NCBI RefSeq assembly: GCF_011839805.1
Contig: NZ_VWPY01000019.1
Coordinates: 1-64,000, forward strand
Direction: 5' to 3'
Source: Kineococcus rubinsiae
Lineage (GTDB): Bacteria; Actinomycetota; Actinomycetes; Actinomycetales; Kineococcaceae
DNA: 64,000 nt
Positions 1 through 64,000 of this stretch are shown piece by piece. The notes under the pieces were generated by a model. That model was not told the DNA's origin and did not search any database. It worked only from the letters and a program-made list of their open reading frames with translations. The translations under genes were made by a program, and so were the position numbers. Numbering within the stretch: the first letter of the stretch is position 1; each line of letters opens with the position of its first letter.

Positions 1-813
1 GGCTTCGGCGGCGGCGCGGGCGGCGGCCTCGGCGCGGGCCTGCCGCTCGGCCTCGATGCCGGCCTGGCGCTGCACCTCGAGGTCCACCGACGTCTGGCGC
101 AGCGCCGCGAGCCGGGAGACCAGCTCGCCGGTGCGCGCGCTGGTCGAGGCGACGAGCGCGTCGGCCGCGGCGGCCGCGTCCGCGGCACGGCGGCGGGCGG
201 CGGCCATGGCGTCGGTCGCGCGCTGCTGCTGGGCCTGGGCGGTCGCGGCGCTCTCGGCGCTCGTGTGCGCCCAGATGCGGGCGGCGTCCATGCGCTGGGC
301 GAGGTCGTCGCGCTGCGCGCCGAGCAGGTCCATCGTGGCCGAGCGGTCGATCAGCTCCTGCGGGCCGTCGGCGGCGAGCACGGCGGCGAGCGGACCGACG
401 CCCGCGGAGTTCCCGCGGTAGCGCTGCGCGGCGAGCCGGCCCAGCTCGCGGCGCGCGTCGGCGAAGTCGCCCTGCGCCTTCGCGGCGGTCGCGGCGGCCG
501 CGGTCGCCTCGTCGGTGCGCTGGGAGAGCAGCGCCTGCGCCTCGTCGTAGTCCTCCGCCGCGACCGAGAGCGCGGTCCGGCTCGCCTCGAGGTCGGCCTG
601 CTGCCCGGCGAGCTGCACCTGCAGCGCCGCGACCTGCCCCGCGACGCCCTCGGCGGCGGCCTTGGCGGCGTCGACGTCGCCCTGGCTCGGGTAGGCGGGG
701 TCCGCGGTCGCCGGGGCCGCTGCGACGCCGAGGACGGCGGGCACGGCGAGGCCGGCGGCGAGGAGCAGGAAGGAGCGACGACGCGTCTCACTCTGCGTAG
801 TCGGCTGATGCAC
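1..813 (-). CDS. Secreted coiled-coil protein, N-terminal part (probable peptidoglycan hydrolase)
   Basis: The gene is read leftward and is cut by the window edge, so only about 271 N-terminal residues are visible. It starts with GTG at 813. The N-terminus has a TRRRSFLL motif, which looks like a twin-arginine export signal, then a hydrophobic stretch ending APATA near residue 37. The rest is an Ala/Glu/Gln-rich coiled coil with a YRGNSAGVG segment. This layout is typical of the N-terminal half of actinobacterial NlpC/P60 (RipA-like) cell-wall hydrolases, whose catalytic domain would lie outside the window. The export signal and coiled coil are seen directly; the hydrolase identity is inferred. 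It could instead be an M23-type or purely scaffolding protein. Confidence 0.65.
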   Translation of the reverse strand, partial: MHQPTTQSETRRRSFLLLAAGLAVPAVLGVAAAPATADPAYPSQGDVDAAKAAAEGVAGQVAALQVQLAGQQADLEASRTALSVAAEDYDEAQALLSQRTDEATAAAATAAKAQGDFADARRELGRLAAQRYRGNSAGVGPLAAVLAADGPQELIDRSATMDLLGAQRDDLAQRMDAARIWAHTSAESAATAQAQQQRATDAMAAARRRAADAAAAADALVASTSARTGELVSRLAALRQTSVDLEVQRQAGIEAERQARAEAAARAAAEA

Positions 814-903
814 AGAGCGCAGGCTAACCGCTCATCCGGGTCACGTCACCCCCGTCCCCGTGGTCCCACCGCTCACACCGCCTCCACATCCCGGTCACCC
901 GAC

Positions 904-939
904 GCACCTGCCGGGGTAGCGTGGCTCTCAACCAGGTGC
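904..939. promoter_or_regulatory. Inverted repeat around a TAGCGT -10-like box upstream of the merR gene
   Basis: GCACCTG at 904-910 is matched by CAGGTGC at 933-939, and a TANNNT-type box (TAGCGT, 917-922) lies between the arms. It is a plausible operator/promoter for the MerR gene that starts at 976. MerR operators usually lie between -35 and -10, which does not fit perfectly, so this is a low-confidence regulatory call. Confidence 0.3.
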
Positions 940-975
940 CGGGTCGCGGCGCCCCGGCGGGGTGGAGGAGCGCGG

Positions 976-1419
976 GTGGCGGCGGGTCTGATGCAGATCG
1001 GTGAGGTCTCCGAACGCGTCGGCTACAGCCTGCGCACCATCCGCTACTACGACGAGATGGGCCTGGTCACCCCGTCCGCGCGCACCCCCGGGGGCTTCCG
1101 CCTCTACACCGAGATGGACGTCTACCGGCTGCTCGTCCTCAAGCGCATGAAGCCGCTCGACTTCTCCCTCGACGAGATGCGCGACCTGCTCGCGACGCTC
1201 GACGCGCTGGACGGCCGGCTCCCCTCGTCCACGCCCCGCGCCGAGCTGTTCGACCAGCTGGACGGCTTCCGCGCCGCCGCGGACGCGCGCGTGGAGAAGC
1301 TCCGCCAGCGCCTGGCCATGGCCGAGGAGTTCGCCCAGCAGCTGCGCGACGAGGCGGCCGGGCGCACCGACGGCTCCTCGCCCGCACCGGAGCCCCCGGT
1401 GCGGACGACCTCCGCCTGA
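976..1419 (+). CDS. MerR-family transcriptional regulator
   Basis: A 147-residue DNA-binding regulator. The N-terminal MerR helix-turn-helix reads MQIGEVSERVGYSLRTIRYY, followed by the wing (DEMGLVTPSARTPGGFRLY) and the second helix pair to about residue 75. A dimerising coiled coil (VEKLRQRLAMAEEF) and a disordered Pro/Ser tail follow. No Cys cluster typical of metal-sensing MerR proteins is present, so the effector is unknown. GTG at 976 is chosen because GGAGGAG lies five bases upstream; ATG at 991 is the alternative and leaves the HTH intact. The gene is divergent from the secreted coiled-coil protein and convergent with the SMP-30-like gene. Confidence 0.85.
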   Translation: MAAGLMQIGEVSERVGYSLRTIRYYDEMGLVTPSARTPGGFRLYTEMDVYRLLVLKRMKPLDFSLDEMRDLLATLDALDGRLPSSTPRAELFDQLDGFRAAADARVEKLRQRLAMAEEFAQQLRDEAAGRTDGSSPAPEPPVRTTSA

Positions 1420-1440
1420 CGCGCGCCCCGCGCCCGGCCC

Positions 1441-2295
1441 TCAGCCCGCGAAGGGCAGGACCGGCAGGCCCTTCACGCCGGGGACGTACCGGAACAGCGA
1501 CCCGGCGGCCGGGTCCTCGTCGCTGGGCAGGTTCTCCCGCGAGGTCGTGATGAAGAGCTCGCCGAGGTCGTCGCCGCCGAAGGCGCAGGCCGTGACCTGG
1601 CGAGCGCCGACGTCGACGACCAGGTCGAGCGTGCCGTCGGGGGCGTAGCGGCGGACGGCGGAGCCGCCGAACAGCGCGACCCACACCCCGCCCTCGGCGT
1701 CGACGGTGAGGCCGTCGGGGCGGTTCTGCTCCGCGTCCTGGACCTCGGCGAAGACGCGGCGGTGGGTCAGCCCGTCCTCGCGCTCGTAGTCGAAGACGTC
1801 GGTGCGGCCCGTGCCCGTGTCGTTGTAGTAGGCCAGCCGGCCGTCGGGGCTGAAGCCGAAGCCGTTGGAGACCGTCACGTCCTGCAGCACGGTCGAGACC
1901 GTGAGGTCGGTGTCGAGGCGGTAGAACGCACCGGCGCCCGGCTCGCCGCCCTTGATCGACCCGCAGTAGAAGCGGCCGTCGGGGTCGCAGCCGCCCTCGT
2001 TCATGCGCAGCGGCGGGTCCGCGGCGAAGACGTCGGGCAGGCGCTCGAGCTCGCCGTCCGGCCCCTCGAGGACGAAGCCCCGCTCGACCGCGACGATCGC
2101 GCCGCCGCCGGTGCGCGGGCGCACGACGGCCGCGACCTCGCCGTAGGTGCGGCGGCTGACGCTGCCGTCGGCGGCCAGGCTCACGACGTCGCCCGCGAGC
2201 ATGTCGACGAAGCGCAGGCCCCCCCACGAGTCTGACCAGCAGGGGCCCTCGCCGTGGTAGACGATCCGGTCGGTGATCCGCTCTGCGCTGGGCAC
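1441..2295 (-). CDS. SMP-30/gluconolactonase/LRE-family protein
   Basis: A 284-residue six-bladed beta-propeller of the SMP-30/gluconolactonase family, which hydrolyses sugar lactones or related esters using a divalent metal. The expected ligand positions are visible: Glu in the opening GEGPCW motif, Asn in SNGFGFSPDG and Asp in RPDGLTVD, with the MNEGGCDPDGRFYCG blade motif between. Length is normal for the family and there is no signal peptide, so it is cytoplasmic. The GTG start at 2295 is supported by a -10-like box six bases upstream, so the mRNA is probably leaderless. The substrate cannot be told from sequence. Confidence 0.85.
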   Translation of the reverse strand: MPSAERITDRIVYHGEGPCWSDSWGGLRFVDMLAGDVVSLAADGSVSRRTYGEVAAVVRPRTGGGAIVAVERGFVLEGPDGELERLPDVFAADPPLRMNEGGCDPDGRFYCGSIKGGEPGAGAFYRLDTDLTVSTVLQDVTVSNGFGFSPDGRLAYYNDTGTGRTDVFDYEREDGLTHRRVFAEVQDAEQNRPDGLTVDAEGGVWVALFGGSAVRRYAPDGTLDLVVDVGARQVTACAFGGDDLGELFITTSRENLPSDEDPAAGSLFRYVPGVKGLPVLPFAG

Positions 2296-2301
2296 GGCAG
2301 G

Positions 2302-2307
2302 AGGTTA
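2302..2307 (-). promoter_or_regulatory. -10 box (TAACCT) for the SMP-30 gene, leaderless spacing
   Basis: On the minus strand TAACCT matches TANNNT and ends six bases before the GTG start at 2295. This is the spacing seen at actinobacterial leaderless promoters. Confidence 0.45.
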
Positions 2308-2359
2308 CCGGCGGGGCCCGCCCGCAGCGCGGCGGTGCCTGCCGGCGCGCTGCGGCGGC

Positions 2360-3067
2360 CTAGAGCGCGGCGGTGGCGAGGTAGGCGAGCTCCGGGCGCC
2401 CCGAGCCGCCGTAGCGGGGTTCGCGCCGCGCGCGCCCCGCCGAGGCCAGGTGCTCGAGGTAGCGGCGGGCGCTGACCCGCGACAGCCCGGTCGCCGTCGC
2501 GGCCTCGGCGGCCGAGAGCCCCTGCGCGGCGGGCGCTGCCCGCAGCGCCTCCACGACGAGGCCGAGCATCTGCGGCGTCACCCCGCGCGGCGGCGTCGAG
2601 GACGTGCGCAGCTGGCCGAGGGCGGCGTCGATCGCCTGCTGGTCCAGCGCCCCGCCGTCGGAGCGCTCCGCGACCCGGGCGACCTCGTCGCGGAAGCGGG
2701 CGTAGGCGCGCAGCCGGTCCTCCAGCGCCGCCGCCGGGAACGGCTTGAGCAGGTACTGCACGACCCCCATCGACAGGGCCTGCCGCACGACGGCCTGGTC
2801 GCGCGCCGCGGTGACGGCGATGACGTCGGCGGGCACGGCCGCGGCCCGCAGCGCGCGCAGCACCTGCAGGCCGTCGACGTCGGGCAGCGTCATGTCGAGC
2901 AGCACGAGGTCGACGCCGCCCATCCCGACGGCCGCGAGCGCCTCGCGCCCGGAGTTCACGGCCGCGACGACCTCGAAGCCGCTGATCCCGCCGACGTAGC
3001 GGGCGTGCGCCGCGGCGACGACCGGGTCGTCCTCCACGACGAGCACCCGCACCGGGCCCGCGCTCAC
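2360..3067 (-). CDS. Response regulator, CitB/DcuR type
   Basis: A 235-residue response regulator. The receiver domain has the acidic pair at residues 12-14 (VVEDD), a probable phosphoacceptor Asp58 in LLDMTLPDVDG and the conserved Lys in QYLLKPF. The C-terminal region (about 165-225) is a winged-helix-like output domain with the GLSRVSARRYLEHL helix typical of CitB/DcuR/DpiA regulators of C4-dicarboxylate and citrate uptake. Its GTG start overlaps the stop of the upstream sensor kinase by four bases (GTGA), so the two are translationally coupled. The likely target is the adjacent symporter gene at 4786. Confidence 0.9.
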   Translation of the reverse strand: MSAGPVRVLVVEDDPVVAAAHARYVGGISGFEVVAAVNSGREALAAVGMGGVDLVLLDMTLPDVDGLQVLRALRAAAVPADVIAVTAARDQAVVRQALSMGVVQYLLKPFPAAALEDRLRAYARFRDEVARVAERSDGGALDQQAIDAALGQLRTSSTPPRGVTPQMLGLVVEALRAAPAAQGLSAAEAATATGLSRVSARRYLEHLASAGRARREPRYGGSGRPELAYLATAAL

Positions 3068-4752
3068 CCCCGCACCGGGGCAGGCCCTGAGGCGGGCACC
3101 GGCACCGGCAGGACCACGACGACGGTCCCGCCGCCGTCGTCGACCGTGACGGGCTCGACGACCTCGACGCGGCCGCCGTGGCGGCGCACCACCTGCCCGA
3201 CGAGCGCGAGGCCGAGCCCGCGGCCGTGGGCGCCGTCCTGCGTGAGCACCTGCTCCTTGCGCGACCAGCCGCGGCGCATGGCCTGGCGGAGGCCCTCGGC
3301 GGGGAACCCCGGCCCGGAGTCGGTCACGCGCACCTCGACGGGGCCCGCGGCCGCGGAGATCTCCACGCGCACCCAGCGGGGCTCCTCCCCGCCGAGGGCC
3401 GCCTCGACGGCGTTGTCCAGGAGGTTGCCGAGGACGGTGACGAGGTCGCGGGCGGGCAGCAGGCCGGCGGCCAGCGACGTGCCCGGCTCCACCTCGAGCT
3501 CGACCCCGCGCTCGGCGGCCTGCGCGGACTTGCCGATGAGCAGGGCGGCGACGGCCGGGTCCGCGACGTCGGCGACGACGAGGTCGGTGAGCTGCTGGGC
3601 CTCGGTGAGCTCGGCCGTCGCGAACCGGACGGCCTCGTCGGCGCGGCCCTGCTCGACGAGGGTGACCACGACGTGCAGCCGGTTCGCGGCCTCGTGGGCC
3701 TGCGAGCGCAGGGCGTCGGCGAGGCCGCGGACCGCGTCGAGGTCGCGGGTCAGGGCCTGCAGCTCGGTGTGGTCGCGCAGGGTCAGGACGGTGCCGACGC
3801 GGCGGCCCTCCCAGTGCGCGGTCGTGTGGTTGACCAGCAGCACCCGGTCGTCGGTGACCTGCAGGTCGTCGGCGACCTCCTCCCCCGCCTCGACCAGGCG
3901 CCGCACGGCCGGCGGGAGCACGACGCCGTCCTCCCCCGCCGGCAGCAGGCGCCGCGCCTCGTCGTTGACGACCTGCACGCGCCCCGCGGGGTCGAGCACG
4001 ACGAGGCCCTCGCGCAGGGAGTGCAGGACGGCGTCGTTGACCTCCCACGCGCGCGTGAGGTCGGCGGGTTCCATGCCGTGGGTGCGGCGGCGCACCCAGC
4101 GCGAGAGGGCGAGGCTGCCGAGCACCGACAGCAGCAGGGCCAGCGCGACCGCCCCGAGCAGGACGGGCAGCTGGGCGGTGAGCTCCCGCGTCACCGACCG
4201 GGTGGTGATGCCCACGGCGACCGCGCCGACGACGGGACCGCTCGTCGCGGACGTGCCGGCCGCGCGCACGGGCACGACGGCGCGCACCGAGGGGCCGAGG
4301 GTGCCCGTGTAGGTCTCCACGACGCGCCCGCCGGCCAGCGCGGCCTCGGCGTGGCCGATGAACGTGCGCCCGATCTCCGCGGGGTCGGGGTGCGACCAGC
4401 GGGTGCGGGAGGTGTCCATGACGGTGACGAAGTCGGTGCCCGTGGTGGTGCGGACCTCCTCGGCGTGGCCCGCGACGACGGCCCGGGCGCCGGGCGGGGC
4501 GTCCCGCGCCGTCAGCGCCTCGCGCACGTCGGGCGAGCCGGCCACCGAGAGGGCGACGTCGGTGACGACGGTGGTCGCGTCGGCGCGGGTGTCGGTGCGC
4601 ACGTGCCAGACGACGGCGCCGGCCGACGCGAGCACCACGAGGGTCACGACGGCGAGCTGCAGCGCGAAGATCCGGCCGGCCAGCGTCCACCGCCGGCGCC
4701 GGCCGTGAACGAAAGGTGCAGAAGCTCGCCGTGGCCTCGACGCTGTGAGCAC
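3064..4752 (-). CDS. Sensor histidine kinase, CitA/DcuS type
   Basis: A 562-residue membrane sensor kinase. TM1 (about residues 25-45) and TM2 (about 180-200) flank an extracellular sensor region of the PDC/CitAP type. Then come a PAS-like segment (EGLVVLDPAGRVQVVNDEARRLL), the H-box QAHEAANRLH, and an HATPase domain with NLLDNAVEA (N-box), DSGPGFP (G1) and HGRGLGLAL (G2). CitA-family kinases bind citrate or C4-dicarboxylates outside the cell and phosphorylate a CitB-type regulator. GTG at 4752 is chosen for its GGAGG five bases upstream. Only 33 bases separate it from the divergent symporter start. Confidence 0.9.
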   Translation of the reverse strand: MLTASRPRRASAPFVHGRRRRWTLAGRIFALQLAVVTLVVLASAGAVVWHVRTDTRADATTVVTDVALSVAGSPDVREALTARDAPPGARAVVAGHAEEVRTTTGTDFVTVMDTSRTRWSHPDPAEIGRTFIGHAEAALAGGRVVETYTGTLGPSVRAVVPVRAAGTSATSGPVVGAVAVGITTRSVTRELTAQLPVLLGAVALALLLSVLGSLALSRWVRRRTHGMEPADLTRAWEVNDAVLHSLREGLVVLDPAGRVQVVNDEARRLLPAGEDGVVLPPAVRRLVEAGEEVADDLQVTDDRVLLVNHTTAHWEGRRVGTVLTLRDHTELQALTRDLDAVRGLADALRSQAHEAANRLHVVVTLVEQGRADEAVRFATAELTEAQQLTDLVVADVADPAVAALLIGKSAQAAERGVELEVEPGTSLAAGLLPARDLVTVLGNLLDNAVEAALGGEEPRWVRVEISAAAGPVEVRVTDSGPGFPAEGLRQAMRRGWSRKEQVLTQDGAHGRGLGLALVGQVVRRHGGRVEVVEPVTVDDGGGTVVVVLPVPVPASGPAPVRG

Positions 4753-4785
4753 GATCACCTCCACCGTTCCCCCCAGGAGGGTCCC

Positions 4786-6144
4786 ATGAGCAGAGACGCT
4801 CACCAGACGGTCGCGCAGCCCAAGCGCGACCGCACGCACGTCCTCTACATCGCCGTGATCGTGGCCGTGGTCCTCGGCATCGCCGTCGGGCTCGTCTTCC
4901 CCGACGTCGGCAAGGCCCTGAAGCCGCTCGGGACGGGCTTCGTCGACCTCGTCCGGATGATGATCTCGCCGATCATCTTCTGCACCATCGTGCTCGGCAT
5001 CGGCTCCGTGCGGAAGGCGGCCTCGGTCGGGAAGGTGGGCGGCACGGCGCTGCTCTACTTCGTCGTGATGTCGACGTTCGCGCTGGCGATCGGCCTGGTC
5101 ATCGGCAACCTCCTGCCCGTCACCGACCTGCAGCTCACCGATGCCGTGCGCGGCGCCGGGAGCAAGCTCGCCGAGGAGCCGACCAGCACCACGGAGTTCC
5201 TCCTCGGGATCATCCCGACCTCGCTGCCCTCCGCCCTCACCGACGGCTCGGTGCTGGAGACCCTGTTCGTCGCGCTCCTGGTGGGCTTCGCGATCCAGGG
5301 CCTCGGGACGGCCGGCGAGGGTGCGCTCAAGGCCGTCGAGGTCATCCAGAAGATCGTGTTCAAGGTGCTCGCGATGGTCATGTGGGTCGCGCCGATCGGG
5401 GCCTTCGGCGCCATCGCCGCGGTCGTCGGGGAGACGGGCGTCGACGCCCTCAAGGCGCTCGGCACGGTGATGCTCGGGTTCTACGCGACCTGCGCGGTGT
5501 TCATCTTCGTGGTGCTGGGCGTGATGCTGAAGGTCGTCACGAAGGTCTCGATCTTCTCGCTGCTGCGCTACGTGGCCCGGGAGATCCTGCTCATCGTCTC
5601 CACGTCGAGCTCCGAGACCGCGCTGCCGCGGCTCATCGCGAAGATGGAGCACCTGGGCGTCAGCCGCTCCACCGTCGGGATCGTCGTGCCGACGGGGTAC
5701 TCCTTCAACCTCGACGGGACCGCGATCTACCTGACGATGGCGTCGCTGTTCATCGCGAACTCCCTCGGCGACCCGCTGTCGGTCTCCGAGCAGATCTCGC
5801 TGCTGGTGTTCATGGTCATCGCGTCCAAGGGCGCGGCCGGCGTCTCCGGCGCCGGGCTGGCCACGCTGGCCGGTGGCCTCGCGTCGCACAAGCCCGCCCT
5901 CCTGGACGGGGTCGGGCTCATCGTGGGCATCGACCGGTTCATGTCCGAGGCCCGCGCGGTGACGAACTTCATCGGCAACTCGGTCGGCACCCTGGTCATC
6001 GGGACGTGGACGCACCAGATCGACCGGGCCCGGATGGAGCTCGTGCTCTCCGGCGGGGCGCCGTTCGACGAGCGCACCATGGACCCGAGCGTGAGCCGGG
6101 TCGACGCGCGCACCGAGGAGCGGGCCTCGGCGACGACCCTGTGA
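4786..6144 (+). CDS. Dicarboxylate/amino acid:cation symporter (DAACS, DctA/GltP-like)
   Basis: A 452-residue inner-membrane transporter with about eight hydrophobic segments and two hairpin loops. Family signatures are visible: the serine-rich hairpin STSSSETALP (about 267-276), the PTGYSFNLDGTAIYL motif of TM7 that binds Na+ or substrate, and GVSGAGLATLAG in hairpin 2. It imports C4-dicarboxylates or acidic amino acids together with cations. The ATG has a strong AGGAGG at 4775-4780. It is divergent from a CitA/CitB-type pair that very likely senses its substrate and induces it, as in classical dct/dcu systems. Confidence 0.92.
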   Translation: MSRDAHQTVAQPKRDRTHVLYIAVIVAVVLGIAVGLVFPDVGKALKPLGTGFVDLVRMMISPIIFCTIVLGIGSVRKAASVGKVGGTALLYFVVMSTFALAIGLVIGNLLPVTDLQLTDAVRGAGSKLAEEPTSTTEFLLGIIPTSLPSALTDGSVLETLFVALLVGFAIQGLGTAGEGALKAVEVIQKIVFKVLAMVMWVAPIGAFGAIAAVVGETGVDALKALGTVMLGFYATCAVFIFVVLGVMLKVVTKVSIFSLLRYVAREILLIVSTSSSETALPRLIAKMEHLGVSRSTVGIVVPTGYSFNLDGTAIYLTMASLFIANSLGDPLSVSEQISLLVFMVIASKGAAGVSGAGLATLAGGLASHKPALLDGVGLIVGIDRFMSEARAVTNFIGNSVGTLVIGTWTHQIDRARMELVLSGGAPFDERTMDPSVSRVDARTEERASATTL

Positions 6145-6150
6145 GGCGCT

Positions 6151-6215
6151 GATCCGCCGCGATGAGACCCCCTGCGTGACAGCCCGATCACGCAGCGGAG
6201 TAGTTGCGGCGGATC
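6151..6215. terminator. Nested inverted repeats after the symporter gene
   Basis: An outer 10-bp repeat (GATCCGCCGC at 6151-6160, GCGGCGGATC at 6206-6215) encloses an inner 8-bp repeat (CTGCGTGA at 6172-6179, TCACGCAG at 6188-6195). The spacers are about equal, so the whole can fold as one interrupted hairpin. It probably ends symporter transcription, but there is no U-tract, and it could also be a protein-binding palindrome for the globin operon downstream. Confidence 0.4.
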
Positions 6216-6291
6216 CGCCCGATGGGGGTGCCCGGGGGGTGATCGGCTGCGTACGCTCCGGCGGACCGGTCACCCATCCGAGGAGAGTGCG

Positions 6292-7116
6292 ATGACGCCC
6301 CCCGCGACCACCACCCGCGCCCCCGGCGCGAGCGGTCCCGTCGTCCACGACGGCTCCCCCGTCGCCGCGCAGGCGGCGCGGCTGCTGCAGCTCGCCCAGC
6401 GCACCGCGGACGAGGCCGTCGCCGAGGCGCGCTCGGAGGCGGCGCTCGTGCTCGCCCGGGCCGGGGAGCGCGCCGCGGCGCTGGAGGCGGAGGCCGGGCG
6501 CCGGGCCCAGGCCGTGGAGCAGGCCGCCCGCGACGAGCGTGACCGGCTGCAGGCCGAGATCGACCTCCTGGAGTCCTCCCGCGCGCAGGTCCGCACGCAC
6601 GTGCAGCAGCTCACCGCGCTGCTCACCGACGTCCTGGACCGCACGGACCCCGCCGCTCCCGCCGCCCCGACCGGGGCCGCCCCGACCGGGGCCGCCGCGC
6701 AGGAGCACGAGCAGACCGTCGAGCAGGCACCCCAGCAGGAAGAGGCCCCCGTGTCGATCTACGAGCAGCTCGGCCGCGAGCACGGCATCGCGAAGGCCGT
6801 CCAGCACTTCTACGAGCGCGTCGTCGCCGACCCCCAGCTCGCCCCGTACTTCACGGGCACCGACATGACGACGCTGCGGCGGCACCAGACGGCCCTGCTC
6901 GTGCAGGTCACCGGCGGCCCGGTGCAGTACGAGGGCCGCGACCTGGCGAAGGCGCACGCCGGGCTCGGCATCACCTCCGAGCACTTCGACCGCGTGGTGG
7001 GCCACCTCGCGGGCACCCTGACCGACCTGGGCGTGCCGGCGGACGTCGTCGGGACCGTGGGCGGCGCCCTGGCGGCCCACCGCGACGAGATCGTCGAGCA
7101 GCCCGTCGCGGGCTGA
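6292..7116 (+). CDS. DivIVA-like coiled coil fused to a group I truncated haemoglobin
   Basis: A 274-residue two-part protein. Residues about 22-122 form a long coiled coil (ARLLQLAQRTADEAVAEAR and onward) resembling the C-terminal coiled coil of actinobacterial DivIVA/Wag31 proteins. A Pro/Ala/Gln linker follows, and residues about 153-268 are a truncated haemoglobin. The globin starts SIYEQLGREHGI, has a B10-type Tyr in QHFYERV, and a probable proximal haem His in LAKAHAGLGI. Group I truncated haemoglobins bind O2 or NO. No DivIVA N-terminal membrane-binding domain is present here; it is encoded two genes downstream. ATG at 6292 is preceded by GAGGAGAG. First gene of an operon at 6292-9137. 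Confidence 0.85.
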   Translation: MTPPATTTRAPGASGPVVHDGSPVAAQAARLLQLAQRTADEAVAEARSEAALVLARAGERAAALEAEAGRRAQAVEQAARDERDRLQAEIDLLESSRAQVRTHVQQLTALLTDVLDRTDPAAPAAPTGAAPTGAAAQEHEQTVEQAPQQEEAPVSIYEQLGREHGIAKAVQHFYERVVADPQLAPYFTGTDMTTLRRHQTALLVQVTGGPVQYEGRDLAKAHAGLGITSEHFDRVVGHLAGTLTDLGVPADVVGTVGGALAAHRDEIVEQPVAG

Positions 7117-7155
7117 GCGCCGGACCGCCACCAGCAGCAGAGGAAGAGGAAGAGC

Positions 7156-8298
7156 GTGGACATCCCCAGGATGCGGGCGAACTTCGCCCGCTCCGCCGCG
7201 GCCGGTGACGAGGCCCCGCTGTTCTTCTACTCCCACCTGTTCCTGAGCCACCCCGAGACGCGGGCCCTCTTCCCGGTCTCGATGGTCCACCAGCGCGACC
7301 GCCTGTTCCGGGCCCTCGGGCAGGTCGTCGACCTCGTGGACGACCTGGACTCGCTGGTCCCCGTGCTGCAGGCGCTGGGGCGCGACCACCGCAAGTTCGG
7401 CACCGTCGCGGAGCACTACCCCGCGGTCGGCGCGAGCCTGCTGGTCACGCTGGAGCACTTCGACGAGGACTGGGACGCCGAGCTCGCCGCGGACTGGACG
7501 GCGGCCTACGGCCTCGTCGCCCAGGTGATGGTCGAGGCGGCGCAGGAGGACTCCGCGGCCCCGGCCTGGTGGGACGCCGACGTCCTGTCCGTCGAGCGCC
7601 GCACCCTGGACCTCGCCGTCCTGCAGGTGCGCCCGCGCACGCCGCTGCCCCACCTGGCGGGTCAGGCCGTCTCGGTGGAGACCGCGCTGCGGCCGCGGCT
7701 GTGGCGCTACTACGCCCCGGCCAACGCCCCGCGCCCGGACGGCACCCTCGAGCTGCACGTGCAGGCCCACGACGGCGGCCCGGTCAGCTCCGCCCTCGCC
7801 CGCCAGGTGGTCGCGGGCGACGTGCTGCACCTGGGCCCGGCCGTCGGCACCTGCACCCTGCCCGCGGACTCCGACCGCGACCTGCTGCTGGTGGCCGGCG
7901 GCGTCGGCCTGGCCCCGCTGAAGGCCCTGCTGGACCAGGTGGCCCGCGAGGGGCCGGAGCGCCGGGTGGACCTCGTCCTCGGCGCCCGCACCGGGCGCGA
8001 GCTCTACGACCTGCCCGCCCTGCGCGAGGCGGAGCAGAAGCACCCCTGGCTGACCGTGACGCCCGTGGTCTCCGACGACGAGCTCGCCACCGGCGTCGAG
8101 CACGGCGAGCTGACCGACGTCCTGCGGGCCCGCGGGCCCTGGACGAGCCGGGAGGCGTTCGTGGCCGGTCCGGAGCCGCTGGTGCACGACGTCGCCGCGG
8201 CGCTCACCGCCCACGGCCTGCCGCCGGCCCGCGTGCGCACGCAGGCCTTCACCCCCAGCCGACAGAGTCCCACCGTCGAAGGAGAGGTTTCCGCATGA
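7156..8298 (+). CDS. Globin-ferredoxin reductase protein (flavohaemoglobin-like)
   Basis: A 380-residue protein with an N-terminal globin (about 1-135) and a C-terminal ferredoxin-NADP reductase module. The globin shows B10 Tyr in LFFYSHLF, an E7-region Gln in VHQRDRLF and a probable proximal His in GRDHRKFGTVAEHY. The reductase shows a modified FAD-binding RYYAPANAP and the NAD(P)-binding GGVGLAPLKALL. Flavohaemoglobins detoxify NO by dioxygenation using NAD(P)H. The FAD motif departs from the usual RxYS, so activity may differ. GTG at 7156 follows AGAGGAAGAGGAAGAG. It overlaps the next gene by four bases (ATGA). Confidence 0.88.
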   Translation: MDIPRMRANFARSAAAGDEAPLFFYSHLFLSHPETRALFPVSMVHQRDRLFRALGQVVDLVDDLDSLVPVLQALGRDHRKFGTVAEHYPAVGASLLVTLEHFDEDWDAELAADWTAAYGLVAQVMVEAAQEDSAAPAWWDADVLSVERRTLDLAVLQVRPRTPLPHLAGQAVSVETALRPRLWRYYAPANAPRPDGTLELHVQAHDGGPVSSALARQVVAGDVLHLGPAVGTCTLPADSDRDLLLVAGGVGLAPLKALLDQVAREGPERRVDLVLGARTGRELYDLPALREAEQKHPWLTVTPVVSDDELATGVEHGELTDVLRARGPWTSREAFVAGPEPLVHDVAAALTAHGLPPARVRTQAFTPSRQSPTVEGEVSA

Positions 8299-9137
8299 GC
8301 GGCGACGAGCAGCCGGAGAGCCCCGCGGAGTGGAGGCTCACGCCGTCCGTCGTGCAGGACGTCCGCTTCAACCGCGCGACCCGGATGCACCCCGGGTACG
8401 CGGACTCCGAGGTCGACACCTTCCTCGCGCGCATCCAGACGGAGCTGCAGCGGCTGGTGGCCGAGAAGGCCGAGCTGCGCGAGCAGGTCCACGCCCTGCG
8501 CTGGGCGGCCGACGAGCGCGCGCGGCAGGAGCGCGAGGCCCGCGAGGCGGCGGACGCCGAAGGGGTGGGCGCCGAGGGAGTGGTCGACGCGACGCCGCCG
8601 CCCCCGGCGCGCGACGAGGTGACCGTCCAGGCCGTGCACATCCTGGCCGCGGCCCAGCAGACGGCGGACCAGTACGTCGCCGAGGCCGAGGACTTCAGCC
8701 GGCGCCTCGCCCAGGAGGCGCGCGAGCACCACGAGAAGGTGGTGCAGGAGGCGCGCGCCGAGGCGGACACCGTCCTGCGCCAGGCGGCCGCCCTGGCCGC
8801 CGTCGCCCGCGAGGCGACGCCCGTCCCGGAGCGCGACACGAAGGAACTGCAGGAGGAGGTGGCCTACCTCAAGGCGTTCGGGCAGGCCTGCCGGACCCAG
8901 CTGCGCTCCTACCTCGAGGCCCTGCTGGACGACGTGGAGCACGAGTGGGGCCGCGCCGACCCGCACGCCGTGACCCCCCGCGCGCCGCGCCCGCCCGCGA
9001 CGGTGGACCTCACCGCGGTGGAGGGACCGGCGGCGCAGCGCCCGACGGCGGGCGCCTCGCCGGACGGCGCGGGCGCTTCGCCGGACGGGGCGGGCGCCAC
9101 GGCGGTCAACGGCAGCACGGTCGTCGACGTGCGCTGA
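8295..9137 (+). CDS. DivIVA-domain coiled-coil protein
   Basis: A 280-residue cytoplasmic scaffold. The N-terminal DivIVA-like motif (VQDVRFNRATRMHPGYADSEVDTFL written in parts: DVRFN, HPGYADSEVDTFL) lies at about residues 20-47 and is followed by a coiled coil to about 85. A second coiled coil (HILAAAQQTADQYVAEAE onward, about 118-180) comes next, then a short helix pair and a low-complexity tail with two SPDGAGA repeats. DivIVA/Wag31 proteins bind curved membrane at poles and septa. Its second coiled coil resembles that of the globin fusion two genes upstream, so the two may form mixed filaments. Last gene of the globin operon. Confidence 0.88.
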   Translation: MSGDEQPESPAEWRLTPSVVQDVRFNRATRMHPGYADSEVDTFLARIQTELQRLVAEKAELREQVHALRWAADERARQEREAREAADAEGVGAEGVVDATPPPPARDEVTVQAVHILAAAQQTADQYVAEAEDFSRRLAQEAREHHEKVVQEARAEADTVLRQAAALAAVAREATPVPERDTKELQEEVAYLKAFGQACRTQLRSYLEALLDDVEHEWGRADPHAVTPRAPRPPATVDLTAVEGPAAQRPTAGASPDGAGASPDGAGATAVNGSTVVDVR

Positions 9138-9152
9138 GCGGGCCCCGCCCCC

Positions 9153-10387
9153 TCAGCGCGCGCCGAGCGCCAGCGTCTCCGCGAACAGCGGGGCGATCTG
9201 CTCGAACTCCAGCAGGAACCCGTCGTGGCCGTAGGGCGAGCGCACCGTGCGCAGGCCCCCCACGGTCGAGCCCGCGGCCTCGGCGATGCGCCGGGAGTCC
9301 GCGAGCGGGTAGAGCCGGTCGGAGTCGACGCCCGCGACGACGAGCGGGACGGTCGTCGCGGCGAGAGCCGCCTCGGTGCCGCCGCGCCCGAGGCCGACGT
9401 CCCACGTGTTCATGGCGTCGGTCAGCGTGACGTAGCTGCCCGCGTCGAAGCGGTGCACGAGCTTCTCGGCGTGGTGGTCGAGGTAGGACTGCACGGCGAA
9501 GCGGCCGGGCCCGTCCGGCGACCAGGGGTCCTCGCCGAGCTGGGCCGCGCGGCCGAAGCGGGCGTCGAGCTCCTCGGCCGTGCGGTAGGTCAGGTGCGCG
9601 AGGCGCCGGGCGAGCCCGAGCCCCGCGTGCGGGCCCGCGCCGTCGGGGAGGTCGTGGTAGTCCCCGCCGTTCCAGCCCGGGTCGGACAGCACGGCCGTGA
9701 TCTGCGCGGACTGCGCGCCGATCTGGTCGGCCGTGGACGCCGCGCAGGTGGCCAGCACGAGCGCCGCGCCGACCCGGTCGGGCTGCGCCGCAGCCCACTC
9801 CAGCGACCGCATGCCGCCCATCGACCCGCCGAGGACGGCGGCGAAGCGCCGCACGCCCAGCTGGTCGGCCAGGCGCGCCTCGGCGGCCACCTGGTCGGCG
9901 ACCGTGAGGCGCGGGAACGCCGAGCCCCACGGGCGGCCCGTCCCGGGCCGGCGCGCGGCCGGCCCGGTGCTGCCCTGGCAGCCGCCGAGGACGTTGGCGG
10001 CCACGACGAACCAGCGGTCGGTGTCCAAGGCGCGCCCCGGGCCGACGAGCGTCTGCCACCAGCCCGGCGTGGGGTGCCCCTCGCCGGCGGGGCCGGTGAC
10101 GTGGGCGTCGCCCGTGAGGGCGTGCTCGACGAGGACGGCGTTGGAGCCGTCCGCGGCGAGCGTGCCCCACGTCTGGTACGCCAACCGCACCTGCGGGAGC
10201 GTCCCGCCGAGCTGCAGCCGCAGGTCGCCGACGTCGGCGAAGCGCCGCTCGCCCACCGGGTCACCCTCGCGCCACGCGCCCGTCGCGGGCGGTGCGGGCC
10301 GGTGGAACCGGGCCCTCACCTGCGCGTCCTCCACGTCGACGACCACCGCTCCTCCAGACCCCGGACCCTGAACCGCAGGAACCAGTG

Positions 10388-10391
<4 letters not shown>
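9153..10391 (-). CDS. metX: Homoserine O-acetyltransferase
   Basis: A 412-residue alpha/beta-hydrolase-fold enzyme that acetylates homoserine with acetyl-CoA for methionine synthesis. The nucleophile Ser lies in GGSMGGMRSLEWA, the acid in GVDSDRLYPL and the His in YGHDGFLLE. The substrate motifs NVLGGCQGSTGP and GRPWGSAFP are intact. GTG at 10391 overlaps the stop of metY by four bases (GTGA), so the pair is one coupled unit. Length and motifs fit MetX rather than a succinyltransferase. The 3' end lies 15 bases from the convergent DivIVA-domain gene. Confidence 0.95.
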
Positions 10392-11740
<1,349 letters not shown>

Positions 11741-12114
11741 GGGGTCCTCTTCGGGGGCTGGGTCGGGTGTCGGGGGGCGGGGTCAGCGGCCCGGTCGACA
11801 CCAGCAGTCGAAGAGGTAGGGACGGCGGGAGGGCCAGAACGGGTCGAGGACGACCGTTCGCACCGCCCCCAGCACAGGACCCGACATGCAGTGATGGTGC
11901 CCGCGCGCGCCCTCAGGGGGCAACTCGTTCCCCGAACGGCGCAGCGCCACGCCGGGGAAGATCCTTCGACGCGCCGACCAATCCACCGTGTGTGTCGGAC
12001 CGAACACGGAGCGAAAGAGAGGCGCGTCTGGCAGTCTGGGCGCCAACAACTGTGCGCGACCGCGCGATCACCGTATGCCACTTGCCTTGAGTGCCCTCAG
12101 CCATTGGAGCGTCG
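11741..12114. other. Long divergent leader region between metY and the 12115 gene
   Basis: This 374-base stretch has no convincing gene. On the minus strand it is the 5' region of metY. It was searched for the conserved SAM-II/SAM-IV cores and none was recognised. It contains a possible 34-residue leader peptide (11783-11887, minus) and several G/C-rich inverted segments. The lower-GC part near 12000-12090 probably holds the divergent promoters. Confidence 0.4.
11783..11887 (-). CDS. Possible leader peptide upstream of metY
   Basis: A 34-residue open frame (ATG at 11887) ends about 40 bases before the metY start, with the C-terminal sequence PYLFDCWCRPGR. Two cysteines just before the stop are reminiscent of cysteine-responsive attenuator peptides of actinobacteria. 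No good ribosome-binding site precedes the ATG and the peptide lacks the usual RRHVDL motif, so the call is weak. The frame is also open upstream to an ATG near 12049. Confidence 0.22.
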   Translation of the reverse strand: MSGPVLGAVRTVVLDPFWPSRRPYLFDCWCRPGR

Positions 12115-12492
12115 ATGGACGACCAGCACACCCCCTCCGACGGCGGATCCGCCCCCGTGCCCGGGACCACCGCGGGCGTCCGCGACGACGACGTCCAGGT
12201 CATCCGCTGGGACACGCCGGCCTGGGCCTCGCAGGGCCTGGAGGTGGAGGGCGGCTGGCTGCACTCCTACGAGGCGCGCGTCGTGCCCCTGGAGGGTGAC
12301 GAGGGCGCCGAGCGCCCCTGCCCCGTCCGCCTGGAGAGCACCGACCTCGCCTACGCCGAGGGCGGCCAGACCGTCGTGCGGCGCTTCGGCCCCCGCGTCT
12401 TCATCGGCGACATCGCCCAGCTCTCCCTGCCCGAGGCGCAGCGCCTGGTCCTCGCGCTGACCGAGGTCATCCAGCGGGTCGAGCGCAGCTGA
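12115..12492 (+). CDS. Conserved hypothetical protein, 125 aa
   Basis: A small acidic protein. The first 27 residues are low complexity, followed by a beta-rich region (VIRWDTPAWASQGLEVEGGWLHSYEARVVPL) and a C-terminal helix (SLPEAQRLVLALTEVIQRV). No catalytic motif, signal peptide or membrane segment is visible. ATG at 12115 is preferred over 12091 because GGAG lies six bases upstream. The product is not recognised; the fold may be a small barrel with a dimerising helix. It precedes the DUF2079 gene by 25 bases and may be cotranscribed with it. Confidence 0.7.
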   Translation: MDDQHTPSDGGSAPVPGTTAGVRDDDVQVIRWDTPAWASQGLEVEGGWLHSYEARVVPLEGDEGAERPCPVRLESTDLAYAEGGQTVVRRFGPRVFIGDIAQLSLPEAQRLVLALTEVIQRVERS

Positions 12493-12517
12493 CGCGGGGC
12501 GGGCACCATGGGGGCCC

Positions 12518-13882
12518 GTGCCCCCGCGTCCCGCCCGCCTCCTGACCCTCGCCGCCGGCGTGGTGTCGGTGCTCGTCTGCGCGGGCATCGGCACCGGCCG
12601 CTACCAGGCCGGCGAGGCGCACACCTATGACCTGGCGATCTTCAGCCAGTCCGCGCAGTCCTGGGCGCAGCTGCGCTGGCCGACGGCCGACGTGCTCGCC
12701 CCCGGCCGCCCCCTGCTCGGCGACCACTTCTCCCCCGCCACGGTGGTCTTCGGCCTGGCGTGGCGGCTGTGGGCCGACCCGCGCTCCCTGCTGCTGCTGC
12801 AGGCGCTCCTGCTCGGCCTCGGCACGGCCCTCGTCGCCCGCTGCGCCGCGCGCCACCTGCGCACCGTCCCGGCCGTCGCCGTCGCGGTCGGCGCGCTGCT
12901 GGCCCACGGCACGCTCGCCGCGGCCCGCTTCGACGTCCACGAGGTGGCCCTCGCCGTGCCGCTGCTCGCGCTGAGCGGGACCGCCCTGCTGGAGCGCCGC
13001 GACCGCGCCGCCGCCCTGTGGTCGCTGCCGCTGCTGCTGGTCAAGGAGGACATGGGCGCGACCGTCCTGGCGGTCGCGGCCGTGCTGTGGCTGCGCGGCG
13101 CGCGGCGCCTCGGGGTGCGCCTTGCCCTCGTCGCCGTCCTCGGGGTGGCCGTCGCGCTGGCGACCATGTGGGCCGTCGACCCCGACCACGACCTCAGCCG
13201 CGTCGGGTCCTTCTCCGACCCCGGCTCCGGCGTGCTGCCGCGCCTCGGGCTCGTCGCGGCCGTCGTCGCCGGCGGCGGACTGCTCTGGGTCGCCTCGCCG
13301 ATCGCGCTGCTGGCCCTGCCGACCCTGGCCTGGCGCCTGGTCAGCTCCCAGCCCAGCTACTGGTCCTCGCAGTTCCACTACGACGCCGTGCTCGTGCCCG
13401 TCGCGGCCGTCGCGCTCGTCGACGTGCTGCGCCGGCACCCGCGGCGGCAGGCGCCGCTGGCCGTCCTCGCGGCCCTGGCGTGCGTCGCGACGACCGCGGT
13501 GGTGCTGGACGTGCGGACGCTGCCCTCGCCCCTGGCCGCCTCGACGTGGCGCCCCTCCCCCGTCGTCACCGACCTGCGGGCCGCGGCCCGGGCCGTGCCC
13601 GCGGGGGCCCCGCTCGCCGCCGACAACACCTCCGGCGCCTACCTCGTCACCGGCCACCGCGTCTCGACGTGGTCGCCCGACCAGACCGACGCCGAGCTCG
13701 GCCCCTGGGTCGTGCTCGACACCGCGCGCAGCTCCCTGTCGACCACGCCCGCGCAGAAGGCGGCCTGGATCGACGCCGCCGTCGCACGCGGCGGGGAGGT
13801 CGTCGCACGGGTGGGCGCCACCAGCGTGCTGCGCCTGCCCGTGGCAGGATCCCGGGCGACCCCGGCCGCGGAGGCGGGGTGA
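12518..13882 (+). CDS. DUF2079 polytopic membrane protein
   Basis: A 454-residue integral membrane protein with roughly nine hydrophobic segments. Hallmarks of the DUF2079 family are present: HTYDLAIFSQS and LLGDHFSPATV in the first extracytoplasmic loop, ARFDVHEVALAVPLL, and LLVKEDMGATV. The family resembles GT-C glycosyltransferases, which use lipid-linked sugars outside the membrane, but its reaction is unknown. The C-terminal region (about 375-440) is soluble. The start is a GTG at 12518; a nearby ATG at 12508 is out of frame. Confidence 0.85.
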   Translation: MPPRPARLLTLAAGVVSVLVCAGIGTGRYQAGEAHTYDLAIFSQSAQSWAQLRWPTADVLAPGRPLLGDHFSPATVVFGLAWRLWADPRSLLLLQALLLGLGTALVARCAARHLRTVPAVAVAVGALLAHGTLAAARFDVHEVALAVPLLALSGTALLERRDRAAALWSLPLLLVKEDMGATVLAVAAVLWLRGARRLGVRLALVAVLGVAVALATMWAVDPDHDLSRVGSFSDPGSGVLPRLGLVAAVVAGGGLLWVASPIALLALPTLAWRLVSSQPSYWSSQFHYDAVLVPVAAVALVDVLRRHPRRQAPLAVLAALACVATTAVVLDVRTLPSPLAASTWRPSPVVTDLRAAARAVPAGAPLAADNTSGAYLVTGHRVSTWSPDQTDAELGPWVVLDTARSSLSTTPAQKAAWIDAAVARGGEVVARVGATSVLRLPVAGSRATPAAEAG

Positions 13883-13899
13883 GGAACTCCGGAGGACGC

Positions 13900-14931
13900 A
13901 TGAGCACGCAGACCGCCCGCACCGCCCAGGCCGTGCGCATCACCGCGCCCGGCGAGCTGGAGGTCGTCCAGGTCGACGTGGCCGCGCCCGCACCGGGCAA
14001 CGTCCTCGTCGAGGTCGCCTGGTGCGGCATCTGCGGCTCCGACCGCGAGATCTTCGCCGGCACCCGCCCCGCGGAGTTCGTCCGCTACCCCGTCGTGCCC
14101 GGCCACGAGTGGTCCGGCACGGTCGTCGAGGTCGGCGAGGGCGTGCCCGCCGAGCTCGTGGGCCGCGGCACCGTGGGCCAGGGCATCCGGACCTCCTCGA
14201 CCGCCCCCGCCTCCGTCGCGGGCGACACGGCCGCGTGGCCGCAGGAGTACGAGGAGACCGGGTTCACGCTGCCGGGCGGCTGGGCGCAGTACCTGGAGCT
14301 GCCCTCGCGCTACCTGCACCTGCTGCCCGAGGGCGCCGACCTGCGCTCCGCCGCCGGCATCGAGCCCGCCGCGTGCGTGGCCGAGGCCGTCCTGCTCGCC
14401 GAGATCACGGTCGGCAGCCGGGTCGCCGTCATCGGGGCCGGCGCGCTGGGCCTGCTCGCCACCCAGCTGCTCAAGGGGGCCGGCGCCGAGGTGACGGTGC
14501 TGCACCACAACGGCTCCCGCGAGGAGCTCTCGCGCACCTGCGGCGCGGCGCACTACGCGCTGTCCGCGGACGCCGAGGCCGACGGCCTGCTCGGCACCTT
14601 CGACGCCGTGGTCGAAGCCGCGGGCGTGCCCGGCATCGCCCGGCTCGCGGTGCGCCTCGGCCGCCCCGGCGCGCGCGTCGTCCTCACGGGCATCCCCGCC
14701 AACGACGCGGACGACCTGTCCTCGCTCGAGCTCGTCTCGCGCCTGGTCCAGGTGAAGACGGTCTTCGGGGCGCCGACCCGCGCCTGGGCCTACGCCGTGC
14801 GCGCCTTCGCCCTCGGCATCCTGGACCCGTCCGTGATCGTGACCCACGAGTTCCCCCTCGCCGAGGCCGGCGCGGCCCTGGAGGAGCTCGGCAGGCGCTC
14901 CGGCGCGCTGAAGGTGCTGCTCAAGCCCTAG
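13900..14931 (+). CDS. Zinc-type alcohol dehydrogenase-like oxidoreductase (MDR superfamily)
   Basis: A 343-residue medium-chain dehydrogenase. The N-terminal GroES-like domain has catalytic zinc ligands in CGICGSD and GHEWSGTV, and the Rossmann domain has VIGAGALGLLATQLL. The lobe that normally carries four Cys for the structural zinc is replaced here by a Cys-free stretch (RTSSTAPASVAGDTAAWPQE), so only one zinc is expected. Such enzymes oxidise polyols or sugars such as sorbitol or threonine-like substrates; the substrate is unknown. ATG at 13900 has GGAGG upstream. It overlaps the convergent DedA gene by four bases at the 3' ends. Confidence 0.88.
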   Translation: MSTQTARTAQAVRITAPGELEVVQVDVAAPAPGNVLVEVAWCGICGSDREIFAGTRPAEFVRYPVVPGHEWSGTVVEVGEGVPAELVGRGTVGQGIRTSSTAPASVAGDTAAWPQEYEETGFTLPGGWAQYLELPSRYLHLLPEGADLRSAAGIEPAACVAEAVLLAEITVGSRVAVIGAGALGLLATQLLKGAGAEVTVLHHNGSREELSRTCGAAHYALSADAEADGLLGTFDAVVEAAGVPGIARLAVRLGRPGARVVLTGIPANDADDLSSLELVSRLVQVKTVFGAPTRAWAYAVRAFALGILDPSVIVTHEFPLAEAGAALEELGRRSGALKVLLKP

Positions 14932-15572
14932 CGGGACGCGTGCGCGCGCCGGGCGCGCAGCCGCTGGACGAGGCCGACGACGCTGGAGGCCACCAGCCCG
15001 AGGACGAGGGCCACCGCGACCCCGGCCAGCGGCCGGTCGGAGACGCTGCGCCCCAGCAGGCCCAGCAGCGCGTAGGCCACCGTCCAGGTCAGGGCGGGCA
15101 CCACGTCGGCGACGGCGAAGCGGCGCACGGGGTAGTCCACGGACGCCGCCGCGAGCATCACCGGGACGCGGGCGCCCGGCAGCAGCCGCGACGTGAGCAG
15201 GGTCCGGACGTCGTGGGTGACGAGGCGGCGGCCCAGCTCCTCGACGTGGGCGCTCGCGCGGCCCGCGAGCGCCCGGCGCTCGAGCAGGCGGGTCAGCCCG
15301 GACTCCGAGCGGTGCAGCAGCGCGTACAGGACGACGTCGCCCGCCCACGCGGCGGCGGCCGCGACCACGAGGACCGAGCCGAGGGCCTCGGGCGAGCGGT
15401 GGTGGGCCAGCGCCGCCATCGCGCTGACCGCGGCCCCCGTCGGCACCACGGGCAGGACGGCGCCGACGGTCACGGCCGCGAGCAGGACGGCGAGCGCCGC
15501 CAGCCAGGACCCCTCCGCCGCGGCGGCCGGGTCCAGCAGGTGTCCCAGCACGGGGCCACTCCACCACGGCAC
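14928..15572 (-). CDS. DedA/VTT-family membrane protein
   Basis: A 214-residue membrane protein with about five hydrophobic segments. The family pattern is visible: a re-entrant region LPVVPTGAAVSAMAALA, then SRLLPGARVPVMLAAASVDYPVRRFAVAD, which matches the conserved R-x-x-PG-R/P loop of DedA proteins. The family takes part in membrane lipid handling and proton-motive-force homeostasis. The acidic motif of E. coli DedA is not obvious. GTG at 15572. The C-terminus is basic (RLRARRAHASR). Confidence 0.78.
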   Translation of the reverse strand: MPWWSGPVLGHLLDPAAAAEGSWLAALAVLLAAVTVGAVLPVVPTGAAVSAMAALAHHRSPEALGSVLVVAAAAAWAGDVVLYALLHRSESGLTRLLERRALAGRASAHVEELGRRLVTHDVRTLLTSRLLPGARVPVMLAAASVDYPVRRFAVADVVPALTWTVAYALLGLLGRSVSDRPLAGVAVALVLGLVASSVVGLVQRLRARRAHASR

Positions 15573-15610
15573 CGTCCCGGCGTGTCGCCGCGGTGCGGCA
15601 TCCTGTCGGC

Positions 15611-16156
15611 GTGAGCGAACTCCTCGCCGAGGACCCCGGGCTGACCTGCGCGTTCTGCCGCTCGGGCGTCGACGTGGGGGTCGAGGAGCGCCTCGGCGTC
15701 AGCGTCGCGGTGTGCGCGGCCTGCGCGGCGCGCTTCGCGGGCGCGCGCACGAGCGCCCCGCCGCCCCCGCCGCGCGAGCGCGTGGACGACCCGGCGCTGC
15801 CCCCCACGATCGGCCAGGGCGTCACGGCGGTCGCGCAGCACGTCGCGCGCATGGCCGAGCGCCTCGCGGCCCGGCCCTACCGCGACGACACCTGCGGGCG
15901 CTGCGACGCCGACGTCGAGGTCTACCGCGACCCGGCCGGCGCCGACGTCGTCCTCGCGCCCCAGAAGGTGCTGGCCGACGTGCTGCCGCTGGGGGACCGC
16001 TGGCGCGTCGACGAGGGCCGGGCCGTGCTGCTCACCGAGGACGACCCGGACCAGGTGGGCGCGCGGCTGCTGCACGAGCTGGTGTGCGCCGCCGGGCCCG
16101 CTCCGCTGAACGCGCGGCTGCGGCAGGTCTGGAAGGACAACACGACCATCGCCTGA
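15611..16156 (+). CDS. Zinc-ribbon hypothetical protein (DUF6083-like)
   Basis: A 181-residue protein with two CxxC pairs near the N-terminus (LTCAFCRSG, AVCAACAAR) that could form one zinc ribbon, then CGRCDAD near residue 97. The segment DVLPLGDRWRVDEGRAVLL resembles the RWRV core of actinobacterial DUF6083 proteins. No catalytic motif is seen. GTG at 15611 follows a CATCCT box by six bases, which fits leaderless transcription; an alternative GTG is at 15593. It lies upstream of the sigma factor, but a gap of about 70 bases suggests a separate unit. Confidence 0.65.
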   Translation: MSELLAEDPGLTCAFCRSGVDVGVEERLGVSVAVCAACAARFAGARTSAPPPPPRERVDDPALPPTIGQGVTAVAQHVARMAERLAARPYRDDTCGRCDADVEVYRDPAGADVVLAPQKVLADVLPLGDRWRVDEGRAVLLTEDDPDQVGARLLHELVCAAGPAPLNARLRQVWKDNTTIA

Positions 16157-16228
16157 GGCTGCGCCGGCGAGATCCCGGCCCTGCCGGACAGGGAGGGGCG
16201 ACGGGGCGGACGCGGCGGTGGGGGCGGC

Positions 16229-16774
16229 ATGCAGGACGAGGACTTCAGCGCGCTGTACGCCGGCACCTCCGGCGACGTGTGGCGCTTCGCGCGCCGGCGC
16301 ACCGCGTCGTCGGCCGAGGCGGACGACGTCACGGCCGAGACCTACGCCGTCGCGTGGCGGCGCCGGGCCGACGTGCCCCCCGAGGCCCCGCGGCTGTGGC
16401 TGTTCGGCGTGGCCCGCAACGTCCTGGCCAACCACCGCCGGGAGCTGTCGCGGCGGCGCGGCCTGCAGGTGCGGGTGGCGACCCTGCACCCGACGCCCGA
16501 CGTCTGCGACGCCCCCACCGGCGAGCCGGCCGGGTCCGCGGTCTGGCCGGCGCTCGCCGCGCTCGGTGCGGAGGACCGCGACCTGCTGCTGATGCGCGCG
16601 TGGGACGGGCTGCCGGTCGCCGACATCGCCGTCGTGCTGGGCGTGCGGGCGGCGACGGTCTCCTCTCGGCTGCACAGGGCGCGCGGGCGGCTGGCGCGCG
16701 AACTCGCCCGGCGAGATCCCGACGCCGCCGGACACGTGAGGGACGGACACCACGACCTGAGGAGCAGCTGGTGA
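16229..16774 (+). CDS. ECF-type RNA polymerase sigma factor
   Basis: A 181-residue sigma-70 factor with regions 2 and 4 only. Region 2 covers about residues 6-75 (ALYAGTSGDVWRFARRRT, EADDVTAETYAVAWRR, WLFGVARNVLANHRR). Region 4 covers about 105-160 (ALGAEDRDLLLMRAWDGLPVADIAVVLG, then the DNA-contact helix RAATVSSRLHRARGRL). No extra C-terminal domain is present. The downstream gene overlaps by four bases (GTGA) and encodes a single-pass membrane protein that probably acts as its anti-sigma or sensor partner. Confidence 0.9.
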   Translation: MQDEDFSALYAGTSGDVWRFARRRTASSAEADDVTAETYAVAWRRRADVPPEAPRLWLFGVARNVLANHRRELSRRRGLQVRVATLHPTPDVCDAPTGEPAGSAVWPALAALGAEDRDLLLMRAWDGLPVADIAVVLGVRAATVSSRLHRARGRLARELARRDPDAAGHVRDGHHDLRSSW

Positions 16775-17664
16775 GCGACGTAAGAGAACCGTGGGAGGCC
16801 GAGCTCGAGAGCCTCGACCCCACGCTGCACGACGCTCCGCCGGCCCTGGGGTCCACCCGTTCCCACGCGATCCTGGAGGCAGCGATGCACGACACCACGA
16901 CCCCCACCACGACCCCGGCCCGGCCCGCGGACCGGCGGCAGCTCCGCCGGCACCGGCGCGGCACCTGGGCGGCGGTCCTCGTGGGCGCCGCAGCGGCGGG
17001 GGCCGTCGCCGTCGCCGTGCTCCCGGGCACCGGACCGGGGCCGACCCCCGCCGTCGTCGCCGTTCCCGCTGCCCCGCAGCAGCTCTCGGACATCGTGTTG
17101 ACGGCCGCACAGCGCACCGCGGGCGTGACGAGCCTGCGGGCCGCGCTCACCGCCACCGGCGAGGGGTACCGCGACGAGGCCACCGGTGAGTTCGCCGGTG
17201 CGGACTCGGTCGTGCGCGAGACCGTGCCCGGGGGCGGCACCCTGACGACCACGGTCGTCGGGGGCACGATCTACACCACGGGCGCGGACGGCCGCACGAC
17301 CGCGGAACCCGAGCGGCCCGCCGACACCATGGCGCCCTTCGCCGAGGCGGCCGGCGCACTGGTGGGGGCGGCCGTCGACGGCGGCCGCGCACAGGAGGTC
17401 GGCACGGAGGTGGTCCGCGGGGCCTCCGCCGTGCACTACCGGGTCACGCTCGACGACGCGTCCCGCTCCGCGCTGGCGGCCCTGGGCGCCTCCCGGCTCG
17501 CCTGGTTCGACCTGGAGGAACCGCAGCTGGCGACCGCGGTCGACGTCTGGGTCGGCGACGGCCTGGTGCGCCGCATCGACGTCGCGGCCTCCGGGACGAC
17601 CACCCGGACTGAGTTCTTCGACCTCGGCGCCGACGTCACCGTCACCGCACCGGCGCTCGACTGA
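16771..17664 (+). CDS. Single-pass membrane protein coupled to the sigma factor (anti-sigma-like)
   Basis: A 297-residue protein with a short cytoplasmic N-terminal part (about 65 residues), one membrane span (WAAVLVGAAAAGAVAVAVL, about 66-84) and an extracytoplasmic beta-rich domain of about 200 residues. The outer domain reads like the LolA/LppX-type folds that bind lipophilic ligands (SLRAALTATGEGYRDE, GGGTLTTTVVGGTIYTT, RIDVAASGTTTRTEFFDLG). No zinc-binding anti-sigma (ZAS) motif is seen. The GTGA overlap with the sigma gene strongly suggests it regulates that sigma factor, perhaps in response to an envelope lipid. The role is inferred from context. Confidence 0.7.
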   Translation: MSDVREPWEAELESLDPTLHDAPPALGSTRSHAILEAAMHDTTTPTTTPARPADRRQLRRHRRGTWAAVLVGAAAAGAVAVAVLPGTGPGPTPAVVAVPAAPQQLSDIVLTAAQRTAGVTSLRAALTATGEGYRDEATGEFAGADSVVRETVPGGGTLTTTVVGGTIYTTGADGRTTAEPERPADTMAPFAEAAGALVGAAVDGGRAQEVGTEVVRGASAVHYRVTLDDASRSALAALGASRLAWFDLEEPQLATAVDVWVGDGLVRRIDVAASGTTTRTEFFDLGADVTVTAPALD

Positions 17665-17820
17665 GGCGCGCCCGGCTCCCCCGCCGGCCCGGGCCCTCCG
17701 CCCGGCGCCGGCGCGGCGCGCAGGCGGGGTTCCGCCCCCCGCACGACACCGGGAGTTCACCTCTCCCGGCTGGCGGGACCGTGGCGGCAGTGCTGGCATG
17801 GGTCCGGGACGTCCAGGGGC

Positions 17821-17849
17821 GCGGCTCCCCGCTGCTACCGCGGAGCCGC
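17821..17849 (+). promoter_or_regulatory. Hairpin overlapping the ribosome-binding site of the M20 peptidase gene
   Basis: GCGGCTCC (17821-17828) pairs with GGAGCCGC (17842-17849). The only GGAG near the GTG at 17853 lies in the 3' arm, so folding would hide the ribosome-binding site. This could be a simple RNA control element or chance in GC-rich DNA. Confidence 0.3.
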
Positions 17850-17852
17850 ACC

Positions 17853-19259
17853 GTGACCACCACCTCCGACCGCACCGACGAGCTCACCGCCGTCCGCGCC
17901 CACGTCGACGCCCACGCCGGCGAGCTGATCGAGCACCTGACGGGCTGGGCGCGCATCCGGTCGGTGTCCGCCGACCCGGACAACGCCCCGGACATGGTCC
18001 GCTCGGCGCACTGGCTCGCGGCCGTGCTGCGGGACACCGGGTTCCCCGAGGTCGAGGTCTGGCGCACCGAGGGAGCGCCCGCGGTGTTCGCCCGCTGGCA
18101 CGAGGCGCCCGGCGCGCCCACCGTCCTCGTCTACAGCCACCACGACGTCCGGCCGGCCAAGGACGACCACTGGGAGCAGACCCCGCCCTTCGAGCCCGCG
18201 CTGCGCGACGGGCGGCTGTGGGGCCGCGGGACGTCCGACGCCAAGGGGCAGGTGCTCGCCCACGTGTGGGCCGTGCGCGCCCACCTCGCCGCGACCGGCC
18301 GGACGGCCCCCGCCGTGAACCTGACCGTCCTCGTCGAGGGCGAGGAGGAGGCCAGCTCCACCCACCTCGCCGACCTGCTGGACACCCACCACGAGCAGCT
18401 GCGCGCCGACCTGGTCGTGCTGTCGGACACCATGACGTGGGCGTCCTCGGCGCCCGCGGTCTGCACGGGGGTGCGCGGGTCCGTGAGCGCGCAGCTGCGC
18501 GTGCTGGGCCCGATGCGCGACGTGCACTCCGGGGCCGTGTCGGGGCCCGCGCCCAACCCCGTCCTGGAGCTCGCGCGCCTGCTCGGGCAGCTGCACGACG
18601 CCGACGGCCGCATCACCCTGCCGGGGTTCTACGACGACGTGGAGGAGGCGGGCCCGCAGGAGCGCGAGGGCCTGGCGGAACTGCCCTACGACGAGGCGGA
18701 CTGGCTGGAGCGCAGCAGCACCCGCTCGGTGGGCGGGGAGCGCGGCTACAGCGTTCCGGAGCGGCTTTACGTCCGGCCGGCGCTGGAGGTCACCACCCTG
18801 CTGGCCGGTGACCCGGTCGGGCCGTCGGAGGGCGCGATCCCCGCGGTGGCGATGGCCGACATCAGCATCCGCACCGTGCCGCGCCAGACCGTGCGCGGGG
18901 TCGCCGACCAGGTGCGCCGGTGGGTGGCGGAGACCATCAGCGACCGCTTCGCCTACGACCTGCAGATCTCGCCGGAGAAGGGCCAGGAGCCCTACGTCAC
19001 GCCCGAGGACCTCCCGGCGCTCGGCGTCCTGCGGGAGGCGATGGAGGAGGGCTTCGACCGCCCGGTCGGCCGGATGCGCAACGCGGGCGGCTCCCCCGCC
19101 AGCCTGCTCGTCTCCTCGGTCGGCGCTCCCCTGGTGTTCTTCGGGACGGGCCTGCCGGAGGACAACTGGCACGACAGCGACGAGTGCGTCCAGGTCGACG
19201 TGCTGCTGTCCGGGGTCGTCACGCTGGCCCGGCTCTGGTCCCGCCTGGCGCAGGCGTGA
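17853..19259 (+). CDS. M20-family metallodipeptidase
   Basis: A 468-residue cytosolic zinc peptidase of the ArgE/DapE/ACY1/CPG2 group, of dipeptidase type. Metal and catalytic motifs are intact: VLVYSHHDVRPA (His ligand and catalytic Asp), GRGTSDAKGQ (bridging Asp), LVEGEEEASS (catalytic Glu and Glu ligand), VVLSDT (Asp ligand), and a late His in NWHDSDECV. A lid/dimer domain lies between. GTG at 17853 matches the family N-terminus (TSDRTDEL). It overlaps the GCS2-type ligase by four bases (GTGA), which suggests both act on gamma-glutamyl or related dipeptides, though this is inference. Confidence 0.9.
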   Translation: MTTTSDRTDELTAVRAHVDAHAGELIEHLTGWARIRSVSADPDNAPDMVRSAHWLAAVLRDTGFPEVEVWRTEGAPAVFARWHEAPGAPTVLVYSHHDVRPAKDDHWEQTPPFEPALRDGRLWGRGTSDAKGQVLAHVWAVRAHLAATGRTAPAVNLTVLVEGEEEASSTHLADLLDTHHEQLRADLVVLSDTMTWASSAPAVCTGVRGSVSAQLRVLGPMRDVHSGAVSGPAPNPVLELARLLGQLHDADGRITLPGFYDDVEEAGPQEREGLAELPYDEADWLERSSTRSVGGERGYSVPERLYVRPALEVTTLLAGDPVGPSEGAIPAVAMADISIRTVPRQTVRGVADQVRRWVAETISDRFAYDLQISPEKGQEPYVTPEDLPALGVLREAMEEGFDRPVGRMRNAGGSPASLLVSSVGAPLVFFGTGLPEDNWHDSDECVQVDVLLSGVVTLARLWSRLAQA

Positions 19260-20404
19260 GCGGCACCCCGCTCCCCGGGCCCGTCGGGGCGACCCTCGGG
19301 GTCGAGGAGGAGTACCACCTCGTCGACCGCGCGACGCTGGCGCTGCGCGACGACCCCCGGCTGAACGCCGAGGCGCTCGCCGGCCGGCTCGGCCCGCGGA
19401 TCTCCGCCGAGATCGGCACCACCCAGATCGAGATCGGGACGGCGGTCTGCCGCACGCTGGCCGAGGTGCGCGCCGACCTCGCCTCGGCGCGCGCCGAGGC
19501 GTGGGCCGCGGTGGAACCGTTCGGGGTCCTGCCGCTGCCGGCCTCGACGCACCCCTGGGCCGGCTGGGAGGACCAGCGCGTGACCCCGCGCCCGCGCTAC
19601 CTCGACCTCGTGCAGCGCTGGGGCCTGCTCGCCCTGCAGCAGGTCATCTGCGGGTGCCACGTCCACGTCGGGGTCCCCTCCCTCGACGTCGCCGTCGCCG
19701 TGCTGGACCGGGTGCGCCCGTACCTGCCGGTGCTGCTGGCCATGACGGGCAGCTCCCCCTTCCACGAGGGCACCGACACCGGGTACGACAGCTACCGGAC
19801 GCAGTGGTTCGCCCGCTGGCCCATCACCGGTGCGCCGGAGCAGCTCGGGGACGCGCAGGGGTTCCGCGACGTCGTGGAGTCGCTGCGCGTGGCGGGGGTC
19901 GTCGACGACGCCTCGCACCTCTACTGGGACGCCCGGCCCTCCCTGCGCTACCCCACGCTGGAGTTCCGCGTCGCCGACGTCTGCCCGCGGCTGGACGACG
20001 CCGTCCTGCACGCCGCGCTGTGCCGCTCCCTCACCCGGGTGCTGGCGCGGCGGGCGGAGGCGGGCACGCCGGTGCCGGCGCTGCGCCCCGAGACGCTGCG
20101 CGCGGCGCGCTGGCGGGCCGCCCGCCACGGCCTGTCCGACTCCCTCGTCGACCCCGGCACCGGAGCCCTCGTCCCCGCCCCCGCCGCCGTGCGCGGCCTG
20201 CTGGCGGAGCTGCGCGACGACCTCACCGACGCCGGGGAGTTCGACGAGGTCGCCGGCCTCGTCGAGCGCCTCCTCGCCGACGGCACGTCCGCCACCCGCC
20301 AGCGCGCGGCCCTGCACCGCAGCGGGGACCTCGCGGCCGCGACCCGCGCGGTGCTGCGCGACGCGGGCCCGCCCGACGCGGGGGCGCGCGTCCCGGCCGC
20401 GTGA
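19256..20404 (+). CDS. Glutamate-cysteine ligase-like protein, GCS2/YbdK type
   Basis: A 382-residue carboxylate-amine ligase. The N-terminal LGVEEEYHLVD motif is the GCS2 metal/ATP signature, and GTTQIEIGT, CGCHVHVGVP, TGSSPF and LEFRVADVCPR are conserved family blocks. YbdK-type enzymes have weak gamma-glutamylcysteine synthetase activity, and actinobacterial relatives (EgtA) supply gamma-Glu-Cys for ergothioneine. No other egt gene is in the window, so the exact substrate is open. It is translationally coupled to the upstream M20 peptidase. Confidence 0.88.
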   Translation: MSGTPLPGPVGATLGVEEEYHLVDRATLALRDDPRLNAEALAGRLGPRISAEIGTTQIEIGTAVCRTLAEVRADLASARAEAWAAVEPFGVLPLPASTHPWAGWEDQRVTPRPRYLDLVQRWGLLALQQVICGCHVHVGVPSLDVAVAVLDRVRPYLPVLLAMTGSSPFHEGTDTGYDSYRTQWFARWPITGAPEQLGDAQGFRDVVESLRVAGVVDDASHLYWDARPSLRYPTLEFRVADVCPRLDDAVLHAALCRSLTRVLARRAEAGTPVPALRPETLRAARWRAARHGLSDSLVDPGTGALVPAPAAVRGLLAELRDDLTDAGEFDEVAGLVERLLADGTSATRQRAALHRSGDLAAATRAVLRDAGPPDAGARVPAA

Positions 20405-20467
20405 GCCCCCGACCGCCACGCGGATCCCCCAGACCACGAGAACCGCTTCCCACCCCGAGGAGGGCAC

Positions 20468-21616
20468 GTGCCCGGAACCTGGCTCACCGGAACCCCCGTG
20501 GACGGCCGGCCGCGCAGCGCGCGCGACGGCGGGCCCACCGCCGTGGCGCTCGCCGTCGACACCGGCGACCACGACGTCGACGGCTCGCTGCACGAGCTGC
20601 ACCGGCTCGCCGAGACCGACGGCGTGCAGGTCGTGGCCGACGTGCGGCAGACGCGCGACCACCCCGACCCGGCCACCTACCTCGGCACCGGCAAGGTCTC
20701 CGACGTCGTCGCGGAGCTGGAGCGGACGGGCGCCGACCTCGTCATCGCCGACGACGAGCTGACCCCCGCCCAGGTCCGGACCCTCGAGAGCCGCACCGGG
20801 GTCCGCGTGGTCGACCGCACCGCGCTCGTCCTCGACATCTTCGCCCAGCACGCCCGCAGCAGCGAGGGCCGCACGCAGGTGGAGCTCGCCCAGATCGCCT
20901 ACCAGCTGCCCCGCCTGCGCGGCAGCGCCCGCAACCTCTCCCGCGTCGGCGGCGGGCGGGTCGCAGGGGGGCAGGGCATCGGCGTCCGCGGGCCCGGTGA
21001 GACGCGGCTGGAGGCGGAGCGCCGCCGGTTGCGCCGGCGCGCCCGCGACCTGCGCCGCAAGGCCACCGACATCGCGCAGCGGCGCGAGCGGACCCGCGAC
21101 CGGCGGGCCCGCAACGACGTGCCGGCGGTGGCCCTGACCGGTTACACCGACGTCGGCAAGTCCGCCCTGCTCAACCGCCTGGCGGGCGCCGACGTCGAGG
21201 TCCGCGCGGAGCTGTTCGCGACGCTCGACCCGACGGTGCGCCGGGTCGTCGTCGACGACGTCCTCTTCACCGTGACCGACACGGTCGGCTTCGTCCGCAA
21301 CCTCCCGCACCAGCTCGTCGAGGCCTTCCGCTCCACGCTGGAGGAGGTCGTGCGCGCCGACCTCGCCCTGCACGTCGTCGACGCGGCCGCCCCGGACGCC
21401 TGCGACCGGGTGAGCACCGTGCGCGGGGTGCTGCGCGAGATCGGCGCCTCCGACGTCCCGGAGCTGCTGGTGCTGAACAAGATCGACGTGGCCCCGCCGG
21501 AGTGGGTGGACGCCCTGCAGCGCATCTACCCCGAGGCGCGGGCCGTGTCCGCGCTGACGGGCGAGGGGGTCGCGGAGCTGCGGGAGGAGCTGGCCCGCCG
21601 GGTCCGCCCGGCCTGA
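20468..21616 (+). CDS. hflX: HflX-family GTPase
   Basis: A 382-residue ribosome-associated GTPase. The N-terminal HflX domain shows TYLGTGKVSDVVAEL, LTPAQVRTLE and DRTALVLDIFAQHARSSEGRTQVELAQ, followed by the Arg-rich coiled linker and GVRGPGETRLEAERRR. The G domain has G1 GYTDVGKSALLN, G3 DTVGFVRNLP and G4 NKID. HflX splits stalled ribosomes under stress. It is shorter than most actinobacterial HflX (usually well over 400 residues), and G1 reads DVGKSA instead of the usual NAGKST, so it may be a paralogue of a longer copy elsewhere. GTG at 20468 with AGGAGGG upstream. Confidence 0.88.
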   Translation: MPGTWLTGTPVDGRPRSARDGGPTAVALAVDTGDHDVDGSLHELHRLAETDGVQVVADVRQTRDHPDPATYLGTGKVSDVVAELERTGADLVIADDELTPAQVRTLESRTGVRVVDRTALVLDIFAQHARSSEGRTQVELAQIAYQLPRLRGSARNLSRVGGGRVAGGQGIGVRGPGETRLEAERRRLRRRARDLRRKATDIAQRRERTRDRRARNDVPAVALTGYTDVGKSALLNRLAGADVEVRAELFATLDPTVRRVVVDDVLFTVTDTVGFVRNLPHQLVEAFRSTLEEVVRADLALHVVDAAAPDACDRVSTVRGVLREIGASDVPELLVLNKIDVAPPEWVDALQRIYPEARAVSALTGEGVAELREELARRVRPA

Positions 21617-21621
21617 CCCGG

Positions 21622-22023
21622 TCAGGACTCCGGGCGGCCCAGCTGCCGCTGCAGGGCGGCGACGTCGAGCAGGGACCAGACCTGGACGATGCGGTCGTCC
21701 CGGAACCGGTAGAAGACGTGCTCGGTGAAGACCACGCGCGACCCGGTGGGCTCGAACCCGTGGAAGGTCTCCACGGGCGTGCAGTCGAAGCGCAGGCGGG
21801 CGGCCACGTGATCGCCGGCGACGACGAGGTGCTGCACGTCGAAGGACAGGTCGGGGATCCGGCGCACGTCGTCCTCGAGGAGGGCGCGGTACCGCGCGGC
21901 GCTGAGCGACGCCTCGTTGTACGTGAGCTCGTCGGCGACGAACGCCGGCAGGTCCTCGAAGCGCCGGTCGTCCAGCGCGGCGAGGTAGTCCCGGTAGTGC
22001 CGCTCGAGGGCGCCGCCGTTCAC
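21622..22023 (-). CDS. SnoaL/NTF2-like ester cyclase-family protein
   Basis: A 133-residue protein with the NTF2-like cone fold: an N-terminal helix pair (LERHYRDYLAALDDRRFEDLPAFVADELTYN), then beta strands (VAARLRFDCTPV, VFTEHVFYRFRDDRIVQVWSLLD). SnoaL-like proteins act as polyketide cyclases, isomerases or small hydrolases, and many are uncharacterised. The GTG start at 22023 overlaps the stop of the upstream epoxide hydrolase by four bases, so the two form an operon. The physiological substrate is unknown. Confidence 0.75.
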   Translation of the reverse strand: MNGGALERHYRDYLAALDDRRFEDLPAFVADELTYNEASLSAARYRALLEDDVRRIPDLSFDVQHLVVAGDHVAARLRFDCTPVETFHGFEPTGSRVVFTEHVFYRFRDDRIVQVWSLLDVAALQRQLGRPES

Positions 22024-23207
22024 CGCGCCTGCTCCGCCGGGCGGAAGAACGCGGTGATGTCGTCGGCCAGGAGCCCGGGCTCCTCGTGGGCGGCGAAGTG
22101 CCCCCCGCGGGGCATGGGCGTGTACCGCGTGAGGTGGTAGCGGCGCTGCACCCAGCTCCCCGGCGGCGGCGCGCCCAGGTCGGCGGGGAACAGCGCGAGG
22201 GCGGTCGGCACCTCCACGCGCTCCAGCGTCGACACGAGGCCGTGGCCCCGCTCGTAGTAGGGCCGGAACGAGGTGGAGATGGTGCCGGTGAACCAGTAGA
22301 GCGAGGCCTGGGTCAGGAGGTAGTCGTCGCTGAACCGGGACGAGACGTCACCGCCGCAGTCGCTCCAGGCGCGGTGCTTCTCCAGGATCCACGCGAGCAG
22401 ACCGGACGGGGAGTCGCTCAGCCCCTGCGCCAGCGTCAGCGGGCGGGTGCTCTGCTGGTGCGCGTAGGCACCTTCCTCCGCCGCCCACGCCGACACGTCG
22501 TCCAGGAAGGCCCGCTCCTCGCCCGTCAGGTGGCCGTCGTCCTCGCGGGGCGTCGAGTCCGCGGCGAGCAGGTGGATGCCGACCACCGACTCGGGGTGGG
22601 CCTGCGCGAGCCGCCCGGTGATCCCGGCCCCGAGGTCGCTGCCGTGGGCGCCGTAGCGCTCGAACCCGAGCTCGTCGTGCATGAGGCGGTGCCACAGCTC
22701 GTGGGTCGGCAGCGCGCCGCCCGGGCCGGGGTGCCCGGCGGCGGAGAGGGGGAAGCCGGGCAGCGACGGCACCACGACCGTGAAGGCGTCCTCCGCCCGC
22801 CCGCCGTACCGCGACGGCGTGGACAGCCGCCGGGCGAGCTTGACCAGCTCGCAGGCGGTGCTGGGCCAGCCGTTGGTCAGCACGAGCGGCAGGGCCCCCT
22901 CGCGCTCGGCGTCGAAGCGCAGGTGGTTCACGCGCGTCCCGTCGAGGTCGGCGGAGCGGGACGGCAGCGCGTTGATCTCGCGCTCGTGCCGGCGCCAGTC
23001 GTAGCCGTCGGCCCAGAGCGCGACCAGGCGCCGCAGCTCGGCGCCGTCGGTGCCGGCCTGCCACGGCTCGACCGACCACGGCTCGACGGGCCACGACGCC
23101 GCCCACCTCGTCGCCCGCAGTCGGGCCCTCAGGTCCTCGAGGTCGCCGTCGGGGACGGCGAGCAGGGGGCGGTGGTCGGGGGTCGCGGCATTCGTCGTTG
23201 TCGACAC
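22020..23207 (-). CDS. Epoxide hydrolase with EHN N-terminal domain
   Basis: A 395-residue alpha/beta hydrolase of the microsomal epoxide hydrolase type. The N-terminal EHN domain (about 12-115; DGDLEDLRARLRATRW, LVALWADGYDWRRHEREINALP) precedes the core. The oxyanion block NGWPSTACELVKL, the nucleophile Asp in GAHGSDLGAGI and the catalytic His in PRGGHFAAHEEP are intact. Epoxides would be hydrolysed to diols through an ester intermediate. It is divergent from a CGNR regulator that probably controls it. Start GTG at 23207 is exactly six bases from a TAGGTT -10 box, so the message is probably leaderless. Confidence 0.88.
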   Translation of the reverse strand: MSTTTNAATPDHRPLLAVPDGDLEDLRARLRATRWAASWPVEPWSVEPWQAGTDGAELRRLVALWADGYDWRRHEREINALPSRSADLDGTRVNHLRFDAEREGALPLVLTNGWPSTACELVKLARRLSTPSRYGGRAEDAFTVVVPSLPGFPLSAAGHPGPGGALPTHELWHRLMHDELGFERYGAHGSDLGAGITGRLAQAHPESVVGIHLLAADSTPREDDGHLTGEERAFLDDVSAWAAEEGAYAHQQSTRPLTLAQGLSDSPSGLLAWILEKHRAWSDCGGDVSSRFSDDYLLTQASLYWFTGTISTSFRPYYERGHGLVSTLERVEVPTALALFPADLGAPPPGSWVQRRYHLTRYTPMPRGGHFAAHEEPGLLADDITAFFRPAEQAR

Positions 23208-23271
23208 CGCTGAAACCTAGAGCTGGTGTCGCCGACCGTCAACACCTGCTTCGACGTAAGCTGGTGTCGTG
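23202..23271. promoter_or_regulatory. Divergent leaderless promoters with repeated GGTGTCG motif
   Basis: For the leftward epoxide hydrolase there is a -35 TTGACG (23237-23242, minus), a 17-base spacer and a -10 TAGGTT (23214-23219), six bases before its GTG. For the rightward CGNR gene there is a -10 TAAGCT (23257-23262), six bases before its GTG at 23269. The 11-mer AGCTGGTGTCG occurs twice (23221-23231 and 23259-23269), and GGTGTCG also occurs on the minus strand at 23202-23208. These copies overlie both promoters and look like regulator sites. Confidence 0.55.
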
Positions 23272-23799
23272 GTGCGCACCGCAGGAGACCTGGACCTCGT
23301 CGAGCAGTTCCTCAACACCCTCGACGAGCGGACGTTCAGCCGGCACGGGGAGCAGCACGTCGCGGCGGACGAGCTGACCTCCCCCGGCGCCCTCGCGACG
23401 TGGCTGACCGCGCACGAGCTCGCGACCGCGGACGCGCCCCTGCGGGCGGGCGACCTGGACACCGCGCTGGCCCTGCGCGCCGCGCTGCGGGACGCCGCCG
23501 GCGGCGCCGGTCCCGGGGCACCCCTCCCGGACGGCGTCCGCCTGCGGCTGGTCGCCGATCCCGCCGGCGGGCTGCGCCTGGCCGCCGACAGCGGCGTGCC
23601 GGGTCTGGACGTCCTCGTCGAGACGGTGGCCGCGCACGTGGCCGGCGGCGGCTGGAGCCGCCTGAAGCTGTGCGCGGCGGCCGACTGCCGCTGGGCCTTC
23701 CACGACACCTCGCGCAGCGGCGGCGGGCGCTGGTGCTCCATGGAGGTCTGCGGCAACCGCCACAAGACGCGCACCTACCGCCGGCGGCGGGCGGACTGA
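23269..23799 (+). CDS. CGNR zinc-finger regulator (ABATE domain)
   Basis: A 176-residue putative transcriptional regulator. The N-terminal ABATE-type region starts DLVEQFLNTLDERTF and runs to about residue 115 with the AALRAALRD helix. The C-terminal CGNR zinc finger (about 130-172) has Cys in LCAAADCRW and WCSMEVCGNRHK, giving the four ligands and the CGNR box, then a basic tail (TRTYRRRRAD). CGNR proteins are thought to bind DNA and stress ligands. The shared repeat-bearing promoter region points to control of the divergent epoxide hydrolase operon and of itself. Confidence 0.85.
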   Translation: MVRTAGDLDLVEQFLNTLDERTFSRHGEQHVAADELTSPGALATWLTAHELATADAPLRAGDLDTALALRAALRDAAGGAGPGAPLPDGVRLRLVADPAGGLRLAADSGVPGLDVLVETVAAHVAGGGWSRLKLCAAADCRWAFHDTSRSGGGRWCSMEVCGNRHKTRTYRRRRAD

Positions 23800-23834
23800 C
23801 CCCGGCCTCGGGCGTCTCCACCCCGGACGCACGA

Positions 23835-23872
23835 AGGCCCCTGGTCTCGTCCGGGGACGAGACCAGGGGCCT
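23835..23872 (+). terminator. Strong intrinsic terminator after the CGNR gene
   Basis: A perfect 18-bp inverted repeat (23835-23852 with 23855-23872) and a two-base loop. It ends the CGNR transcript and lies five bases outside the left end of the integrated element. Confidence 0.75.
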
Positions 23873-23876
23873 GGGT

Positions 23877-23919
23877 GAGCCACCTCCGGGATTCGAACCC
23901 GGGACCTACGCATTACGAG
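23877..23919 (-). repeat. Left att site: displaced 3' fragment of tRNA-Thr
   Basis: 43 nt matching 34698-34740 except at 23887 and 23901. Those two changes pair with each other in the T-stem (pair 50:64, C:G here and G:C in the intact copy). It covers the anticodon loop through the discriminator but lacks the 5' half of a tRNA, so it is not functional. Confidence 0.88.
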
Positions 23920-24080
23920 ATTGACCGTCCGCAGTCTCGGCAGGTGTCAGTAAATGTCGGGCAGTGCCACGTTAGGGGACGTCGTCGCAGGTCAGGGGCC
24001 TGTGTGCAGGGTTTTGACACTCCCTGAAACCCGCCGACATGCACTCACATGGAGTGACACGTGCAAGATCGTTCCCACCA

Positions 24081-24101
24081 CTGGCAACCACGCTGGCACC
24101 G
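24081..24101 (+). repeat. Left copy of a 21-bp direct repeat, probable integrase arm site
   Basis: CTGGCAACCACGCTGGCACC plus one further G is repeated exactly at 34627-34647 in the same orientation, near the other end of the element. Each copy contains two CTGGCA half-sites 12 bases apart. Paired subterminal repeats are expected of arm-binding sites for a tyrosine integrase. Confidence 0.6.
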
Positions 24102-24460
24102 TCGGCCGTTGACGTAGGGGTGGCCAGGAGCCGGGTGGTCGCCGGTGCCACCCGGGGTCTTCCCCACCCCGAGCAGCACCGACGGCCAAGGCACAGCAGA
24201 CCATCCGCCACTGACACGACCCGGTCAGCTGTCGTACCCAGGGGGCAAGATGGCGATGTGCCCGACGCTCCCAACCCCCGCCGCGGGCAGCGGCCACAAG
24301 CACCTATTCGCCCCGGTCGACATCGGCCGGGCCCACCTCGAGCTGCGCCGGCTGATGAACGTGCAGAGGCTGCGGGCGCCGTGCGTGCCGTGCGGGGTGG
24401 TCCTTGACCTGACTGCCGCCAAGCCCGCCGAACGGCCCGTGAGGCGGGCCGCAGGCCCGT

Positions 24461-24481
24461 CTGTACCCGTCGCGGTACAGT
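24461..24481 (+). promoter_or_regulatory. Palindromic operator over the cargo-cassette promoter
   Basis: CTGTACC (24461-24467) and GGTACAG (24474-24480) form a 7-bp inverted repeat with a 6-base gap. The right arm overlaps a TACAGT -10 box (24476-24481) upstream of the first cassette gene. A repressor bound here would block transcription. Which regulator binds is unknown. Confidence 0.45.
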
Positions 24482-24523
24482 CCGTGGCCCGAAGTGAACC
24501 AGCCGAACATAGGTGGGGGCGAC

Positions 24524-24895
24524 GTGTGGCTTGTCTCGGCAACCGCTGCGCCCGCCGCTGAGTTCTCTACCGGGCAAGCCTTGGCCGCCTTGCTCGCGGC
24601 CGAGTCGTTCCTGTTAGCGACGGTCAGTCTCACGGTGACGCTCGCCACGCCCGGGCGGCGCCGTCCCGCACGCCTGCCCCTCGGCGCCTTCCCCTTCGCC
24701 ATGACCGCGGCCATCGTGGTTGCCGTCGCGGCAGTCGGGGCAGGCACCGCCTGGGCAGTCATCTTCGGCGGGGAAACGTTCAGGCCACTGCCAGAAGTGA
24801 TCATCGCGACCTGCCTCTTGGTGGCGATCCTCGCGCAGCCCCTGCTCGCACTGGGTCTCGCCCTGGCTCTCCGGTCAGATCGCGACGACGACTGA
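24524..24895 (+). CDS. Small membrane protein, cargo cassette gene 1
   Basis: A 123-residue protein with about three hydrophobic segments: ALAALLAAESFLLATVSLTVTL, FAMTAAIVVAVAAVGAGTAWAV and EVIIATCLLVAILAQPLLALGLALAL, ending in a charged RSDRDDD tail. No family was recognised. GTG at 24524 is preferred because GGTGGGGG lies a few bases upstream; GTG at 24494 would add ten residues. Its stop overlaps the next ATG (TGATG). It is the first of three tightly coupled genes read away from the left att site, in a position typical of satellite cargo. Confidence 0.65.
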   Translation: MWLVSATAAPAAEFSTGQALAALLAAESFLLATVSLTVTLATPGRRRPARLPLGAFPFAMTAAIVVAVAAVGAGTAWAVIFGGETFRPLPEVIIATCLLVAILAQPLLALGLALALRSDRDDD

Positions 24896-25239
24896 TGGCG
24901 TTCCGCATACCGGTCGAACTACAAGAGGTGGCGAAGGCGTTCGACCTCAAGAGGTGGACGAAACCCAAGAGCTTCCCGCGGGACGCATACTACGAGACGA
25001 TCGACGACTTCCGAGCAGCCCTCAAGCGGTTTGATCCAGATGATGAGGTCAACAAGAAGCACCTGGCCACGATGTTGGCCGCGACGATCGCTACAGAGGG
25101 TGCGCTCGAGACACACGCACTGGCCACTTCGATGGAAATCGGCAACGCCGAGAAGTGGACGCAGGTATGCACCGCAGCCGCCTGGGTGATCATGCAAGCT
25201 TACGAGACCGCCGTCACGAAGGGAGAGTGGCCGAAGTGA
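24895..25239 (+). CDS. Hypothetical helical protein, cargo cassette gene 2
   Basis: A 114-residue, mostly helical cytoplasmic protein with no recognised family. It opens with an amphipathic N-terminus (FRIPVELQEVAKAFDLKRW), has a charged middle (FDPDDEVNKKHLATML) and a C-terminal helix pair (CTAAAWVIMQAYETAVTKGEW). There are no catalytic motifs. Codon use is clearly less GC-biased than the flanking chromosome, a sign of recent transfer. It overlaps the first gene by one base and the third by four, so the three are expressed together. Confidence 0.65.
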   Translation: MAFRIPVELQEVAKAFDLKRWTKPKSFPRDAYYETIDDFRAALKRFDPDDEVNKKHLATMLAATIATEGALETHALATSMEIGNAEKWTQVCTAAAWVIMQAYETAVTKGEWPK

Positions 25240-26591
25240 AGCGTACTAGCCCTTCGACGGTTGTCACGAAGGAAGAGTTGGACGATGCAGCGCACGATCT
25301 GATTGAGCTTGCAAAGGCCCGAGGCATGGAGCTTCGTCGCCTCCCCGGTCGTCGAGTCTTCACAAGCTCACCGAACACTCCTTCTATCGATGAGTTGCTG
25401 AGGGATAACCTTCGCACCGCCCTCGAGGACGAGGTGATAGCTGCCAACCCAACTGCGGACGGAGAGATCGACGGCAACGAACTCGACCATGAGCTGATCA
25501 AGAAGGCCTTGATCGGCCTTCGCTTGTCAGCACTCCGTTCGGTCGCACGCGAGCGGGACCTCCTGGTCTCAGGCAACAGCGAGCAAGTCGCCTCGCGGAT
25601 CGCGCAGGAACTTGGTTGGGACGCTGACGCGATTGCTCGACTTGTGCTCGCTCACGAAGAAGAGCCCACAGCTGAACGGGGGCACATCTCGCGAATCTTC
25701 CCCACACAAGAGACCGTCGATACTGCCCTAGCGGGGGAGCTGCTGGAGCTCGTCTCAGGACGCTATGTCCGCGTCGGCGTCGCTCGTTGGTTCGTGTTCG
25801 AAGAGTTGGCGTTTGATCCCGCCCGCCTCGAAGTTTCCGGAACGTTCCGCTCCTACCGGGCGACGGTCGACGACGTGCGAGGGGAGGCCACCCTGACACC
25901 GGTCCCCAGCCGGCAGTCGGCGCAGGTGGTTGCCGATACGGGGGCGGCGGCCATGGAGGTGCGCGGCCCGGGACTGCAGGCTGCCCGGGCCGCCGCAGGG
26001 GCTGTCCAACTCGTCACAGGCACGGACCTGCGCGGCTATGTGCCACGTGCCGAGCTTGCGGCTGAGGTTGGTAACGGTTTGCACCCTGCTTCCGACTTCA
26101 TACTGGACCTAGTCTCAACGCGATTCGATCAGGTTGGCCTGTTTGACCGGAACATTACTGTCGCGCGGTTTCGAGTCGCGGAAGGCGAGCCTGAGGAGGA
26201 TTCGACCTTCTCTCGTCCAGCCCTCAGAGCTGTCCGTTTCGAGGGCATACACCTGCTTGACTCGATCGCCGCCTGTCGGCTCTTGGCTCACGAGCGTCGA
26301 CCGCTCGTTGAGATTGCCTTGCAGGTGTCGTACAAGTCGAACGAGGATGGTCAGCTAGTTCGGCTTCCTGTGAAAATTGGGGTCGAGACTGATCACGTCC
26401 TCATAGCCACTGGCTACGGAAGCGATCCGCAACTATCGCTTGACGCACACAGAGCGCTTGTGAACGCGGTCAAGGCAGAGATCGCAGAGGGCGTCGCCGA
26501 CGACGACGCGCTCGCGATACTGGTCGCTCGAATCGGCGCCCGCGCTGACGAGATCGATGATCCCGAAACCGCGACCATGCTGACTGACTGA
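25236..26591 (+). CDS. Hypothetical protein with SAP-like segment, cargo cassette gene 3
   Basis: A 451-residue cytoplasmic protein without a recognised family. Residues about 95-125 (LSALRSVARERDLLVSGNSE then QVASRIAQEL) match the pattern of a SAP DNA-binding motif, two helices around a short loop with a Leu-x-x-x-Gly turn. The middle and C-terminal parts look like mixed alpha/beta domains, with a conserved-looking FEGIHLLDSIAACRLL and a final helical stretch. No nuclease, ATPase or peptidase motif was found. GTG at 25236 is chosen because it overlaps the previous stop (GTGA); 25227 is possible. GC content is lower than its surroundings. A nucleic-acid-related or defence role is a guess from the SAP-like motif and position. 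Confidence 0.65.
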   Translation: MKRTSPSTVVTKEELDDAAHDLIELAKARGMELRRLPGRRVFTSSPNTPSIDELLRDNLRTALEDEVIAANPTADGEIDGNELDHELIKKALIGLRLSALRSVARERDLLVSGNSEQVASRIAQELGWDADAIARLVLAHEEEPTAERGHISRIFPTQETVDTALAGELLELVSGRYVRVGVARWFVFEELAFDPARLEVSGTFRSYRATVDDVRGEATLTPVPSRQSAQVVADTGAAAMEVRGPGLQAARAAAGAVQLVTGTDLRGYVPRAELAAEVGNGLHPASDFILDLVSTRFDQVGLFDRNITVARFRVAEGEPEEDSTFSRPALRAVRFEGIHLLDSIAACRLLAHERRPLVEIALQVSYKSNEDGQLVRLPVKIGVETDHVLIATGYGSDPQLSLDAHRALVNAVKAEIAEGVADDDALAILVARIGARADEIDDPETATMLTD

Positions 26592-26623
26592 ACGAAACCT
26601 CTTGAGCTGGACATCCACGGCGA

Positions 26624-26670
26624 GCTGAACCAGCGGTTGACGCGAGCATGCACTCAGCCACTGGTTCAGC
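26624..26670. terminator. Inverted repeat between convergent cargo and element operon
   Basis: GCTGAACCAG (26624-26633) pairs with CTGGTTCAGC (26661-26670), with a 27-base loop. It lies between the 3' ends of the rightward cargo cassette and the leftward early operon, so a bidirectional stop is plausible. The long loop makes this uncertain. Confidence 0.4.
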
Positions 26671-26761
26671 GGTCCGGTCGTCCCATCGGGGCCGTGGCGG
26701 CACCGCTGCCCCACGCCGCCGGGGCGGCAGGTGGAGGCACCGGCGAGCAAGGGCAGAGCGG

Positions 26762-27223
26762 TCAGGTGTAGCGGATCCGCCCGGCTAGCGCAGCCCGCAC
26801 GTCATCGTCGAGGAGCCCGATCCCGCCGCCGATCGGGGAGCCGGGCAGGTAGCGCACCTCGATGCCGCCAGCGTCGAGGACGGACGTCGTGACTCGGCGG
26901 CCGGGCCCGACGCTGACCTCGACCTGCAGGTGCCCGACGCGGCCCCGCTCGGCGATCTGGCGGCCGTCGGTGGCCGCGGGGTCGTAGGGCCCCCACAGGT
27001 GGGTGACGGCCTCGACGGGCTCCCCGTCGGCGTCAAGCTTCGTCGCCGGCGCGCTGACCTGCGCGACGACCGTGCCGGATGGCAGCGCTCCGCCGGGGAA
27101 GCGCAGCGCCCCGAACAGGTTCCCGTCGAGGGTCACGCCGCGGGTGGTCTTGTAGCCGCTGAGGTCACGCACCCATCGCCGATCCGGGGCGGACATGCTG
27201 CGGTCGACTGTGGTCTCGGTCAT
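26762..27223 (-). CDS. Phage head-decoration-like protein
   Basis: A 153-residue protein whose core resembles capsid decoration/stabilisation proteins of actinophages: GVTLDGNLFGALRFPGGALP, SGTVVAQVSAP, LWGPYDPAATDGRQ, a VLDAGGIEVRYLPG strand and a C-terminal DDDVRAALAGRIRY. Such proteins bind the outside of assembled phage heads. It stands alone: no capsid, protease, portal or TerL gene is near. ATG at 27223 follows GAGGAG. A hairpin at 27273-27299 separates it from the upstream genes, so it may have its own promoter. Confidence 0.68.
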   Translation of the reverse strand: MTETTVDRSMSAPDRRWVRDLSGYKTTRGVTLDGNLFGALRFPGGALPSGTVVAQVSAPATKLDADGEPVEAVTHLWGPYDPAATDGRQIAERGRVGHLQVEVSVGPGRRVTTSVLDAGGIEVRYLPGSPIGGGIGLLDDDVRAALAGRIRYT

Positions 27224-27272
27224 GGCTGGACTCCTCGTCTCGTGCTGGTCAGGTAGGGGGCGGCAGGACCCC

Positions 27273-27299
27273 GGTCGGTGCCCATCGCGGGCACCGACC
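27273..27299 (-). terminator. Hairpin between the 312-residue gene and the decoration-like gene
   Basis: An 11-bp perfect stem (GGTCGGTGCCC at 27273-27283, GGGCACCGACC at 27289-27299) with a five-base loop. It is placed to end transcription of the leftward operon before the decoration-like gene. Confidence 0.45.
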
Positions 27300-27432
27300 C
27301 GGGCCCCACCGCGGGGGGTCCGTCGTGCGCAGGGGTGCCGTGGGCCGCGCGGCTCGCACCCCTTCGATCCGGCGCCGGGGACGACATCGCGCTGAGCAAC
27401 CCGGGCCGGTGACGTTGACGCACGACGGCCGA

Positions 27433-28371
27433 TCAGGAGGCGACGACCGGCGGCTGCAGCGCCGACGTCGTCGCGGGCATGGCGTGAGTCTTGCGCGCCT
27501 CGACCTCGCGGCGGGCGTACTCCGCCTCACGGCGACGGGCCTCGCGCGGGTCGTCGACGATGCTCCGCAGCGGCGGGCGACCAGCGTCGGCGAGCTCGGC
27601 GACCGACGGGCACCAGTCCGGGCGCACCCCCGCCAGGACGAGCCGATCGAGGTCGCTGCCCTCCACCGGGCCGCCGACGGGGCGGTCGAACAGCCCCGCC
27701 CGCTCCCACTCCCCGAACTGCCAGTTGTCGACGCGGACCACGACGAGGTCGCGGTGCAGCTGGCGCACCTTGCGCAGCCGCGCGGCGACCTCCCGGGCAC
27801 CGTGCATGGCCTCACGCCCGGCGACGTCGTCGAGCTCGACGAACAGCTCCGAGCGTCGCGGGTCGCGGTCCTCGAGCGCCTCGAGCAGCGGCTGCCAGTC
27901 CCGGTTCAGCGCCTCGAGCAGCGGCGCGACGGCCGTGGCGATCATCTCGTCGACGCTGCCGCTGACCTCAAGGGTCACGGCGCTTCCGGTGCCCTCCACG
28001 AACCCCTCGAGGGCGGCCGTCACGCTCTCCTCGGCCAGGTCCTCGAGGCGCGCCTGCCGCAGCGCCTCGACGTCGTCGTGGTCGAGGTCCTGCCCGACGT
28101 CCAGCTGCTCCCGCAGCCGCTGCTGCACCGTCCGCAGCGCCGTCGGGAACCGGTCGGGCACCTCCTGGCGGTGCGCCCGCAGCGACCGCAGCGCCGCCCG
28201 GTGCGAGGCCAGCACCTGCGCGACCTCCGGGGGCGGATCGGCGATCAGCCCCGCGTCGATCGCCTCGACCACCTTGCGCGCGGCCAGGCTTGGCAGCAGC
28301 GCTGGCGGCAGCCCGGCCTGCAGCTCCTTCGTGCTCACCTGCGGCGTCGAGACGCTCCTCACGGCCCTCAC
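27433..28371 (-). CDS. Hypothetical protein of the element's late-like operon, 312 aa
   Basis: A mostly helical, charged protein with no recognised family. It has an N-terminal segment (LPPALLPSLAARKVVEAIDAG), a long helical middle (RTVQQRLREQLDVGQDLDHD) and a globular-looking C-terminal third (RDLVVVRVDNWQFGEWERAG, then AGVRPDWCPSVAEL), ending in a basic helix. Its place directly after the TerS-like genes is where satellites and phages often encode scaffold- or capsid-modifying proteins, but there is no sequence proof. GTG at 28371 overlaps the upstream stop by four bases. Confidence 0.6.
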   Translation of the reverse strand: MRAVRSVSTPQVSTKELQAGLPPALLPSLAARKVVEAIDAGLIADPPPEVAQVLASHRAALRSLRAHRQEVPDRFPTALRTVQQRLREQLDVGQDLDHDDVEALRQARLEDLAEESVTAALEGFVEGTGSAVTLEVSGSVDEMIATAVAPLLEALNRDWQPLLEALEDRDPRRSELFVELDDVAGREAMHGAREVAARLRKVRQLHRDLVVVRVDNWQFGEWERAGLFDRPVGGPVEGSDLDRLVLAGVRPDWCPSVAELADAGRPPLRSIVDDPREARRREAEYARREVEARKTHAMPATTSALQPPVVAS

Positions 28372-28745
28372 CGCCCCGCCCGCATCCGGGCCAGCGACCG
28401 GGCGACCGCGTCGTCCGCCGGCGCCACCTCAGCCGGGGCCGGGTCGGGCAGCCCGAGACCGCGCCGCATCCTCCCCGCCGCGGCAGCCGTCGCCACCTCG
28501 AGCGCAGCCGCCTGCTCAGCGACCTCCTGCTGCTCCGTCATGGTCGTGTCTCCCTCTGTCCGTTGACGTTCGATCTGTGCCACCAGCGCCGCAGCCAGCG
28601 GCGCCGCGACCTCCCGCAGCGCCGCGGCCTCCCGCCCGGCGCGCTCTCGCGCCAGCACCGCGGCCGCCTCCTGACCACGCCTCGCCGCCTGGCGCCGCTG
28701 CTCTTCGAGCACGGCCCGCGGCGGCCCGAAGCTGATCCCGCTCAC
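28368..28745 (-). CDS. Hypothetical Ala/Glu-rich helical protein, 125 aa
   Basis: A small, almost entirely helical protein (RAVLEEQRRQAARRGQEAAA, VAEQAAALEVATAAAAGRM) with likely coiled-coil character. No family was recognised. It overlaps genes on both sides by four bases (GTGA), so it is part of the continuous leftward operon. GTG at 28745 is chosen because it overlaps the stop of the upstream TerS-like gene. Confidence 0.55.
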   Translation of the reverse strand: MSGISFGPPRAVLEEQRRQAARRGQEAAAVLARERAGREAAALREVAAPLAAALVAQIERQRTEGDTTMTEQQEVAEQAAALEVATAAAAGRMRRGLGLPDPAPAEVAPADDAVARSLARMRAGR

Positions 28746-29080
28746 GAGCTCCTCCCCTCTGCCGACGCCGAGGCGTCGGCGGTCTCCACCCGCACCGGCG
28801 GCACGGGTGCGCGGTCGACGTCGTCGGTCAGCAGCGCGCCGAGGACCTCCGAAGGCAGGTCGCCGAACAGCCCGAGCGACACCTCGAGGCGCCGACGCCG
28901 CTGCCGCTGCGGGCCCGTGACCGACCGCCTCGAGCGCCACACCGCGACCTGCGCCACCGCCGACCGGTCCTGCCGCGTCCACCCCGCGGCCGCCGGGGCA
29001 CCCCACAGCAGCCGCCACTCGAGCTGCGCCTCGACGTCGAGATTCGGCGGGATCGCCCGCAGCCCCGCCCGCCGGCTCAC
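28742..29080 (-). CDS. Second TerS-like protein (truncated relative of its neighbour)
   Basis: A 112-residue protein. Residues 18-55 (LEWRLLWGAPAAAGWTRQDR, then SAVAQVAVWRS) match the W-x-x-LW-x-x-P-x-A-x-x-W-T-x-x-D pattern of the upstream gene and of actinophage small terminases of the P27-like group. The rest is a basic stretch (QRQRRRRLEVSLGLFGDLP) and an acidic tail. The two genes look like diverged tandem copies. GTG at 29080 overlaps the upstream stop by four bases. Confidence 0.5.
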   Translation of the reverse strand: MSRRAGLRAIPPNLDVEAQLEWRLLWGAPAAAGWTRQDRSAVAQVAVWRSRRSVTGPQRQRRRRLEVSLGLFGDLPSEVLGALLTDDVDRAPVPPVRVETADASASAEGRSS

Positions 29081-29568
29081 GCCCGAGCCCCCGCACGACG
29101 CAGCGCACGACGACCCGCGGCCGTCAGCTGCCCGAACTGCTCGAGCAGCACCCCACTCGTGTTCCACACCACGACCCCCGCCGCGGGCTCGTCGACGAAC
29201 GCCGACACGACGTCGGCCGCGACCGTCGAGCCGGGTGTGAACAGGTCGCCCTGCACCGCGACCCCGGCGTGCCGACGAGCGATCGGCGTCAGCAGGAGAC
29301 GGCTCTCGAGCTGCCCCTGCACCATCGCGTTGCGGGTGCCCGGACGGTTCCCGGCGGCGTACATCGCCGCCAGGCGCGCGACCTGCTCATGCTCCGACGC
29401 GGTCCACGCCTCCGCCGACGGCAGCTCCCACAGCCGGTGCCACTGCTCGAGCCCGGCCGGGTCGTCGGTCAGCCACGCAGGCGGCGCCGGGACCGGTGCA
29501 GAGCGCCCGGTCAGCACCCGACGAGCAGCCACGACAGAGGCCCGGTTCGGCGACGGCACCCTCAGCAC
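29077..29568 (-). CDS. Small terminase (TerS)-like protein
   Basis: A 163-residue protein. The block PAPPAWLTDDPAGLEQWHRL then WELPSAEAWTASEHEQVARL matches the typical N-terminal part of P27-like small terminases of actinophages, which recognise pac or cos DNA before packaging. In PICI satellites a satellite-specific TerS redirects the helper phage's TerL to satellite DNA. No TerL gene follows, which fits a satellite better than a prophage remnant. The C-terminus (LLEQFGQLTAAGRRALRRAG) is basic. GTG at 29568. Family assignment is by pattern only. Confidence 0.6.
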   Translation of the reverse strand: MLRVPSPNRASVVAARRVLTGRSAPVPAPPAWLTDDPAGLEQWHRLWELPSAEAWTASEHEQVARLAAMYAAGNRPGTRNAMVQGQLESRLLLTPIARRHAGVAVQGDLFTPGSTVAADVVSAFVDEPAAGVVVWNTSGVLLEQFGQLTAAGRRALRRAGARA

Positions 29569-29801
29569 CCCCCGAACAGGGGCCCACGGGCCGCCACGAG
29601 CCGGGAGCCCCCTGGGGGGGTCCTACGGGCACGCGACGCACGCGGGACAACCCTCACGGTCGCCTGTCCCCTTCTAGGCGATCTTGTGGCCCCCACCCCC
29701 CTCGGCCTGCTGCGCAACGGGCCTCGCGTCGCGTCGTGTGAGGCCTCGTCGTGCAGGTCCTCGTCGCCGTCGAGCTCGACCACGCGTCGGCCTGTGCTCA
29801 C
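29562..29801 (-). CDS. Possible small ORF in the element operon
   Basis: A 79-residue frame whose GTG start overlaps the upstream stop by four bases, as in the rest of this operon. The first 30 residues (RRVVELDGDEDLHDEASHDA) look coding, but the second half is Arg/Pro-rich as in out-of-frame GC-rich DNA. It fills an otherwise empty 230-base gap. It could be non-coding. Confidence 0.25.
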   Translation of the reverse strand: MSTGRRVVELDGDEDLHDEASHDATRGPLRSRPRGVGATRSPRRGQATVRVVPRASRARRTPPGGSRLVAARGPLFGGC

Positions 29802-30205
29802 GCGCTGGCCTCCGCTCGGGCTCGGCGGGGTCGGCGCTCGAGGGTGGCGAGGTCGGTGGCCGCGGTGCGCAGGAGGTGCGTGGCCTCGAGGACGCGGCGC
29901 ACGAACGCGGGCCAGTCGGTGTGGCGGTACCAGTCGCGTTCGGACAGCACGAGGGTCCACACGAGCAGGGCTGTGCTGGTGCGGGCCGCCTCGATGGGGA
30001 AGCGGTAGCCGGCGGCCTTGGGCAGCGGGTTGCAGCGGCGGTGGTGCGCAGCCCACCTGGCGGGCTCTGAGCGGCTGCCGTGGCGGTGTGCGTGCACCTC
30101 GGCGTAGGCGACGTGCAGGTCCCCGGCGAGGTCGCTGATCAGTCGGGCGCACCCGTCGCAGCGGTAGGTCAGCACGGGCCCTGGGGCGCTAGTGGTGGTG
30201 GGCAT
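29798..30205 (-). CDS. Hypothetical zinc-finger-like protein of the element
   Basis: A 135-residue protein. A Cys/His set in the N-terminal half (YRCDGCARL, then a His-rich HAHRHG and AHHRRCNPL) could bind zinc. The second half is helical (TSTALLVWTLVLSERDWYRH, FVRRVLEATHLLRTAATDLA). No family was recognised; similar small proteins occur in actinobacterial integrated elements. ATG at 30205 has GAGAGGA six bases upstream. It lies directly after the iteron array, so the array may double as its promoter region. Confidence 0.65.
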   Translation of the reverse strand: MPTTTSAPGPVLTYRCDGCARLISDLAGDLHVAYAEVHAHRHGSRSEPARWAAHHRRCNPLPKAAGYRFPIEAARTSTALLVWTLVLSERDWYRHTDWPAFVRRVLEATHLLRTAATDLATLERRPRRARAEASA

Positions 30206-30280
30206 TGTCGGTCCTCTCGGGTCGGGCGACCGGTCCCCCGGGAGTGGTGGGGAGCGGTGGGATCGCTGGGAGTGGCGGGT

Positions 30281-30402
30281 CAGGTGACGGGTCGGAGGCC
30301 CCGACCTGTCACCTGGACCTGTCACCTGGACGTGTCACGTAAGTAGGTGAGGTGACGCGATGACGCGTCACCTGTCACATGACGCGTCACCTGTCAGGTG
30401 AC
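30281..30402. other. Iteron array, probable replication origin of the element
   Basis: Nine copies of GTCACCTG or close variants occur in 122 bases, in both orientations: forward at 30308, 30321, 30334 (variant), 30367, 30374 (variant) and 30386; reverse at 30281, 30350 (7 of 8) and 30395. A 17-base unit, TGACGCGTCACCTGTCA, repeats exactly at 30361-30377 and 30380-30396. The array spans the 3' end of the RepA-like ATPase gene. In SaPI-type satellites iterons also flank the rep gene. It is the only such array in the window. Confidence 0.7.
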
Positions 30403-31529
30403 GGGTCGGGGGGCTCGGCCACGACGCTCCACAGCGACTCCCGGCCGCTGTCGAGACGGTCGACGAGCCCGCGCCGGGCGAGGTCGTTCAGGTGCGTCGA
30501 GCACGTCCCGCGGGCCAGCCCGTGCCCGTGCTTCTCGGCGATCAGGTCGACGAGCTCCCGGATCGTGCCGGGGTGCCCGAGGCGACGGACGGCGTCGAGC
30601 AGCTTCTCGGCGGCCGGGTGCAGGTCCGAGCGCTCGTCCTCGACGGCCGCGGGCTCGTCCTGGACGACGTCGACGGCGTAGACGAGCGGGCTGTCGAGGT
30701 CGTCAGGGTCGACGGCGTACACCGTGCGCCGGACGCGGAGCGTCAGGTCGGGCACCTCTCCGCCGGTGACGTGCAGGTCGCTGACGACCGTTGTGGCGAA
30801 GGTCTCGGGGTCGGTGCGGCGGGAGACGATCGCGGCCGCGAGCAGCACCCGGCCCCACTCCGCCGGGCCGGCGCCGGTGAACCGGGCGGCGCCATGCAGG
30901 TCGCGCTGGCGGTTGAAGTGGGTCACGACGAGCAGCGCGGCGCCGACTGCGTCGCACAGCCGCTGCGGTGTCTGTAGGACCGCGCCCATCGCGTAGAGGT
31001 CCTTCGCGTCCGCGCCGGCGGCGGACAGGTACAGCGGATCCAGGACGACCAAGCGCGGGCGCAGGGCCTGCAGCTGCTCGGCGAGCTGCGCCATGTGCCC
31101 GACGTCGTTCAGGTGCGGGGCGCGGGTGGTGATGACGATCGGCAGGGTGTCGGCGGTGATGCCGCGGGCGGTGGCGATCGCGCGCAGCCGACGCACGACG
31201 TTGCCCTCGCCGCCTTCACCGGCCAGGACTAGCACGGGGCCCGGGTCGTCGACGTCGAAGCGCCCGAGCCACGGGGTGCCGGAGGCCACGGACACGGCCA
31301 GGTCGAAGGCGTTCCACGTCTTGCCGGCCTTCGGCTCAGCACCGAGCACGCCGTAGGCCGCGGCCGGCCACACGGAGCGGATCAGGTAGCGGCGGGGTCC
31401 GGCGGCGTCGACGCGGACGCACAGGTCGGCGAGGGTGTCGAAGCGCAGGAGGTCGGCGCTGCGTTGCTGCTCGGCTGGCTCGTCCCACGGGGGCGGCACG
31501 GCGCCGTCGTAGGCCTCGACGGTCGTCAT
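30387..31529 (-). CDS. RepA-like AAA ATPase, probable replication helicase
   Basis: A 380-residue RecA-fold ATPase of the AAA_25/RepA type. Walker A is GAEPKAGKTW (Lys70), Walker B is PRLVVLDPLYL, and the sensor motif is LLVVTHFNRQRD. The region GEGGEGNVVRRL is typical of plasmid and phage RepA hexameric helicases. A C-terminal winged-helix segment (about 320-375; GTIRELVDLIAEKHGHGLAR) may bind DNA. It probably opens the adjacent iteron origin. ATG at 31529 overlaps the upstream stop (ATGA). Role is inferred from motifs and context. Confidence 0.78.
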   Translation of the reverse strand: MTTVEAYDGAVPPPWDEPAEQQRSADLLRFDTLADLCVRVDAAGPRRYLIRSVWPAAAYGVLGAEPKAGKTWNAFDLAVSVASGTPWLGRFDVDDPGPVLVLAGEGGEGNVVRRLRAIATARGITADTLPIVITTRAPHLNDVGHMAQLAEQLQALRPRLVVLDPLYLSAAGADAKDLYAMGAVLQTPQRLCDAVGAALLVVTHFNRQRDLHGAARFTGAGPAEWGRVLLAAAIVSRRTDPETFATTVVSDLHVTGGEVPDLTLRVRRTVYAVDPDDLDSPLVYAVDVVQDEPAAVEDERSDLHPAAEKLLDAVRRLGHPGTIRELVDLIAEKHGHGLARGTCSTHLNDLARRGLVDRLDSGRESLWSVVAEPPDPSPDR

Positions 31530-31837
31530 CGGGTGGCCTTCCACGCCCGCAGTGCAGGCTCGAGGACGTCGTTCGTGGCGGGGCAGCCGTCCTCGTGCTC
31601 GACACGCACCGTGGTGAAGGTGCCGCCACGACGGGCGGCCTGGCGGCGCTGGGCACGGTTCGGCATGACGAGCACCGCCCCGCAGCGGCAGCGGCCGGTG
31701 GTGGCGGTGATGCGCCGGCGGGCGATGCCCTCGCGCAGGACCTCGGGTGCGTCGTCGGGAACGTCGGGCAGGACGAGCAGCCCCTGCTCGTCGTCGACGG
31801 TGGCGGGGTGCGCGGTGTGCCGCAGGTGCCCGTTCAC
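31526..31837 (-). CDS. Hypothetical small protein with Cys motif, 103 aa
   Basis: A 103-residue basic protein. It has a short Cys pair (GRCRCGAVLVMPN) followed by RAQRRQAARRGG and another Cys in HEDGCPATND, which could form a small zinc site. The N-terminal half is acidic. No family was recognised. It is coupled at both ends by 4-base overlaps: GTGA with the upstream small ORF and ATGA with the ATPase. Confidence 0.6.
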   Translation of the reverse strand: MNGHLRHTAHPATVDDEQGLLVLPDVPDDAPEVLREGIARRRITATTGRCRCGAVLVMPNRAQRRQAARRGGTFTTVRVEHEDGCPATNDVLEPALRAWKATR

Positions 31838-31962
31838 GACGGGTCCTCGTCGGGGGTCCGCAGGACGTAGATCGCGTAGAGCCCGGCCTCGCCGGGCAGG
31901 TCGTGGACCTCAAGGCGGGCGGCGTCGAGGAGGTCCTCGGGCGTGAGGCGGGCGAGGGTCAC
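31834..31962 (-). CDS. 42-residue small ORF in the element's early operon
   Basis: A very short gene bracketed by 4-base GTGA overlaps on both sides, which strongly supports real translation. The peptide is acidic and regular (ARLTPEDLLDAARLEVHD, then LPGEAGLYAIYVLRTPD). No family is recognised. Its start is GTG at 31962. Confidence 0.6.
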   Translation of the reverse strand: MTLARLTPEDLLDAARLEVHDLPGEAGLYAIYVLRTPDEDPS

Positions 31963-32273
31963 CGGGGCGTCCCCCAGCCGCCGAGGGCCTCGACGAGCTG
32001 GTCGCGACGGTGCCAGTCCTGGCGGACGGCCTGTGCTCGTGCGGGGCGGCCGCGGCGTTCCTCGAGGACGTCGCGCGGGGGGACACCGGCGACGCGGCGG
32101 GCGACGTCAGCCCCGCAGGCGGCGGCTGCGCGGCGGTCGGCCTCGACGTCGGCGCGCTCGTCGTGGGCGCCCTCAAGGTAGCCCGCCTCCCAACCCCGCA
32201 GCCACAGCCACAACTCCCGCGGGTTCAACCGGGCCAGGTCGAGCACAGGCCGCGCGGTGGAGTTCGTGGTCAT
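31959..32273 (-). CDS. Hypothetical protein of the element's early operon, 104 aa
   Basis: A 104-residue, charged helical protein (DLARLNPRELWLWLRGWEAG, then YLEGAHDERADVEADRRAAA). The RELWLWLRGWEAGYLEG block recurs in small proteins of actinobacterial phage-like islands but has no known function. ATG at 32273 has GAGAGG six bases upstream. It follows the excisionase-like gene by about 40 bases and overlaps the next small ORF by four. Confidence 0.6.
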   Translation of the reverse strand: MTTNSTARPVLDLARLNPRELWLWLRGWEAGYLEGAHDERADVEADRRAAAACGADVARRVAGVPPRDVLEERRGRPARAQAVRQDWHRRDQLVEALGGWGTPR

Positions 32274-32314
32274 TCGGTGCCTCTCGGGTCGCTTCAGAGT
32301 TCGGAGGACCGCCC

Positions 32315-32605
32315 TCACGGCGTGCCCCGCTTCGCGAACCTCGACCCGCTGTTGCGCTCGGCCACAGTGGGTCGTTCAGGACGCCTAGGGATCGACGCGT
32401 CGTCCGCCGCCTGCGCCTCGAGCTGCGCCACGTACTCACGCAGGGCCGCAACGGGGATGCGACGCAGCCGCCCGATCTTCACCGACCGAAGCTGCCCAGC
32501 TCCGAGTACGCGGAACATCTGCGACCTGCTGATCCCCAGCCGTTCGCCCGCCTCTTCGATGTCCAACAGCAACGCAGTACTGCCAGTCGATCCGCCGTCG
32601 TCCAC
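32315..32605 (-). CDS. AlpA/MerR-like helix-turn-helix protein, probable excisionase
   Basis: A 96-residue DNA-binding protein. The HTH (LLDIEEAGERLGISRSQMFR, then VLGAGQLRSVKIGRLRRIP) matches the excisionase/AlpA family, with the wing ending in IPVAALREYVAQLE. Such proteins bend att DNA for excision and often start the lytic-like operon. GTG at 32605 with AAGGGGG upstream. It is the first gene of the leftward operon and divergent from the XRE repressor, the standard switch layout of phages and satellites. Confidence 0.8.
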   Translation of the reverse strand: MDDGGSTGSTALLLDIEEAGERLGISRSQMFRVLGAGQLRSVKIGRLRRIPVAALREYVAQLEAQAADDASIPRRPERPTVAERNSGSRFAKRGTP

Positions 32606-32722
32606 GCTTACCCCCTTCAGGGACTCACTGAGCGTTCCTTGAGCTCGCTGAGAGTCAAGGGCATCGCCCGCTCAGGTGTCAAGCACTGGCGAAGCAGTTC
32701 CTGAGGCGGCTACGGTGTCAAC
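32606..32722. promoter_or_regulatory. Divergent switch region between excisionase-like and XRE genes
   Basis: This 117-base region carries promoters for both arms. A -10 box TACGGT (32711-32716) sits six bases before the XRE GTG at 32723, so that transcript is probably leaderless. Several related short elements (ACTGAGCG, CGCTGAGAG, GCTCAGG, CCTGAGG) lie between 32625 and 32705 and could be repressor half-sites. A TTGACT -35-like box is on the minus strand near 32657. Confidence 0.5.
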
Positions 32723-33454
32723 GTGCAGACGAGTGCCGGGAAGTTCCATGTGGTGTCAGAGCGCGAGCTGATCGGGGAACGGGTTCGTACCCGCCGACAG
32801 CGCAGAGGTTGGCGGCAAGTCGACCTGGCCAACCGGATGGGACAGCGACACGTGCCGTGGACACAGTCGATCGTGAGCGGTGTCGAAGGTGGCGACCGCG
32901 ACCTCCGCATGAGCGAGTTCTCAGCGCTGTGCGTCATCTTCCGTCAGTCAGCCTCGGAGCTGTTGAGGCTGGAGCCGGACGAAGTCGGCCACGTCTTCGA
33001 CGGCCGAACATGGCCCACAGGGCAAGTGGCGGTCGACCGCGGCGACGACGGCCCCTACTGGCCTGCATGGGCGATCGGGGATGGCCTCGCCGCCTCTCCG
33101 GCGACGGCGTGGATCGACCGCCGCCACGGCGGTCCCGTCGACCACGCCGAGCTCCCACCCGATCCGATGACCCTGAAGCTCGCCACGGCCATGGGCGTCC
33201 CGCCGATCACTGTTCACGCAGCTGCAGCAGCCCTGTACGGGCATCGGCCAGAACGCGAGCGCGAAGAACGGCTCGCGGCTGCCAACGCTGCCGAGTTGCC
33301 TCCCCGAGCTCGGCAAGCCAGACGGGGTCACGTCAGCCGGCAGATCCGCGCGGAGCTCGAACGCGCCATCGAGGGGGCAGCCGCGATGGATGTCACGTTC
33401 ACTTCGTCCTTCACCGTCAAGGACGCCAAGGGGGTGCCCGATGCCGCGCGGTGA
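32723..33454 (+). CDS. XRE-family regulator, probable master repressor of the element
   Basis: A 243-residue regulator. The N-terminal HTH_3 domain (about 14-80) has ELIGERVRTRRQRRGWRQVD then LANRMG and QSIVSGVEGGDRDLRMSEFS. The C-terminal part is variable, with a helix-rich tail (RQIRAELERAIEGAAAM). Repressors of this kind hold satellites and prophages silent; in PICIs a helper-phage protein lifts repression. The 3' end overlaps the integrase gene by 14 bases, so both are cotranscribed. Confidence 0.82.
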   Translation: MQTSAGKFHVVSERELIGERVRTRRQRRGWRQVDLANRMGQRHVPWTQSIVSGVEGGDRDLRMSEFSALCVIFRQSASELLRLEPDEVGHVFDGRTWPTGQVAVDRGDDGPYWPAWAIGDGLAASPATAWIDRRHGGPVDHAELPPDPMTLKLATAMGVPPITVHAAAAALYGHRPEREREERLAAANAAELPPRARQARRGHVSRQIRAELERAIEGAAAMDVTFTSSFTVKDAKGVPDAAR

Positions 33455-34766
33455 ACGAGCGGCGGCCGGGGAGTCGTCGATCCATCAGGACGACGCCGGA
33501 CGGTGGCACGGCTACGTGTCGATGGGGCTCGCCGATGGTGGCAAGCGCGACCGGCGACACGTCTCGGGAACCCGCCGCGCCGACGTCGTCCGCAAGGTGC
33601 GGGCGCTCGAACAGCAGCGCGACGCAGGTACCGCTGTCACAGCGGGCCGACCACCGACTGTCGAAGCCTGGCTCGACCACTGGCTGACGAACATCGCGCA
33701 ACCGAAGCTGCGCCCCCGGTCCTTCGACGACTACCGTTCGAAGATCACCACCCGGGTCGTCCCCTACATCGGGCACCACCGAATCGACCGCCTACAGCCG
33801 GAGCACCTCGAACAGCTCTACGCTCGCCTCGCCGCCGAAGGACTCGCACCGGCGACGGTGCTCAAGGTCCACCGCATCGTGAGCAAGGCACTGAAGGTGG
33901 CCCTGCAGCGCGGGCGAGTCGGCCGCAACGTCGCAACGCTGGTCGACGCTCCGAGCGCCGAACGCATCGAGGTGCAACCACTGCTGCCTGACGAGGCCCG
34001 AGCAGTCCTCGCGGCAGCCACGGGGCAGCGCAACGCGGCCCGATGGTCGGTCGCGCTCGCGCTGGGGTTGCGGCAGGGCGAAGCGCTCGGGCTGCAGTGG
34101 GACGACGTCGACCTCGACGCGGGCGTCGTCCACATCCGACAGCAACTGCAGCGGCAGCGCGGCAAGGGGCTTGTGCTCACGTCGCTGAAGTCGACGGCGA
34201 GCCGGCGCGCGATCCTGCTGCCCGGACCCCTGGCGGCGGCGCTTCGGCTCCACCGGACCGCGCAGCTCGAGGAGCGGCTCGCGGCCGGTCAGCTGTGGGA
34301 GGACCACCGGTTCGTCTTCGCGCAGCCGAACGGCCGCGGGATCGACCCGTCGCGGGATCACGCCGCGTGGAAGAAGCTCCTGACGACGGCCGGGGTTCGT
34401 ACTGCCCGACTGCACGACGCCCGGCACACCGCGGCGACGCTGCTGCTGACGCAAGGGGTCCCGGCGCGCGTGGCGATGGGGATCCTGGGGCACTCGCAGA
34501 TCAGTCTGACGCTCGGGACGTACAGCCACGTCGTGCCCGAGCTCGCGGCCGAAGCAGCATCTCGCATGGGTTCCGCACTGTGGGGTGAGACGTCAGGGAC
34601 TACTCCTCTGGCGCCAATCGGCACCGCTGGCAACCACGCTGGCACCGCGACGACGAACGGGGATGCTCCGATCGGAGCATCCCCGCAGGTCACACGCGAG
34701 CCACCTCGGGGATTCGAACCCCGGACCTACGCATTACGAGTGCGTTGCTCTGGCCAGCTGAGCTAA
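33441..34766 (+). CDS. int: Tyrosine integrase, reading through the att site
   Basis: A 441-residue site-specific recombinase. It has an N-terminal arm-binding region, a SAM-like core-binding domain (about 75-165; TVEAWLDHWLTNIAQPKLRP) and the catalytic domain with Arg in ALGLRQGEALGL, HDARHTAATLL (His-x-x-Arg) and the nucleophile Tyr in LTLGTYSHV. ATG at 33441 has AAGGGGG upstream. The frame has no stop before the att core and runs antisense into tRNA-Thr, ending ALRVRCSGQLS. In the excised circle it would end ALRD after the core instead. The right arm repeat (34627) also lies inside the gene. Confidence 0.92.
   Translation: MPRGERAAAGESSIHQDDAGRWHGYVSMGLADGGKRDRRHVSGTRRADVVRKVRALEQQRDAGTAVTAGRPPTVEAWLDHWLTNIAQPKLRPRSFDDYRSKITTRVVPYIGHHRIDRLQPEHLEQLYARLAAEGLAPATVLKVHRIVSKALKVALQRGRVGRNVATLVDAPSAERIEVQPLLPDEARAVLAAATGQRNAARWSVALALGLRQGEALGLQWDDVDLDAGVVHIRQQLQRQRGKGLVLTSLKSTASRRAILLPGPLAAALRLHRTAQLEERLAAGQLWEDHRFVFAQPNGRGIDPSRDHAAWKKLLTTAGVRTARLHDARHTAATLLLTQGVPARVAMGILGHSQISLTLGTYSHVVPELAAEAASRMGSALWGETSGTTPLAPIGTAGNHAGTATTNGDAPIGASPQVTREPPRGFEPRTYALRVRCSGQLS
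34627..34647 (+). repeat. Right copy of the 21-bp direct repeat, probable integrase arm site
   Basis: An exact copy of 24081-24101, located 51 bases inside the right att repeat and within the last part of the integrase gene. Two CTGGCA half-sites are present, as in the left copy. Confidence 0.6.
34698..34740 (-). repeat. Right att site within the intact tRNA-Thr
   Basis: 43 nt shared with 23877-23919 apart from two positions. It extends from just outside the tRNA discriminator to the anticodon loop, so crossover is expected near the anticodon loop. This half of the tRNA gene was supplied by the element. Confidence 0.88.
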
Positions 34767-34772
34767 GGCGGC
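34699..34772 (-). tRNA. tRNA-Thr(CGT)
   Basis: A complete 74-nt cloverleaf on the minus strand: acceptor GCCGCCT pairs with AGGTGGC, the anticodon loop CTCGTAA carries CGT, the T-loop is TTCGAAT, and the discriminator is T. No CCA is encoded. It is the integration target of the element; its 5' half is chromosomal and its 3' half element-derived. The T-stem pair 50:64 is G:C here but C:G in the displaced fragment. Confidence 0.95.
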
Positions 34773-34851
34773 GCATGCCCTCTCGGGCACGGACAGAGAC
34801 TCTACCCGACACTCAGCGTGCCTCTCACCTCCGCAGCGCCCGCCCGTCCCC

Positions 34852-36432
34852 TCAGCAGCGGGCACCGTCCTCGGGCGGGGTGCCCGCGACGAGGTAGGCG
34901 TCGACGGCCGCGTCGATGCACGAGCTGCCGCGGCGGTAGGCCGTGTGCCCGTCGCCGTCGTAGGTCAGCAGGTGCCCCGAGGACAGCTCGCCCGCCAGGG
35001 ACTGCGCCCAGGCGTACGGCGTCGCCGGGTCGCGTGTGGTGCCCACGACGACGATGGGTCCCGCCCCCTCGGCGGTGACCGGGCCGGGGGTCCCCACGGC
35101 CGGGATCGGCCACGTCGAGCACGGCAGGGAGCTCCAGGCCAGGAAGCGGCCGAAGGTCGGCGACGTCCGGGTCAGCTCGCCCGCGATCCGCTCCACGTCC
35201 GCGGGCGTGTCCGTGTCCCCGCGGTCCAGGCAGTTCACGGCGTAGATGACGGTGTTGGCGTTGTTCGCGTACGAGCCGTCGGGGCGGCGCTCGGAGTAGG
35301 CGTCGGCGAGCGCCAGCATCGCGGACCCGTCGCCGGAGAACGCCTTCGTGAGGGCGCTCGTCAGGTCCGGCCACAGCTGCTCGGCGTACAGCGGGTAGGC
35401 CAGCGCCAGGTAGGTCAGGCCCTCCGTGAGGGGGCGCCGGGTGCCGGTGCGCAGCGGCGCCTCGTCCACGCGGGCGAGCAGCTGCTGGACCTGCGCGACG
35501 CCGTCGTCCACGGTGCCGCGCAGCGGGCACGCGTCACCGTCGAGGCAGTCGGCCACGTAGGCGCGCAGCGCCTGCTCGAACCCGCCGGCCTGCCCGGCGT
35601 TGACCTCGTCGCTCGTCAGCGCCGGGTCGATGGCGCCGTCGAGGACGAAGCGGCCGACGCGCGCGGGGAACGCCTGCGCGTAGGTCGCGCCGATGAACGT
35701 GCCGTAGGACTTGCCGAGGTAGCTGAGCTTCGCGTCGCCCAGCGCGGCGCGCAGGACGTCGAGGTCGCTCGCGACGCTGCGCGTGTCGACGTGCGCAGCC
35801 AGCTCGCCCGCCGCGGCGCAGCCCTCGCCGAGCTCGCGGCCCTCGTCCTGCAGCGTGTCGACCTCGGCGTCGTCGTCGGGGGTGGGGTCGGCCGCGAGGA
35901 ACGCGTCGACCTGGGCGGCCGGCAGGCACTGCAGCGGGTCGGACGCCCCCACGCCGCGCGGGTCGAAGCCGACGACGTCGAAGTGGGCGCGCACCGCGTC
36001 CGAGACGACGCCCTCGGCACCGCGGGCGTACTCGACGCCCGAGCCGCCGGGCCCGCCGGGGTTGAGGACCAGGGAGCCGAGCCGGTCCGCCCCCGTGGCC
36101 GACGTCGGCAGGCGCACGACCGCGAGCGTGGCCGTGGCCCCGCCCGGGTCGGCGTAGTCGACGGGGACCTTCAGCCGGCTGCACTCGAAGCCGCCCTGGC
36201 AGCCGGCCCACTCCAGCCGCTGCCCGTAGAACGCCTGCAGCGCCGGGTCGTCGGCCGGGGCGCCGCTCACCGCGGACGGCGTACCGACGGGGCTGGGGGC
36301 CGGGGCGTCGGCGTCGGTGAAGGCCGAGCAGCCCGTCAGCAGGAGGAGGGAGGCGAGGCCCGCGGCGAGCAGCGAGCGGCCTGCGAGGTGCGACGACGCC
36401 GTGCGCCGGGCAGGGGCGGGGGTGCGCGACAT
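34852..36432 (-). CDS. Secreted alpha/beta-hydrolase lipoprotein, tripeptidyl-aminopeptidase-like
   Basis: A 526-residue exported serine hydrolase. An N-terminal signal ends in the lipobox LLTGC (Cys35). The alpha/beta-hydrolase core shows LVLNPGGPGGSG (oxyanion), GFDPRGVGASD, nucleophile Ser in LSYLGKSYGTFIG, acid Asp in GTTRDPATPY and His in DGDGHTAYRRG, followed by the C-terminal TAP-like domain. Actinobacterial relatives (SlpD/SlpE, tripeptidyl aminopeptidases) release short peptides from protein N-termini outside the cell. ATG at 36432 with GAGG upstream. It lies just outside the mobile element. Confidence 0.9.
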   Translation of the reverse strand: MSRTPAPARRTASSHLAGRSLLAAGLASLLLLTGCSAFTDADAPAPSPVGTPSAVSGAPADDPALQAFYGQRLEWAGCQGGFECSRLKVPVDYADPGGATATLAVVRLPTSATGADRLGSLVLNPGGPGGSGVEYARGAEGVVSDAVRAHFDVVGFDPRGVGASDPLQCLPAAQVDAFLAADPTPDDDAEVDTLQDEGRELGEGCAAAGELAAHVDTRSVASDLDVLRAALGDAKLSYLGKSYGTFIGATYAQAFPARVGRFVLDGAIDPALTSDEVNAGQAGGFEQALRAYVADCLDGDACPLRGTVDDGVAQVQQLLARVDEAPLRTGTRRPLTEGLTYLALAYPLYAEQLWPDLTSALTKAFSGDGSAMLALADAYSERRPDGSYANNANTVIYAVNCLDRGDTDTPADVERIAGELTRTSPTFGRFLAWSSLPCSTWPIPAVGTPGPVTAEGAGPIVVVGTTRDPATPYAWAQSLAGELSSGHLLTYDGDGHTAYRRGSSCIDAAVDAYLVAGTPPEDGARC

Positions 36433-36542
36433 GGTCCTCGCAGGCTACGTGACACCCCCCGCCGCGGGCCTGTCCGCTCCGTCGCGCGCCGCGGCTCCCC
36501 CGCGTGCAGGATCATCGGGACCCCGAGACCGAGGAGATCACC

Positions 36543-36935
36543 GTGGACCTGCCCGAGGACCTGCTGGCCCTGCTGCGCCAGCCCAGCCCCTGCTACGTGG
36601 CGACGACGATGCCGGACGGCTCGCCGCAGCTCACGCAGACGTGGGTGGACACCGACGGCAAGCACGTGGTGATCAACACGGTCGAGGGCTTCCAGAAGCT
36701 GCGCAACGTCGAGCGCGACCCCCGCGTCTCCGTCGCGGTGTCCGACCCGGCGAACCCGTTCCGCTACTACGAGGTCCGCGGGCACGTCGTCGCCCAGACC
36801 ACCGAGGGCGGCACCGAGCACATCGAGGCCCTGTCGCAGCGCTACACCGGCAAGCCCTACCCCTGGTACGGCGGCCGCGACCAGGTGCGCGTCATCCTCA
36901 CCATCGCGGCCGACAAGGTGCAGACGGTCGGCTGA
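36543..36935 (+). CDS. PPOX-class F420-dependent flavoprotein-like oxidoreductase
   Basis: A 130-residue split-barrel protein of the pyridoxamine-phosphate-oxidase-like superfamily. Conserved blocks are CYVATTMPDGSPQLTQTWVD, HVVINTVEGFQKLRNVERDP and YYEVRGHVV, then a late RVILTIAADKVQT strand. Many actinobacterial members bind F420H2 or FMN and reduce unsaturated substrates. GTG at 36543 is chosen over 36504 because GAGGAG lies six bases upstream and the family starts there. It is convergent with holB, three bases apart. Confidence 0.85.
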   Translation: MDLPEDLLALLRQPSPCYVATTMPDGSPQLTQTWVDTDGKHVVINTVEGFQKLRNVERDPRVSVAVSDPANPFRYYEVRGHVVAQTTEGGTEHIEALSQRYTGKPYPWYGGRDQVRVILTIAADKVQTVG

Positions 36936-36938
36936 GCC

Positions 36939-38132
36939 TCAGCGCGCGGACGGCCGCAGCTCCAGCGCCATCGCCTCGACGGCGAGGACCGGTGAGACGT
37001 TCTGCTGCAGCCGTTCCCGCGCGAGCTGGACGGCGTCGGTGCGCCGGAGCGTGTCCTCCGGCGTGCTGGAGCCGGCCAGCGACCGCACCCCGCCGGCCAT
37101 GTCGCCGTTGACGAGCTCGACGGGCGCGCCGAGCTGCACGACGAGGACGTCGCGGAAGAACCCCAGCAGGTCCACCAGCGCCCGGTCCAGGACGTCGGTC
37201 TGGGCGCGGCGGGCCCGCCGCTTCTGGTCCTCCTCGAGCTGGCGGACCTGACCGCGCACGGCGGGCGGCGGCGTGGCCGTCCCGTCGGCGCCCAGGGCGC
37301 GCAGCAGCTCGGCGCGCTCGGTGGCGTCGCGCTCGGCCGTGGAGGCCTTGGCCTCCTCGGCGGTGATCTCGACGAGCTCACCGGCCGCGACGACCGCGTC
37401 GCCGACCCCGCGCAGCCGCTCGACGAAGGTCAGCACCTCGCGGCGGCGGATGCGCGCACCCTCGTCGCGGGCCAGGCGCCGCGCCAGGCCCACGTGGCTC
37501 TGCGCGGCGCGCGCCGCGAACGCCGCCATGGCGGGGTCGATGCCGTCGCGGCGGACGAGGAGCTCGGCCACCGCGTCGGCTGGTGGGATGCGCAGCGGCA
37601 CGTGCCGCGAGCGCGAGCGGATCGTGGCCAGCACGTCGTCGACGCCCGGGGCGCACAGCACCCAGACCGTCTGCGGCGGCGGCTCCTCGATGGTCTTCAG
37701 CAGGACGTTGCCGGAGGTCTCGTTGAGCCGGTCGGCGTCCTCGACGACGATGACGCGCCAACGGCCGACGGAGGGCCGCCGCTGCGCCACGGCGATGAGC
37801 GGCTCGACGTCCTGACGGCGGATCCACGTGTGCTCGGTGCTGAACACCGTGACGTCGGCGTGGGCGCCGGAGAGGGCCGTGCGGCAGCCCGCGCACGTGC
37901 CGCACCCGACGACCGCCGGGTCCGTGCACTCCAGGGCGGCGGCGAAGGCGCGGGCGGCGACCGAGCGCCCCGAGCCGGGCGGGCCGGTGAGCAGCCAGGC
38001 GTGGGTCATCCCCGAGGCCCCGCCCGGGGTGCCCGCCACCGCACCGCGGCGGGCGGCCGCCGCGGCCCGGGCGAGCACGGCCACGGCCGGGTCCTGGCCG
38101 ACGACGTCGCCCCACACCCCGCCGGCGCTCAC
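36939..38132 (-). CDS. holB: DNA polymerase III subunit delta'
   Basis: A 397-residue clamp-loader subunit. The AAA+ domain has WGDVVGQDPAVAVLARA, a P-loop-like TGPPGSGRSVAA, the four-Cys zinc module CGTCAGCRTALSG preceded by another Cys, VIVVEDADRLNETSGNVLLK (Walker B and sensor) and IEEPPPQTVWVL. The P-loop has GSGRS instead of GKT/S, as in many delta' proteins that do not hydrolyse ATP. GTG at 38132 overlaps the tmk stop by four bases, the usual tmk-holB operon. Confidence 0.93.
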   Translation of the reverse strand: MSAGGVWGDVVGQDPAVAVLARAAAAARRGAVAGTPGGASGMTHAWLLTGPPGSGRSVAARAFAAALECTDPAVVGCGTCAGCRTALSGAHADVTVFSTEHTWIRRQDVEPLIAVAQRRPSVGRWRVIVVEDADRLNETSGNVLLKTIEEPPPQTVWVLCAPGVDDVLATIRSRSRHVPLRIPPADAVAELLVRRDGIDPAMAAFAARAAQSHVGLARRLARDEGARIRRREVLTFVERLRGVGDAVVAAGELVEITAEEAKASTAERDATERAELLRALGADGTATPPPAVRGQVRQLEEDQKRRARRAQTDVLDRALVDLLGFFRDVLVVQLGAPVELVNGDMAGGVRSLAGSSTPEDTLRRTDAVQLARERLQQNVSPVLAVEAMALELRPSAR

Positions 38133-38821
38133 GGGCGGGCCCCGGCGGGCGCGGCGCTGCGCAGCAGCGGGGCGAGGTGCTCGCGGAGCCGGCGCTGCAC
38201 GTCCTCGGCGGCGTCCGCCGCGTCCAGCACGAGGTAGCGCCCGGGCCGGCGGGCGGCGAGGGCGAGGAACTGCTCGCGGACGCGGGTGTGGAAGGCCAGC
38301 GACTCGGCCTCCATGCGGTCTTCGCCCGTGCGGCCCGCGTCGCGGCCGCGGCGGCCCGCGGCGGTGGCGGGGTCGACGTCGAGGACGACCGTGAGGTCGG
38401 GCTGCAGGCCGTCCGTGGCCCAGCGCGAGAGCTGCTCGACCTCGTCAGCGGGCAGCGCCCGTCCGGCGCCCTGGTAGGCGAGGGAGGAGTCGACGTAGCG
38501 GTCGGTGACGACGACGGCGCCCCGCCGCAGTCCCGGGAGCACGACCTCGGCGACGTGCTGCGCCCGGTCGGCCGCGAACAGCAGGGCCTCGGCGCGGGGC
38601 GACAGCGCGTCGCCGTCGGCCCGCCGCGCCAGCAGGACCGCCCGCAGCGCGGTGCCGGTGGCCGTGCCGCCCGGCTCCCGCGTCACCACGACCTCGTGGC
38701 CGCGCTCGGCGAGCCAGTCCGCCAGCAGCCGCTGCTGGGTCGTCTTGCCGCTGCCGTCACCGCCCTCCAGCGCGACGAAGAACCCGTCGCCGGGGTTCCC
38801 GCTCACCGCTGGTCCGCTCAC
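38129..38821 (-). CDS. tmk: Thymidylate kinase
   Basis: A 230-residue dTMP kinase that supplies dTDP for DNA synthesis. The P-loop is EGGDGSGKTTQQRLL, the DRY-type motif is VTDRYVDSSLAYQG, and the substrate motif is TREPGGTATG. The lid region has GRRGRDAGRTGEDRME. GTG at 38821 has a TACCCT box six bases upstream (38828-38833, minus), so leaderless translation is likely; an in-frame GTG at 38806 is an alternative. It is coupled to holB. Confidence 0.93.
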   Translation of the reverse strand: MSGPAVSGNPGDGFFVALEGGDGSGKTTQQRLLADWLAERGHEVVVTREPGGTATGTALRAVLLARRADGDALSPRAEALLFAADRAQHVAEVVLPGLRRGAVVVTDRYVDSSLAYQGAGRALPADEVEQLSRWATDGLQPDLTVVLDVDPATAAGRRGRDAGRTGEDRMEAESLAFHTRVREQFLALAARRPGRYLVLDAADAAEDVQRRLREHLAPLLRSAAPAGARP

Positions 38822-38827
38822 CCGGTC

Positions 38828-38833
38828 AGGGTA
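38828..38833 (-). promoter_or_regulatory. -10 box (TACCCT) for tmk-holB, leaderless spacing
   Basis: On the minus strand TACCCT matches TANNNT and ends six bases before the tmk GTG. No convincing -35 is seen. Confidence 0.4.
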
Positions 38834-39081
38834 GTTGCCGGTCCGGACACCTCCCGGTTCGGCCGAACGGGTGACGCTGACCCCTCCTGGCGCAACGGAG
38901 CGTGCCCAGATGGGCACTTTCCGCCCCGCGCAGCTCGTTCAGCCCTACCGTTGTGACTGTCAGCAACGGAAGCCACCCGGACTGACACGCCTCGGGGGAG
39001 GCACCCGCACCGGTCGACCAGCGCGCCGCCGCGCGGCCGACCGGCCGCACCGAACCACCACCACGTTCCCGGGGGGGACCC

Positions 39082-40428
39082 ATGACCGCCACCGCTCGCC
39101 GCACGACGCTCGTCACCGCCGTCGCAGGTCTCGGCCTCGTCGCCGGGGCCGGGGCGGCCACCGCCGCTCCCGTCGCGCTGCCGGACCTCGTGGTCAGCGG
39201 CATCTCGGCGGTCACCACCACGCCGGGCTCCCCCGTCACCTTCGCGGCCACCCTCACCAACCGGGGCACCGCCGCCACGCCCACCGGGGTCGTGCAGGGC
39301 GTCGCGTTCTCCGTGGACGGCCACGTCGTCACCTGGTCCGCGGACCGCCGCACGTCCCTGGCCCCCGGCGCCTCCGCCGTGGTGCGCGCCAGCGGCGGCC
39401 CCGCGGGGTCGACCTGGACCGCCACCGCCGGCCCGCACGTCGTGACCGCCGTCGTCGACGACGTGTTCCGCATCCGCGAGAGCGACGAGCGCAACAACTC
39501 CCGCACCCTCGGCTTCACCGTCCCCGGCCTCGTCCCCGTCGCGTCGGGAGCCGGTGCGGTGCAGCCGGTCAAGGCCGTCACGGCCGCGCCCGCCACCTCC
39601 GAGACCACCTGGCGCGTCACGCACGACGACGCGCTCGCCGTGTCGTGGACGGTGCCCGCCGGTCAGCCCGCCGGCACCCGCTACACGGTCGTCGAGCACG
39701 CCACCTCCCCCGGCACCTCGTGCGCGGGGCGGCCGGACTCCGCCGTCGCGGGCACCACGACGGGCACGACCCTCACCGTCGACCCGCACGTCGGCGACAC
39801 CTGCTCCGGCCACGGCGGCGGGCACGACACCTGGTACTCGGTCACCAGCACCGACCCCGCCGGCGGGAGCGTCCCGTCCGTCGCGAGCGGCTCGTGCTCG
39901 AGCTACCGCAACGCCGAGTTCGGGGCGACCGGCATGGTCGACGCCTTCACCCTCTCGTGCACCGGCGGGGCCTCCTACGCCGACCACGCCCAGGCCCTGT
40001 CCACCGACGCCGTCCGCATCGACGCCGGGTCCGCCACGGGCGCCAACGGGTACGCCGCCGACCGCGGCTCCACGGGCGGCCAGGCCTACGCCTCCGCGAC
40101 CGGCCTGAGCGCCGAGCTGACCACGTCGCGCTGGGGCTTCAGCAGCTACCGCGTGCCGGTCGCGTCCCCCGGCCGCCACCTCGTGCGCCTGCACCTCGTC
40201 GACCCGACGTTCGCCACGGCGGGCCGGCGGGTCTTCGACCTGGCCGTGAACGGCACCCCTGTCCGCACGGGCCTCGACATCGCCGGCACCGTCGGGCGCA
40301 ACGCCGAGCTGGTCGTCGACGCCTACGTCGACACCCCGGACGCGGCGGTCGTCGTCACCGCCACCCGCCGCGTCGACAACCCGATCGTCGCCTCGATCGA
40401 GGTCCTGGCCACCACGCCCGGCTACTGA
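39082..40428 (+). CDS. Secreted protein with CARDB-like and malectin-like domains
   Basis: A 448-residue exported protein. The signal peptide is MTATARRTTLVTAVAG and the cleavage is near residue 28 (ATA-AP). A CARDB-type beta-sandwich (about 33-150: PDLVVSGISAVTTTPGSPVT, RESDERNNSRTLGF) is followed by an Ig/Fn3-like middle and a malectin-like carbohydrate-binding domain (about 310-445: RIDAGSATGANGYAADRGS, then SPGRHLVRLHLVDP). Together these suggest an extracellular adhesive or sugar-binding protein. A strong bidirectional terminator follows. Confidence 0.8.
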   Translation: MTATARRTTLVTAVAGLGLVAGAGAATAAPVALPDLVVSGISAVTTTPGSPVTFAATLTNRGTAATPTGVVQGVAFSVDGHVVTWSADRRTSLAPGASAVVRASGGPAGSTWTATAGPHVVTAVVDDVFRIRESDERNNSRTLGFTVPGLVPVASGAGAVQPVKAVTAAPATSETTWRVTHDDALAVSWTVPAGQPAGTRYTVVEHATSPGTSCAGRPDSAVAGTTTGTTLTVDPHVGDTCSGHGGGHDTWYSVTSTDPAGGSVPSVASGSCSSYRNAEFGATGMVDAFTLSCTGGASYADHAQALSTDAVRIDAGSATGANGYAADRGSTGGQAYASATGLSAELTTSRWGFSSYRVPVASPGRHLVRLHLVDPTFATAGRRVFDLAVNGTPVRTGLDIAGTVGRNAELVVDAYVDTPDAAVVVTATRRVDNPIVASIEVLATTPGY

Positions 40429-40446
40429 CCTCCCCCCTCCTCCCGC

Positions 40447-40496
40447 ACGACGACGGGGGCGCAGCGCACCTCGGTGCGCTGCGCCCCCGTCGTCGT
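40447..40496. terminator. Bidirectional terminator, 24-bp perfect stem
   Basis: 40447-40470 pairs perfectly with 40473-40496 around a two-base loop. It lies between the convergent ends of the secreted protein gene and topA and can serve both. Confidence 0.8.
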
Positions 40497-40507
40497 GGGT
40501 GGCGGTC

Positions 40508-43393
40508 CTAGCCCTGCTTCGCCGCGGCCGTCTTCTTCGCGGTGGTCTTCTTGGCGGCCGTCTTCTTCGTCGCCGTCTTCTTCACGGCGGCCCGCTTCTT
40601 CGGCGCCGGCCCCTTGGCCCGCTTCTCCGCGAGGAGCTCGACGGCCCGCTCGAAGGTCAGCGTCTCGGGGTCGTCGTCCTTGCGCAGCGTCGCGTTGGTC
40701 GTCCCGTCGGTGGCGTAGGGCCCGAAGCGGCCCTCCTTCACGACGATGGGCTGACCCGACTCCGGGTCGGCCCCGAGCTCCTTCAGCGGCGGCTTGGCGA
40801 CCTGCCCGCGGCGCATCTTGGGCTGGGCGTAGATGGCGAGGGCCTCGGAGAGCGTGACGTCGAAGATCTGGTCCTCGCTCGTCAGCGACCGCGAGTCCGT
40901 GCCCTTCTTCAGGTACGGGCCGTAGCGGCCGTTCTGCGCCGTGATCTCGTCACCGGACTCGGGGTCGGCGCCCACGACGCGCGGCAGGCTGAGGAGCTTC
41001 AGCGCCTGCTCCAGCGTGACGGAGTCGACCTGCATGTCCTTGAACAGCGACCCGGTGCGGGGCTTGGCCTTCGCGGCCTTCTTCGTCGCCCGCTTCGCGG
41101 TCTTCTTCGCGGGCGTGCCCGCCTCCTCCAGCGCCACCGGCGCCGGGGCGTCGTCCTCGATCAGCTCGGTGACGTAGGGGCCGTAGCGGCCGACGCGCGC
41201 GACGACGGTGCGGCCCGTCTCCGGGTCCTGCCCGAGCACGCGGTCGCCGTCGGACTGCGAGGTGAGGAGCTCGCGCGCCTTCTCCACGGTCATCTCGTCG
41301 GGCGCGATGTCCTCGGGGACGCTCGCCTTGAGCATCTCGCCGCTGTCGACGTCGGGGCCCTCGAGGTAGGGGCCGTAGCGCCCGACGCGCAGCACGATGC
41401 CCTCGCCGATCTCGATGGTCGAGATCTCCCGGGCGTCGATGGCGCCCAGGTCGTCGGCGAGGCCCTTGATGCCGTCGTTGACGTGGTCGCGGGCCGCGCC
41501 GCCGGAACCGTCGGTGTCCGGGCCGCTCTCGCCGCCCACGGCGCTGCCGTCCGCCCCGCCGCCGCGGTGACCGCCGGGGCCGTCGGCCCCGAAGTACCAC
41601 TGCGTGAGCCAGTGGACGCGGTCCTCCTCGCCCCGGCTGATCGCGTCGAGGTCGGACTCCATGGCGGCCGTGAAGTCGTAGTCCACCAGGCGCGGGAAGT
41701 GCACCTCGAGGAGCCGGATGACGGCGAAGGCCAGCCAGCTCGGGATCAGCGCGTTGCCGCGCGCCGTGACGTAGCCGCGGTCCTGGATGGTCGCGATCGT
41801 CGCCGCGTACGTCGACGGGCGGCCGATCCCGCGCTCCTCCAGCGCCTTCACGAGGCTGGCCTCGGTGTAGCGCGGCGGCGCGGACGTCTCGTGGCCGTCG
41901 GCGGTGAGGGAGTTCACGTCCAGCGCCTGGCCGCGGGTCAGCTGCGGCAGCCGGCGCTCGGCGTCGCCGCCCTCGTCGTCGCGGTGCTGCGACTCGTCGC
42001 GGCCCTCCTCGTAGGCGGCGAGGAACCCGCGGAACGTGATGACGGTGCCGCTGGCGGAGAACTCCGCGTCCCGGCCGTCGGACGTGCTCGCGCCCAGGCG
42101 GATCGAGGCCGTGGTGCCCCGCGCGTCGTTCATCTGCGAGGCGACCGTGCGGCGCCAGATCAGCTCGTAGAGGCGGAACTCGTCGCCGCGCAGCTCACCC
42201 GCGAGCTGGGCCGGGGTGCGGAAGGACTCCCCCGACGGACGGATCGCCTCGTGGGCCTCCTGCGCGTTCTTGGACTGCTTGGCGTAGACGCGGGGCCGCT
42301 CGGGCACGAACTCCGGGCCGTACAGCTCCGCGGCCTGGCTGCGGGCCGCCGTGAGGGCCTGCTCCGACAGCGTCGTCGAGTCGGTCCGCATGTAGGTGAT
42401 GTAGCCGCCCTCGTACAGCGACTGCGCGACGCGCATCGCCTGCCGCGCACCGAGACGCAGCTTGCGCGAGGCCTCCTGCTGCAGCGTCGAGGTGATGAAC
42501 GGCGCCGCCGGGCGGCGCGTGTACGGCTTGTCCTCGACCGAGCGCACCGCGAACGACGCGCCCTCGAGCGCGGCGCGCAGCGTGGTCGCGGCGGCCTCGT
42601 CGAGGTGGGTGACGCCGCTGGTCTTCAGCTGCCCGACGTCGGAGAAGTCGCGGCCCGTCGCGACGCGGGAGCCGTCGACGCTCACGAGGCGCGCGGGGAA
42701 GGCGTTGCCGCCCTCGCTGGGCGCGAACTCGCCGCGCAGGTCCCAGTACTGCGCCGCGCGGAACGCCATCCGCTCGCGCTCGCGCTCGACGACGAGGCGG
42801 GTCGCGACCGACTGCACGCGACCGGCGGACAAGCCCGCGCGGACCTTGCGCCACAGCACGGGCGAGAGCTCGTAGCCGTAGAGGCGGTCCAGGATGCGGC
42901 GCGTCTCCTGGGCGTTGACGAGCTCGGCGTCGATCTCCCGGGTGTCGCGCACGGCGCGCTGGATGGCGTCGCGGGTGATCTCGTGGAAGACCATGCGGCG
43001 GTAGGGGATCTTGGGGTTCAGGGCCTCGACGAGGTGCCACGCGATGGCCTCGCCCTCGCGGTCCTCGTCGGTGGCGAGGAGGAGCTCGTCGGCGTCCTTG
43101 AGGCGGCGCTTGAGGTCGTTGACCTTCGAGCGCTTGTCGCCGTCGACGACGTAGTACGGCTCGAAGCCGTTGTCGACGTCGACCGCGAACTTGCCGAAGG
43201 GCCCCTTCTTCATGTCGTCCGGCAGCTGGGAGGGCTGGGGCAGGTCGCGGATGTGGCCGATGCTGGCCTGCACGTCGTAGCCGTCGCCCAGGAAGCCGCC
43301 GATCTGGGTCGCCTTCTTCTGCGACTCCACGATCACCAGCCGGCGCAGGCCGTCGCTGGTCCCGGCCCCGTTCCCGTTCGACTTGCCCGCCAC
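40508..43393 (-). CDS. topA: DNA topoisomerase I
   Basis: A 961-residue type IA topoisomerase. The TOPRIM domain has LVIVESQKKATQIGGFLG and TDEDREGEAIAWHL, and the catalytic Tyr lies in ITYMRTDSTTL. The C-terminal half has several GRYGPYL/RFGPYA repeats typical of actinobacterial TopA, then a Lys/Ala-rich tail (KKTATKKTAAKKTTAKK) that raises processivity in mycobacterial and streptomycete enzymes. It relaxes negative supercoils. GTG at 43393 with AGGCAGGG upstream; the frame is open further but without homology. Confidence 0.96.
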   Translation of the reverse strand: MAGKSNGNGAGTSDGLRRLVIVESQKKATQIGGFLGDGYDVQASIGHIRDLPQPSQLPDDMKKGPFGKFAVDVDNGFEPYYVVDGDKRSKVNDLKRRLKDADELLLATDEDREGEAIAWHLVEALNPKIPYRRMVFHEITRDAIQRAVRDTREIDAELVNAQETRRILDRLYGYELSPVLWRKVRAGLSAGRVQSVATRLVVERERERMAFRAAQYWDLRGEFAPSEGGNAFPARLVSVDGSRVATGRDFSDVGQLKTSGVTHLDEAAATTLRAALEGASFAVRSVEDKPYTRRPAAPFITSTLQQEASRKLRLGARQAMRVAQSLYEGGYITYMRTDSTTLSEQALTAARSQAAELYGPEFVPERPRVYAKQSKNAQEAHEAIRPSGESFRTPAQLAGELRGDEFRLYELIWRRTVASQMNDARGTTASIRLGASTSDGRDAEFSASGTVITFRGFLAAYEEGRDESQHRDDEGGDAERRLPQLTRGQALDVNSLTADGHETSAPPRYTEASLVKALEERGIGRPSTYAATIATIQDRGYVTARGNALIPSWLAFAVIRLLEVHFPRLVDYDFTAAMESDLDAISRGEEDRVHWLTQWYFGADGPGGHRGGGADGSAVGGESGPDTDGSGGAARDHVNDGIKGLADDLGAIDAREISTIEIGEGIVLRVGRYGPYLEGPDVDSGEMLKASVPEDIAPDEMTVEKARELLTSQSDGDRVLGQDPETGRTVVARVGRYGPYVTELIEDDAPAPVALEEAGTPAKKTAKRATKKAAKAKPRTGSLFKDMQVDSVTLEQALKLLSLPRVVGADPESGDEITAQNGRYGPYLKKGTDSRSLTSEDQIFDVTLSEALAIYAQPKMRRGQVAKPPLKELGADPESGQPIVVKEGRFGPYATDGTTNATLRKDDDPETLTFERAVELLAEKRAKGPAPKKRAAVKKTATKKTAAKKTTAKKTAAAKQG

Positions 43394-43537
43394 TGCACGC
43401 CCTGCCTCTCCGCGCCTTCTCGCGCCCCACCGGCGGGTGCCGGTGGTCCTGCCGTTCCCCCGCACTGTCGCACGGGTGCCGTCTTCAATGTCGCACGCGG
43501 TGCGGCCCCCCGGTGCCGCAGCGGCGTGCGAAGCGGC

Positions 43538-45049
43538 TCACCACGGGCTCAGCAACCCGTCGGCGACGAGGTCGCGGACCCGCGGCAGCAGCGTCGCCCG
43601 CAGCTGCGCCTGGTCGACGTCCAGCAGCACCGCGAGCCCGGCGACGACCTGCCCGACGGCGAGCTCGCCGTCGCAGGCGCCGACCAGGGCGGCGACCTCG
43701 GTGCCGGCCTGCACGGTCCGGCGCAGCCCCCCGCCCTGGCGCAGCAGCAGCACGCGCGGGTCGGGCTCGCCGGGGGTGTGGAAGCGCTCGTCGCTGACGT
43801 CGCCCGCGACCCGCAGCCGGGCCGCGGCCAGGGCCGCGTCGTCGGTGCGCCGCAGCCAGTCGTGCGCCGCTAGCCCCGCGGCGAACGTCTCGCCGAGCGG
43901 CTGTCCGACGGCGCCCTGGACGTCCTCGAGGCGGCGCAGCGTGCCCGGGCCCTCGACCGGCCGGCGCAGCGTGACGATCCCGAAGCCGACGCCGGTGACG
44001 CCGCGGGCCTCGAAGTCGTCGAGCCAGGCCGCGTAGAGCTCGTCGAAGACCGGGCCGGGGCGCTGCCCGCCGTCGCGGATCCAGGTCTCGGCGTAGCGGG
44101 CGGGGTCGGTGACCTCGCGCTGCACGACCCAGGCGTCCAGGCCCGTGCCCTCCAGCCACGACCCGACGCGCTCGGTCCAGTCCTCGCCGTCGCGGTGCTC
44201 CCAGTTGCCCAGCAGCTGCGCGACGCCGCCCGGGGCCAGCACCCGCGCCACGCCGCCCACGAGCTGCGCCACGATCGCGTCGCCCGCCAGGCCGCCGTCG
44301 CGGTACTCGTAGGTCGGCACGCCCGCGACGCGGGGCGTGATGACGAACGGCGGGTTGGACACGACGAGGCCGAACTCCTCGCCGGCCTCGACCGGGTCCA
44401 GCAGGGAACCGTGGCGCAGGTCCAGCGCGACGTCGTTGAGGGCCGCGTTGACGGCCGCGAGGTCGAGCGCGCGCTCGGAGGTGTCGGTCGCGACGACGCG
44501 GCGCGCGTGGCGCGTGGCGTGCAGGGCCTGCACGCCGCAGCCCGTCCCGACGTCGAGGACCCGGTCGACGGGCGTGCGCACGGTGGACTGCGCCAGCGTC
44601 AGGGACGCGCCCCCGACGCCCAGGACGTGGTCGGTGCGCAGGGCCTCGCCGGTCGCGAGGTCGCCGAGGTCGGAGACCAGCCACCACTGGGCGGTGCCGG
44701 CCGCGTCGACCGCGGCGTAGGGCCGCAGGTCCACGAGGGCGCGGACCTCGTCGCCGGGGCCCTCGCCCGCGGCCTCGACGAGCCCCACGGAGCGCGCCCC
44801 GGCGGTCCCGACCTGCGGCAGGGCGGCGTCCAGGGCCGCGCGCGGCACGGGACGGCCGAGCGTGAAGCAGCGGAGCAGCACGGCCGCGGCGTCGGTGCTC
44901 GCGGCGGTGAGGCGCAGCGCGGGGACGGCCTGCTCGCGGTCGAGGGCCTCGGAGGCGACGGGCCCGAGCACGGCGTGCAGCCCGTCCACGGTGTAGTCGG
45001 CGCGTTGGAGGTCCTCGCGCAGGCGGGCCAGGAGGTCGGCGGGGTTCAC
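43538..45049 (-). CDS. Class I SAM-dependent methyltransferase (HemK/RsmC-like core, DUF7059-type N-terminus)
   Basis: A 503-residue protein. An N-terminal helical winged domain (about 1-100) precedes a Rossmann methyltransferase with the SAM motif VLDVGTGCGVQALHAT, ATDTSERAL, and the catalytic NPPFVITP that marks amino-group methyltransferases acting on nucleic acid bases or glutamine. A C-terminal region of about 170 residues is of unknown function. The family is widespread in actinobacteria and unassigned; an rRNA or tRNA target is the best guess. Confidence 0.85.
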   Translation of the reverse strand: MNPADLLARLREDLQRADYTVDGLHAVLGPVASEALDREQAVPALRLTAASTDAAAVLLRCFTLGRPVPRAALDAALPQVGTAGARSVGLVEAAGEGPGDEVRALVDLRPYAAVDAAGTAQWWLVSDLGDLATGEALRTDHVLGVGGASLTLAQSTVRTPVDRVLDVGTGCGVQALHATRHARRVVATDTSERALDLAAVNAALNDVALDLRHGSLLDPVEAGEEFGLVVSNPPFVITPRVAGVPTYEYRDGGLAGDAIVAQLVGGVARVLAPGGVAQLLGNWEHRDGEDWTERVGSWLEGTGLDAWVVQREVTDPARYAETWIRDGGQRPGPVFDELYAAWLDDFEARGVTGVGFGIVTLRRPVEGPGTLRRLEDVQGAVGQPLGETFAAGLAAHDWLRRTDDAALAAARLRVAGDVSDERFHTPGEPDPRVLLLRQGGGLRRTVQAGTEVAALVGACDGELAVGQVVAGLAVLLDVDQAQLRATLLPRVRDLVADGLLSPW

Positions 45050-45090
45050 GGTGGGCCATCCTCGCGCACGCGCCCCGTCCTGCCCTCCCC

Positions 45091-45129
45091 CTCCGTGATC
45101 AAGCAGGTATCACCTGCATGATCACGGAG
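45091..45129 (-). terminator. Terminator hairpin after hppA
   Basis: CTCCGTGATCA (45091-45101) pairs with TGATCACGGAG (45119-45129), and GCAGGT (45103-45108) pairs with ACCTGC (45112-45117). One A-A mismatch and a three-base loop interrupt the stem. It sits just past the leftward stop of hppA. Confidence 0.7.
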
Positions 45130-45137
45130 GGCAGGGG

Positions 45138-47531
45138 TCAGAGGACCTTCTTGTCCGCCGTCTCGTCGGCGCGGAGGTCCGCCCCCCCGGTCGGGGCCGC
45201 CATGTCCACGCGGCGGCTCTTGCTGACGACGATCGCCACCACGATGATCACGACGCTGACGATCGCGATCCCGTAGCGGAGCACCGCGTTGGCGTCCTCG
45301 CCGATGCTCAGGGTCACGACCGCGGGCGCGACCAGCAGCGCGACGAGGTTCATGACCTTCAGCAGCGGGTTGATCGCCGGGCCGGCCGTGTCCTTGAACG
45401 GGTCGCCGACGGTGTCGCCGATGACCGTGGCCGCGTGGGCGTCGGAGCCCTTGCCGCCGTGCAGGCCGTCCTCGACGAGCTTCTTGGCGTTGTCCCAGCT
45501 GCCGCCCGCGTTCGCGAGGAACACGGCCATGAGGACGCCGGCCGCGATCGCGCCGCCGAGGAACCCGGCGAGCGGGGCGACCCCGAGGCCGAACCCGACC
45601 GCGATCGGCGAGAACGCCGCCAGCAGACCGGGGGTCGCCAGCTCCCGCAGCGCGTCGCGCGTGCAGAGGTCGACGACGCGGCCGTGGTCGGGCTGCTCCT
45701 CGCCCGTCATGATCCCGGGGTGCTCGGCGAACTGCCGGCGCACCTCGAGCACCACGGCGCCGGCCGAGCGGCCGACGGCGTTGACGGCGAGGCCCGCGAA
45801 CAGGAACACCACGGCCGCCCCGAGCAGCACCCCGACGAGGGTCGTGGGCGTGGAGATGGAGAAGTCGCCGAGCGTCGTCTTCGCGTAGGTGGACGCCCCC
45901 GTCACGGCCTCCTGGGACACGGTGTCGAGGCGGTCGACGACCGCGTCGCGGTAGGAGCCGAACAGCGCCGTCGCGGCGAGGACCGCGGTGGCGATGGCGA
46001 TGCCCTTGGTGACGGCCTTCGTGGTGTTGCCGACGGCGTCGAGCTCGGTGAGGACGGCGGCGCCCTCGGCGTCCACGTCCCCGCTCATCTCGGCGATGCC
46101 CTGCGCGTTGTCGCTGACCGGGCCGAACGTGTCCATCGCGACGATGACGCCGACCGTGGTCAGCAGGCCGCAGCCGGCGAGGGCGATGAGGAACATGCCC
46201 AGCGCGAGGATGCCGCCGGCCAGCAGGAACGCCAGGTAGACGGCGCCCGCGATGACGAGCGTCGTGTAGACGGCCGACTCCAGGCCGAGGCCGATGCCCG
46301 AGAGGACGACGGTGGCCGCGCCCGTGAGGGAGGAGTCGGCGACGTCGCGGGTCGGCTGCGACTCGGTGCCCGTGTAGTGGCCCGTGATCCAGAGGATCAT
46401 GATCGCCAGCAGGATCCCGAGGCCGACGGCGCAGAGCGCGACCAGGCGCGGGTCCCCGTCGAGGCCCGTGACGGTCGCGTCGCCGCCGGTCAGGCCGTCG
46501 AAGGAGGACGGCAGGTAGGTGAAGCAGGCGACGGCCGTGCCGACCAGGGCGACGGCCGCGGACAGGTAGAACCCGTTCTGGATCGACGTGAGCCCGCTGA
46601 CGCCCGCCTTGGCGCGCACCAGCACGACACCGAGCGCGGCGGTGATCGCCCCGATCGCGGGGATGAGCAGCGGCAGGACGAGGCCCGCCTCGCCGATCGC
46701 CGTCTGCCCGAGGATGACCGCCGCGACGATCGTGACCGCGTAGGACTCGAACAGGTCGGCGGCCATGCCGGCGCAGTCGCCCACGTTGTCGCCGACGTTG
46801 TCGGCGATGGTGGCGGGGTTGCGGGGGTCGTCCTCGGGGATGCCCTGCTCGATCTTGCCGACGAGGTCGGCGCCGACGTCGGCGGCCTTGGTGAAGATGC
46901 CGCCGCCGACCCGCATGAACATGGCCAGCAGGGCGGCGCCGAAGCCGAAGCCCTCCAGGACGGTCGGGGCGTCGTCGCCGAAGGCCAGGACGGCGACCGA
47001 GGCGCCCAGCAGGCCGAGGCCGACCGTGACCATCCCGACGACCCCGCCCGTGCGGAACGCGATCCGCATGCCCGTCTCGCGGCCCGCGGCCCCGCTGCGC
47101 GCCGCGGCGGCGACGCGGACGTTGGCCCGCACCGCCAGCGACATGCCCAGGTAGCCGATCGCGGCGGAGAACACGGCGCCCACGACGAAGGCGACGCTGC
47201 GCGAGGCGCGCAGGACCCAGTCGTCGGCCGGCAGGGCCAGCAGCAGCAGGACGACCGCGACGGCGAACCAGACCAGCGTCCGGAACTGCCGGCGCAGGTA
47301 GGCCGCCGCCCCGGCCTGCACGGCCGCGGCGATGGACTGCATCTTCTCGGTGCCTTCGTCGTGCACGAGGACCTGCCGCCGGAAGACGAAGGCGGCGACC
47401 AGGGAGGCGACGGCGACGACCGCCACGGCGACGACCACCGCCTGCCCTGATCCGGTGAGTCCGCCGGTCTCCGCGGGGGTGGACAGCCCGGGCAGGGCGG
47501 CGGGGGCGGCACTCAGGGCAGGAAGGGGCAC
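45138..47531 (-). CDS. hppA: Proton-translocating membrane pyrophosphatase
   Basis: A 797-residue integral membrane ion pump with about 16 hydrophobic segments. It couples pyrophosphate hydrolysis to cation transport. The substrate-site motifs are GGGIFTKAADVGADLVGKIE, DDPRNPATIADNVGDNVGD, and GSWDNAKKLVEDG near the end. The diagnostic site reads GNTTKAVTKG: a Lys rather than Ala after GNTT is the mark of K+-independent H+-pumping enzymes. GTG at 47531. It is one of the few long genes here with clear uninterrupted membrane topology. Confidence 0.95.
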   Translation of the reverse strand: MPLPALSAAPAALPGLSTPAETGGLTGSGQAVVVAVAVVAVASLVAAFVFRRQVLVHDEGTEKMQSIAAAVQAGAAAYLRRQFRTLVWFAVAVVLLLLALPADDWVLRASRSVAFVVGAVFSAAIGYLGMSLAVRANVRVAAAARSGAAGRETGMRIAFRTGGVVGMVTVGLGLLGASVAVLAFGDDAPTVLEGFGFGAALLAMFMRVGGGIFTKAADVGADLVGKIEQGIPEDDPRNPATIADNVGDNVGDCAGMAADLFESYAVTIVAAVILGQTAIGEAGLVLPLLIPAIGAITAALGVVLVRAKAGVSGLTSIQNGFYLSAAVALVGTAVACFTYLPSSFDGLTGGDATVTGLDGDPRLVALCAVGLGILLAIMILWITGHYTGTESQPTRDVADSSLTGAATVVLSGIGLGLESAVYTTLVIAGAVYLAFLLAGGILALGMFLIALAGCGLLTTVGVIVAMDTFGPVSDNAQGIAEMSGDVDAEGAAVLTELDAVGNTTKAVTKGIAIATAVLAATALFGSYRDAVVDRLDTVSQEAVTGASTYAKTTLGDFSISTPTTLVGVLLGAAVVFLFAGLAVNAVGRSAGAVVLEVRRQFAEHPGIMTGEEQPDHGRVVDLCTRDALRELATPGLLAAFSPIAVGFGLGVAPLAGFLGGAIAAGVLMAVFLANAGGSWDNAKKLVEDGLHGGKGSDAHAATVIGDTVGDPFKDTAGPAINPLLKVMNLVALLVAPAVVTLSIGEDANAVLRYGIAIVSVVIIVVAIVVSKSRRVDMAAPTGGADLRADETADKKVL

Positions 47532-47740
47532 GCGTCCTCCTCGACGTGGGGTGAGCCGACGTCCGGGACTGCGCTCGCTCCCGGCGCCATGATCACCAAG
47601 TCGCCCAAGCCTAGGGCAGGAGGACGCAGGGTGCCCAGAGATGACGCCGCGTCGGGACGCGCGTCCGTTCGGGTCGGGCGTGCCGGGTCAGGCGCTGCGC
47701 CGGTCGCCCGCGCTCGGGTGCGCGGGTTCCGCGGCGCAGG

Positions 47741-48199
47741 TCAGGTGCGCTGGCGCGGCTGGGGTGCGTGCAGCACGCCGGGGGACGTCACCGGTGCCGG
47801 GTCGCTCAGCGCCCACGCGAGCCGCACCCCGGCGCGGCGCTCCTCCACCCCGGGGAGGGTGGTGCTGCCGGCGACGGAGACGTCGTCGGCCATGCCCTGC
47901 AGCAGCGCCAGGGCCAGGGGGTCCTCGTTCTCGTCGGTGGCGGGCAGGACCTCGCCGTCCGCGCCGCGCTCGACGACCGTCACCTCGAGGCGGGAGGAGT
48001 CGTCGCACAGACGCATGTCGACGAGGCCGCCGGCCGTGGTGCGGCCGACGGCCCTCGCGCACGCCTCACCGATGGCGATGCGGATCTCGTCGAGCTGGCC
48101 CTCCTCGAACCCCGCCCGCCGCGCCACGGACACCGCGACGAGTCGCGCGGTCCGGACGTGCTCGGCGAGGGGGCTGAAGCGGAGGGCGATGGTGGGCAC
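47741..48199 (-). CDS. Anti-sigma regulatory factor, HATPase (RsbW-like) serine kinase
   Basis: A 152-residue GHKL-type kinase. It has the N-box-like EIRIAIGEACARAVGR and a degenerate G2 region (LALALLQGMADDVSV). Such proteins sequester a sigma factor and phosphorylate a STAS antagonist. It lies three bases after a STAS gene, so the two form a partner-switching module. The conserved glycine-rich G1 box is weak, as in several actinobacterial members. GTG at 48199. Confidence 0.85.
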   Translation of the reverse strand: MPTIALRFSPLAEHVRTARLVAVSVARRAGFEEGQLDEIRIAIGEACARAVGRTTAGGLVDMRLCDDSSRLEVTVVERGADGEVLPATDENEDPLALALLQGMADDVSVAGSTTLPGVEERRAGVRLAWALSDPAPVTSPGVLHAPQPRQRT

Positions 48200-48202
48200 G
48201 GG

Positions 48203-48571
48203 TCAGGACGCCGCGCCGGCACCGTCCACGGACGCCGAGGCCGCGATCGCGTCGGCGACGGTGTCGTGGATCGGGAAGACCTTGGTCAGACCCGTGATCC
48301 GGAAGACCTTGAGGATCTTCTCGCGCTGGCAGACCAGGTGCAGGGAGCCGTCGTGCGAGCGCACCCGCTTCAGCCCGCCCACCAGGACGCCGAGGCCCGT
48401 GGAGTCGAGGAACTCGACGCCCTCCATGTCCACCACCAGGTGGTGGTGGCCGGCCCCGACCAGTTCGTTGAGCCGCTCGCGCAAGGTCGGTGCGGTGTAG
48501 ACGTCGATCTCACCGGACACCTCGACGATGGTCCGGCCGCTCTCTTCGCGGCTCGTCACCGACAGGTCCAC
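48203..48571 (-). CDS. STAS-domain anti-sigma factor antagonist (BldG-like)
   Basis: A 122-residue STAS protein. The phosphorylatable Ser lies in [16 protein letters not shown], and the N-terminal strand/helix [20 protein letters not shown] is typical of BldG/RsbV. When unphosphorylated it binds the partner kinase encoded three bases downstream and frees the sigma factor. BldG controls development and stress in streptomycetes. GTG at 48571 has GAGGAGGGG just upstream. Confidence 0.9.
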
Positions 48572-48795
48572 GACCCCTCCTCGCTGCTCGCGTCGAGCAT
48601 GCCGAACGGCACACCCGCCTCTGGCATTCAACCATCGCTCAGGGTGAGGAGCGCGTCCAAGGCGCGACGACACAGGGCCGTCCGGGCCTGCGGGGCAGCG
48701 CAGCCGCCCCAGGCGCCGCACGCGTCCCACCCCGGCGGGCGCCCCCGCCGGAGCGTCGCGCGGGTCCCGGGGCGCACGGGGAGACAATCGTGGCC

Positions 48796-51399
48796 GTGAG
48801 CGGTGCACGGGCGGCGGCAGCGGGGGTCGGCGGGACACCCGCGCCCCGGCCGCACGACGCGGGCGCCGACGGCGGCCCGACCCCCGGCGGCCCGACCCCC
48901 GGCTCCCCGGCCTCTCCCGGCACCGCCACCGCGCGCGACCGGGACTCCGACGCGCTGGCCCCGGCGCTGGAGCGCGTGCTGGCCGACGGGCGCCGCCGCG
49001 ACCGGCTGCGCCACGTCGAGCAGCTGCCCGCGCGCCCGGGCGTGCGCGTCGACTGGCCCGCGTGGGCGGACCCGGAGGTCGTCGCGGCCCTCGAGCGCGG
49101 GACGCGGGGGCTGCCCTGGCGCCACCAGGCCGTCGCGGCGGAGCACGTGTGGGCCGGGCGCTCGGTGGTGCTGTCGGCCGGGACGGCGTCCGGGAAGTCC
49201 CTCGCCTTCCAGCTGCCCGTCCTGACCGCGCTGCGCCGGACCGCCGAGGCGACCGGCCGCGGCGCGACCGCCCTGTACCTCTCCCCGACCAAGGCGCTCG
49301 CGGCCGACCAGGAGGCCCGGCTGCGCGCGCTGCGCCTGCCCGGCCTGGAGGCGGCGACCTACGACGGCGACACCCCGCCGGAGGTGCGGCGCTGGATCCG
49401 CTCCCACGCGCAGCTGGTCCTCACCAACGTCGACATGCTGCACCGCTCGGTGCTGCCCGGGCACGAGCACTGGTCGAGCTTCCTGCGGCGGCTGCGCTAC
49501 GTCGTGGTCGACGAGTGCCACTCCTACCGGGGCGTCTTCGGCTGCCACGCCTCCGCCGTGCTGCGGCGGCTGCGGCGGCTCGCGGCGCGCTACGGCGCCG
49601 ATCCCGTCTTCGTGCTGGCCTCGGCCACCGTCGCCGAGCCCGCGACGACCGCGCGGCGCCTCACCGGCGTCGACGTCGTGGCGGTCACCGAGGACGCCTC
49701 GCAGCGCCCGGCCGTCTCCGTCGCCCTGTGGGAGCCGCCGCTGCGGACGCTGCCCCCCGCGGCCGCCGTCCCGCCGCCGGACCCGCAGGACCCGTGGGCG
49801 CCCGTCGACCTCCCCGCGCAGGAGCCGCCCGTCGAGGAGGCCCGCGACCAGCGCCGGACCGCCACGGCCGAGGCGGCGGACCTGCTGGCCGACCTGGTCG
49901 TCGGCGGCGTGCGCGCGCTGGCCTTCGTCCGCAGCCGCACGGGGGCGGAGTCGGTCGCCGCGGGCGCCCGCCGCCGCCTCGCGGAGGTCTCCCCCGAGCT
50001 CGCGCAGCAGGTCGCGGCCTACCGCGGCGGCTACCTGCCCGAGGAGCGGCGGGAGCTGGAGGAGGCGCTGCGCAGCGGCCGGGTCCGCGGCCTGGCCACG
50101 ACGCGCGCCCTTGAGCTGGGCGTCGACGTCGCGGGCCTGGACGCCGTCCTCGTCGCCGGCTGGCCGGGGACGCGGGCCTCGTTCTGGCAGCAGATCGGGC
50201 GCGCCGGGCGCCGCGGCTCCCCCGCGCTGGGCGTCTTCGTCTCCCGGGACGACCCGCTGGACACCTACCTCGTGAACCACCCCGAGGCGCTGTTCGGGGT
50301 GCCCGTGGAGGCGGCCGTCCTCGACCCCGACAACCCCTACGTCCTCGCCCCGCACCTGTGCGCGGCCGCGCAGGAGCTCCCCCTCACCGAGCCGGACCTC
50401 GAGCTCTTCGGCCCGGCTGCGGCGGAGGTCGTCGAGCTGCTGGTCGGTCGCGGCATGCTGCGCCGCCGCTCGACGGGCTGGTACTGGACGCGCCGCGACC
50501 GCGCCGTCGACCTCACCGACCTGCGCGGGGCGGGCGGGACCGTGCGCATCGTCGAGGCCGGCACGGCCCGCGTCCTCGGCACGGTGGACGTCGCCTCGGC
50601 CGACAGCACCGTGCACCGCGGCGCGGTCCACGTGCACCAGGGCCGCAGCTACGTCGTCGACGAGCTCGACCTCGAGGAGCAGCTCGCGGTCGTGCACCCG
50701 GAGACCCCCGAGCACACCACCCACGCGCGCTCGGACTCCGACGTCCGGGTCCTCGCGGTCGACGGCACCCGCCGGGCCGGGCCGGTGACCCTGTCCAGCG
50801 GGGTCGTGGAGGTGACGTCGCAGGTCACGGGCTTCCTGCGGCGCCGGGTCGGCACGGGGCAGGTCCTCGGCGAGGAGCCCCTGGACCTGCCGCAGCGCCG
50901 GCTGCGCACGCGCGCCGTGTGGTGGACGCTCGAGCCCTCCGCCGCCGACGCGGCCCTCGCGGACAGCACCGACCCCGACGACCCGCGCCCGCCGTCGCAC
51001 CGCCTGCCCGGGGCCCTGCACGCCGCGGAGCACGCCGCGATCGGCCTGCTGCCCCTGCTCGCGACGTGCGACCGCTGGGACCTCGGCGGCCTGTCGACGG
51101 CGCTGCACCCCGACACCGGGCTGCCCACCGTCTTCGTCCACGACGCCGTGCCCGGCGGCGCGGGCTTCTCCGACCGCGGCCACGACCGCCTCGTGCCGTG
51201 GCTGCGCGCCACCGTCGAGGCCGTGCGGAGCTGCCCCTGCGCGAGCGGGTGCCCGGCGTGCGTGCAGTCGCCCAAGTGCGGCAACGGCAACGAGCCCCTG
51301 GACAAGGCCGGGGCGGTCGCCGTCCTCGACGTGGTCCTGGCCGCCCTCGGCAGCCCCCGGTCGGCCGCTCACGGCGTCCCCGCCGTCCCCGCGGCCTGA
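48796..51399 (+). CDS. DEAD/DEAH-box helicase with DUF1998-type C-terminus (MrfA-like)
   Basis: An 867-residue superfamily 2 helicase. After a disordered N-terminus (about 1-60) come the Q-like region [12 protein letters not shown], Walker [17 protein letters not shown], motif Ia [12 protein letters not shown], Walker [15 protein letters not shown], motif III LASATV, and the C-terminal RecA lobe with LELGVDV and QIGRAGRRG. The end holds a four-Cys cluster ([17 protein letters not shown]). MrfA-like helicases unwind DNA in mitomycin repair. GTG at 48796 lies seven bases after a GACAAT box, so the mRNA may be leaderless. Confidence 0.9.
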
Positions 51400-51824
51400 C
51401 CCGGCGCCTCACCCGCCGCCGGAAGGGCCCCTGACACCGGACGACCGGCCCGGGCGGTGGCGCGGGCCGCGCCGAGCGCCGCGAACCGGCCCCGCACCCC
51501 GACGCGGGCGGTGACCTCGACCGTGCCGTCGGCGCCCACCGCGCAGGACACGGCGCTCGCGCCGGCCGCGGCGAGCACCCCCGCGGCCCGGGAGCACGGC
51601 TCGCCGGGGGCCCGCCCGAGGAGGACGTCGGCGCCCGCGAGCGCCGCCAGGTCGGCCGCGGACTCGGCCCGGTGCCGGGCCGTGACGGCGGCCCCGAGGC
51701 CGAGGACCGCGAGCACGAGGGTCAGGGCCACGGCGCAGACCCCGAGGACGAGGACGGTGCCGCTGCCCGCGTCGCCGGCGTGCTGGTCCCCACGCCCGCA
51801 GCGGGCGGGGCGCGGGCCCCTCAC
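51369..51824 (-). CDS. TadE/TadG-like protein, Rv3654c type
   Basis: A 151-residue protein with one N-terminal hydrophobic segment (GSGTVLVLGVCAVALTLVLA) and an adjoining helix (RHRAESAADLAALAGADVLL), the pattern of TadE/G pseudopilins and of Rv3654c beside the mycobacterial Tad locus. The remainder has two Cys and is beta-rich. It is the last gene of the leftward pilus operon, overlapping the convergent helicase gene by 31 bases. The GTGA-type overlap with the TadE gene upstream ties it to the operon. Confidence 0.8.
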   Translation of the reverse strand: MRGPRPARCGRGDQHAGDAGSGTVLVLGVCAVALTLVLAVLGLGAAVTARHRAESAADLAALAGADVLLGRAPGEPCSRAAGVLAAAGASAVSCAVGADGTVEVTARVGVRGRFAALGAARATARAGRPVSGALPAAGEAPGQAAGTAGTP

Positions 51825-52186
51825 GGCGCGACACCGGCCGCGGCGGGCTCCACCGCGGCGCGGGCGGTGGCCCCCGTCAGGACGGCCCCGCCGAGGCGGC
51901 CGAGGACGGCCCGCCGGGAGGTCACCTCCACGACGACCGTCCCGGCGCCGCCCCGGACGGCGACGGACGCCCCGGCCGGCGCCAGCGACTGGGCGCTCGC
52001 GCGGACGACGGCCGCAGTCTCGCCCCGGGCGGCGGCGCGCGCCCCGGCCCGGGCGGCGTCCACGCAGTCGACCTGCGCCACGACGACGTCGGCGGCGCCC
52101 AGCACGACCGCCAGCAGGAGGACGACCGCGGGCATCGCGACGGCGAGCTCCAGGGTGGCCGACCCGCGGTCGTCGCGGCGGCGCAT
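51821..52186 (-). CDS. TadE-family pilus assembly protein
   Basis: A 121-residue pseudopilin-like protein. The basic start MRRRDDRGSATLELAVAMP is followed by a hydrophobic segment (AVVLLLAVVLGAADVVVAQV); the Glu in ATLELA corresponds to the conserved Glu5 of pilin-like proteins. The rest is beta-rich with no Cys pair beyond CVDAARAG. TadE proteins sit in the cell envelope and help assemble Flp pili. ATG at 52186 overlaps the upstream stop (TGATG). Confidence 0.85.
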   Translation of the reverse strand: MRRRDDRGSATLELAVAMPAVVLLLAVVLGAADVVVAQVDCVDAARAGARAAARGETAAVVRASAQSLAPAGASVAVRGGAGTVVVEVTSRRAVLGRLGGAVLTGATARAAVEPAAAGVAP

Positions 52187-52452
52187 CAGCCGAGCGCCAG
52201 CGCCTGGCGGATCACGCCGAGGAGCAGCTGCCGGACCTCGCTGCTGCGCAGGATCGCGATGAGCAGCCCCGCGAAGCCGCACGCGGCGAGCGTGGCCATG
52301 GCGTACTCGGCCGTGGCCATCCCCGCGTCGCGCGCCGAGGGGCCGGCTGGGACGAGCGCCCGGCCGGGAGCCTGTGCGAGCGGGGCGACCTCGGTGTCGT
52401 CGGTGTCGATGTCGATGTCGGTGTGCGTGTCGGAGTCGTTGTGGTGCAGCAC
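52186..52452 (-). CDS. Flp pilin-like protein (DUF4244 type)
   Basis: An 88-residue small pilin-like protein. The N-terminal half is acidic (NDSDTHTDIDIDTDDTE) and lacks a hydrophobic leader, and the C-terminal half is AGMATAEYAMATLAACGFAG then LLIAILRS, the Glu-containing class III signal and hydrophobic stem of Flp pilins. It probably forms the pilus shaft after prepilin cleavage, though no prepilin peptidase gene is in the window. GTG at 52452 with GAGAGGA six bases upstream. Confidence 0.8.
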   Translation of the reverse strand: MLHHNDSDTHTDIDIDTDDTEVAPLAQAPGRALVPAGPSARDAGMATAEYAMATLAACGFAGLLIAILRSSEVRQLLLGVIRQALALG

Positions 52453-52600
52453 GTCTCGTCCTCTCGTCGGGTGCGGCCGGAGGGCCGCGGGTGCGGTCCG
52501 GCCCACCGACCCTCGTCGCACGGGCCCGCCCGCGGGCGGTGCGGGAGCGGGCGTGTGGACAGCCCGCGGGCGGTGCGGGGTGTGGACGCGGCGGCGGTCC

Positions 52601-53230
52601 TCACCCGGTGAGCAGGCTCCCGGCGAGGGTGAGCACGACGGGCACGACGCCGAGCAGCAGGAACGACGGCAGGGTGCAGAGGCCGAGCGGCAGGACGAGC
52701 AGGGAGCCCAGCCGCGCCGCGGCCTCCTGGGCGGCGCGGCGGCGCTCGCGCCGGGCCTGGCCCGCGGCCGACAGCAGGAGGTCCGCGGCCGGGGCCCCGG
52801 CCAGGGCGGACAGCAGCAGGGCGTCCGCCAGCGGCGCCAGGTCCGGACCCGCTCCCGCCCAGGCCGTGCGGGGGTCGGCGCCGAGGCGCAGCTGCGCGCA
52901 GACCCCCTGCAGCGCCACCGCCGACGGGTCGGCCAGCGGGCCGGGGCGGGTGCTCTCGACGGCCGCGAGCGCCTCCTCCACGGCCGTGCCCGGGGGCAGC
53001 CCGGCGGTGACGGCGGCCGCGGTGAGCTCCAGCAACAGCGGGACGTCGAGGACGGGGCCGGGTGTCGCGCGAACCGGGCGCCGCAGACCGGCCCGCGCCC
53101 GCGGCACCACCTCGTCTGCGGAACCCCGCCGGACGGCGAGGCGCCCGCCCCGTCGTCCCGAGCTCCGCCCGGGTACCGCGAGGACCGCCAGCACCAGGAG
53201 GACGGCCGCGAGCGCGGCGGCCGCGGTCAC
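52601..53230 (-). CDS. tadC: TadC-like type II/IV secretion F-domain protein
   Basis: A 209-residue inner-membrane protein of the T2SSF fold. An N-terminal TM (ALAAVLLVLAVLAVPG), a cytoplasmic four-helix domain (LELTAAAVTAGLPPGTAVEE, LLLSALAGAPAADLLLSAAG) and one to two C-terminal TMs (LLVLPLGLCTLPSFLLLGVV) are visible. TadC pairs with TadB to form the platform of the Flp pilus machine. GTG at 53230 overlaps the upstream stop by four bases (GTGA). It is shorter than full-length TadC. Confidence 0.85.
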   Translation of the reverse strand: MTAAAALAAVLLVLAVLAVPGRSSGRRGGRLAVRRGSADEVVPRARAGLRRPVRATPGPVLDVPLLLELTAAAVTAGLPPGTAVEEALAAVESTRPGPLADPSAVALQGVCAQLRLGADPRTAWAGAGPDLAPLADALLLSALAGAPAADLLLSAAGQARRERRRAAQEAAARLGSLLVLPLGLCTLPSFLLLGVVPVVLTLAGSLLTG

Positions 53231-53871
53231 CCCAGCCCTCCGGCCGCCGAGCGGACCATCCGCCGGGTCCAGCTCCGCCCGGCCAGCAGCAGGAGCGTGC
53301 CGACGACGGCGCACGCCCGCCCGGGCGTCGTGGCCAGCAGCGTCTGCCACGGCGGCGCACCGAGGACCGCGCCGAGCGCGAGGCCCACCAGCGGCAGGAC
53401 TGCGACGGTGCGGGCGCTGACCCGGGCCCCGGCGGTGGCGACGCGCAGCGCCGCGTGGGCGTCGGCGTCCGCGCGCAGCCCCGCCGCGCAGGCGTCGAGC
53501 GCGTCGGCCGCGGGGGCCCCGGTGCGTTCCGCGAGCCGCCAGACGGCCCGCACGGCGGGCGGGGCGTCACCGAGGTCGACCCCGTCGGTCGTCGTCCCGG
53601 ACGCGGGGGCCCCACCCGTCGCGTGCCGCCACGCCGTCGCGGGCGCGACCCCGGCCCGCAGCAGGGCCGCGGCCCGCTCGGCCAGCCGCGCACCCGCCAG
53701 CAGCTCGTCCTCGGGGCGGGCCGGCGACCGCGGGCCCGGCCGGCGGCGTCGGAGCGGCGGGAGACGGACCCCTCCCGTGCCCGCGGGGGCGCGGGCGCGG
53801 ACCGGGCGGAGCAGCAGCACGGCCACGAGCAGGAGAGCCGCGACGAGCCAGCCGGCCCCGGTCGCGCTCAC
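53227..53871 (-). CDS. tadB: TadB-like type II/IV secretion F-domain protein
   Basis: A 214-residue inner-membrane platform protein. It has an N-terminal TM (GWLVAALLLVAVLLLRPV), a helical cytoplasmic T2SSF region (ERAAALLRAGVAPATAWRHA, AERTGAPAADALDACAAGL) and C-terminal TMs (AVLPLVGLALGAVLGAP and onward). Together with TadC it anchors the ATPase TadA and moves pilin subunits. GTG at 53871 overlaps the tadA stop by four bases. Confidence 0.85.
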   Translation of the reverse strand: MSATGAGWLVAALLLVAVLLLRPVRARAPAGTGGVRLPPLRRRRPGPRSPARPEDELLAGARLAERAAALLRAGVAPATAWRHATGGAPASGTTTDGVDLGDAPPAVRAVWRLAERTGAPAADALDACAAGLRADADAHAALRVATAGARVSARTVAVLPLVGLALGAVLGAPPWQTLLATTPGRACAVVGTLLLLAGRSWTRRMVRSAAGGLG

Positions 53872-55055
53872 GCCCCCACCTGCCCGACGTCCGGCCCGAG
53901 CCGGGCCGCGAGCAGGGGCCAGCCCGGACCTCGGCGGAGGACACCGTCCGCGCCGACGGTGAGCGCGGCCGGTACCGCGACCCGCGCAGCCCCCCCACCG
54001 GCGGCGACGACCGCCACCTCGACGAGCTGCCGCCCGCCGTCGGCCGCAGCCCGGCGCTCGACGTGCAGGACCACGTCGACCCCGGCGACGAGCTGCGCGT
54101 CGACGGCGTCGGGGCTGGAGCCCGCGGCCGCGGCGAGCGCGTGCAGGCGCGGGACCACGTCGGCGGCCGTGTTGGCGTGCACGGTCCCGGCCCCGCCGGA
54201 GTGGCCGGTGTTGAGGGCGGCCAGCAGGTCGCGGACCTCGGCGCCGCGGCACTCGCCCACCACGAGGCGGTCGGGCCGCATCCGCAGCGCCTGCCGGACC
54301 AGGACGTCCAGGCCGATGCCGCCGCGCCCCTCGACGTTGCCGTGGCGCGCCTCCAGGCGCACGACGTGCGGGTGCTCGGGCCGCAGCTCCCCGGAGTCCT
54401 CGACCAGGACGATGCGCTCACCGGGCCCGACCTCGCCGAGCAGGGCCTGCAGCAGCGTCGTCTTCCCGGCGCCCGTCCCGCCGCTGACCAGCAGCGACAG
54501 CCGCCGGGCGACGACCGCGCGCAGCACCGGCAGCAGCGCCGGCGCGAGCCCGCCCGCGACGACGAGGTCGGCCAGCCGCCAGCGCCGCAGGGCCGGGACC
54601 CGCAGGCTGACGTGCGTGCCCTCGGGCGCGAGCGGCGGGAGGACCGCGTGCAGCCGCGTGCCGTCGGGCAGGCGCGCGTCCACGAAGGGGCTCGCCTCGT
54701 CCAGCCGCCGCCCCGCCCCCGCGGCGAGCCGGACCGCGAGGGCCCGCACCTCGGCCTCGCCGTCGAGCCGCAGGCCCGCGGGGCGCAGACCGGCGCCGTC
54801 GTCGACCCACACCGCGCCGCCACCGTTGACGAGGACGTCGGTGACGCCGTCGGCGCGCAGCAGCTCCTCCAGCCGCCCGGCGCCCGTGAGCTCCGCCCGC
54901 AGCGCGTCCACGAGGCGCAGCAGCGCGGGGGCGCCCAGGACGACGCCCTCGGCGGCGGCCGCGGCCGCGACGGCGTGCGGGTCGAGGCCCTCCCGGGCCG
55001 GCTGCCCCGCCGCGACGAGCCGGGACCGGACGCGGGCCGCGACGTCGCCGTTCAG
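53868..55055 (-). CDS. tadA: TadA/CpaF pilus ATPase, apparent CTG start
   Basis: A 395-residue secretion ATPase of the Tad system. Walker A is LVSGGTGAGKTTLLQALL, the Asp box is ERIVLVEDSGEL, the Walker B-like region is RMRPDRLVVGECRGAEVRDL, and the His box is GTVHANTAADVVPRL. It powers Flp pilus assembly on the cytoplasmic face. No ATG or GTG occurs near the expected N-terminus; the only candidate is CTG at 55055, which overlaps the upstream stop as CTGA, and the encoded NGDVAARVRSRLV fits where TadA proteins normally begin. Confidence 0.88.
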   Translation of the reverse strand: MNGDVAARVRSRLVAAGQPAREGLDPHAVAAAAAAEGVVLGAPALLRLVDALRAELTGAGRLEELLRADGVTDVLVNGGGAVWVDDGAGLRPAGLRLDGEAEVRALAVRLAAGAGRRLDEASPFVDARLPDGTRLHAVLPPLAPEGTHVSLRVPALRRWRLADLVVAGGLAPALLPVLRAVVARRLSLLVSGGTGAGKTTLLQALLGEVGPGERIVLVEDSGELRPEHPHVVRLEARHGNVEGRGGIGLDVLVRQALRMRPDRLVVGECRGAEVRDLLAALNTGHSGGAGTVHANTAADVVPRLHALAAAAGSSPDAVDAQLVAGVDVVLHVERRAAADGGRQLVEVAVVAAGGGAARVAVPAALTVGADGVLRRGPGWPLLAARLGPDVGQVGA

Positions 55056-56176
55056 GACGGCACCGGCGAGAGGTCGCGGAGGCTGGCCTCCTGCGCCCAG
55101 CGCAGGGCGAAGGCGCGCAGCGGGGTCCGGCGCCCGCGCGGCAGCCCCTCGCCGCGCTCGAGGGCGGCGTCGAGGTCCCGGTCGGTGCGCAGGCTTCCGG
55201 CCAGGCGGGCCCCGACCACGTCGGCGACGGTCTCGGCCGCGACGTCGGCGCCGACGTCGCGCACCAGCAGCCGCAGGGCCTGCGGGGAGCGCAGCGCGGG
55301 CCGCACCGCGTCCAGGACGCAGCAGGCCGCCGCTGCGGCGCGGTAGGTCGCGGGCACCACGAGGAGGACCTCGTCGCAGTGGGGCAGGACGGTGGCCAGG
55401 GCCGCGGGGTCGCGGCGGGGCAGGTCGACGAGGACGAGGTCGTGCAGCCGGCGCGCCGCGGTCAGCACCGACTCCAGCGCCGCGGGCCCGGGCGCCCCGC
55501 CGCGGCGCCGGTCCCCGGCCAGCAGCTGCAGGCCGTCGCCCACGGAGACCGTCGCGCGCAGCACGTCGGGGCGCAGCCGCCCCGAGACGCCCGTCAGGTC
55601 CGCCCAGCGCAGGCCGGGCAGCTCGTCGGCGCCGAGCACCAGGTCGAGGCCGCCGGAGAGCGGGTCGGCGTCGACGAGCAGGACGTCCGCGCCCTCCTCG
55701 GCGGCGGCCGTGGCCAGGGCGGCGGCCAGGACGCTGGCGCCCGCGCCGCCGCAGCCGCCGAGGACGCCGACGACGCGCCCGCGGCCGCCCGCGGCACCCT
55801 CGCCCGCGTCGGCCAGCCGCTCCAGGAGCCAGCTCTCGGCCTCCGGCAGGACGGCCGCGTGGTCGGCGTCGACCTCCGCCGCCCGGCGCCACCACGCGGC
55901 GTCGACGGGAGCCAGCCCGACGAGGACGGTCTCCGCGGCCTCCCCGCGCGCCCGCAGGACCTCGCCGGCGGGCACGTCGGCCCCGGCCAGCAGCAGCAGC
56001 GGGGCCTCGCCGGGCGGGCCGAGCGAGGGCCCGCTGTCGCGGCGCAGCGCGCAGCCGGCGGCGGCCGCCAGCCGGCTCACGGCATCGGCCAGCTCGTCGT
56101 CGTCGGTGAGCAGCACGGCGGTGCCCGTCGCGAGGGGCGCGGGCGGCAGCGGGCGGGGCGTTCGGGTGGTCGGCAC
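55052..56176 (-). CDS. Ssd/CpaE-like ATPase (septum-site-determining, Tad locus)
   Basis: A 374-residue MinD/ParA-superfamily protein of the Rv3660c/CpaE type. It has an N-terminal pseudoreceiver-like region (AVLLTDDDELADAVSRLAAA) and an ATPase region with a deviant P-loop (VVGVLGGCGGAGASVLAAAL), DVLLVDADPLSGGLDLVLGA and LVLVDLPRRDP. The P-loop lacks the usual Lys after GGxG, as in Ssd proteins, which may not hydrolyse ATP normally. In caulobacter-type Tad systems CpaE localises the pilus to a pole. GTG at 56176. Confidence 0.85.
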   Translation of the reverse strand: MPTTRTPRPLPPAPLATGTAVLLTDDDELADAVSRLAAAAGCALRRDSGPSLGPPGEAPLLLLAGADVPAGEVLRARGEAAETVLVGLAPVDAAWWRRAAEVDADHAAVLPEAESWLLERLADAGEGAAGGRGRVVGVLGGCGGAGASVLAAALATAAAEEGADVLLVDADPLSGGLDLVLGADELPGLRWADLTGVSGRLRPDVLRATVSVGDGLQLLAGDRRRGGAPGPAALESVLTAARRLHDLVLVDLPRRDPAALATVLPHCDEVLLVVPATYRAAAAACCVLDAVRPALRSPQALRLLVRDVGADVAAETVADVVGARLAGSLRTDRDLDAALERGEGLPRGRRTPLRAFALRWAQEASLRDLSPVPS

Positions 56177-56545
56177 GGTGTCCTCCTGGGGTGGCGGAGG
56201 ACCACCGTCGGACCGCGGGGCGGGACGACGGCACCGGGCGGGCCCCGGGTGTGGACACGGGTGTCGCGGCGGCGGCTGTGGACGCGGGTGCCGCGCCGGA
56301 GGAGGAGACCCGGTGCACGGGGATCGACACCGTCACGCGCGGGGAGAGTGTGGAGACGGCCCCCGCTGGGGGGGAGCGGGGGCCGCCGACGGTCCGGCTC
56401 GGGGGGGATGAGCCGGGCCCGTTTGTGTAGCCCACAGGGCGTACTCCTGCATCTTCACCCCTCGGACACCTCCCTGGCAATTCTTCCGGGCAGGTGTCGG
56501 CGGATCTCCACCGATGAGGCGGCGGAGGTTCCCGCGGCGCCCCCC
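56177..56545. other. Non-coding region between the PBP gene and the Tad operon
   Basis: A 369-base stretch without a supported gene. It carries the promoter region of the pilus operon (near 56200-56300) and the 3' region of the PBP gene, with inverted repeats at 56357-56385 and 56465-56498. A 79-residue frame on the plus strand (56191-56430) has no ribosome-binding site and is rejected. Confidence 0.5.
56357..56385 (-). terminator. Hairpin with a homopolymer loop between PBP and Tad operons
   Basis: CGGCCCCCGCT (56357-56367) pairs with AGCGGGGGCCG (56375-56385) around a loop of seven G (C on the transcribed strand). Read leftward it would end PBP transcription before the pilus operon. A second weaker repeat (GACACCT 56465-56471, AGGTGTC 56492-56498) lies closer to the PBP stop. 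Confidence 0.45.
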
Positions 56546-58534
56546 TCAGGCGCTCCCGGCGGCCGTCCGGGTGAGGAAGTCGCGGGCGATCGGCGCCGCG
56601 ACGGCCCCCCCGCTCGTGCCGTCGGTGACGAAGACCGCGAAGGCCGTCGAGCCCTGCCAGCCGATGGTCCAGGCGTGCGTGGGCAGCGGGTCCGCCGACC
56701 CGTACTCGGCCGTCCCCGTCTTCGCCTGCACCGGGGCGCCGGGGACGTCCGCGAGCACGGTCGCGGTGCCGTCCGTGACGACGTCGCGCATGAGCCCGGC
56801 GAGGGTCGCCAGGTCCTCGGGCCGCGCCGCGGCGGCCACGGGGGCGGGGGCCGCGGCCGGGGCCGGCTCGAGCACCACGACCGGACGGCGCAGGGCACCC
56901 GCGGCCACCGAGGCCGCGGCCACGGCCATGGCGAGCGGGCTGACGAGGGTCCGGCCCTGCCCGAAGCTCGCGGCGGCGCGGTCGACGTCCGACTCGGTGG
57001 CGGGCACGTCGCCGGCGAAGGCGTCGACGCCCGTCGACCACTCCTCGCCGACGCCCAGCTGGGCGGCCGCGGTGCGCAGCGCGTCGTCGCCCAGGCGCGG
57101 GCTGAGGCTCGCGAAGGCCGTGTTGCACGACTGCGCGAAGTCCTGCCGGAAGGGGACGTCGCCGAAGGCCTCCCCCTCGAAGTTGCGGAAGGAGCGCCCG
57201 TCGACGGTGTAGGTCGGCGTGCAGGCGACGTTCGAGGCGGGGTCGAAGCCGCCGCCCAGCAGGGCCAGCGTCGTCGCCACCTTGAACGTGGAGCCCGGGG
57301 GGAAGCGGCCGGTCAGAGCGCGGTCGCCGCCCGTGGCGGGCCCGTTGGCGACGGCGAGCACCTCCCCCGTCGCGGTGTCCACGGCGACCAGCGCGGACGG
57401 CGAGGCCACCGACGCCAGCGCCTCGTCGGCCGCCTGCTGCACGGCGTTGTCCAGGCTCGTGCGCACGGTCTCCCCCGGCACCGGCGCGACGGAGACCAGC
57501 TCCTGCGACAGCGCGGTGGTGCCGCCCGAGGCCCGCACGACGACGCCGACCCGGCCGGCGAGGCGCTCGTCGTAGCGCGCCTGCAGGCCGGACAGCCCGG
57601 CCAGGTCACCCGCGGCGTAGCGGCCGCCGGAGGCCTCGACCACCTCGGCGGTGACCTGCCCGACCCCGCCCAGCAGGGCGCGCGCGAAGGCGCGGGTCGG
57701 CGCCAGCGGGAGCGTGGAGGTCCGGAAGACGGCGCCGGGCACGGCCTGCAGCGCGTCGCGCTGGGCGTCGTAGTCGGTGCGGCGCAGGGTGACGACGTCG
57801 ACGAAGGCGTCCGGTGACGCCTGCTGGATCCGGCCCGCGAGCCCCGCCCCGTCGACCCCGAGCAGCCCGGCGAGAGCCGTCGCGGTGGCCCCCGCGTCCT
57901 TCGTGCGCGAGGGCTGCACCCCGACGTCGACGACGTCGGTCTCGGTCACCACGGGCAGCCCGTCGCGGCCCAGGACGTCGGCGCGCGGCGGCTGCGTGCG
58001 CTCCAGGACGAAGGTGGCGCCCTGCGCGAGCGCGGGGTGCACGAGCGCCGGGGACCACACGGCGCGCCAGGCGGCGTCCTCCCCCTCGCCGGTGCGGCGC
58101 AGCGCCGCGGTGGTGGCGTAGGTGAGGACGCTGCCCGCGGGGGCGCCGTGCTGCGCGGCCAGGTCGAAGGTGACCTCCAGCTGCGCCGAGGCCGTCCCGT
58201 CACCGGCCCGCTCCGCGTCCACCGACACGACCCGCACGCGCGGCGGGGCGCTCGCGAGGCCCCCGGCCAGCCGGGCGTACTCGGCGGCCGGGTCGGCCGG
58301 GGCCCCCGTCAGCGGTGCCTCGGCCCAGGCGCCGCCCGTCCACGCCGCCGCGACGGCGTCGGCCGCGGCGCGCGCGTCGGCCGCGTCGTCGGGACGCTCG
58401 CGCAGGAGGAGGACCGCACCGCCCGCGACGGCGGCCGCCGCGACGACGGAGCCGGCGACCACGACGGTGCGGCGCCGGGGCCCGCCGCGCGGCGCCGGGG
58501 CCTCGGAGGGATCGGGGGCAGCGGGACCGGTCAT
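56546..58534 (-). CDS. Penicillin-binding transpeptidase with NTF2-like N-terminal domain
   Basis: A 662-residue class B PBP of the MecA/PBP2a-like type. A single TM (VVVAGSVVAAAAVAGGAVLLL, about 23-43) is followed by an NTF2-like MecA_N domain (about 55-180), a dimerisation domain and the transpeptidase domain. Motifs are catalytic Ser in GSTFKVATT (SxxK), SCN in QSCNTAF and KTG in QAKTGTAEYG. It cross-links peptidoglycan outside the membrane. ATG at 58534 is chosen (M17 of a longer GTG frame at 58582). Confidence 0.92.
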   Translation of the reverse strand: MTGPAAPDPSEAPAPRGGPRRRTVVVAGSVVAAAAVAGGAVLLLRERPDDAADARAAADAVAAAWTGGAWAEAPLTGAPADPAAEYARLAGGLASAPPRVRVVSVDAERAGDGTASAQLEVTFDLAAQHGAPAGSVLTYATTAALRRTGEGEDAAWRAVWSPALVHPALAQGATFVLERTQPPRADVLGRDGLPVVTETDVVDVGVQPSRTKDAGATATALAGLLGVDGAGLAGRIQQASPDAFVDVVTLRRTDYDAQRDALQAVPGAVFRTSTLPLAPTRAFARALLGGVGQVTAEVVEASGGRYAAGDLAGLSGLQARYDERLAGRVGVVVRASGGTTALSQELVSVAPVPGETVRTSLDNAVQQAADEALASVASPSALVAVDTATGEVLAVANGPATGGDRALTGRFPPGSTFKVATTLALLGGGFDPASNVACTPTYTVDGRSFRNFEGEAFGDVPFRQDFAQSCNTAFASLSPRLGDDALRTAAAQLGVGEEWSTGVDAFAGDVPATESDVDRAAASFGQGRTLVSPLAMAVAAASVAAGALRRPVVVLEPAPAAAPAPVAAAARPEDLATLAGLMRDVVTDGTATVLADVPGAPVQAKTGTAEYGSADPLPTHAWTIGWQGSTAFAVFVTDGTSGGAVAAPIARDFLTRTAAGSA

Positions 58535-58625
58535 CCCCCCGATGCTCGCAGACCTGCCCCGCCCCGCCGCGGTCCCCGTCACCGACCCGCCGGAGGGGCG
58601 GTGACCGGCTGCTAGCCTTTCCCAC

Positions 58626-58717
58626 GGAGGTGTCGCCTAGTGGCCTATGGCGCCCGCCTGCTAAGCGGGTTGGGGGCTCAAACCCCCTCGCGGGTTCAAA
58701 TCCCGCCACCTCCGCCA
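58626..58717 (+). tRNA. tRNA-Ser(GCT)
   Basis: A class II tRNA with a long variable arm. The acceptor GGAGGTG pairs with CACCTCC, the anticodon loop CTGCTAA carries GCT, the T-loop is TTCAAAT and CCA is encoded (58715-58717). A 13-bp terminator hairpin follows. Confidence 0.95.
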
Positions 58718-58723
58718 GGCCAC

Positions 58724-58756
58724 AGGGCCCCGTCCGCACTCGCCGGACGGGGCCCT
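58724..58756 (+). terminator. Terminator after tRNA-Ser(GCT)
   Basis: A 13-bp perfect stem (AGGGCCCCGTCCG at 58724-58736 with CGGACGGGGCCCT at 58744-58756) and a seven-base loop. Confidence 0.65.
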
Positions 58757-58849
58757 GAGCACGTCTCGGGGCTACTGCCGCAACCGATTGGTCCTCAGCC
58801 GGAGAGCCAGCTATGCTCATCCCCGGTCACCACGCCTCGCGGGGTGCCT

Positions 58850-58925
58850 GCGCCCGTAGCTCAACGGATAGAGCATCTGACTACGGATCAGAAGGTTAGG
58901 GGTTCGAATCCCTTCGGGCGCACCA
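58850..58925 (+). tRNA. tRNA-Arg(ACG)
   Basis: The acceptor GCGCCCG pairs with CGGGCGC, the anticodon loop CTACGGA carries ACG (read as ICG), the T-loop is TTCGAAT, the discriminator is A and CCA is encoded (58923-58925). A GC-rich hairpin (AGCCGCCC at 58946-58953, GGGCGGCT at 58959-58966) followed by TCGTCGTT lies downstream. Confidence 0.95.
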
Positions 58926-58945
58926 GCAAGATCACGTGAACGTCG

Positions 58946-58966
58946 AGCCGCCCCCCGAGGGCGGCT
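58946..58966 (+). terminator. Terminator after tRNA-Arg(ACG)
   Basis: An 8-bp stem (58946-58953 with 58959-58966) and a five-base loop, directly after the tRNA. Confidence 0.5.
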
Positions 58967-59041
58967 TCGTCGTTCCCGGCCCTCCTCGCCGGCGCCTCCG
59001 CACCGCCCGTCCCGCCCCGGGGCGGCCCGCGGGAGCTGGCC

Positions 59042-59047
59042 TACTGT
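59042..59047 (+). promoter_or_regulatory. -10 box (TACTGT) upstream of the SDR gene
   Basis: TACTGT lies 28 bases before the ATG at 59075, leaving room for a short leader with a clear AAGGAGG ribosome-binding site. Confidence 0.4.
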
Positions 59048-59074
59048 TCGGACCTCCGCCGAAGGAGGACCACC

Positions 59075-59863
59075 ATGCCGTTCGACATCCGCTCCGCCAC
59101 CGCCCTCGTCACGGGCGCGAGTTCCGGGCTGGGCTCGGAGTTCGCCCGCCGCTTCGCCGCCCGCGGCGCCGACCTCGTCCTGGTCGCCCGTCGCGCCGAC
59201 CGCCTCGAGGAACTCGCCGCCGAGCTGCGCACCGCCCACGGCGTGACCGTGACGGTCGTGCCCTTCGACCTCGCCCGCCCCGACGCGGGCCGCGCGCTGC
59301 GCGCGGAACTCGACGCCGCCTCGATCAGCGTGCACCTGCTCGTGAACAACGCCGGCTTCGGCACGCACGTGCCGTTCGTGCGCGCCGACGTGGAGCGGGT
59401 GGAGGAGGAGATCACCCTCAACGTTTCCGCCCTCGTCGACCTCACGCGGGCCTTCCTGCCCCCCATGGTCGACGCCGGCCGGGGTGCCGTGGTGAACCTG
59501 GCCAGCATCGCGGCCTACCAGCCGGCTCCCGGGATGGCGGTGTACGGGGCGACGAAGGCGTTCGTCCTGCACTTCACGGAGGCCCTCGCCTTCGAGCTGC
59601 GCGGCTCCGGGGTGAAGGTCCTGAGCGTCGCCCCCGGGCCGACGAGGACCGAGTTCTTCGACGTCGCCGGCGAGAACGCCTCCGGCGGCGCACGGTTCCA
59701 GACGGCCGAACAGGTGGTCTCGGCCGCGCTGCGCGCGCTGGACCGCCGCAGCACCCCGGCCAGCACGGTCTCGGGCGCCGCGAACCTGCTCACCACCTCG
59801 GCGGCCCGGTTCGTGCCCCGCCGCGTGGCGCTGGCCATCGCCGGGCGGATGCTGCGCGCCTGA
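59075..59863 (+). CDS. Short-chain dehydrogenase/reductase
   Basis: A 262-residue classical SDR of the YdfG/DltE-like subgroup. The cofactor motif is TALVTGASSGLGSEFA, the NNAG motif is LLVNNAGFGT, the catalytic Tyr-Lys pair is YGATKAFVLHF with Ser in NLASIAAY upstream, and PGPTRTEFF is the typical loop after the active site. The Arg after LVLVARRADRL suggests NADP(H). The substrate is unknown. ATG at 59075 has AAGGAGG upstream. Confidence 0.88.
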   Translation: MPFDIRSATALVTGASSGLGSEFARRFAARGADLVLVARRADRLEELAAELRTAHGVTVTVVPFDLARPDAGRALRAELDAASISVHLLVNNAGFGTHVPFVRADVERVEEEITLNVSALVDLTRAFLPPMVDAGRGAVVNLASIAAYQPAPGMAVYGATKAFVLHFTEALAFELRGSGVKVLSVAPGPTRTEFFDVAGENASGGARFQTAEQVVSAALRALDRRSTPASTVSGAANLLTTSAARFVPRRVALAIAGRMLRA

Positions 59864-60269
59864 GCGCCCCCGCGGGCCGGCTCCCCCGGAAGCCGGCCCG
59901 CACCCCGCCGCGCGGCCGGCGCGAACCGGTCGGGGGCACCGGACCGGTTGTCCTGCAGAGGTTCCGCAGAACGCCGACGGGCAGCGCCGCGCGGGCGGCG
60001 GCCGGGACCGTCGCCCGGCGTGAACGGTCACCACGGCCCCTCGCCGTCCTTTCCCGTGATCTGTCCGGGATGACCTCGATCACGTTCCCGCCCGGAATGT
60101 CGAGGAGGAACGGCGGACCCTTACCCACATCCTCTTCACGCACTCCCGAGAACGCCTCGCGAAGCTCTCCGGGGAACTGATCGTGAATGCCTTCCGGGGC
60201 GCGTGGCCACGGGGAACTGTGGTTTCATGGTCATTGCGATCCACACCCTCTTCCCCCTTGGAGACCAGC
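59864..60269. other. Intergenic region upstream of the Lsr2-like gene
   Basis: 406 bases without a convincing gene. An 8-bp inverted repeat (AACCGGTC at 59924-59931 and GACCGGTT at 59942-59949) probably ends the SDR transcript. The part near 60180-60265 is lower in GC and likely holds the promoter and leader of the nucleoid-protein gene, with GGAG just before its ATG. Confidence 0.45.
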
Positions 60270-60839
60270 ATGGCAACTCACGACGTAGCGCTGAAGGTGG
60301 CGACCGAACTCGCCGTCGGCGCCGTGGACCTCGAGATCCCCGTCAAGCGCAACGGCCGCCGCATCGGCGTCTTCACCGTGAACTCGAACGGTGTCTCCTG
60401 GAACCCGTCGACGTCGAAGGCCCCGACCTCCGTGTCCTGGGAGGACCTCCCCGACGCGCTGAGCGGCAAGCCCGCCGCGGCCCCGGCCGCCCCCGCCGCC
60501 GCTGCTGCCGCGCCGGCGAAGAAGGCGACGGCCAAGAAGGCCGCGACGACCACCAAGAAGACGGCCGCCAAGAAGAGCGCGCCCGCGGAGACCGCCCCCG
60601 AGCCCACCCCGGCTCCCGTGGCCGAGACCCCGGCGCCGGCGCCCGCCGCCACCGCCAAGAAGGCCACCGCGAAGAAGGCGGCCAAGAAGTCGGCTCCCGC
60701 CACCTCGGCCACCTCCGCCACCACCGGTGCCGTCGACGCCCGCGCGGTCCGCGCCTGGGCCGCCGAGAACGGGATCGCCGTCGCCCCGCGCGGCCCGATC
60801 TCCTCGAGCATCATCGACCAGTTCCGCGCCGCGAGCTGA
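60270..60839 (+). CDS. Nucleoid-associated protein: novel N-domain, H1-like linker and Lsr2-type DNA-binding end
   Basis: A 189-residue basic protein in three parts. Residues 1-66 are an unrecognised beta-rich domain (VDLEIPVKRNGRRIGVFTVN, then SWEDLPDAL). Residues 70-150 are an Ala/Lys/Pro stretch with repeated AKKATAKKAA and AAKKSAP units, like the tails of histone H1-like and actinobacterial HupB proteins. Residues 155-189 (DARAVRAWAAENGIAVAPRG, then PISSSIIDQFRAAS) match the Lsr2 C-terminal domain, including an RG turn that in Lsr2 enters the minor groove of AT-rich DNA. It may act as a bridging or silencing protein. Three-part composition is unusual. Confidence 0.8.
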   Translation: MATHDVALKVATELAVGAVDLEIPVKRNGRRIGVFTVNSNGVSWNPSTSKAPTSVSWEDLPDALSGKPAAAPAAPAAAAAAPAKKATAKKAATTTKKTAAKKSAPAETAPEPTPAPVAETPAPAPAATAKKATAKKAAKKSAPATSATSATTGAVDARAVRAWAAENGIAVAPRGPISSSIIDQFRAAS

Positions 60840-60855
60840 GCACGCAGCGCTGAGA

Positions 60856-60895
60856 CGACGGAGGGGCGGGTCCTGACGGACCCGCCCCTCCGTCG
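60856..60895 (+). terminator. Terminator after the nucleoid-protein gene
   Basis: An 18-bp perfect stem (60856-60873 with 60878-60895) and a four-base loop (TGAC), ahead of the convergent PH-domain gene. Confidence 0.75.
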
Positions 60896-60921
60896 CGTCC
60901 GCCGGTTCCCGGCCCGGCGCC

Positions 60922-61542
60922 TCAGCGCCTGCGGCGCCCCCGCGGCGTCCCGGGCACGACGGGCGGGACGCGGTCGGCGCCGAAGATCTCCGCGCAGATG
61001 CTGATGTAGAGCTGGTCCGGCACGGGCAGCCAGCGGACCTCGCGCAGCGCCTGGTCCTGACCGGCGGACTCCATGACGAACTCCCCGTAGTCGAGGACGC
61101 GTCCCGCGAGGGTCTGGTTGTAGCTCATGTCGGTGACCTTCCCGACGGGCATCATCGCCACCCGCCGGTTGACGACGCCGAACGTCAGCAGCAGGCGGCG
61201 GTCGGTGGCCACGAACCAGTCCCCGTGCCACATCAGCAGCCGCCACCCGGCGCGGGCCAGCAGCACGAACCACCCCAGGAACAGGGCGTCGCCCACCAGC
61301 GGGACCTGCGGGGGCAGCCGGAACGTCAGCCACACGACCACGACGAACGCGGCGACGACGCTCGCGAACGGCTCCAGCAGCTGGGCGGGGTGACGGCGCA
61401 CGGCGACGACGAGGCGTTCGGTGGGCAGCAGGTAGCGGCGCACGCCCGAGGGCAGGCAGGCCACCACGGGATCGCGGGCGTCCACCTCCGCCGACCCCTC
61501 GGGGGCCGCGGCGCTGCGGCGGACGAACAGACGGCCCAGCAC
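60922..61542 (-). CDS. PH-domain-containing membrane protein (bPH_2 type)
   Basis: A 206-residue protein with two closely spaced TMs (SVVAAFVVVVWLTF and LFLGWFVLLARAGWRLL, about 62-100) followed by a bacterial PH-like domain (VATDRRLLLTFGVVNRRVAM, then VGKVTDMSYNQTLAG and ILD/LDYGEFVMES). YdbS/bPH_2 proteins are membrane-associated and of unclear function. GTG at 61542. It starts five bases after the stop of a 54-residue membrane peptide, with which it is probably translated. Confidence 0.85.
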   Translation of the reverse strand: MLGRLFVRRSAAAPEGSAEVDARDPVVACLPSGVRRYLLPTERLVVAVRRHPAQLLEPFASVVAAFVVVVWLTFRLPPQVPLVGDALFLGWFVLLARAGWRLLMWHGDWFVATDRRLLLTFGVVNRRVAMMPVGKVTDMSYNQTLAGRVLDYGEFVMESAGQDQALREVRWLPVPDQLYISICAEIFGADRVPPVVPGTPRGRRRR

Positions 61543-61547
61543 GGTGG

Positions 61548-61712
61548 TCAGCTGTTCAGGACGCCGTCGAAGAACGCGCCGATGCTCGAGACGATGGTGC
61601 CGAGCGCTTCACCGACGCTGCGCACGAACGCCGCGGCCTGGTCGGGTGCGCGGTAGACGGCGTACAGGGCGAAGACCACCAGGACCCACCACAGGACTCT
61701 GCGCCACTTCAT
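61548..61712 (-). CDS. 54-residue membrane peptide
   Basis: A very small protein with one hydrophobic N-terminal segment (WRRVLWWVLVVFALYAVYRA) and a short amphipathic C-terminus (FVRSVGEALGTIVSSIGAFF). ATG at 61712 has GAGGAG five bases upstream, which makes translation likely. No family recognised. It precedes the PH-domain gene by five bases; a regulatory or accessory subunit is possible. Confidence 0.65.
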   Translation of the reverse strand: MKWRRVLWWVLVVFALYAVYRAPDQAAAFVRSVGEALGTIVSSIGAFFDGVLNS

Positions 61713-61892
61713 GACCGCTCCTCTCCTACGACGTCGCCGGGTGCCTCGCCCGTCGGGTCCCGAACTGCCGCTTCCGGGAGCGGACACGGCGCGTGCAAGA
61801 TCGATCCCTGACGGTGCACAGCATGCCGGAAGAGGACACGGCGATCGACCACCCCGCGCCGGGAACTTCCGGGCGGGGGCGGCCGCCGGGGC

Positions 61893-62528
61893 TCAGACGA
61901 CGCCGTAGAGGCGGTCACCCGCGTCGCCCAGGCCCGGGACGATGTAGCCGGAGGAGTTCAGGTGCTCGTCGACGGCCGCGGTGACGACGGTCACGTGGGC
62001 GGCCCCGTCGAACGCCTCGCGCAGGACCTCGACGCCCTCGGGCGCGGCCAGCAGGCAGATCGCGGTGACGTCGTCGGCGCCGCGCTCGAGGAGGTAGTTG
62101 ATGGACGCGACGAGGGTTCCGCCGGTCGCGAGCATCGGGTCGAGCACGTAGCACTGCCGGCCGCTGAGGTCGTCGGGCAACCGGTTCGCGTAGGTCGTCG
62201 CCTGCAGCGTCGACTCGTCGCGGATGAGGCCGAGGAAACCGACCTCCGCGGTCGGCAGCAACCGGACCATCCCGTCGAGCATGCCGAGGCCGGCGCGCAG
62301 GATCGGCACGACGATCGGCTTGGGCGAGGTCAGCCGCACGCCGACGGTCGGGGCGACCGGCGTGGTGATGGGGTGCGGCTCGACGCGGACGTCGCGCGTC
62401 GCCTCGTAGGCGAGCAGCGTCACCAGTTCGTCCGCGAGGCGGCGGAACGTGGGCGAGTCGGTCCCGGCGTCGCGCAGCGCCGTCAGCTTGTGCGCGACGA
62501 GGGGGTGGTCGATGACGAGGAGACGCAT
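61893..62528 (-). CDS. upp: Uracil phosphoribosyltransferase
   Basis: A 211-residue salvage enzyme that makes UMP from uracil and PRPP. The PRPP loop is [16 protein letters not shown], and [19 protein letters not shown] and the late [18 protein letters not shown] are diagnostic for UPRT. The ATG at 62528 has a TAGGTT box seven bases upstream, so the message is probably leaderless. It is divergent from the tRNA adenosine deaminase pair. Confidence 0.96.
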
Positions 62529-62535
62529 GGGCCGA

Positions 62536-62541
62536 AACCTA
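62536..62541 (-). promoter_or_regulatory. -10 box (TAGGTT) for upp, leaderless spacing
   Basis: On the minus strand TAGGTT matches TANNNT and ends seven bases before the upp ATG. Confidence 0.45.
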
Positions 62542-62639
62542 CTGGCCCGGGGCGGGACCCGTCTGCCGCGGCGACCCCCGGGAACGGGCGCGGCGCGCGT
62601 GGATGGCCCGCAGCCCGACCGGCCTGCCACGATGGGCGG

Positions 62640-63188
62640 GTGGCGTACTTCACCGCGGTCCTGTCCTACGACGACGGCTGGCACCCCGTCGACGTCGACC
62701 TCGAGACCAGCTCCCCCGACGAACTGGCCGACGTCCTGCGCGGGGTCGTCGACGACGACTCCCCCGTGCTCGCCGTCCTCGAGCGCGAGGACGAGTGGTT
62801 CGCGTTCGTGCGCACCGACGGTGCCGTCGACGTGCGCGTGTTCGTCTCGGACGCGGTCGCGGCGGCCGAGAGCCGCTACGCCGAGCTGTTCGCCGAACTG
62901 CCCCCGCCCGCCGGCACCCGCCCGCGCCCCGTCGAGGGCGGTGCCGCCGAGACCGACGACGACGGGGACGAGGAGGGGGAGGAGACCGAGGAGGTCACCC
63001 CGGCCGCACCCGTGCCGGGTGTCGTCCTCGACGAGCTGTGGGCGGGCGACGCCGACCTGCTGTCCGACCTGGGCGCCCCGCCGGACCTGCTGGTCCGCCT
63101 CGCCGTGAGCGGCGAGGACCCCTCGGCCGCGACCGTCGCGGTCGGCGAGGTCCTCGGCTTCGCCGACGTGCTGGAGTCCCTGCGCTGA
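62640..63188 (+). CDS. tRNA adenosine deaminase-associated protein
   Basis: A 182-residue actinobacterial protein that is nearly always next to tadA. Residues about 1-90 form a conserved beta-rich domain ([37 protein letters not shown]); an acidic linker ([15 protein letters not shown]) leads to a C-terminal helical part ([20 protein letters not shown]). Its function is unknown beyond this linkage. GTG at 62640. A CACGAT box six bases upstream may allow leaderless expression. Confidence 0.88.
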
Positions 63189-63223
63189 GCGGTCTCGCCC
63201 AGCCCGCCGCCTGGCTGGGCTGG

Positions 63224-63664
63224 ATGCGGCTGGCGCTGGCCGAGGCGGAGCTCTGCCGCACCACGGGCGACGTCCCGGTGGGGGCCGTCGTCCTCGACGC
63301 GGACGGCACGGTGCTGGGCGCGGGCCGCAACGAGCGCGAGGCCGCGGGCGACCCGACGGCCCACGCGGAGGTGCTGGCCCTGCGCGCCGCCGCCCGGGCC
63401 CGCGGGGGCTGGCGCCTGGACGGCTGCACCCTCGTCGTGACGCTGGAACCCTGCACGATGTGCGCGGGGGCGGTGGTCCTGGCCCGCGTCCCGCGGTTGC
63501 TGCTCGGCGCCTGGGACCCGCGCTTCGGCGCGGCGGGGTCGTTGCGCGACGTGGTGCGCGACCGCCGGCTGAACCACACGGTCGAGGTCGTCGGCGGTGT
63601 GCTGGAGCAGGAGTGCCGCGCGCTGCTCGACGAGTTCTTCGCCGGCCGCCGCGACGGGGGCTGA
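63224..63664 (+). CDS. tadA: tRNA-specific adenosine deaminase (wobble A34 to I)
   Basis: A 146-residue (from ATG 63224) deaminase that makes inosine at A34 of tRNA-Arg(ACG), a substrate encoded at 58850 in this window. Zinc motifs are TAHAEVLAL (His and catalytic Glu) and [11 protein letters not shown] (two Cys). The frame continues upstream to a CTG at 63185 that overlaps the previous stop as CTGA and adds 13 residues ([12 protein letters not shown]), which look coding, so the true start may be CTG. Not to be confused with the pilus ATPase of the same symbol. Confidence 0.92.
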
Positions 63665-63712
63665 ACCGCGCGCGTGGCCGGCGGCACCCCTCCGCCGTGT
63701 ATCGTGACCGTC

Positions 63713-63799
63713 GGTGGCGTGTCCGAGCGGCCTAAGGAGCACGCCTCGAAAGCGTGTGAAGGGGAGACTCTTCCGTGGGTTCAAATCCCACCGCCACCG
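63713..63799 (+). tRNA. tRNA-Ser(CGA)
   Basis: A class II tRNA. The acceptor GGTGGCG pairs with CGCCACC, the anticodon loop CTCGAAA carries CGA, a long variable arm follows, and the T-loop is TTCAAAT. No CCA is encoded. A -10-like TATCGT lies at 63699-63704. Confidence 0.95.
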
Positions 63800-63804
63800 C
63801 TCTC

Positions 63805-63846
63805 ACGACGAAGGCCCCCGGTCCGCGGACCGGGGGCCTTCGTCGT
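63805..63846 (+). terminator. Terminator after tRNA-Ser(CGA)
   Basis: A 21-bp perfect inverted repeat (63805-63825 with 63826-63846). It can also serve the convergent gene entering from the right edge. Confidence 0.75.
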
Positions 63847-63856
63847 CTGCGCCCGC

Positions 63857-64000
63857 TCAGCAGCCGGGCAGGGGCGCCGCCGGCGGCGGGGCGGGCGCGA
63901 CGAGCGCGTCCTCGGCCAGCAGCTGCGCGTACCCGTCCCCGAGGGTGACCTCGACGCCCGCGAGCGCCGGGTCCTCGGCGAGCTGGACGTCCGGGACGCG
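63857..64000 (-). CDS. C-terminal end of a protein cut by the window edge
   Basis: Only the last 47 residues are visible (ending APLPGC). The segment VQLAEDPALAGVEVTLGDGY resembles the LytR_C-type domain at the end of LytR-CpsA-Psr proteins that attach polymers to peptidoglycan, but the piece is too short for a firm call. The stop lies just beyond the tRNA-Ser terminator. Confidence 0.5.
   Translation of the reverse strand, partial: RVPDVQLAEDPALAGVEVTLGDGYAQLLAEDALVAPAPPPAAPLPGC

Follow-up and report, generated by a model that had tools for sequence, protein, structure and literature searches.

A globin operon with its own DivIVA-domain gene in Kineococcus rubinsiae: probably an undescribed gas-handling unit of actinobacteria

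Results

Organisation of the locus

In the 64,000-nucleotide stretch of Kineococcus rubinsiae DNA analysed here (the window), three forward-strand genes at positions 6292-9137 encode a truncated haemoglobin joined to a DivIVA-type coiled coil (P1), a flavohaemoglobin-family protein (P2) and a DivIVA-domain protein (P3). The features are:

6292..7116, + strand: P1 (274 aa), a fusion of DivIVA-type coiled coil and group I truncated haemoglobin (open reading frame)
6355..6645, + strand: coil of P1, residues 22-118, a homologue of the DivIVA C-terminal coil
6646..6747, + strand: linker of P1, residues 119-152 (low model confidence, poor conservation)
6748..7101, + strand: truncated haemoglobin domain of P1 (profile, structure match)
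7156..8298, + strand: P2, flavohaemoglobin-family protein with globin, FAD and NAD domains, 380 aa (open reading frame, profiles)
8280-8287, + strand: AGGAGAGG, ahead of the P3 start
8295..8298, + strand: ATGA, four bases shared by the P2 stop and the P3 start
8295..9137, + strand: P3, DivIVA-domain protein of a subfamily distinct from Wag31, 280 aa (open reading frame, profiles, tree)
8334..8534, + strand: residues 14-80 of P3, DivIVA N-domain (lipid-binding domain of Wag31, 6lfa, matched by the family profile)
8607..8969, + strand: coiled coil and C-terminal helix of P3, residues 105-225 (alignment, model)

An earlier note on this DNA had named this gene set, on which open reading frames and Pfam profiles agree, and the four-base overlap of the last two genes, which is the ATGA at 8295-8298. 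Translational coupling of P2 and P3 by this overlap is likely. With start codons of our choosing, the four-base overlap recurs in 16 of 20 operons, with 8 bases in one and a 10-nt gap in three. A conserved G-x-V at the C-terminus of P2 was considered as a docking peptide and rejected, because the codons of this tail coincide with the likely ribosome-binding site of P3. Other genes were likewise rejected as operon members: in 22 stretches of 8-20 kb (11 of a set of 17, ten named loci and window positions 1-20000) none was common to at least three lineages, the exceptions being a second Hmp-like gene at some loci and frames overlapping the operon genes.

P1, a truncated haemoglobin fused to a DivIVA-type coil

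Residues 155-250 of P1 are a truncated haemoglobin (PF01152, E=7.7e-20, 71.7 bits against a cut-off of 21). Its best solved relative is M. tuberculosis HbN (1idr, E=5.1e-24), and Foldseek matched 4xdi and 1idr at TMt 0.69-0.74, in agreement with a 2/2 globin fold. By the usual globin site labels, placed via the HbN alignment, the haem sites are presumably Tyr174 (B10), Phe187 (CD1), Leu195 (E7), Gln199 (E11) and the proximal His222 (F8). His at F8, Tyr at B10 and Phe at CD1 are each found in 19/19 operon truncated haemoglobins, and E11, which is Gln in the window, is Gln in 12, Met in 6 and Leu in 1 of the 19.

Taken alone, the P1 coil is weakly DivIVA/Wag31-like (PF05103, E=0.81; NF050102, E=0.0012). 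Searched against 345 genomes of the class, it matched frames at 36-43% identity with E down to 3.5e-12; in six genomes of one family (f6: G023, G128, G171, G182, G193, G246) the coil match overlaps a DivIVA match, and three of these places (L176-L178) begin with a clear DivIVA N-domain. Since these matches of its relatives secure the link, we regard the coil as DivIVA-related despite its own weak score. It is modelled as one predicted helix, residues 23-117, with pLDDT mostly 96-98 (from an alignment of two rows). The linker is 24% identical to that of K. vitellinus over 34 aa.

No DivIVA lipid-binding N-domain was detected by profiles in the window's P1, and none is visible in frame upstream. 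The K. vitellinus orthologue carries DivIVA N-domain, coil and truncated haemoglobin in one protein, the N-domain scoring 19.8 bits, just below the 22-bit cut-off; this is a hint that globin and DivIVA may be in contact in unfused operons, too.

Concerning the AQxTAD motif, from which the earlier note had concluded that P1 and P3 could coassemble, the likeness of the P1 coil to DivIVA stands and a preference for P3 does not: the coil scores z 6.2 against P3 and z 6.3 against the genome's own Wag31-type DivIVA. As the latter scores equally, the motif does not single out P3, and it was dropped as proof of pairing.

P2, a flavohaemoglobin-family protein

P2 has globin, FAD and NAD domains by Pfam and reaches 127.9 bits on the NCBIfam equivalog for NO-inducible flavohemoprotein, below the cut-off of 432; it is therefore classed as flavohaemoglobin-family only. 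From globin site names mapped on alignments, we take its sites to be Tyr25 (B10), Phe39 (CD1), Gln46 (E7), Leu50 (E11), His78 (F8) and Tyr88 (G5). Residues were counted in 36 DivIVA-linked flavohaemoglobins, that is 40 linked loci minus four duplicates with identical rows or shared stretches (L051=L002, L052=L011, L053=L007, L022=L008), which were kept in the tree below. His F8, Phe CD1, Gln E7 and the FAD-site Arg are each present in 36/36; B10 is Tyr in 31 and Phe in five (Nonomuraea). The RxYS site reads RYYA in P2, with Ala in place of the Ser found in 28/36. The equivalog score, this Ala and the Phe of Nonomuraea were flagged against the explanation favoured below. Classical flavohaemoglobins have a Glu at H23 in the proximal triad (E135 of Hmp). 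The column aligned to H23, in a gapped stretch, holds Ala or Ser in all 36 linked members and Ser also in six Hmp-like outgroup rows, and helix H of the linked proteins is shortened by a gap. The haem-binding residues, on whose retention the earlier proposal depended, are kept on alignment in both globins.

P3, a DivIVA apart from Wag31

P3 matches PF05103 (E=1.2e-11, 45.2 bits against a cut-off of 28), and its family profile matches the Wag31 structure 6lfa (E=7.8e-18). Models show long helices; Foldseek with P3 returned no significant match, the Wag31 N-domain reaching E=0.054 and GpsB N-domains 0.8-1.1. On the NCBIfam Wag31 equivalog P3 stays at 85.6 bits, below the cut-off of 260. The genome has a separate Wag31-type DivIVA on contig C58, beside a SepF-like frame recognised by eye. 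A tree built from the window, 28 selected operon loci, this own DivIVA and 17 selected places separates the 29 operon DivIVAs from the 18 Wag31-type and other DivIVAs with support of 100/100; by this tree, the operon DivIVAs are a subfamily apart from Wag31. Best conserved between the window and K. vitellinus are the coil and the C-terminal helix of P3, and AQQTADQY in the coil is invariant in 20/20 aligned members. The equivalent of Wag31 Ile18 is hydrophobic in 18/20 members of the family; in the P3 of the window and of K. vitellinus it is Arg, Met/Val following at the next position, and this Arg was listed against the favoured explanation.

Association of the genes across actinobacteria

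In the 345 class genomes, all 141 flavohaemoglobin-family places (E<=1e-60) were read. A DivIVA gene lies directly downstream at 19 of the 141, counting as linked one place (L126/L154, G204) with a weak DivIVA of 27 bits and no truncated haemoglobin. A truncated haemoglobin lies directly upstream at 18 of these 19 places and at 0 of the 122 others, where absence of DivIVA is undecidable at two (L049 and L121, <100 nt visible downstream); 278 and 119 nt are visible upstream at L061 and L201. The triad thus occurs in 18/345 class genomes, and the flavohaemoglobin in 4/11 genomes of the genus; this low spread counts against the favoured explanation. Of 296 genomes sampled across the phylum, about 27 of them from the class, only G000, G225 and G268 have the P2 and P3 families adjacent. 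Soil actinobacteria are among the carriers, for example Kineococcus and Motilibacter.

Seen from P3, a flavohaemoglobin-family gene lies directly upstream in 19/19 named relatives from a scan that detects close relatives only. One of the 19 is a 113-aa remnant (L015, outside alignment A2 and the tree). Sphaerimonospora retains the DivIVA with a cut-down flavohaemoglobin, and the Nonomuraea and Geodermatophilaceae operons have no truncated haemoglobin beside the flavohaemoglobin/DivIVA pair; both were listed against the favoured explanation.

In a flavohaemoglobin tree of the loci up to L133 (110 of the 141 class places, 31 weaker places being left out), 40 DivIVA-adjacent flavohaemoglobins fall on one side of a branch and 97 unlinked ones on the other (SH-aLRT 97, quick method). 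The DivIVA-linked flavohaemoglobins are, on this tree, one clade. For the unlinked row nearest to it (L035/L217, G300), neither partner gene was found within 7 kb. Linked members score highest by construction, because alignment A2 seeded the searches, and the neighbour search model was built from operon and Wag31-type DivIVAs together. The genome search scores few candidates per genome, so weak members may be missed. In G042, a genome outside the class, a close flavohaemoglobin sits where a contig ends, so that its downstream side is missing; upstream, 3.8 kb show no truncated haemoglobin, and the place was left uncounted.

The fusion has a far narrower reach than the gene order. The earlier note had made its idea depend on both being conserved in relatives: gene order extends far beyond the genus, whereas the globin-DivIVA coil fusion was observed in Kineococcus only (this genome and K. 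vitellinus), so that the fusion is ruled out as the conserved feature. Among the 345 class genomes, coil and globin are matched together in the genome of the window only, and five partial P1 matches reaching toward the coil are globins without a fused coil. In two further Kineococcus operons the coil gene stands without a globin.

Coarse patterns for NsrR-, DosR- and Rex-like sites, applied to the upstream regions of 34 operons (with L012 scanned ahead of its second gene), gave no recurring match, and Rex/Crp-like matches were present only at L003 and L148; this was likewise listed against the favoured explanation.

Discussion

DivIVA proteins are known to organise growth and division, and bacterial globins are known as NO enzymes, either soluble or in loose association with the membrane. 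Where a DivIVA subfamily is inherited along with globins, NO/O2 chemistry would be coupled to a cytoskeletal scaffold. The same genes stand together in many actinobacterial lineages and are therefore probably an undescribed membrane-anchored gas-handling unit. No DivIVA-globin system was found in the literature searched, in agreement with the earlier note, which knew of none.

The explanation that we favour, at about even odds, is a haem-redox module tethered to the membrane by a DivIVA scaffold of its own, most likely an NO dioxygenase, with other O2 chemistry as the alternative. P3 would bind the membrane through its N-domain and polymerise through its coils, with P2 and the truncated haemoglobin as its clients. 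As a precedent, PMC12097788 describes Wag31 as tethering to the membrane by its N-domain and binding proteins by its C-terminal part. The flavohaemoglobin would oxidise NO with O2, and its reductase domain would also re-reduce the truncated haemoglobin, so that on the scaffold the electron donor would meet its acceptor at the membrane. It is there that the lipophilic gases NO and O2 come in, and that respiration, the target, takes place. Within Kineococcus, fusion to a DivIVA coil may have made the truncated haemoglobin part of the scaffold itself, with the membrane domain present in K. vitellinus and absent in the window. Physical assembly, position at membrane or pole, NO dioxygenase chemistry and electron transfer between the globins are what we infer from these genes. 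More tentatively, and leaning towards doubt, one may imagine a "gas-handling cortex" in several actinobacterial orders, a second, non-growth DivIVA polymer that evolved to keep globins which consume NO/O2 at the membrane, perhaps more narrowly at poles or septa. If true, haem-redox chemistry would be confined in space without any organelle around it.

The earlier note had instead suggested a possible gas-sensing polar scaffold. In such a reading the globins are sensors, and sites of growth or division would be controlled through changes that O2 or NO binding causes in the assembly of a P1/P3 polymer. We think this unlikely, although the globin is covalently joined to a DivIVA coil (to N-domain and coil in K. 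vitellinus) that could join P3 or Wag31. The pockets are of the O2/NO enzyme type, one with an attached reductase, which would be costly for a sensor; the profile of the sensor-type Protoglobin reaches 14.9 bits against a cut-off of 25; and no fusion was observed outside Kineococcus. Among the operon's Pfam matches there is no kinase, cyclase or DNA-binding domain as output of a globin-coupled sensor. The haem pockets look enzyme-like, and a tethered enzyme is no less probable than a sensor. Quite unlikely, in our judgement, is a reading in which the DivIVA matters most, as a protein specialised for polarity or for the septum to which the globins give redox or oxygen information or local protection, e.g. 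in branching or sporulation. The conserved coil and C-terminal helix of P3, the DivIVA retained in Sphaerimonospora and the coil gene kept in two Kineococcus operons without truncated haemoglobin would fit such a role; however, none of the 19 named P3 relatives lacks an adjacent flavohaemoglobin-family gene or remnant, and the genome has its separate Wag31-type DivIVA.

That the two globins serve O2, peroxide or disulfide redox chemistry near the membrane, and not NO oxidation, is suggested by the equivalog score of P2, by the Phe at B10 in Nonomuraea and by the Ala in the window's RxYS; chemistry of this kind is reported for the unusual M. tuberculosis flavohaemoglobin (PMC8883573). We find this improbable given Tyr at B10 in 31/36 linked members and Gln E7, His F8 and the FAD Arg in 36/36. 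That the DivIVA gene stands in the operon by chance or transcriptional hitch-hiking could be argued from a unit of only three genes and is hardly credible in view of the truncated haemoglobin counts (18/19 against 0/122), the single clade with its separate DivIVA subfamily, retention over several families while other neighbours change, and the fusion.

Returning to the membrane-tethered redox module, each part resembles a known system and departs from it. P3 shares with the DivIVA/Wag31 scaffold its match to 6lfa and the order of N-domain, linker and coil, but belongs to a separate subfamily tied to globin genes, under the Wag31 equivalog cut-off. P1 keeps Tyr B10, Gln E11, Leu E7 and His F8 of M. 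tuberculosis HbN, a group I NO dioxygenase; unlike HbN, it carries a fused DivIVA coil, and its gene shares an operon with those of a flavohaemoglobin and a DivIVA. P2 has the domains of Hmp/FHP, their haem pocket and the R and Y of RxYS, and differs by its Ala, a shorter helix H, a score under the equivalog cut-off and its link to DivIVA. As precedents, PMC3820574 describes membrane-affine globins and an NsrR-controlled bicistronic Legionella operon in which a truncated haemoglobin is co-transcribed with an FNR-type ferredoxin reductase; as described there, that operon has no scaffold protein, whereas the reductase of the window is part of a second globin.

Bacteria may have several globins, and that one set serves a fixed place in the cell would be a testable answer to why; the three genes offer a clean genetic handle. 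A further bacterial globin fusion, compared by molecule name only, is PDB 3wfw, a hemoglobin-like protein fused to Roadblock/LC7, with another globin class and another partner domain, which we take to be of a polarity/cytoskeleton-adaptor family.

Organisation of the operon

The earlier note had described an operon at 6292-9137, and the window indeed holds three plus-strand genes there, the last two overlapping by an ATGA common to the end of P2 and the start of P3:

6292-7116, plus strand: P1, coil fused to a truncated haemoglobin, 274 aa
7156-8298, plus strand: P2, flavohaemoglobin-family protein, 380 aa
8295-9137, plus strand: P3, DivIVA-domain protein, 280 aa

A purine-rich stretch, possibly a ribosome-binding site, precedes each of them. 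Judged by eye, the upstream ORF ending at 6144 is presumably DctA-type transporter-like and the convergent ORF ending downstream of the operon metX-like. Profile searches reveal globin, FAD and NAD domains in P2; the DivIVA domain of P3 scores above the Pfam cut-off.

In P1, the globin part belongs to the group I truncated haemoglobins (PF01152, E=7.7e-20; M. tuberculosis HbN, 1idr, E=5.1e-24); ahead of it come about 118 residues with one predicted 95-residue helix, and then a loose linker. Compared directly with DivIVA-type profiles, this coil scores weakly. When P1 was searched against the 345 genomes of the class sample, the coil part by itself matched frames that are 36-43% identical to it, with E values as low as 3.5e-12; in six genomes of family f6 the matched place overlaps a DivIVA match, and in three of these the frame is recognisably DivIVA starting with the N-domain. 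The Kineococcus vitellinus P1 orthologue (L002 2798-3781; 327 aa, counted from a GTG start picked in this analysis; 63% identical to P1 of the window) starts with a DivIVA N-domain at 19.8 bits, just below the curated cut-off of 22. Because of the coil-only matches and this N-domain, the P1 coil is, by its sequence, a DivIVA coil, and the claimed fusion to a truncated haemoglobin stands. The N-domain is absent from P1 of the window and from the open frame upstream of it.

Conservation and descent

A pattern scan of named genomes yielded 19 relatives of P3 in Kineococcus, Geodermatophilus, Modestobacter, Motilibacter, Actinoallomurus, Sphaerimonospora and Nonomuraea (orders Kineosporiales, Geodermatophilales, Motilibacterales and Streptosporangiales). 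In 19/19 the gene immediately before it is of the flavohaemoglobin family, reduced in Sphaerimonospora to a remnant. A search of the 345 class genomes with the P2 profile gave 141 places at E<=1e-60, spread over 113 genomes, and the surroundings of all 141 were read, 1.5-2 kb per side where the contig allows. Within 400 nt, 19 of them have DivIVA on the downstream side and 18 a truncated haemoglobin on the upstream side; both partners are present in 18 (18 genomes, of families f1, f5, f8, f9, f89 and f99), so that the gene order whose conservation in actinobacteria had been left to check does recur; the remaining 122 show no DivIVA match in the stretch read, two of them running off the contig downstream. 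The two partners are associated around the P2 family with a Fisher p of 8e-22, kinship ignored.

In a tree of the P2 family, made by a quick method and containing long branches, 40/40 linked proteins (DivIVA gene directly downstream) fall on one side of a branch and 97 unlinked ones on the other (SH-aLRT 97). Since it places all linked flavohaemoglobins together, the tree shows a single origin and long co-inheritance with their partners. The operon DivIVAs separate from other DivIVAs and from the type of Wag31, the growth-directing actinobacterial DivIVA, at 100/100 (29 vs 18 rows). Among 22 stretches of 8-20 kb from operon lineages (E<=1e-10, over 60 bits), the families common to at least three lineages were the operon's three, a second, Hmp-like flavohaemoglobin at some loci, the single-domain globin of Actinoallomurus, and overlapping frames. 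The three genes almost certainly form a functional unit.

Haem and flavin sites

Site names follow Hmp (classical flavohaemoglobin) and HbN numbering, transferred to P1 and P2 through the alignments. Loss of haem-binding residues, raised earlier as a possibility, is not seen in them: His F8 is kept in 19/19 truncated haemoglobins, as are Tyr B10 and Phe CD1, and in 36/36 linked flavohaemoglobins, as are Phe CD1, Gln E7, Leu E11, Tyr G5 and the FAD Arg. E11 of the truncated haemoglobins is Gln in 12, Met in 6 and Leu in 1; B10 of the flavohaemoglobins is Tyr in 31 and Phe in 5, the latter being the Nonomuraea members (L016-L020). The RxYS Ser occurs in 28/36, with Ala in P2 of the window. The aligned H23 Glu column, where helix H is gapped, holds Ala or Ser in linked members and Ser in six Hmp-like outgroup rows. 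This pattern is consistent with NO dioxygenase-type haem enzymes.

P3 as a probable scaffold and a proposed mechanism

The P3 family aligns to the lipid-binding domain of Wag31 (6lfa, 7.8e-18), in which Ile18 is a candidate lipid-contact residue according to PMC7340271. The equivalent site is hydrophobic in 18/20 members; P3 of the window and of K. vitellinus carry Arg there, with Met/Val adjacent. AQQTADQY is invariant in 20/20 members and the C-terminal helix is well conserved, and identity between these two P3 proteins is 83% in the coil, 65% in the N-domain and 40% in the tail. In Wag31, PMC12097788 assigns membrane tethering to the N-domain and protein binding to the C-terminal part. By analogy with the latter, the conserved P3 coil is likely the client-binding part.

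When genes that are neighbours in some lineages are fused in another, this classically hints that their products touch, in this case DivIVA and the truncated haemoglobin. PMC3820574 reports truncated haemoglobins associated with reductases of the FNR type and also several globins with membrane affinity. On these grounds the favoured reading is that P3 would keep both globins at the membrane, where the flavohaemoglobin would consume NO and could also reduce the truncated haemoglobin; we regard this reading as a whole as evenly poised between right and wrong. That the globins act as a true sensor appears improbable to us. The earlier remark that no described system links globins to such a scaffold agrees with the literature searched, most subscription journals lying outside its scope: it gave no co-mention of DivIVA with truncated hemoglobin, or of DivIVA, globin, operon and actinobacteria, and no DivIVA-globin link among the matches listed in wider searches. 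DivIVA and flavohemoglobin/flavohaemoglobin are co-mentioned in two reviews, neither linking them in the portions available; in PMC4255298 the globin word stands in the reference list only, and in PMC5133688 the flavohaemoglobin text deals with the Streptomyces NO cycle.

Variation in the first gene

A truncated haemoglobin is the first gene in the 18 class-sample operons, the copy of the window's own genome being fused to the coil. The fusion was seen only in Kineococcus, where the first gene is either the coil-globin fusion or the coil alone. The operon's flavohaemoglobin occurs in 4/11 Kineococcus genomes and P1 is matched over coil and globin in 2/11; TRM81007 (L007) and K. indalonis (L011) have the coil gene without the globin. 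In Actinoallomurus (L012-L014) the truncated haemoglobin is replaced by a globin akin to the globin part of P2:

L012, about 3446-3829, same place in L013 and L014: single-domain globin

Nonomuraea (L016-L020) has no globin directly upstream of the flavohaemoglobin and DivIVA pair, and the Geodermatophilaceae operons have no truncated haemoglobin; a second, Hmp-like flavohaemoglobin lies near the pair in Geodermatophilaceae loci L003-L006, L009 and L010. The constant core is flavohaemoglobin plus DivIVA, often accompanied by a further globin as third member.

Of the second flavohaemoglobins of Geodermatophilaceae, five lie on the strand opposite the pair, and that of L009 immediately precedes it in the same orientation. 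Two of these loci also have additional reductase-like sequences nearby that match the P2 profile (L003 6602-7159, 57 bits; L010 about 80-745, 64 bits). The Sphaerimonospora flavohaemoglobin (L015 4498-4839) is a 113-aa remnant of roughly the first 100 residues and the last few, which DivIVA still overlaps by ATGA; it represents either degeneration or a genuine short globin. The window's own genome encodes a second truncated haemoglobin (L137, G000:C9:2172-2525), group II-like by eye.
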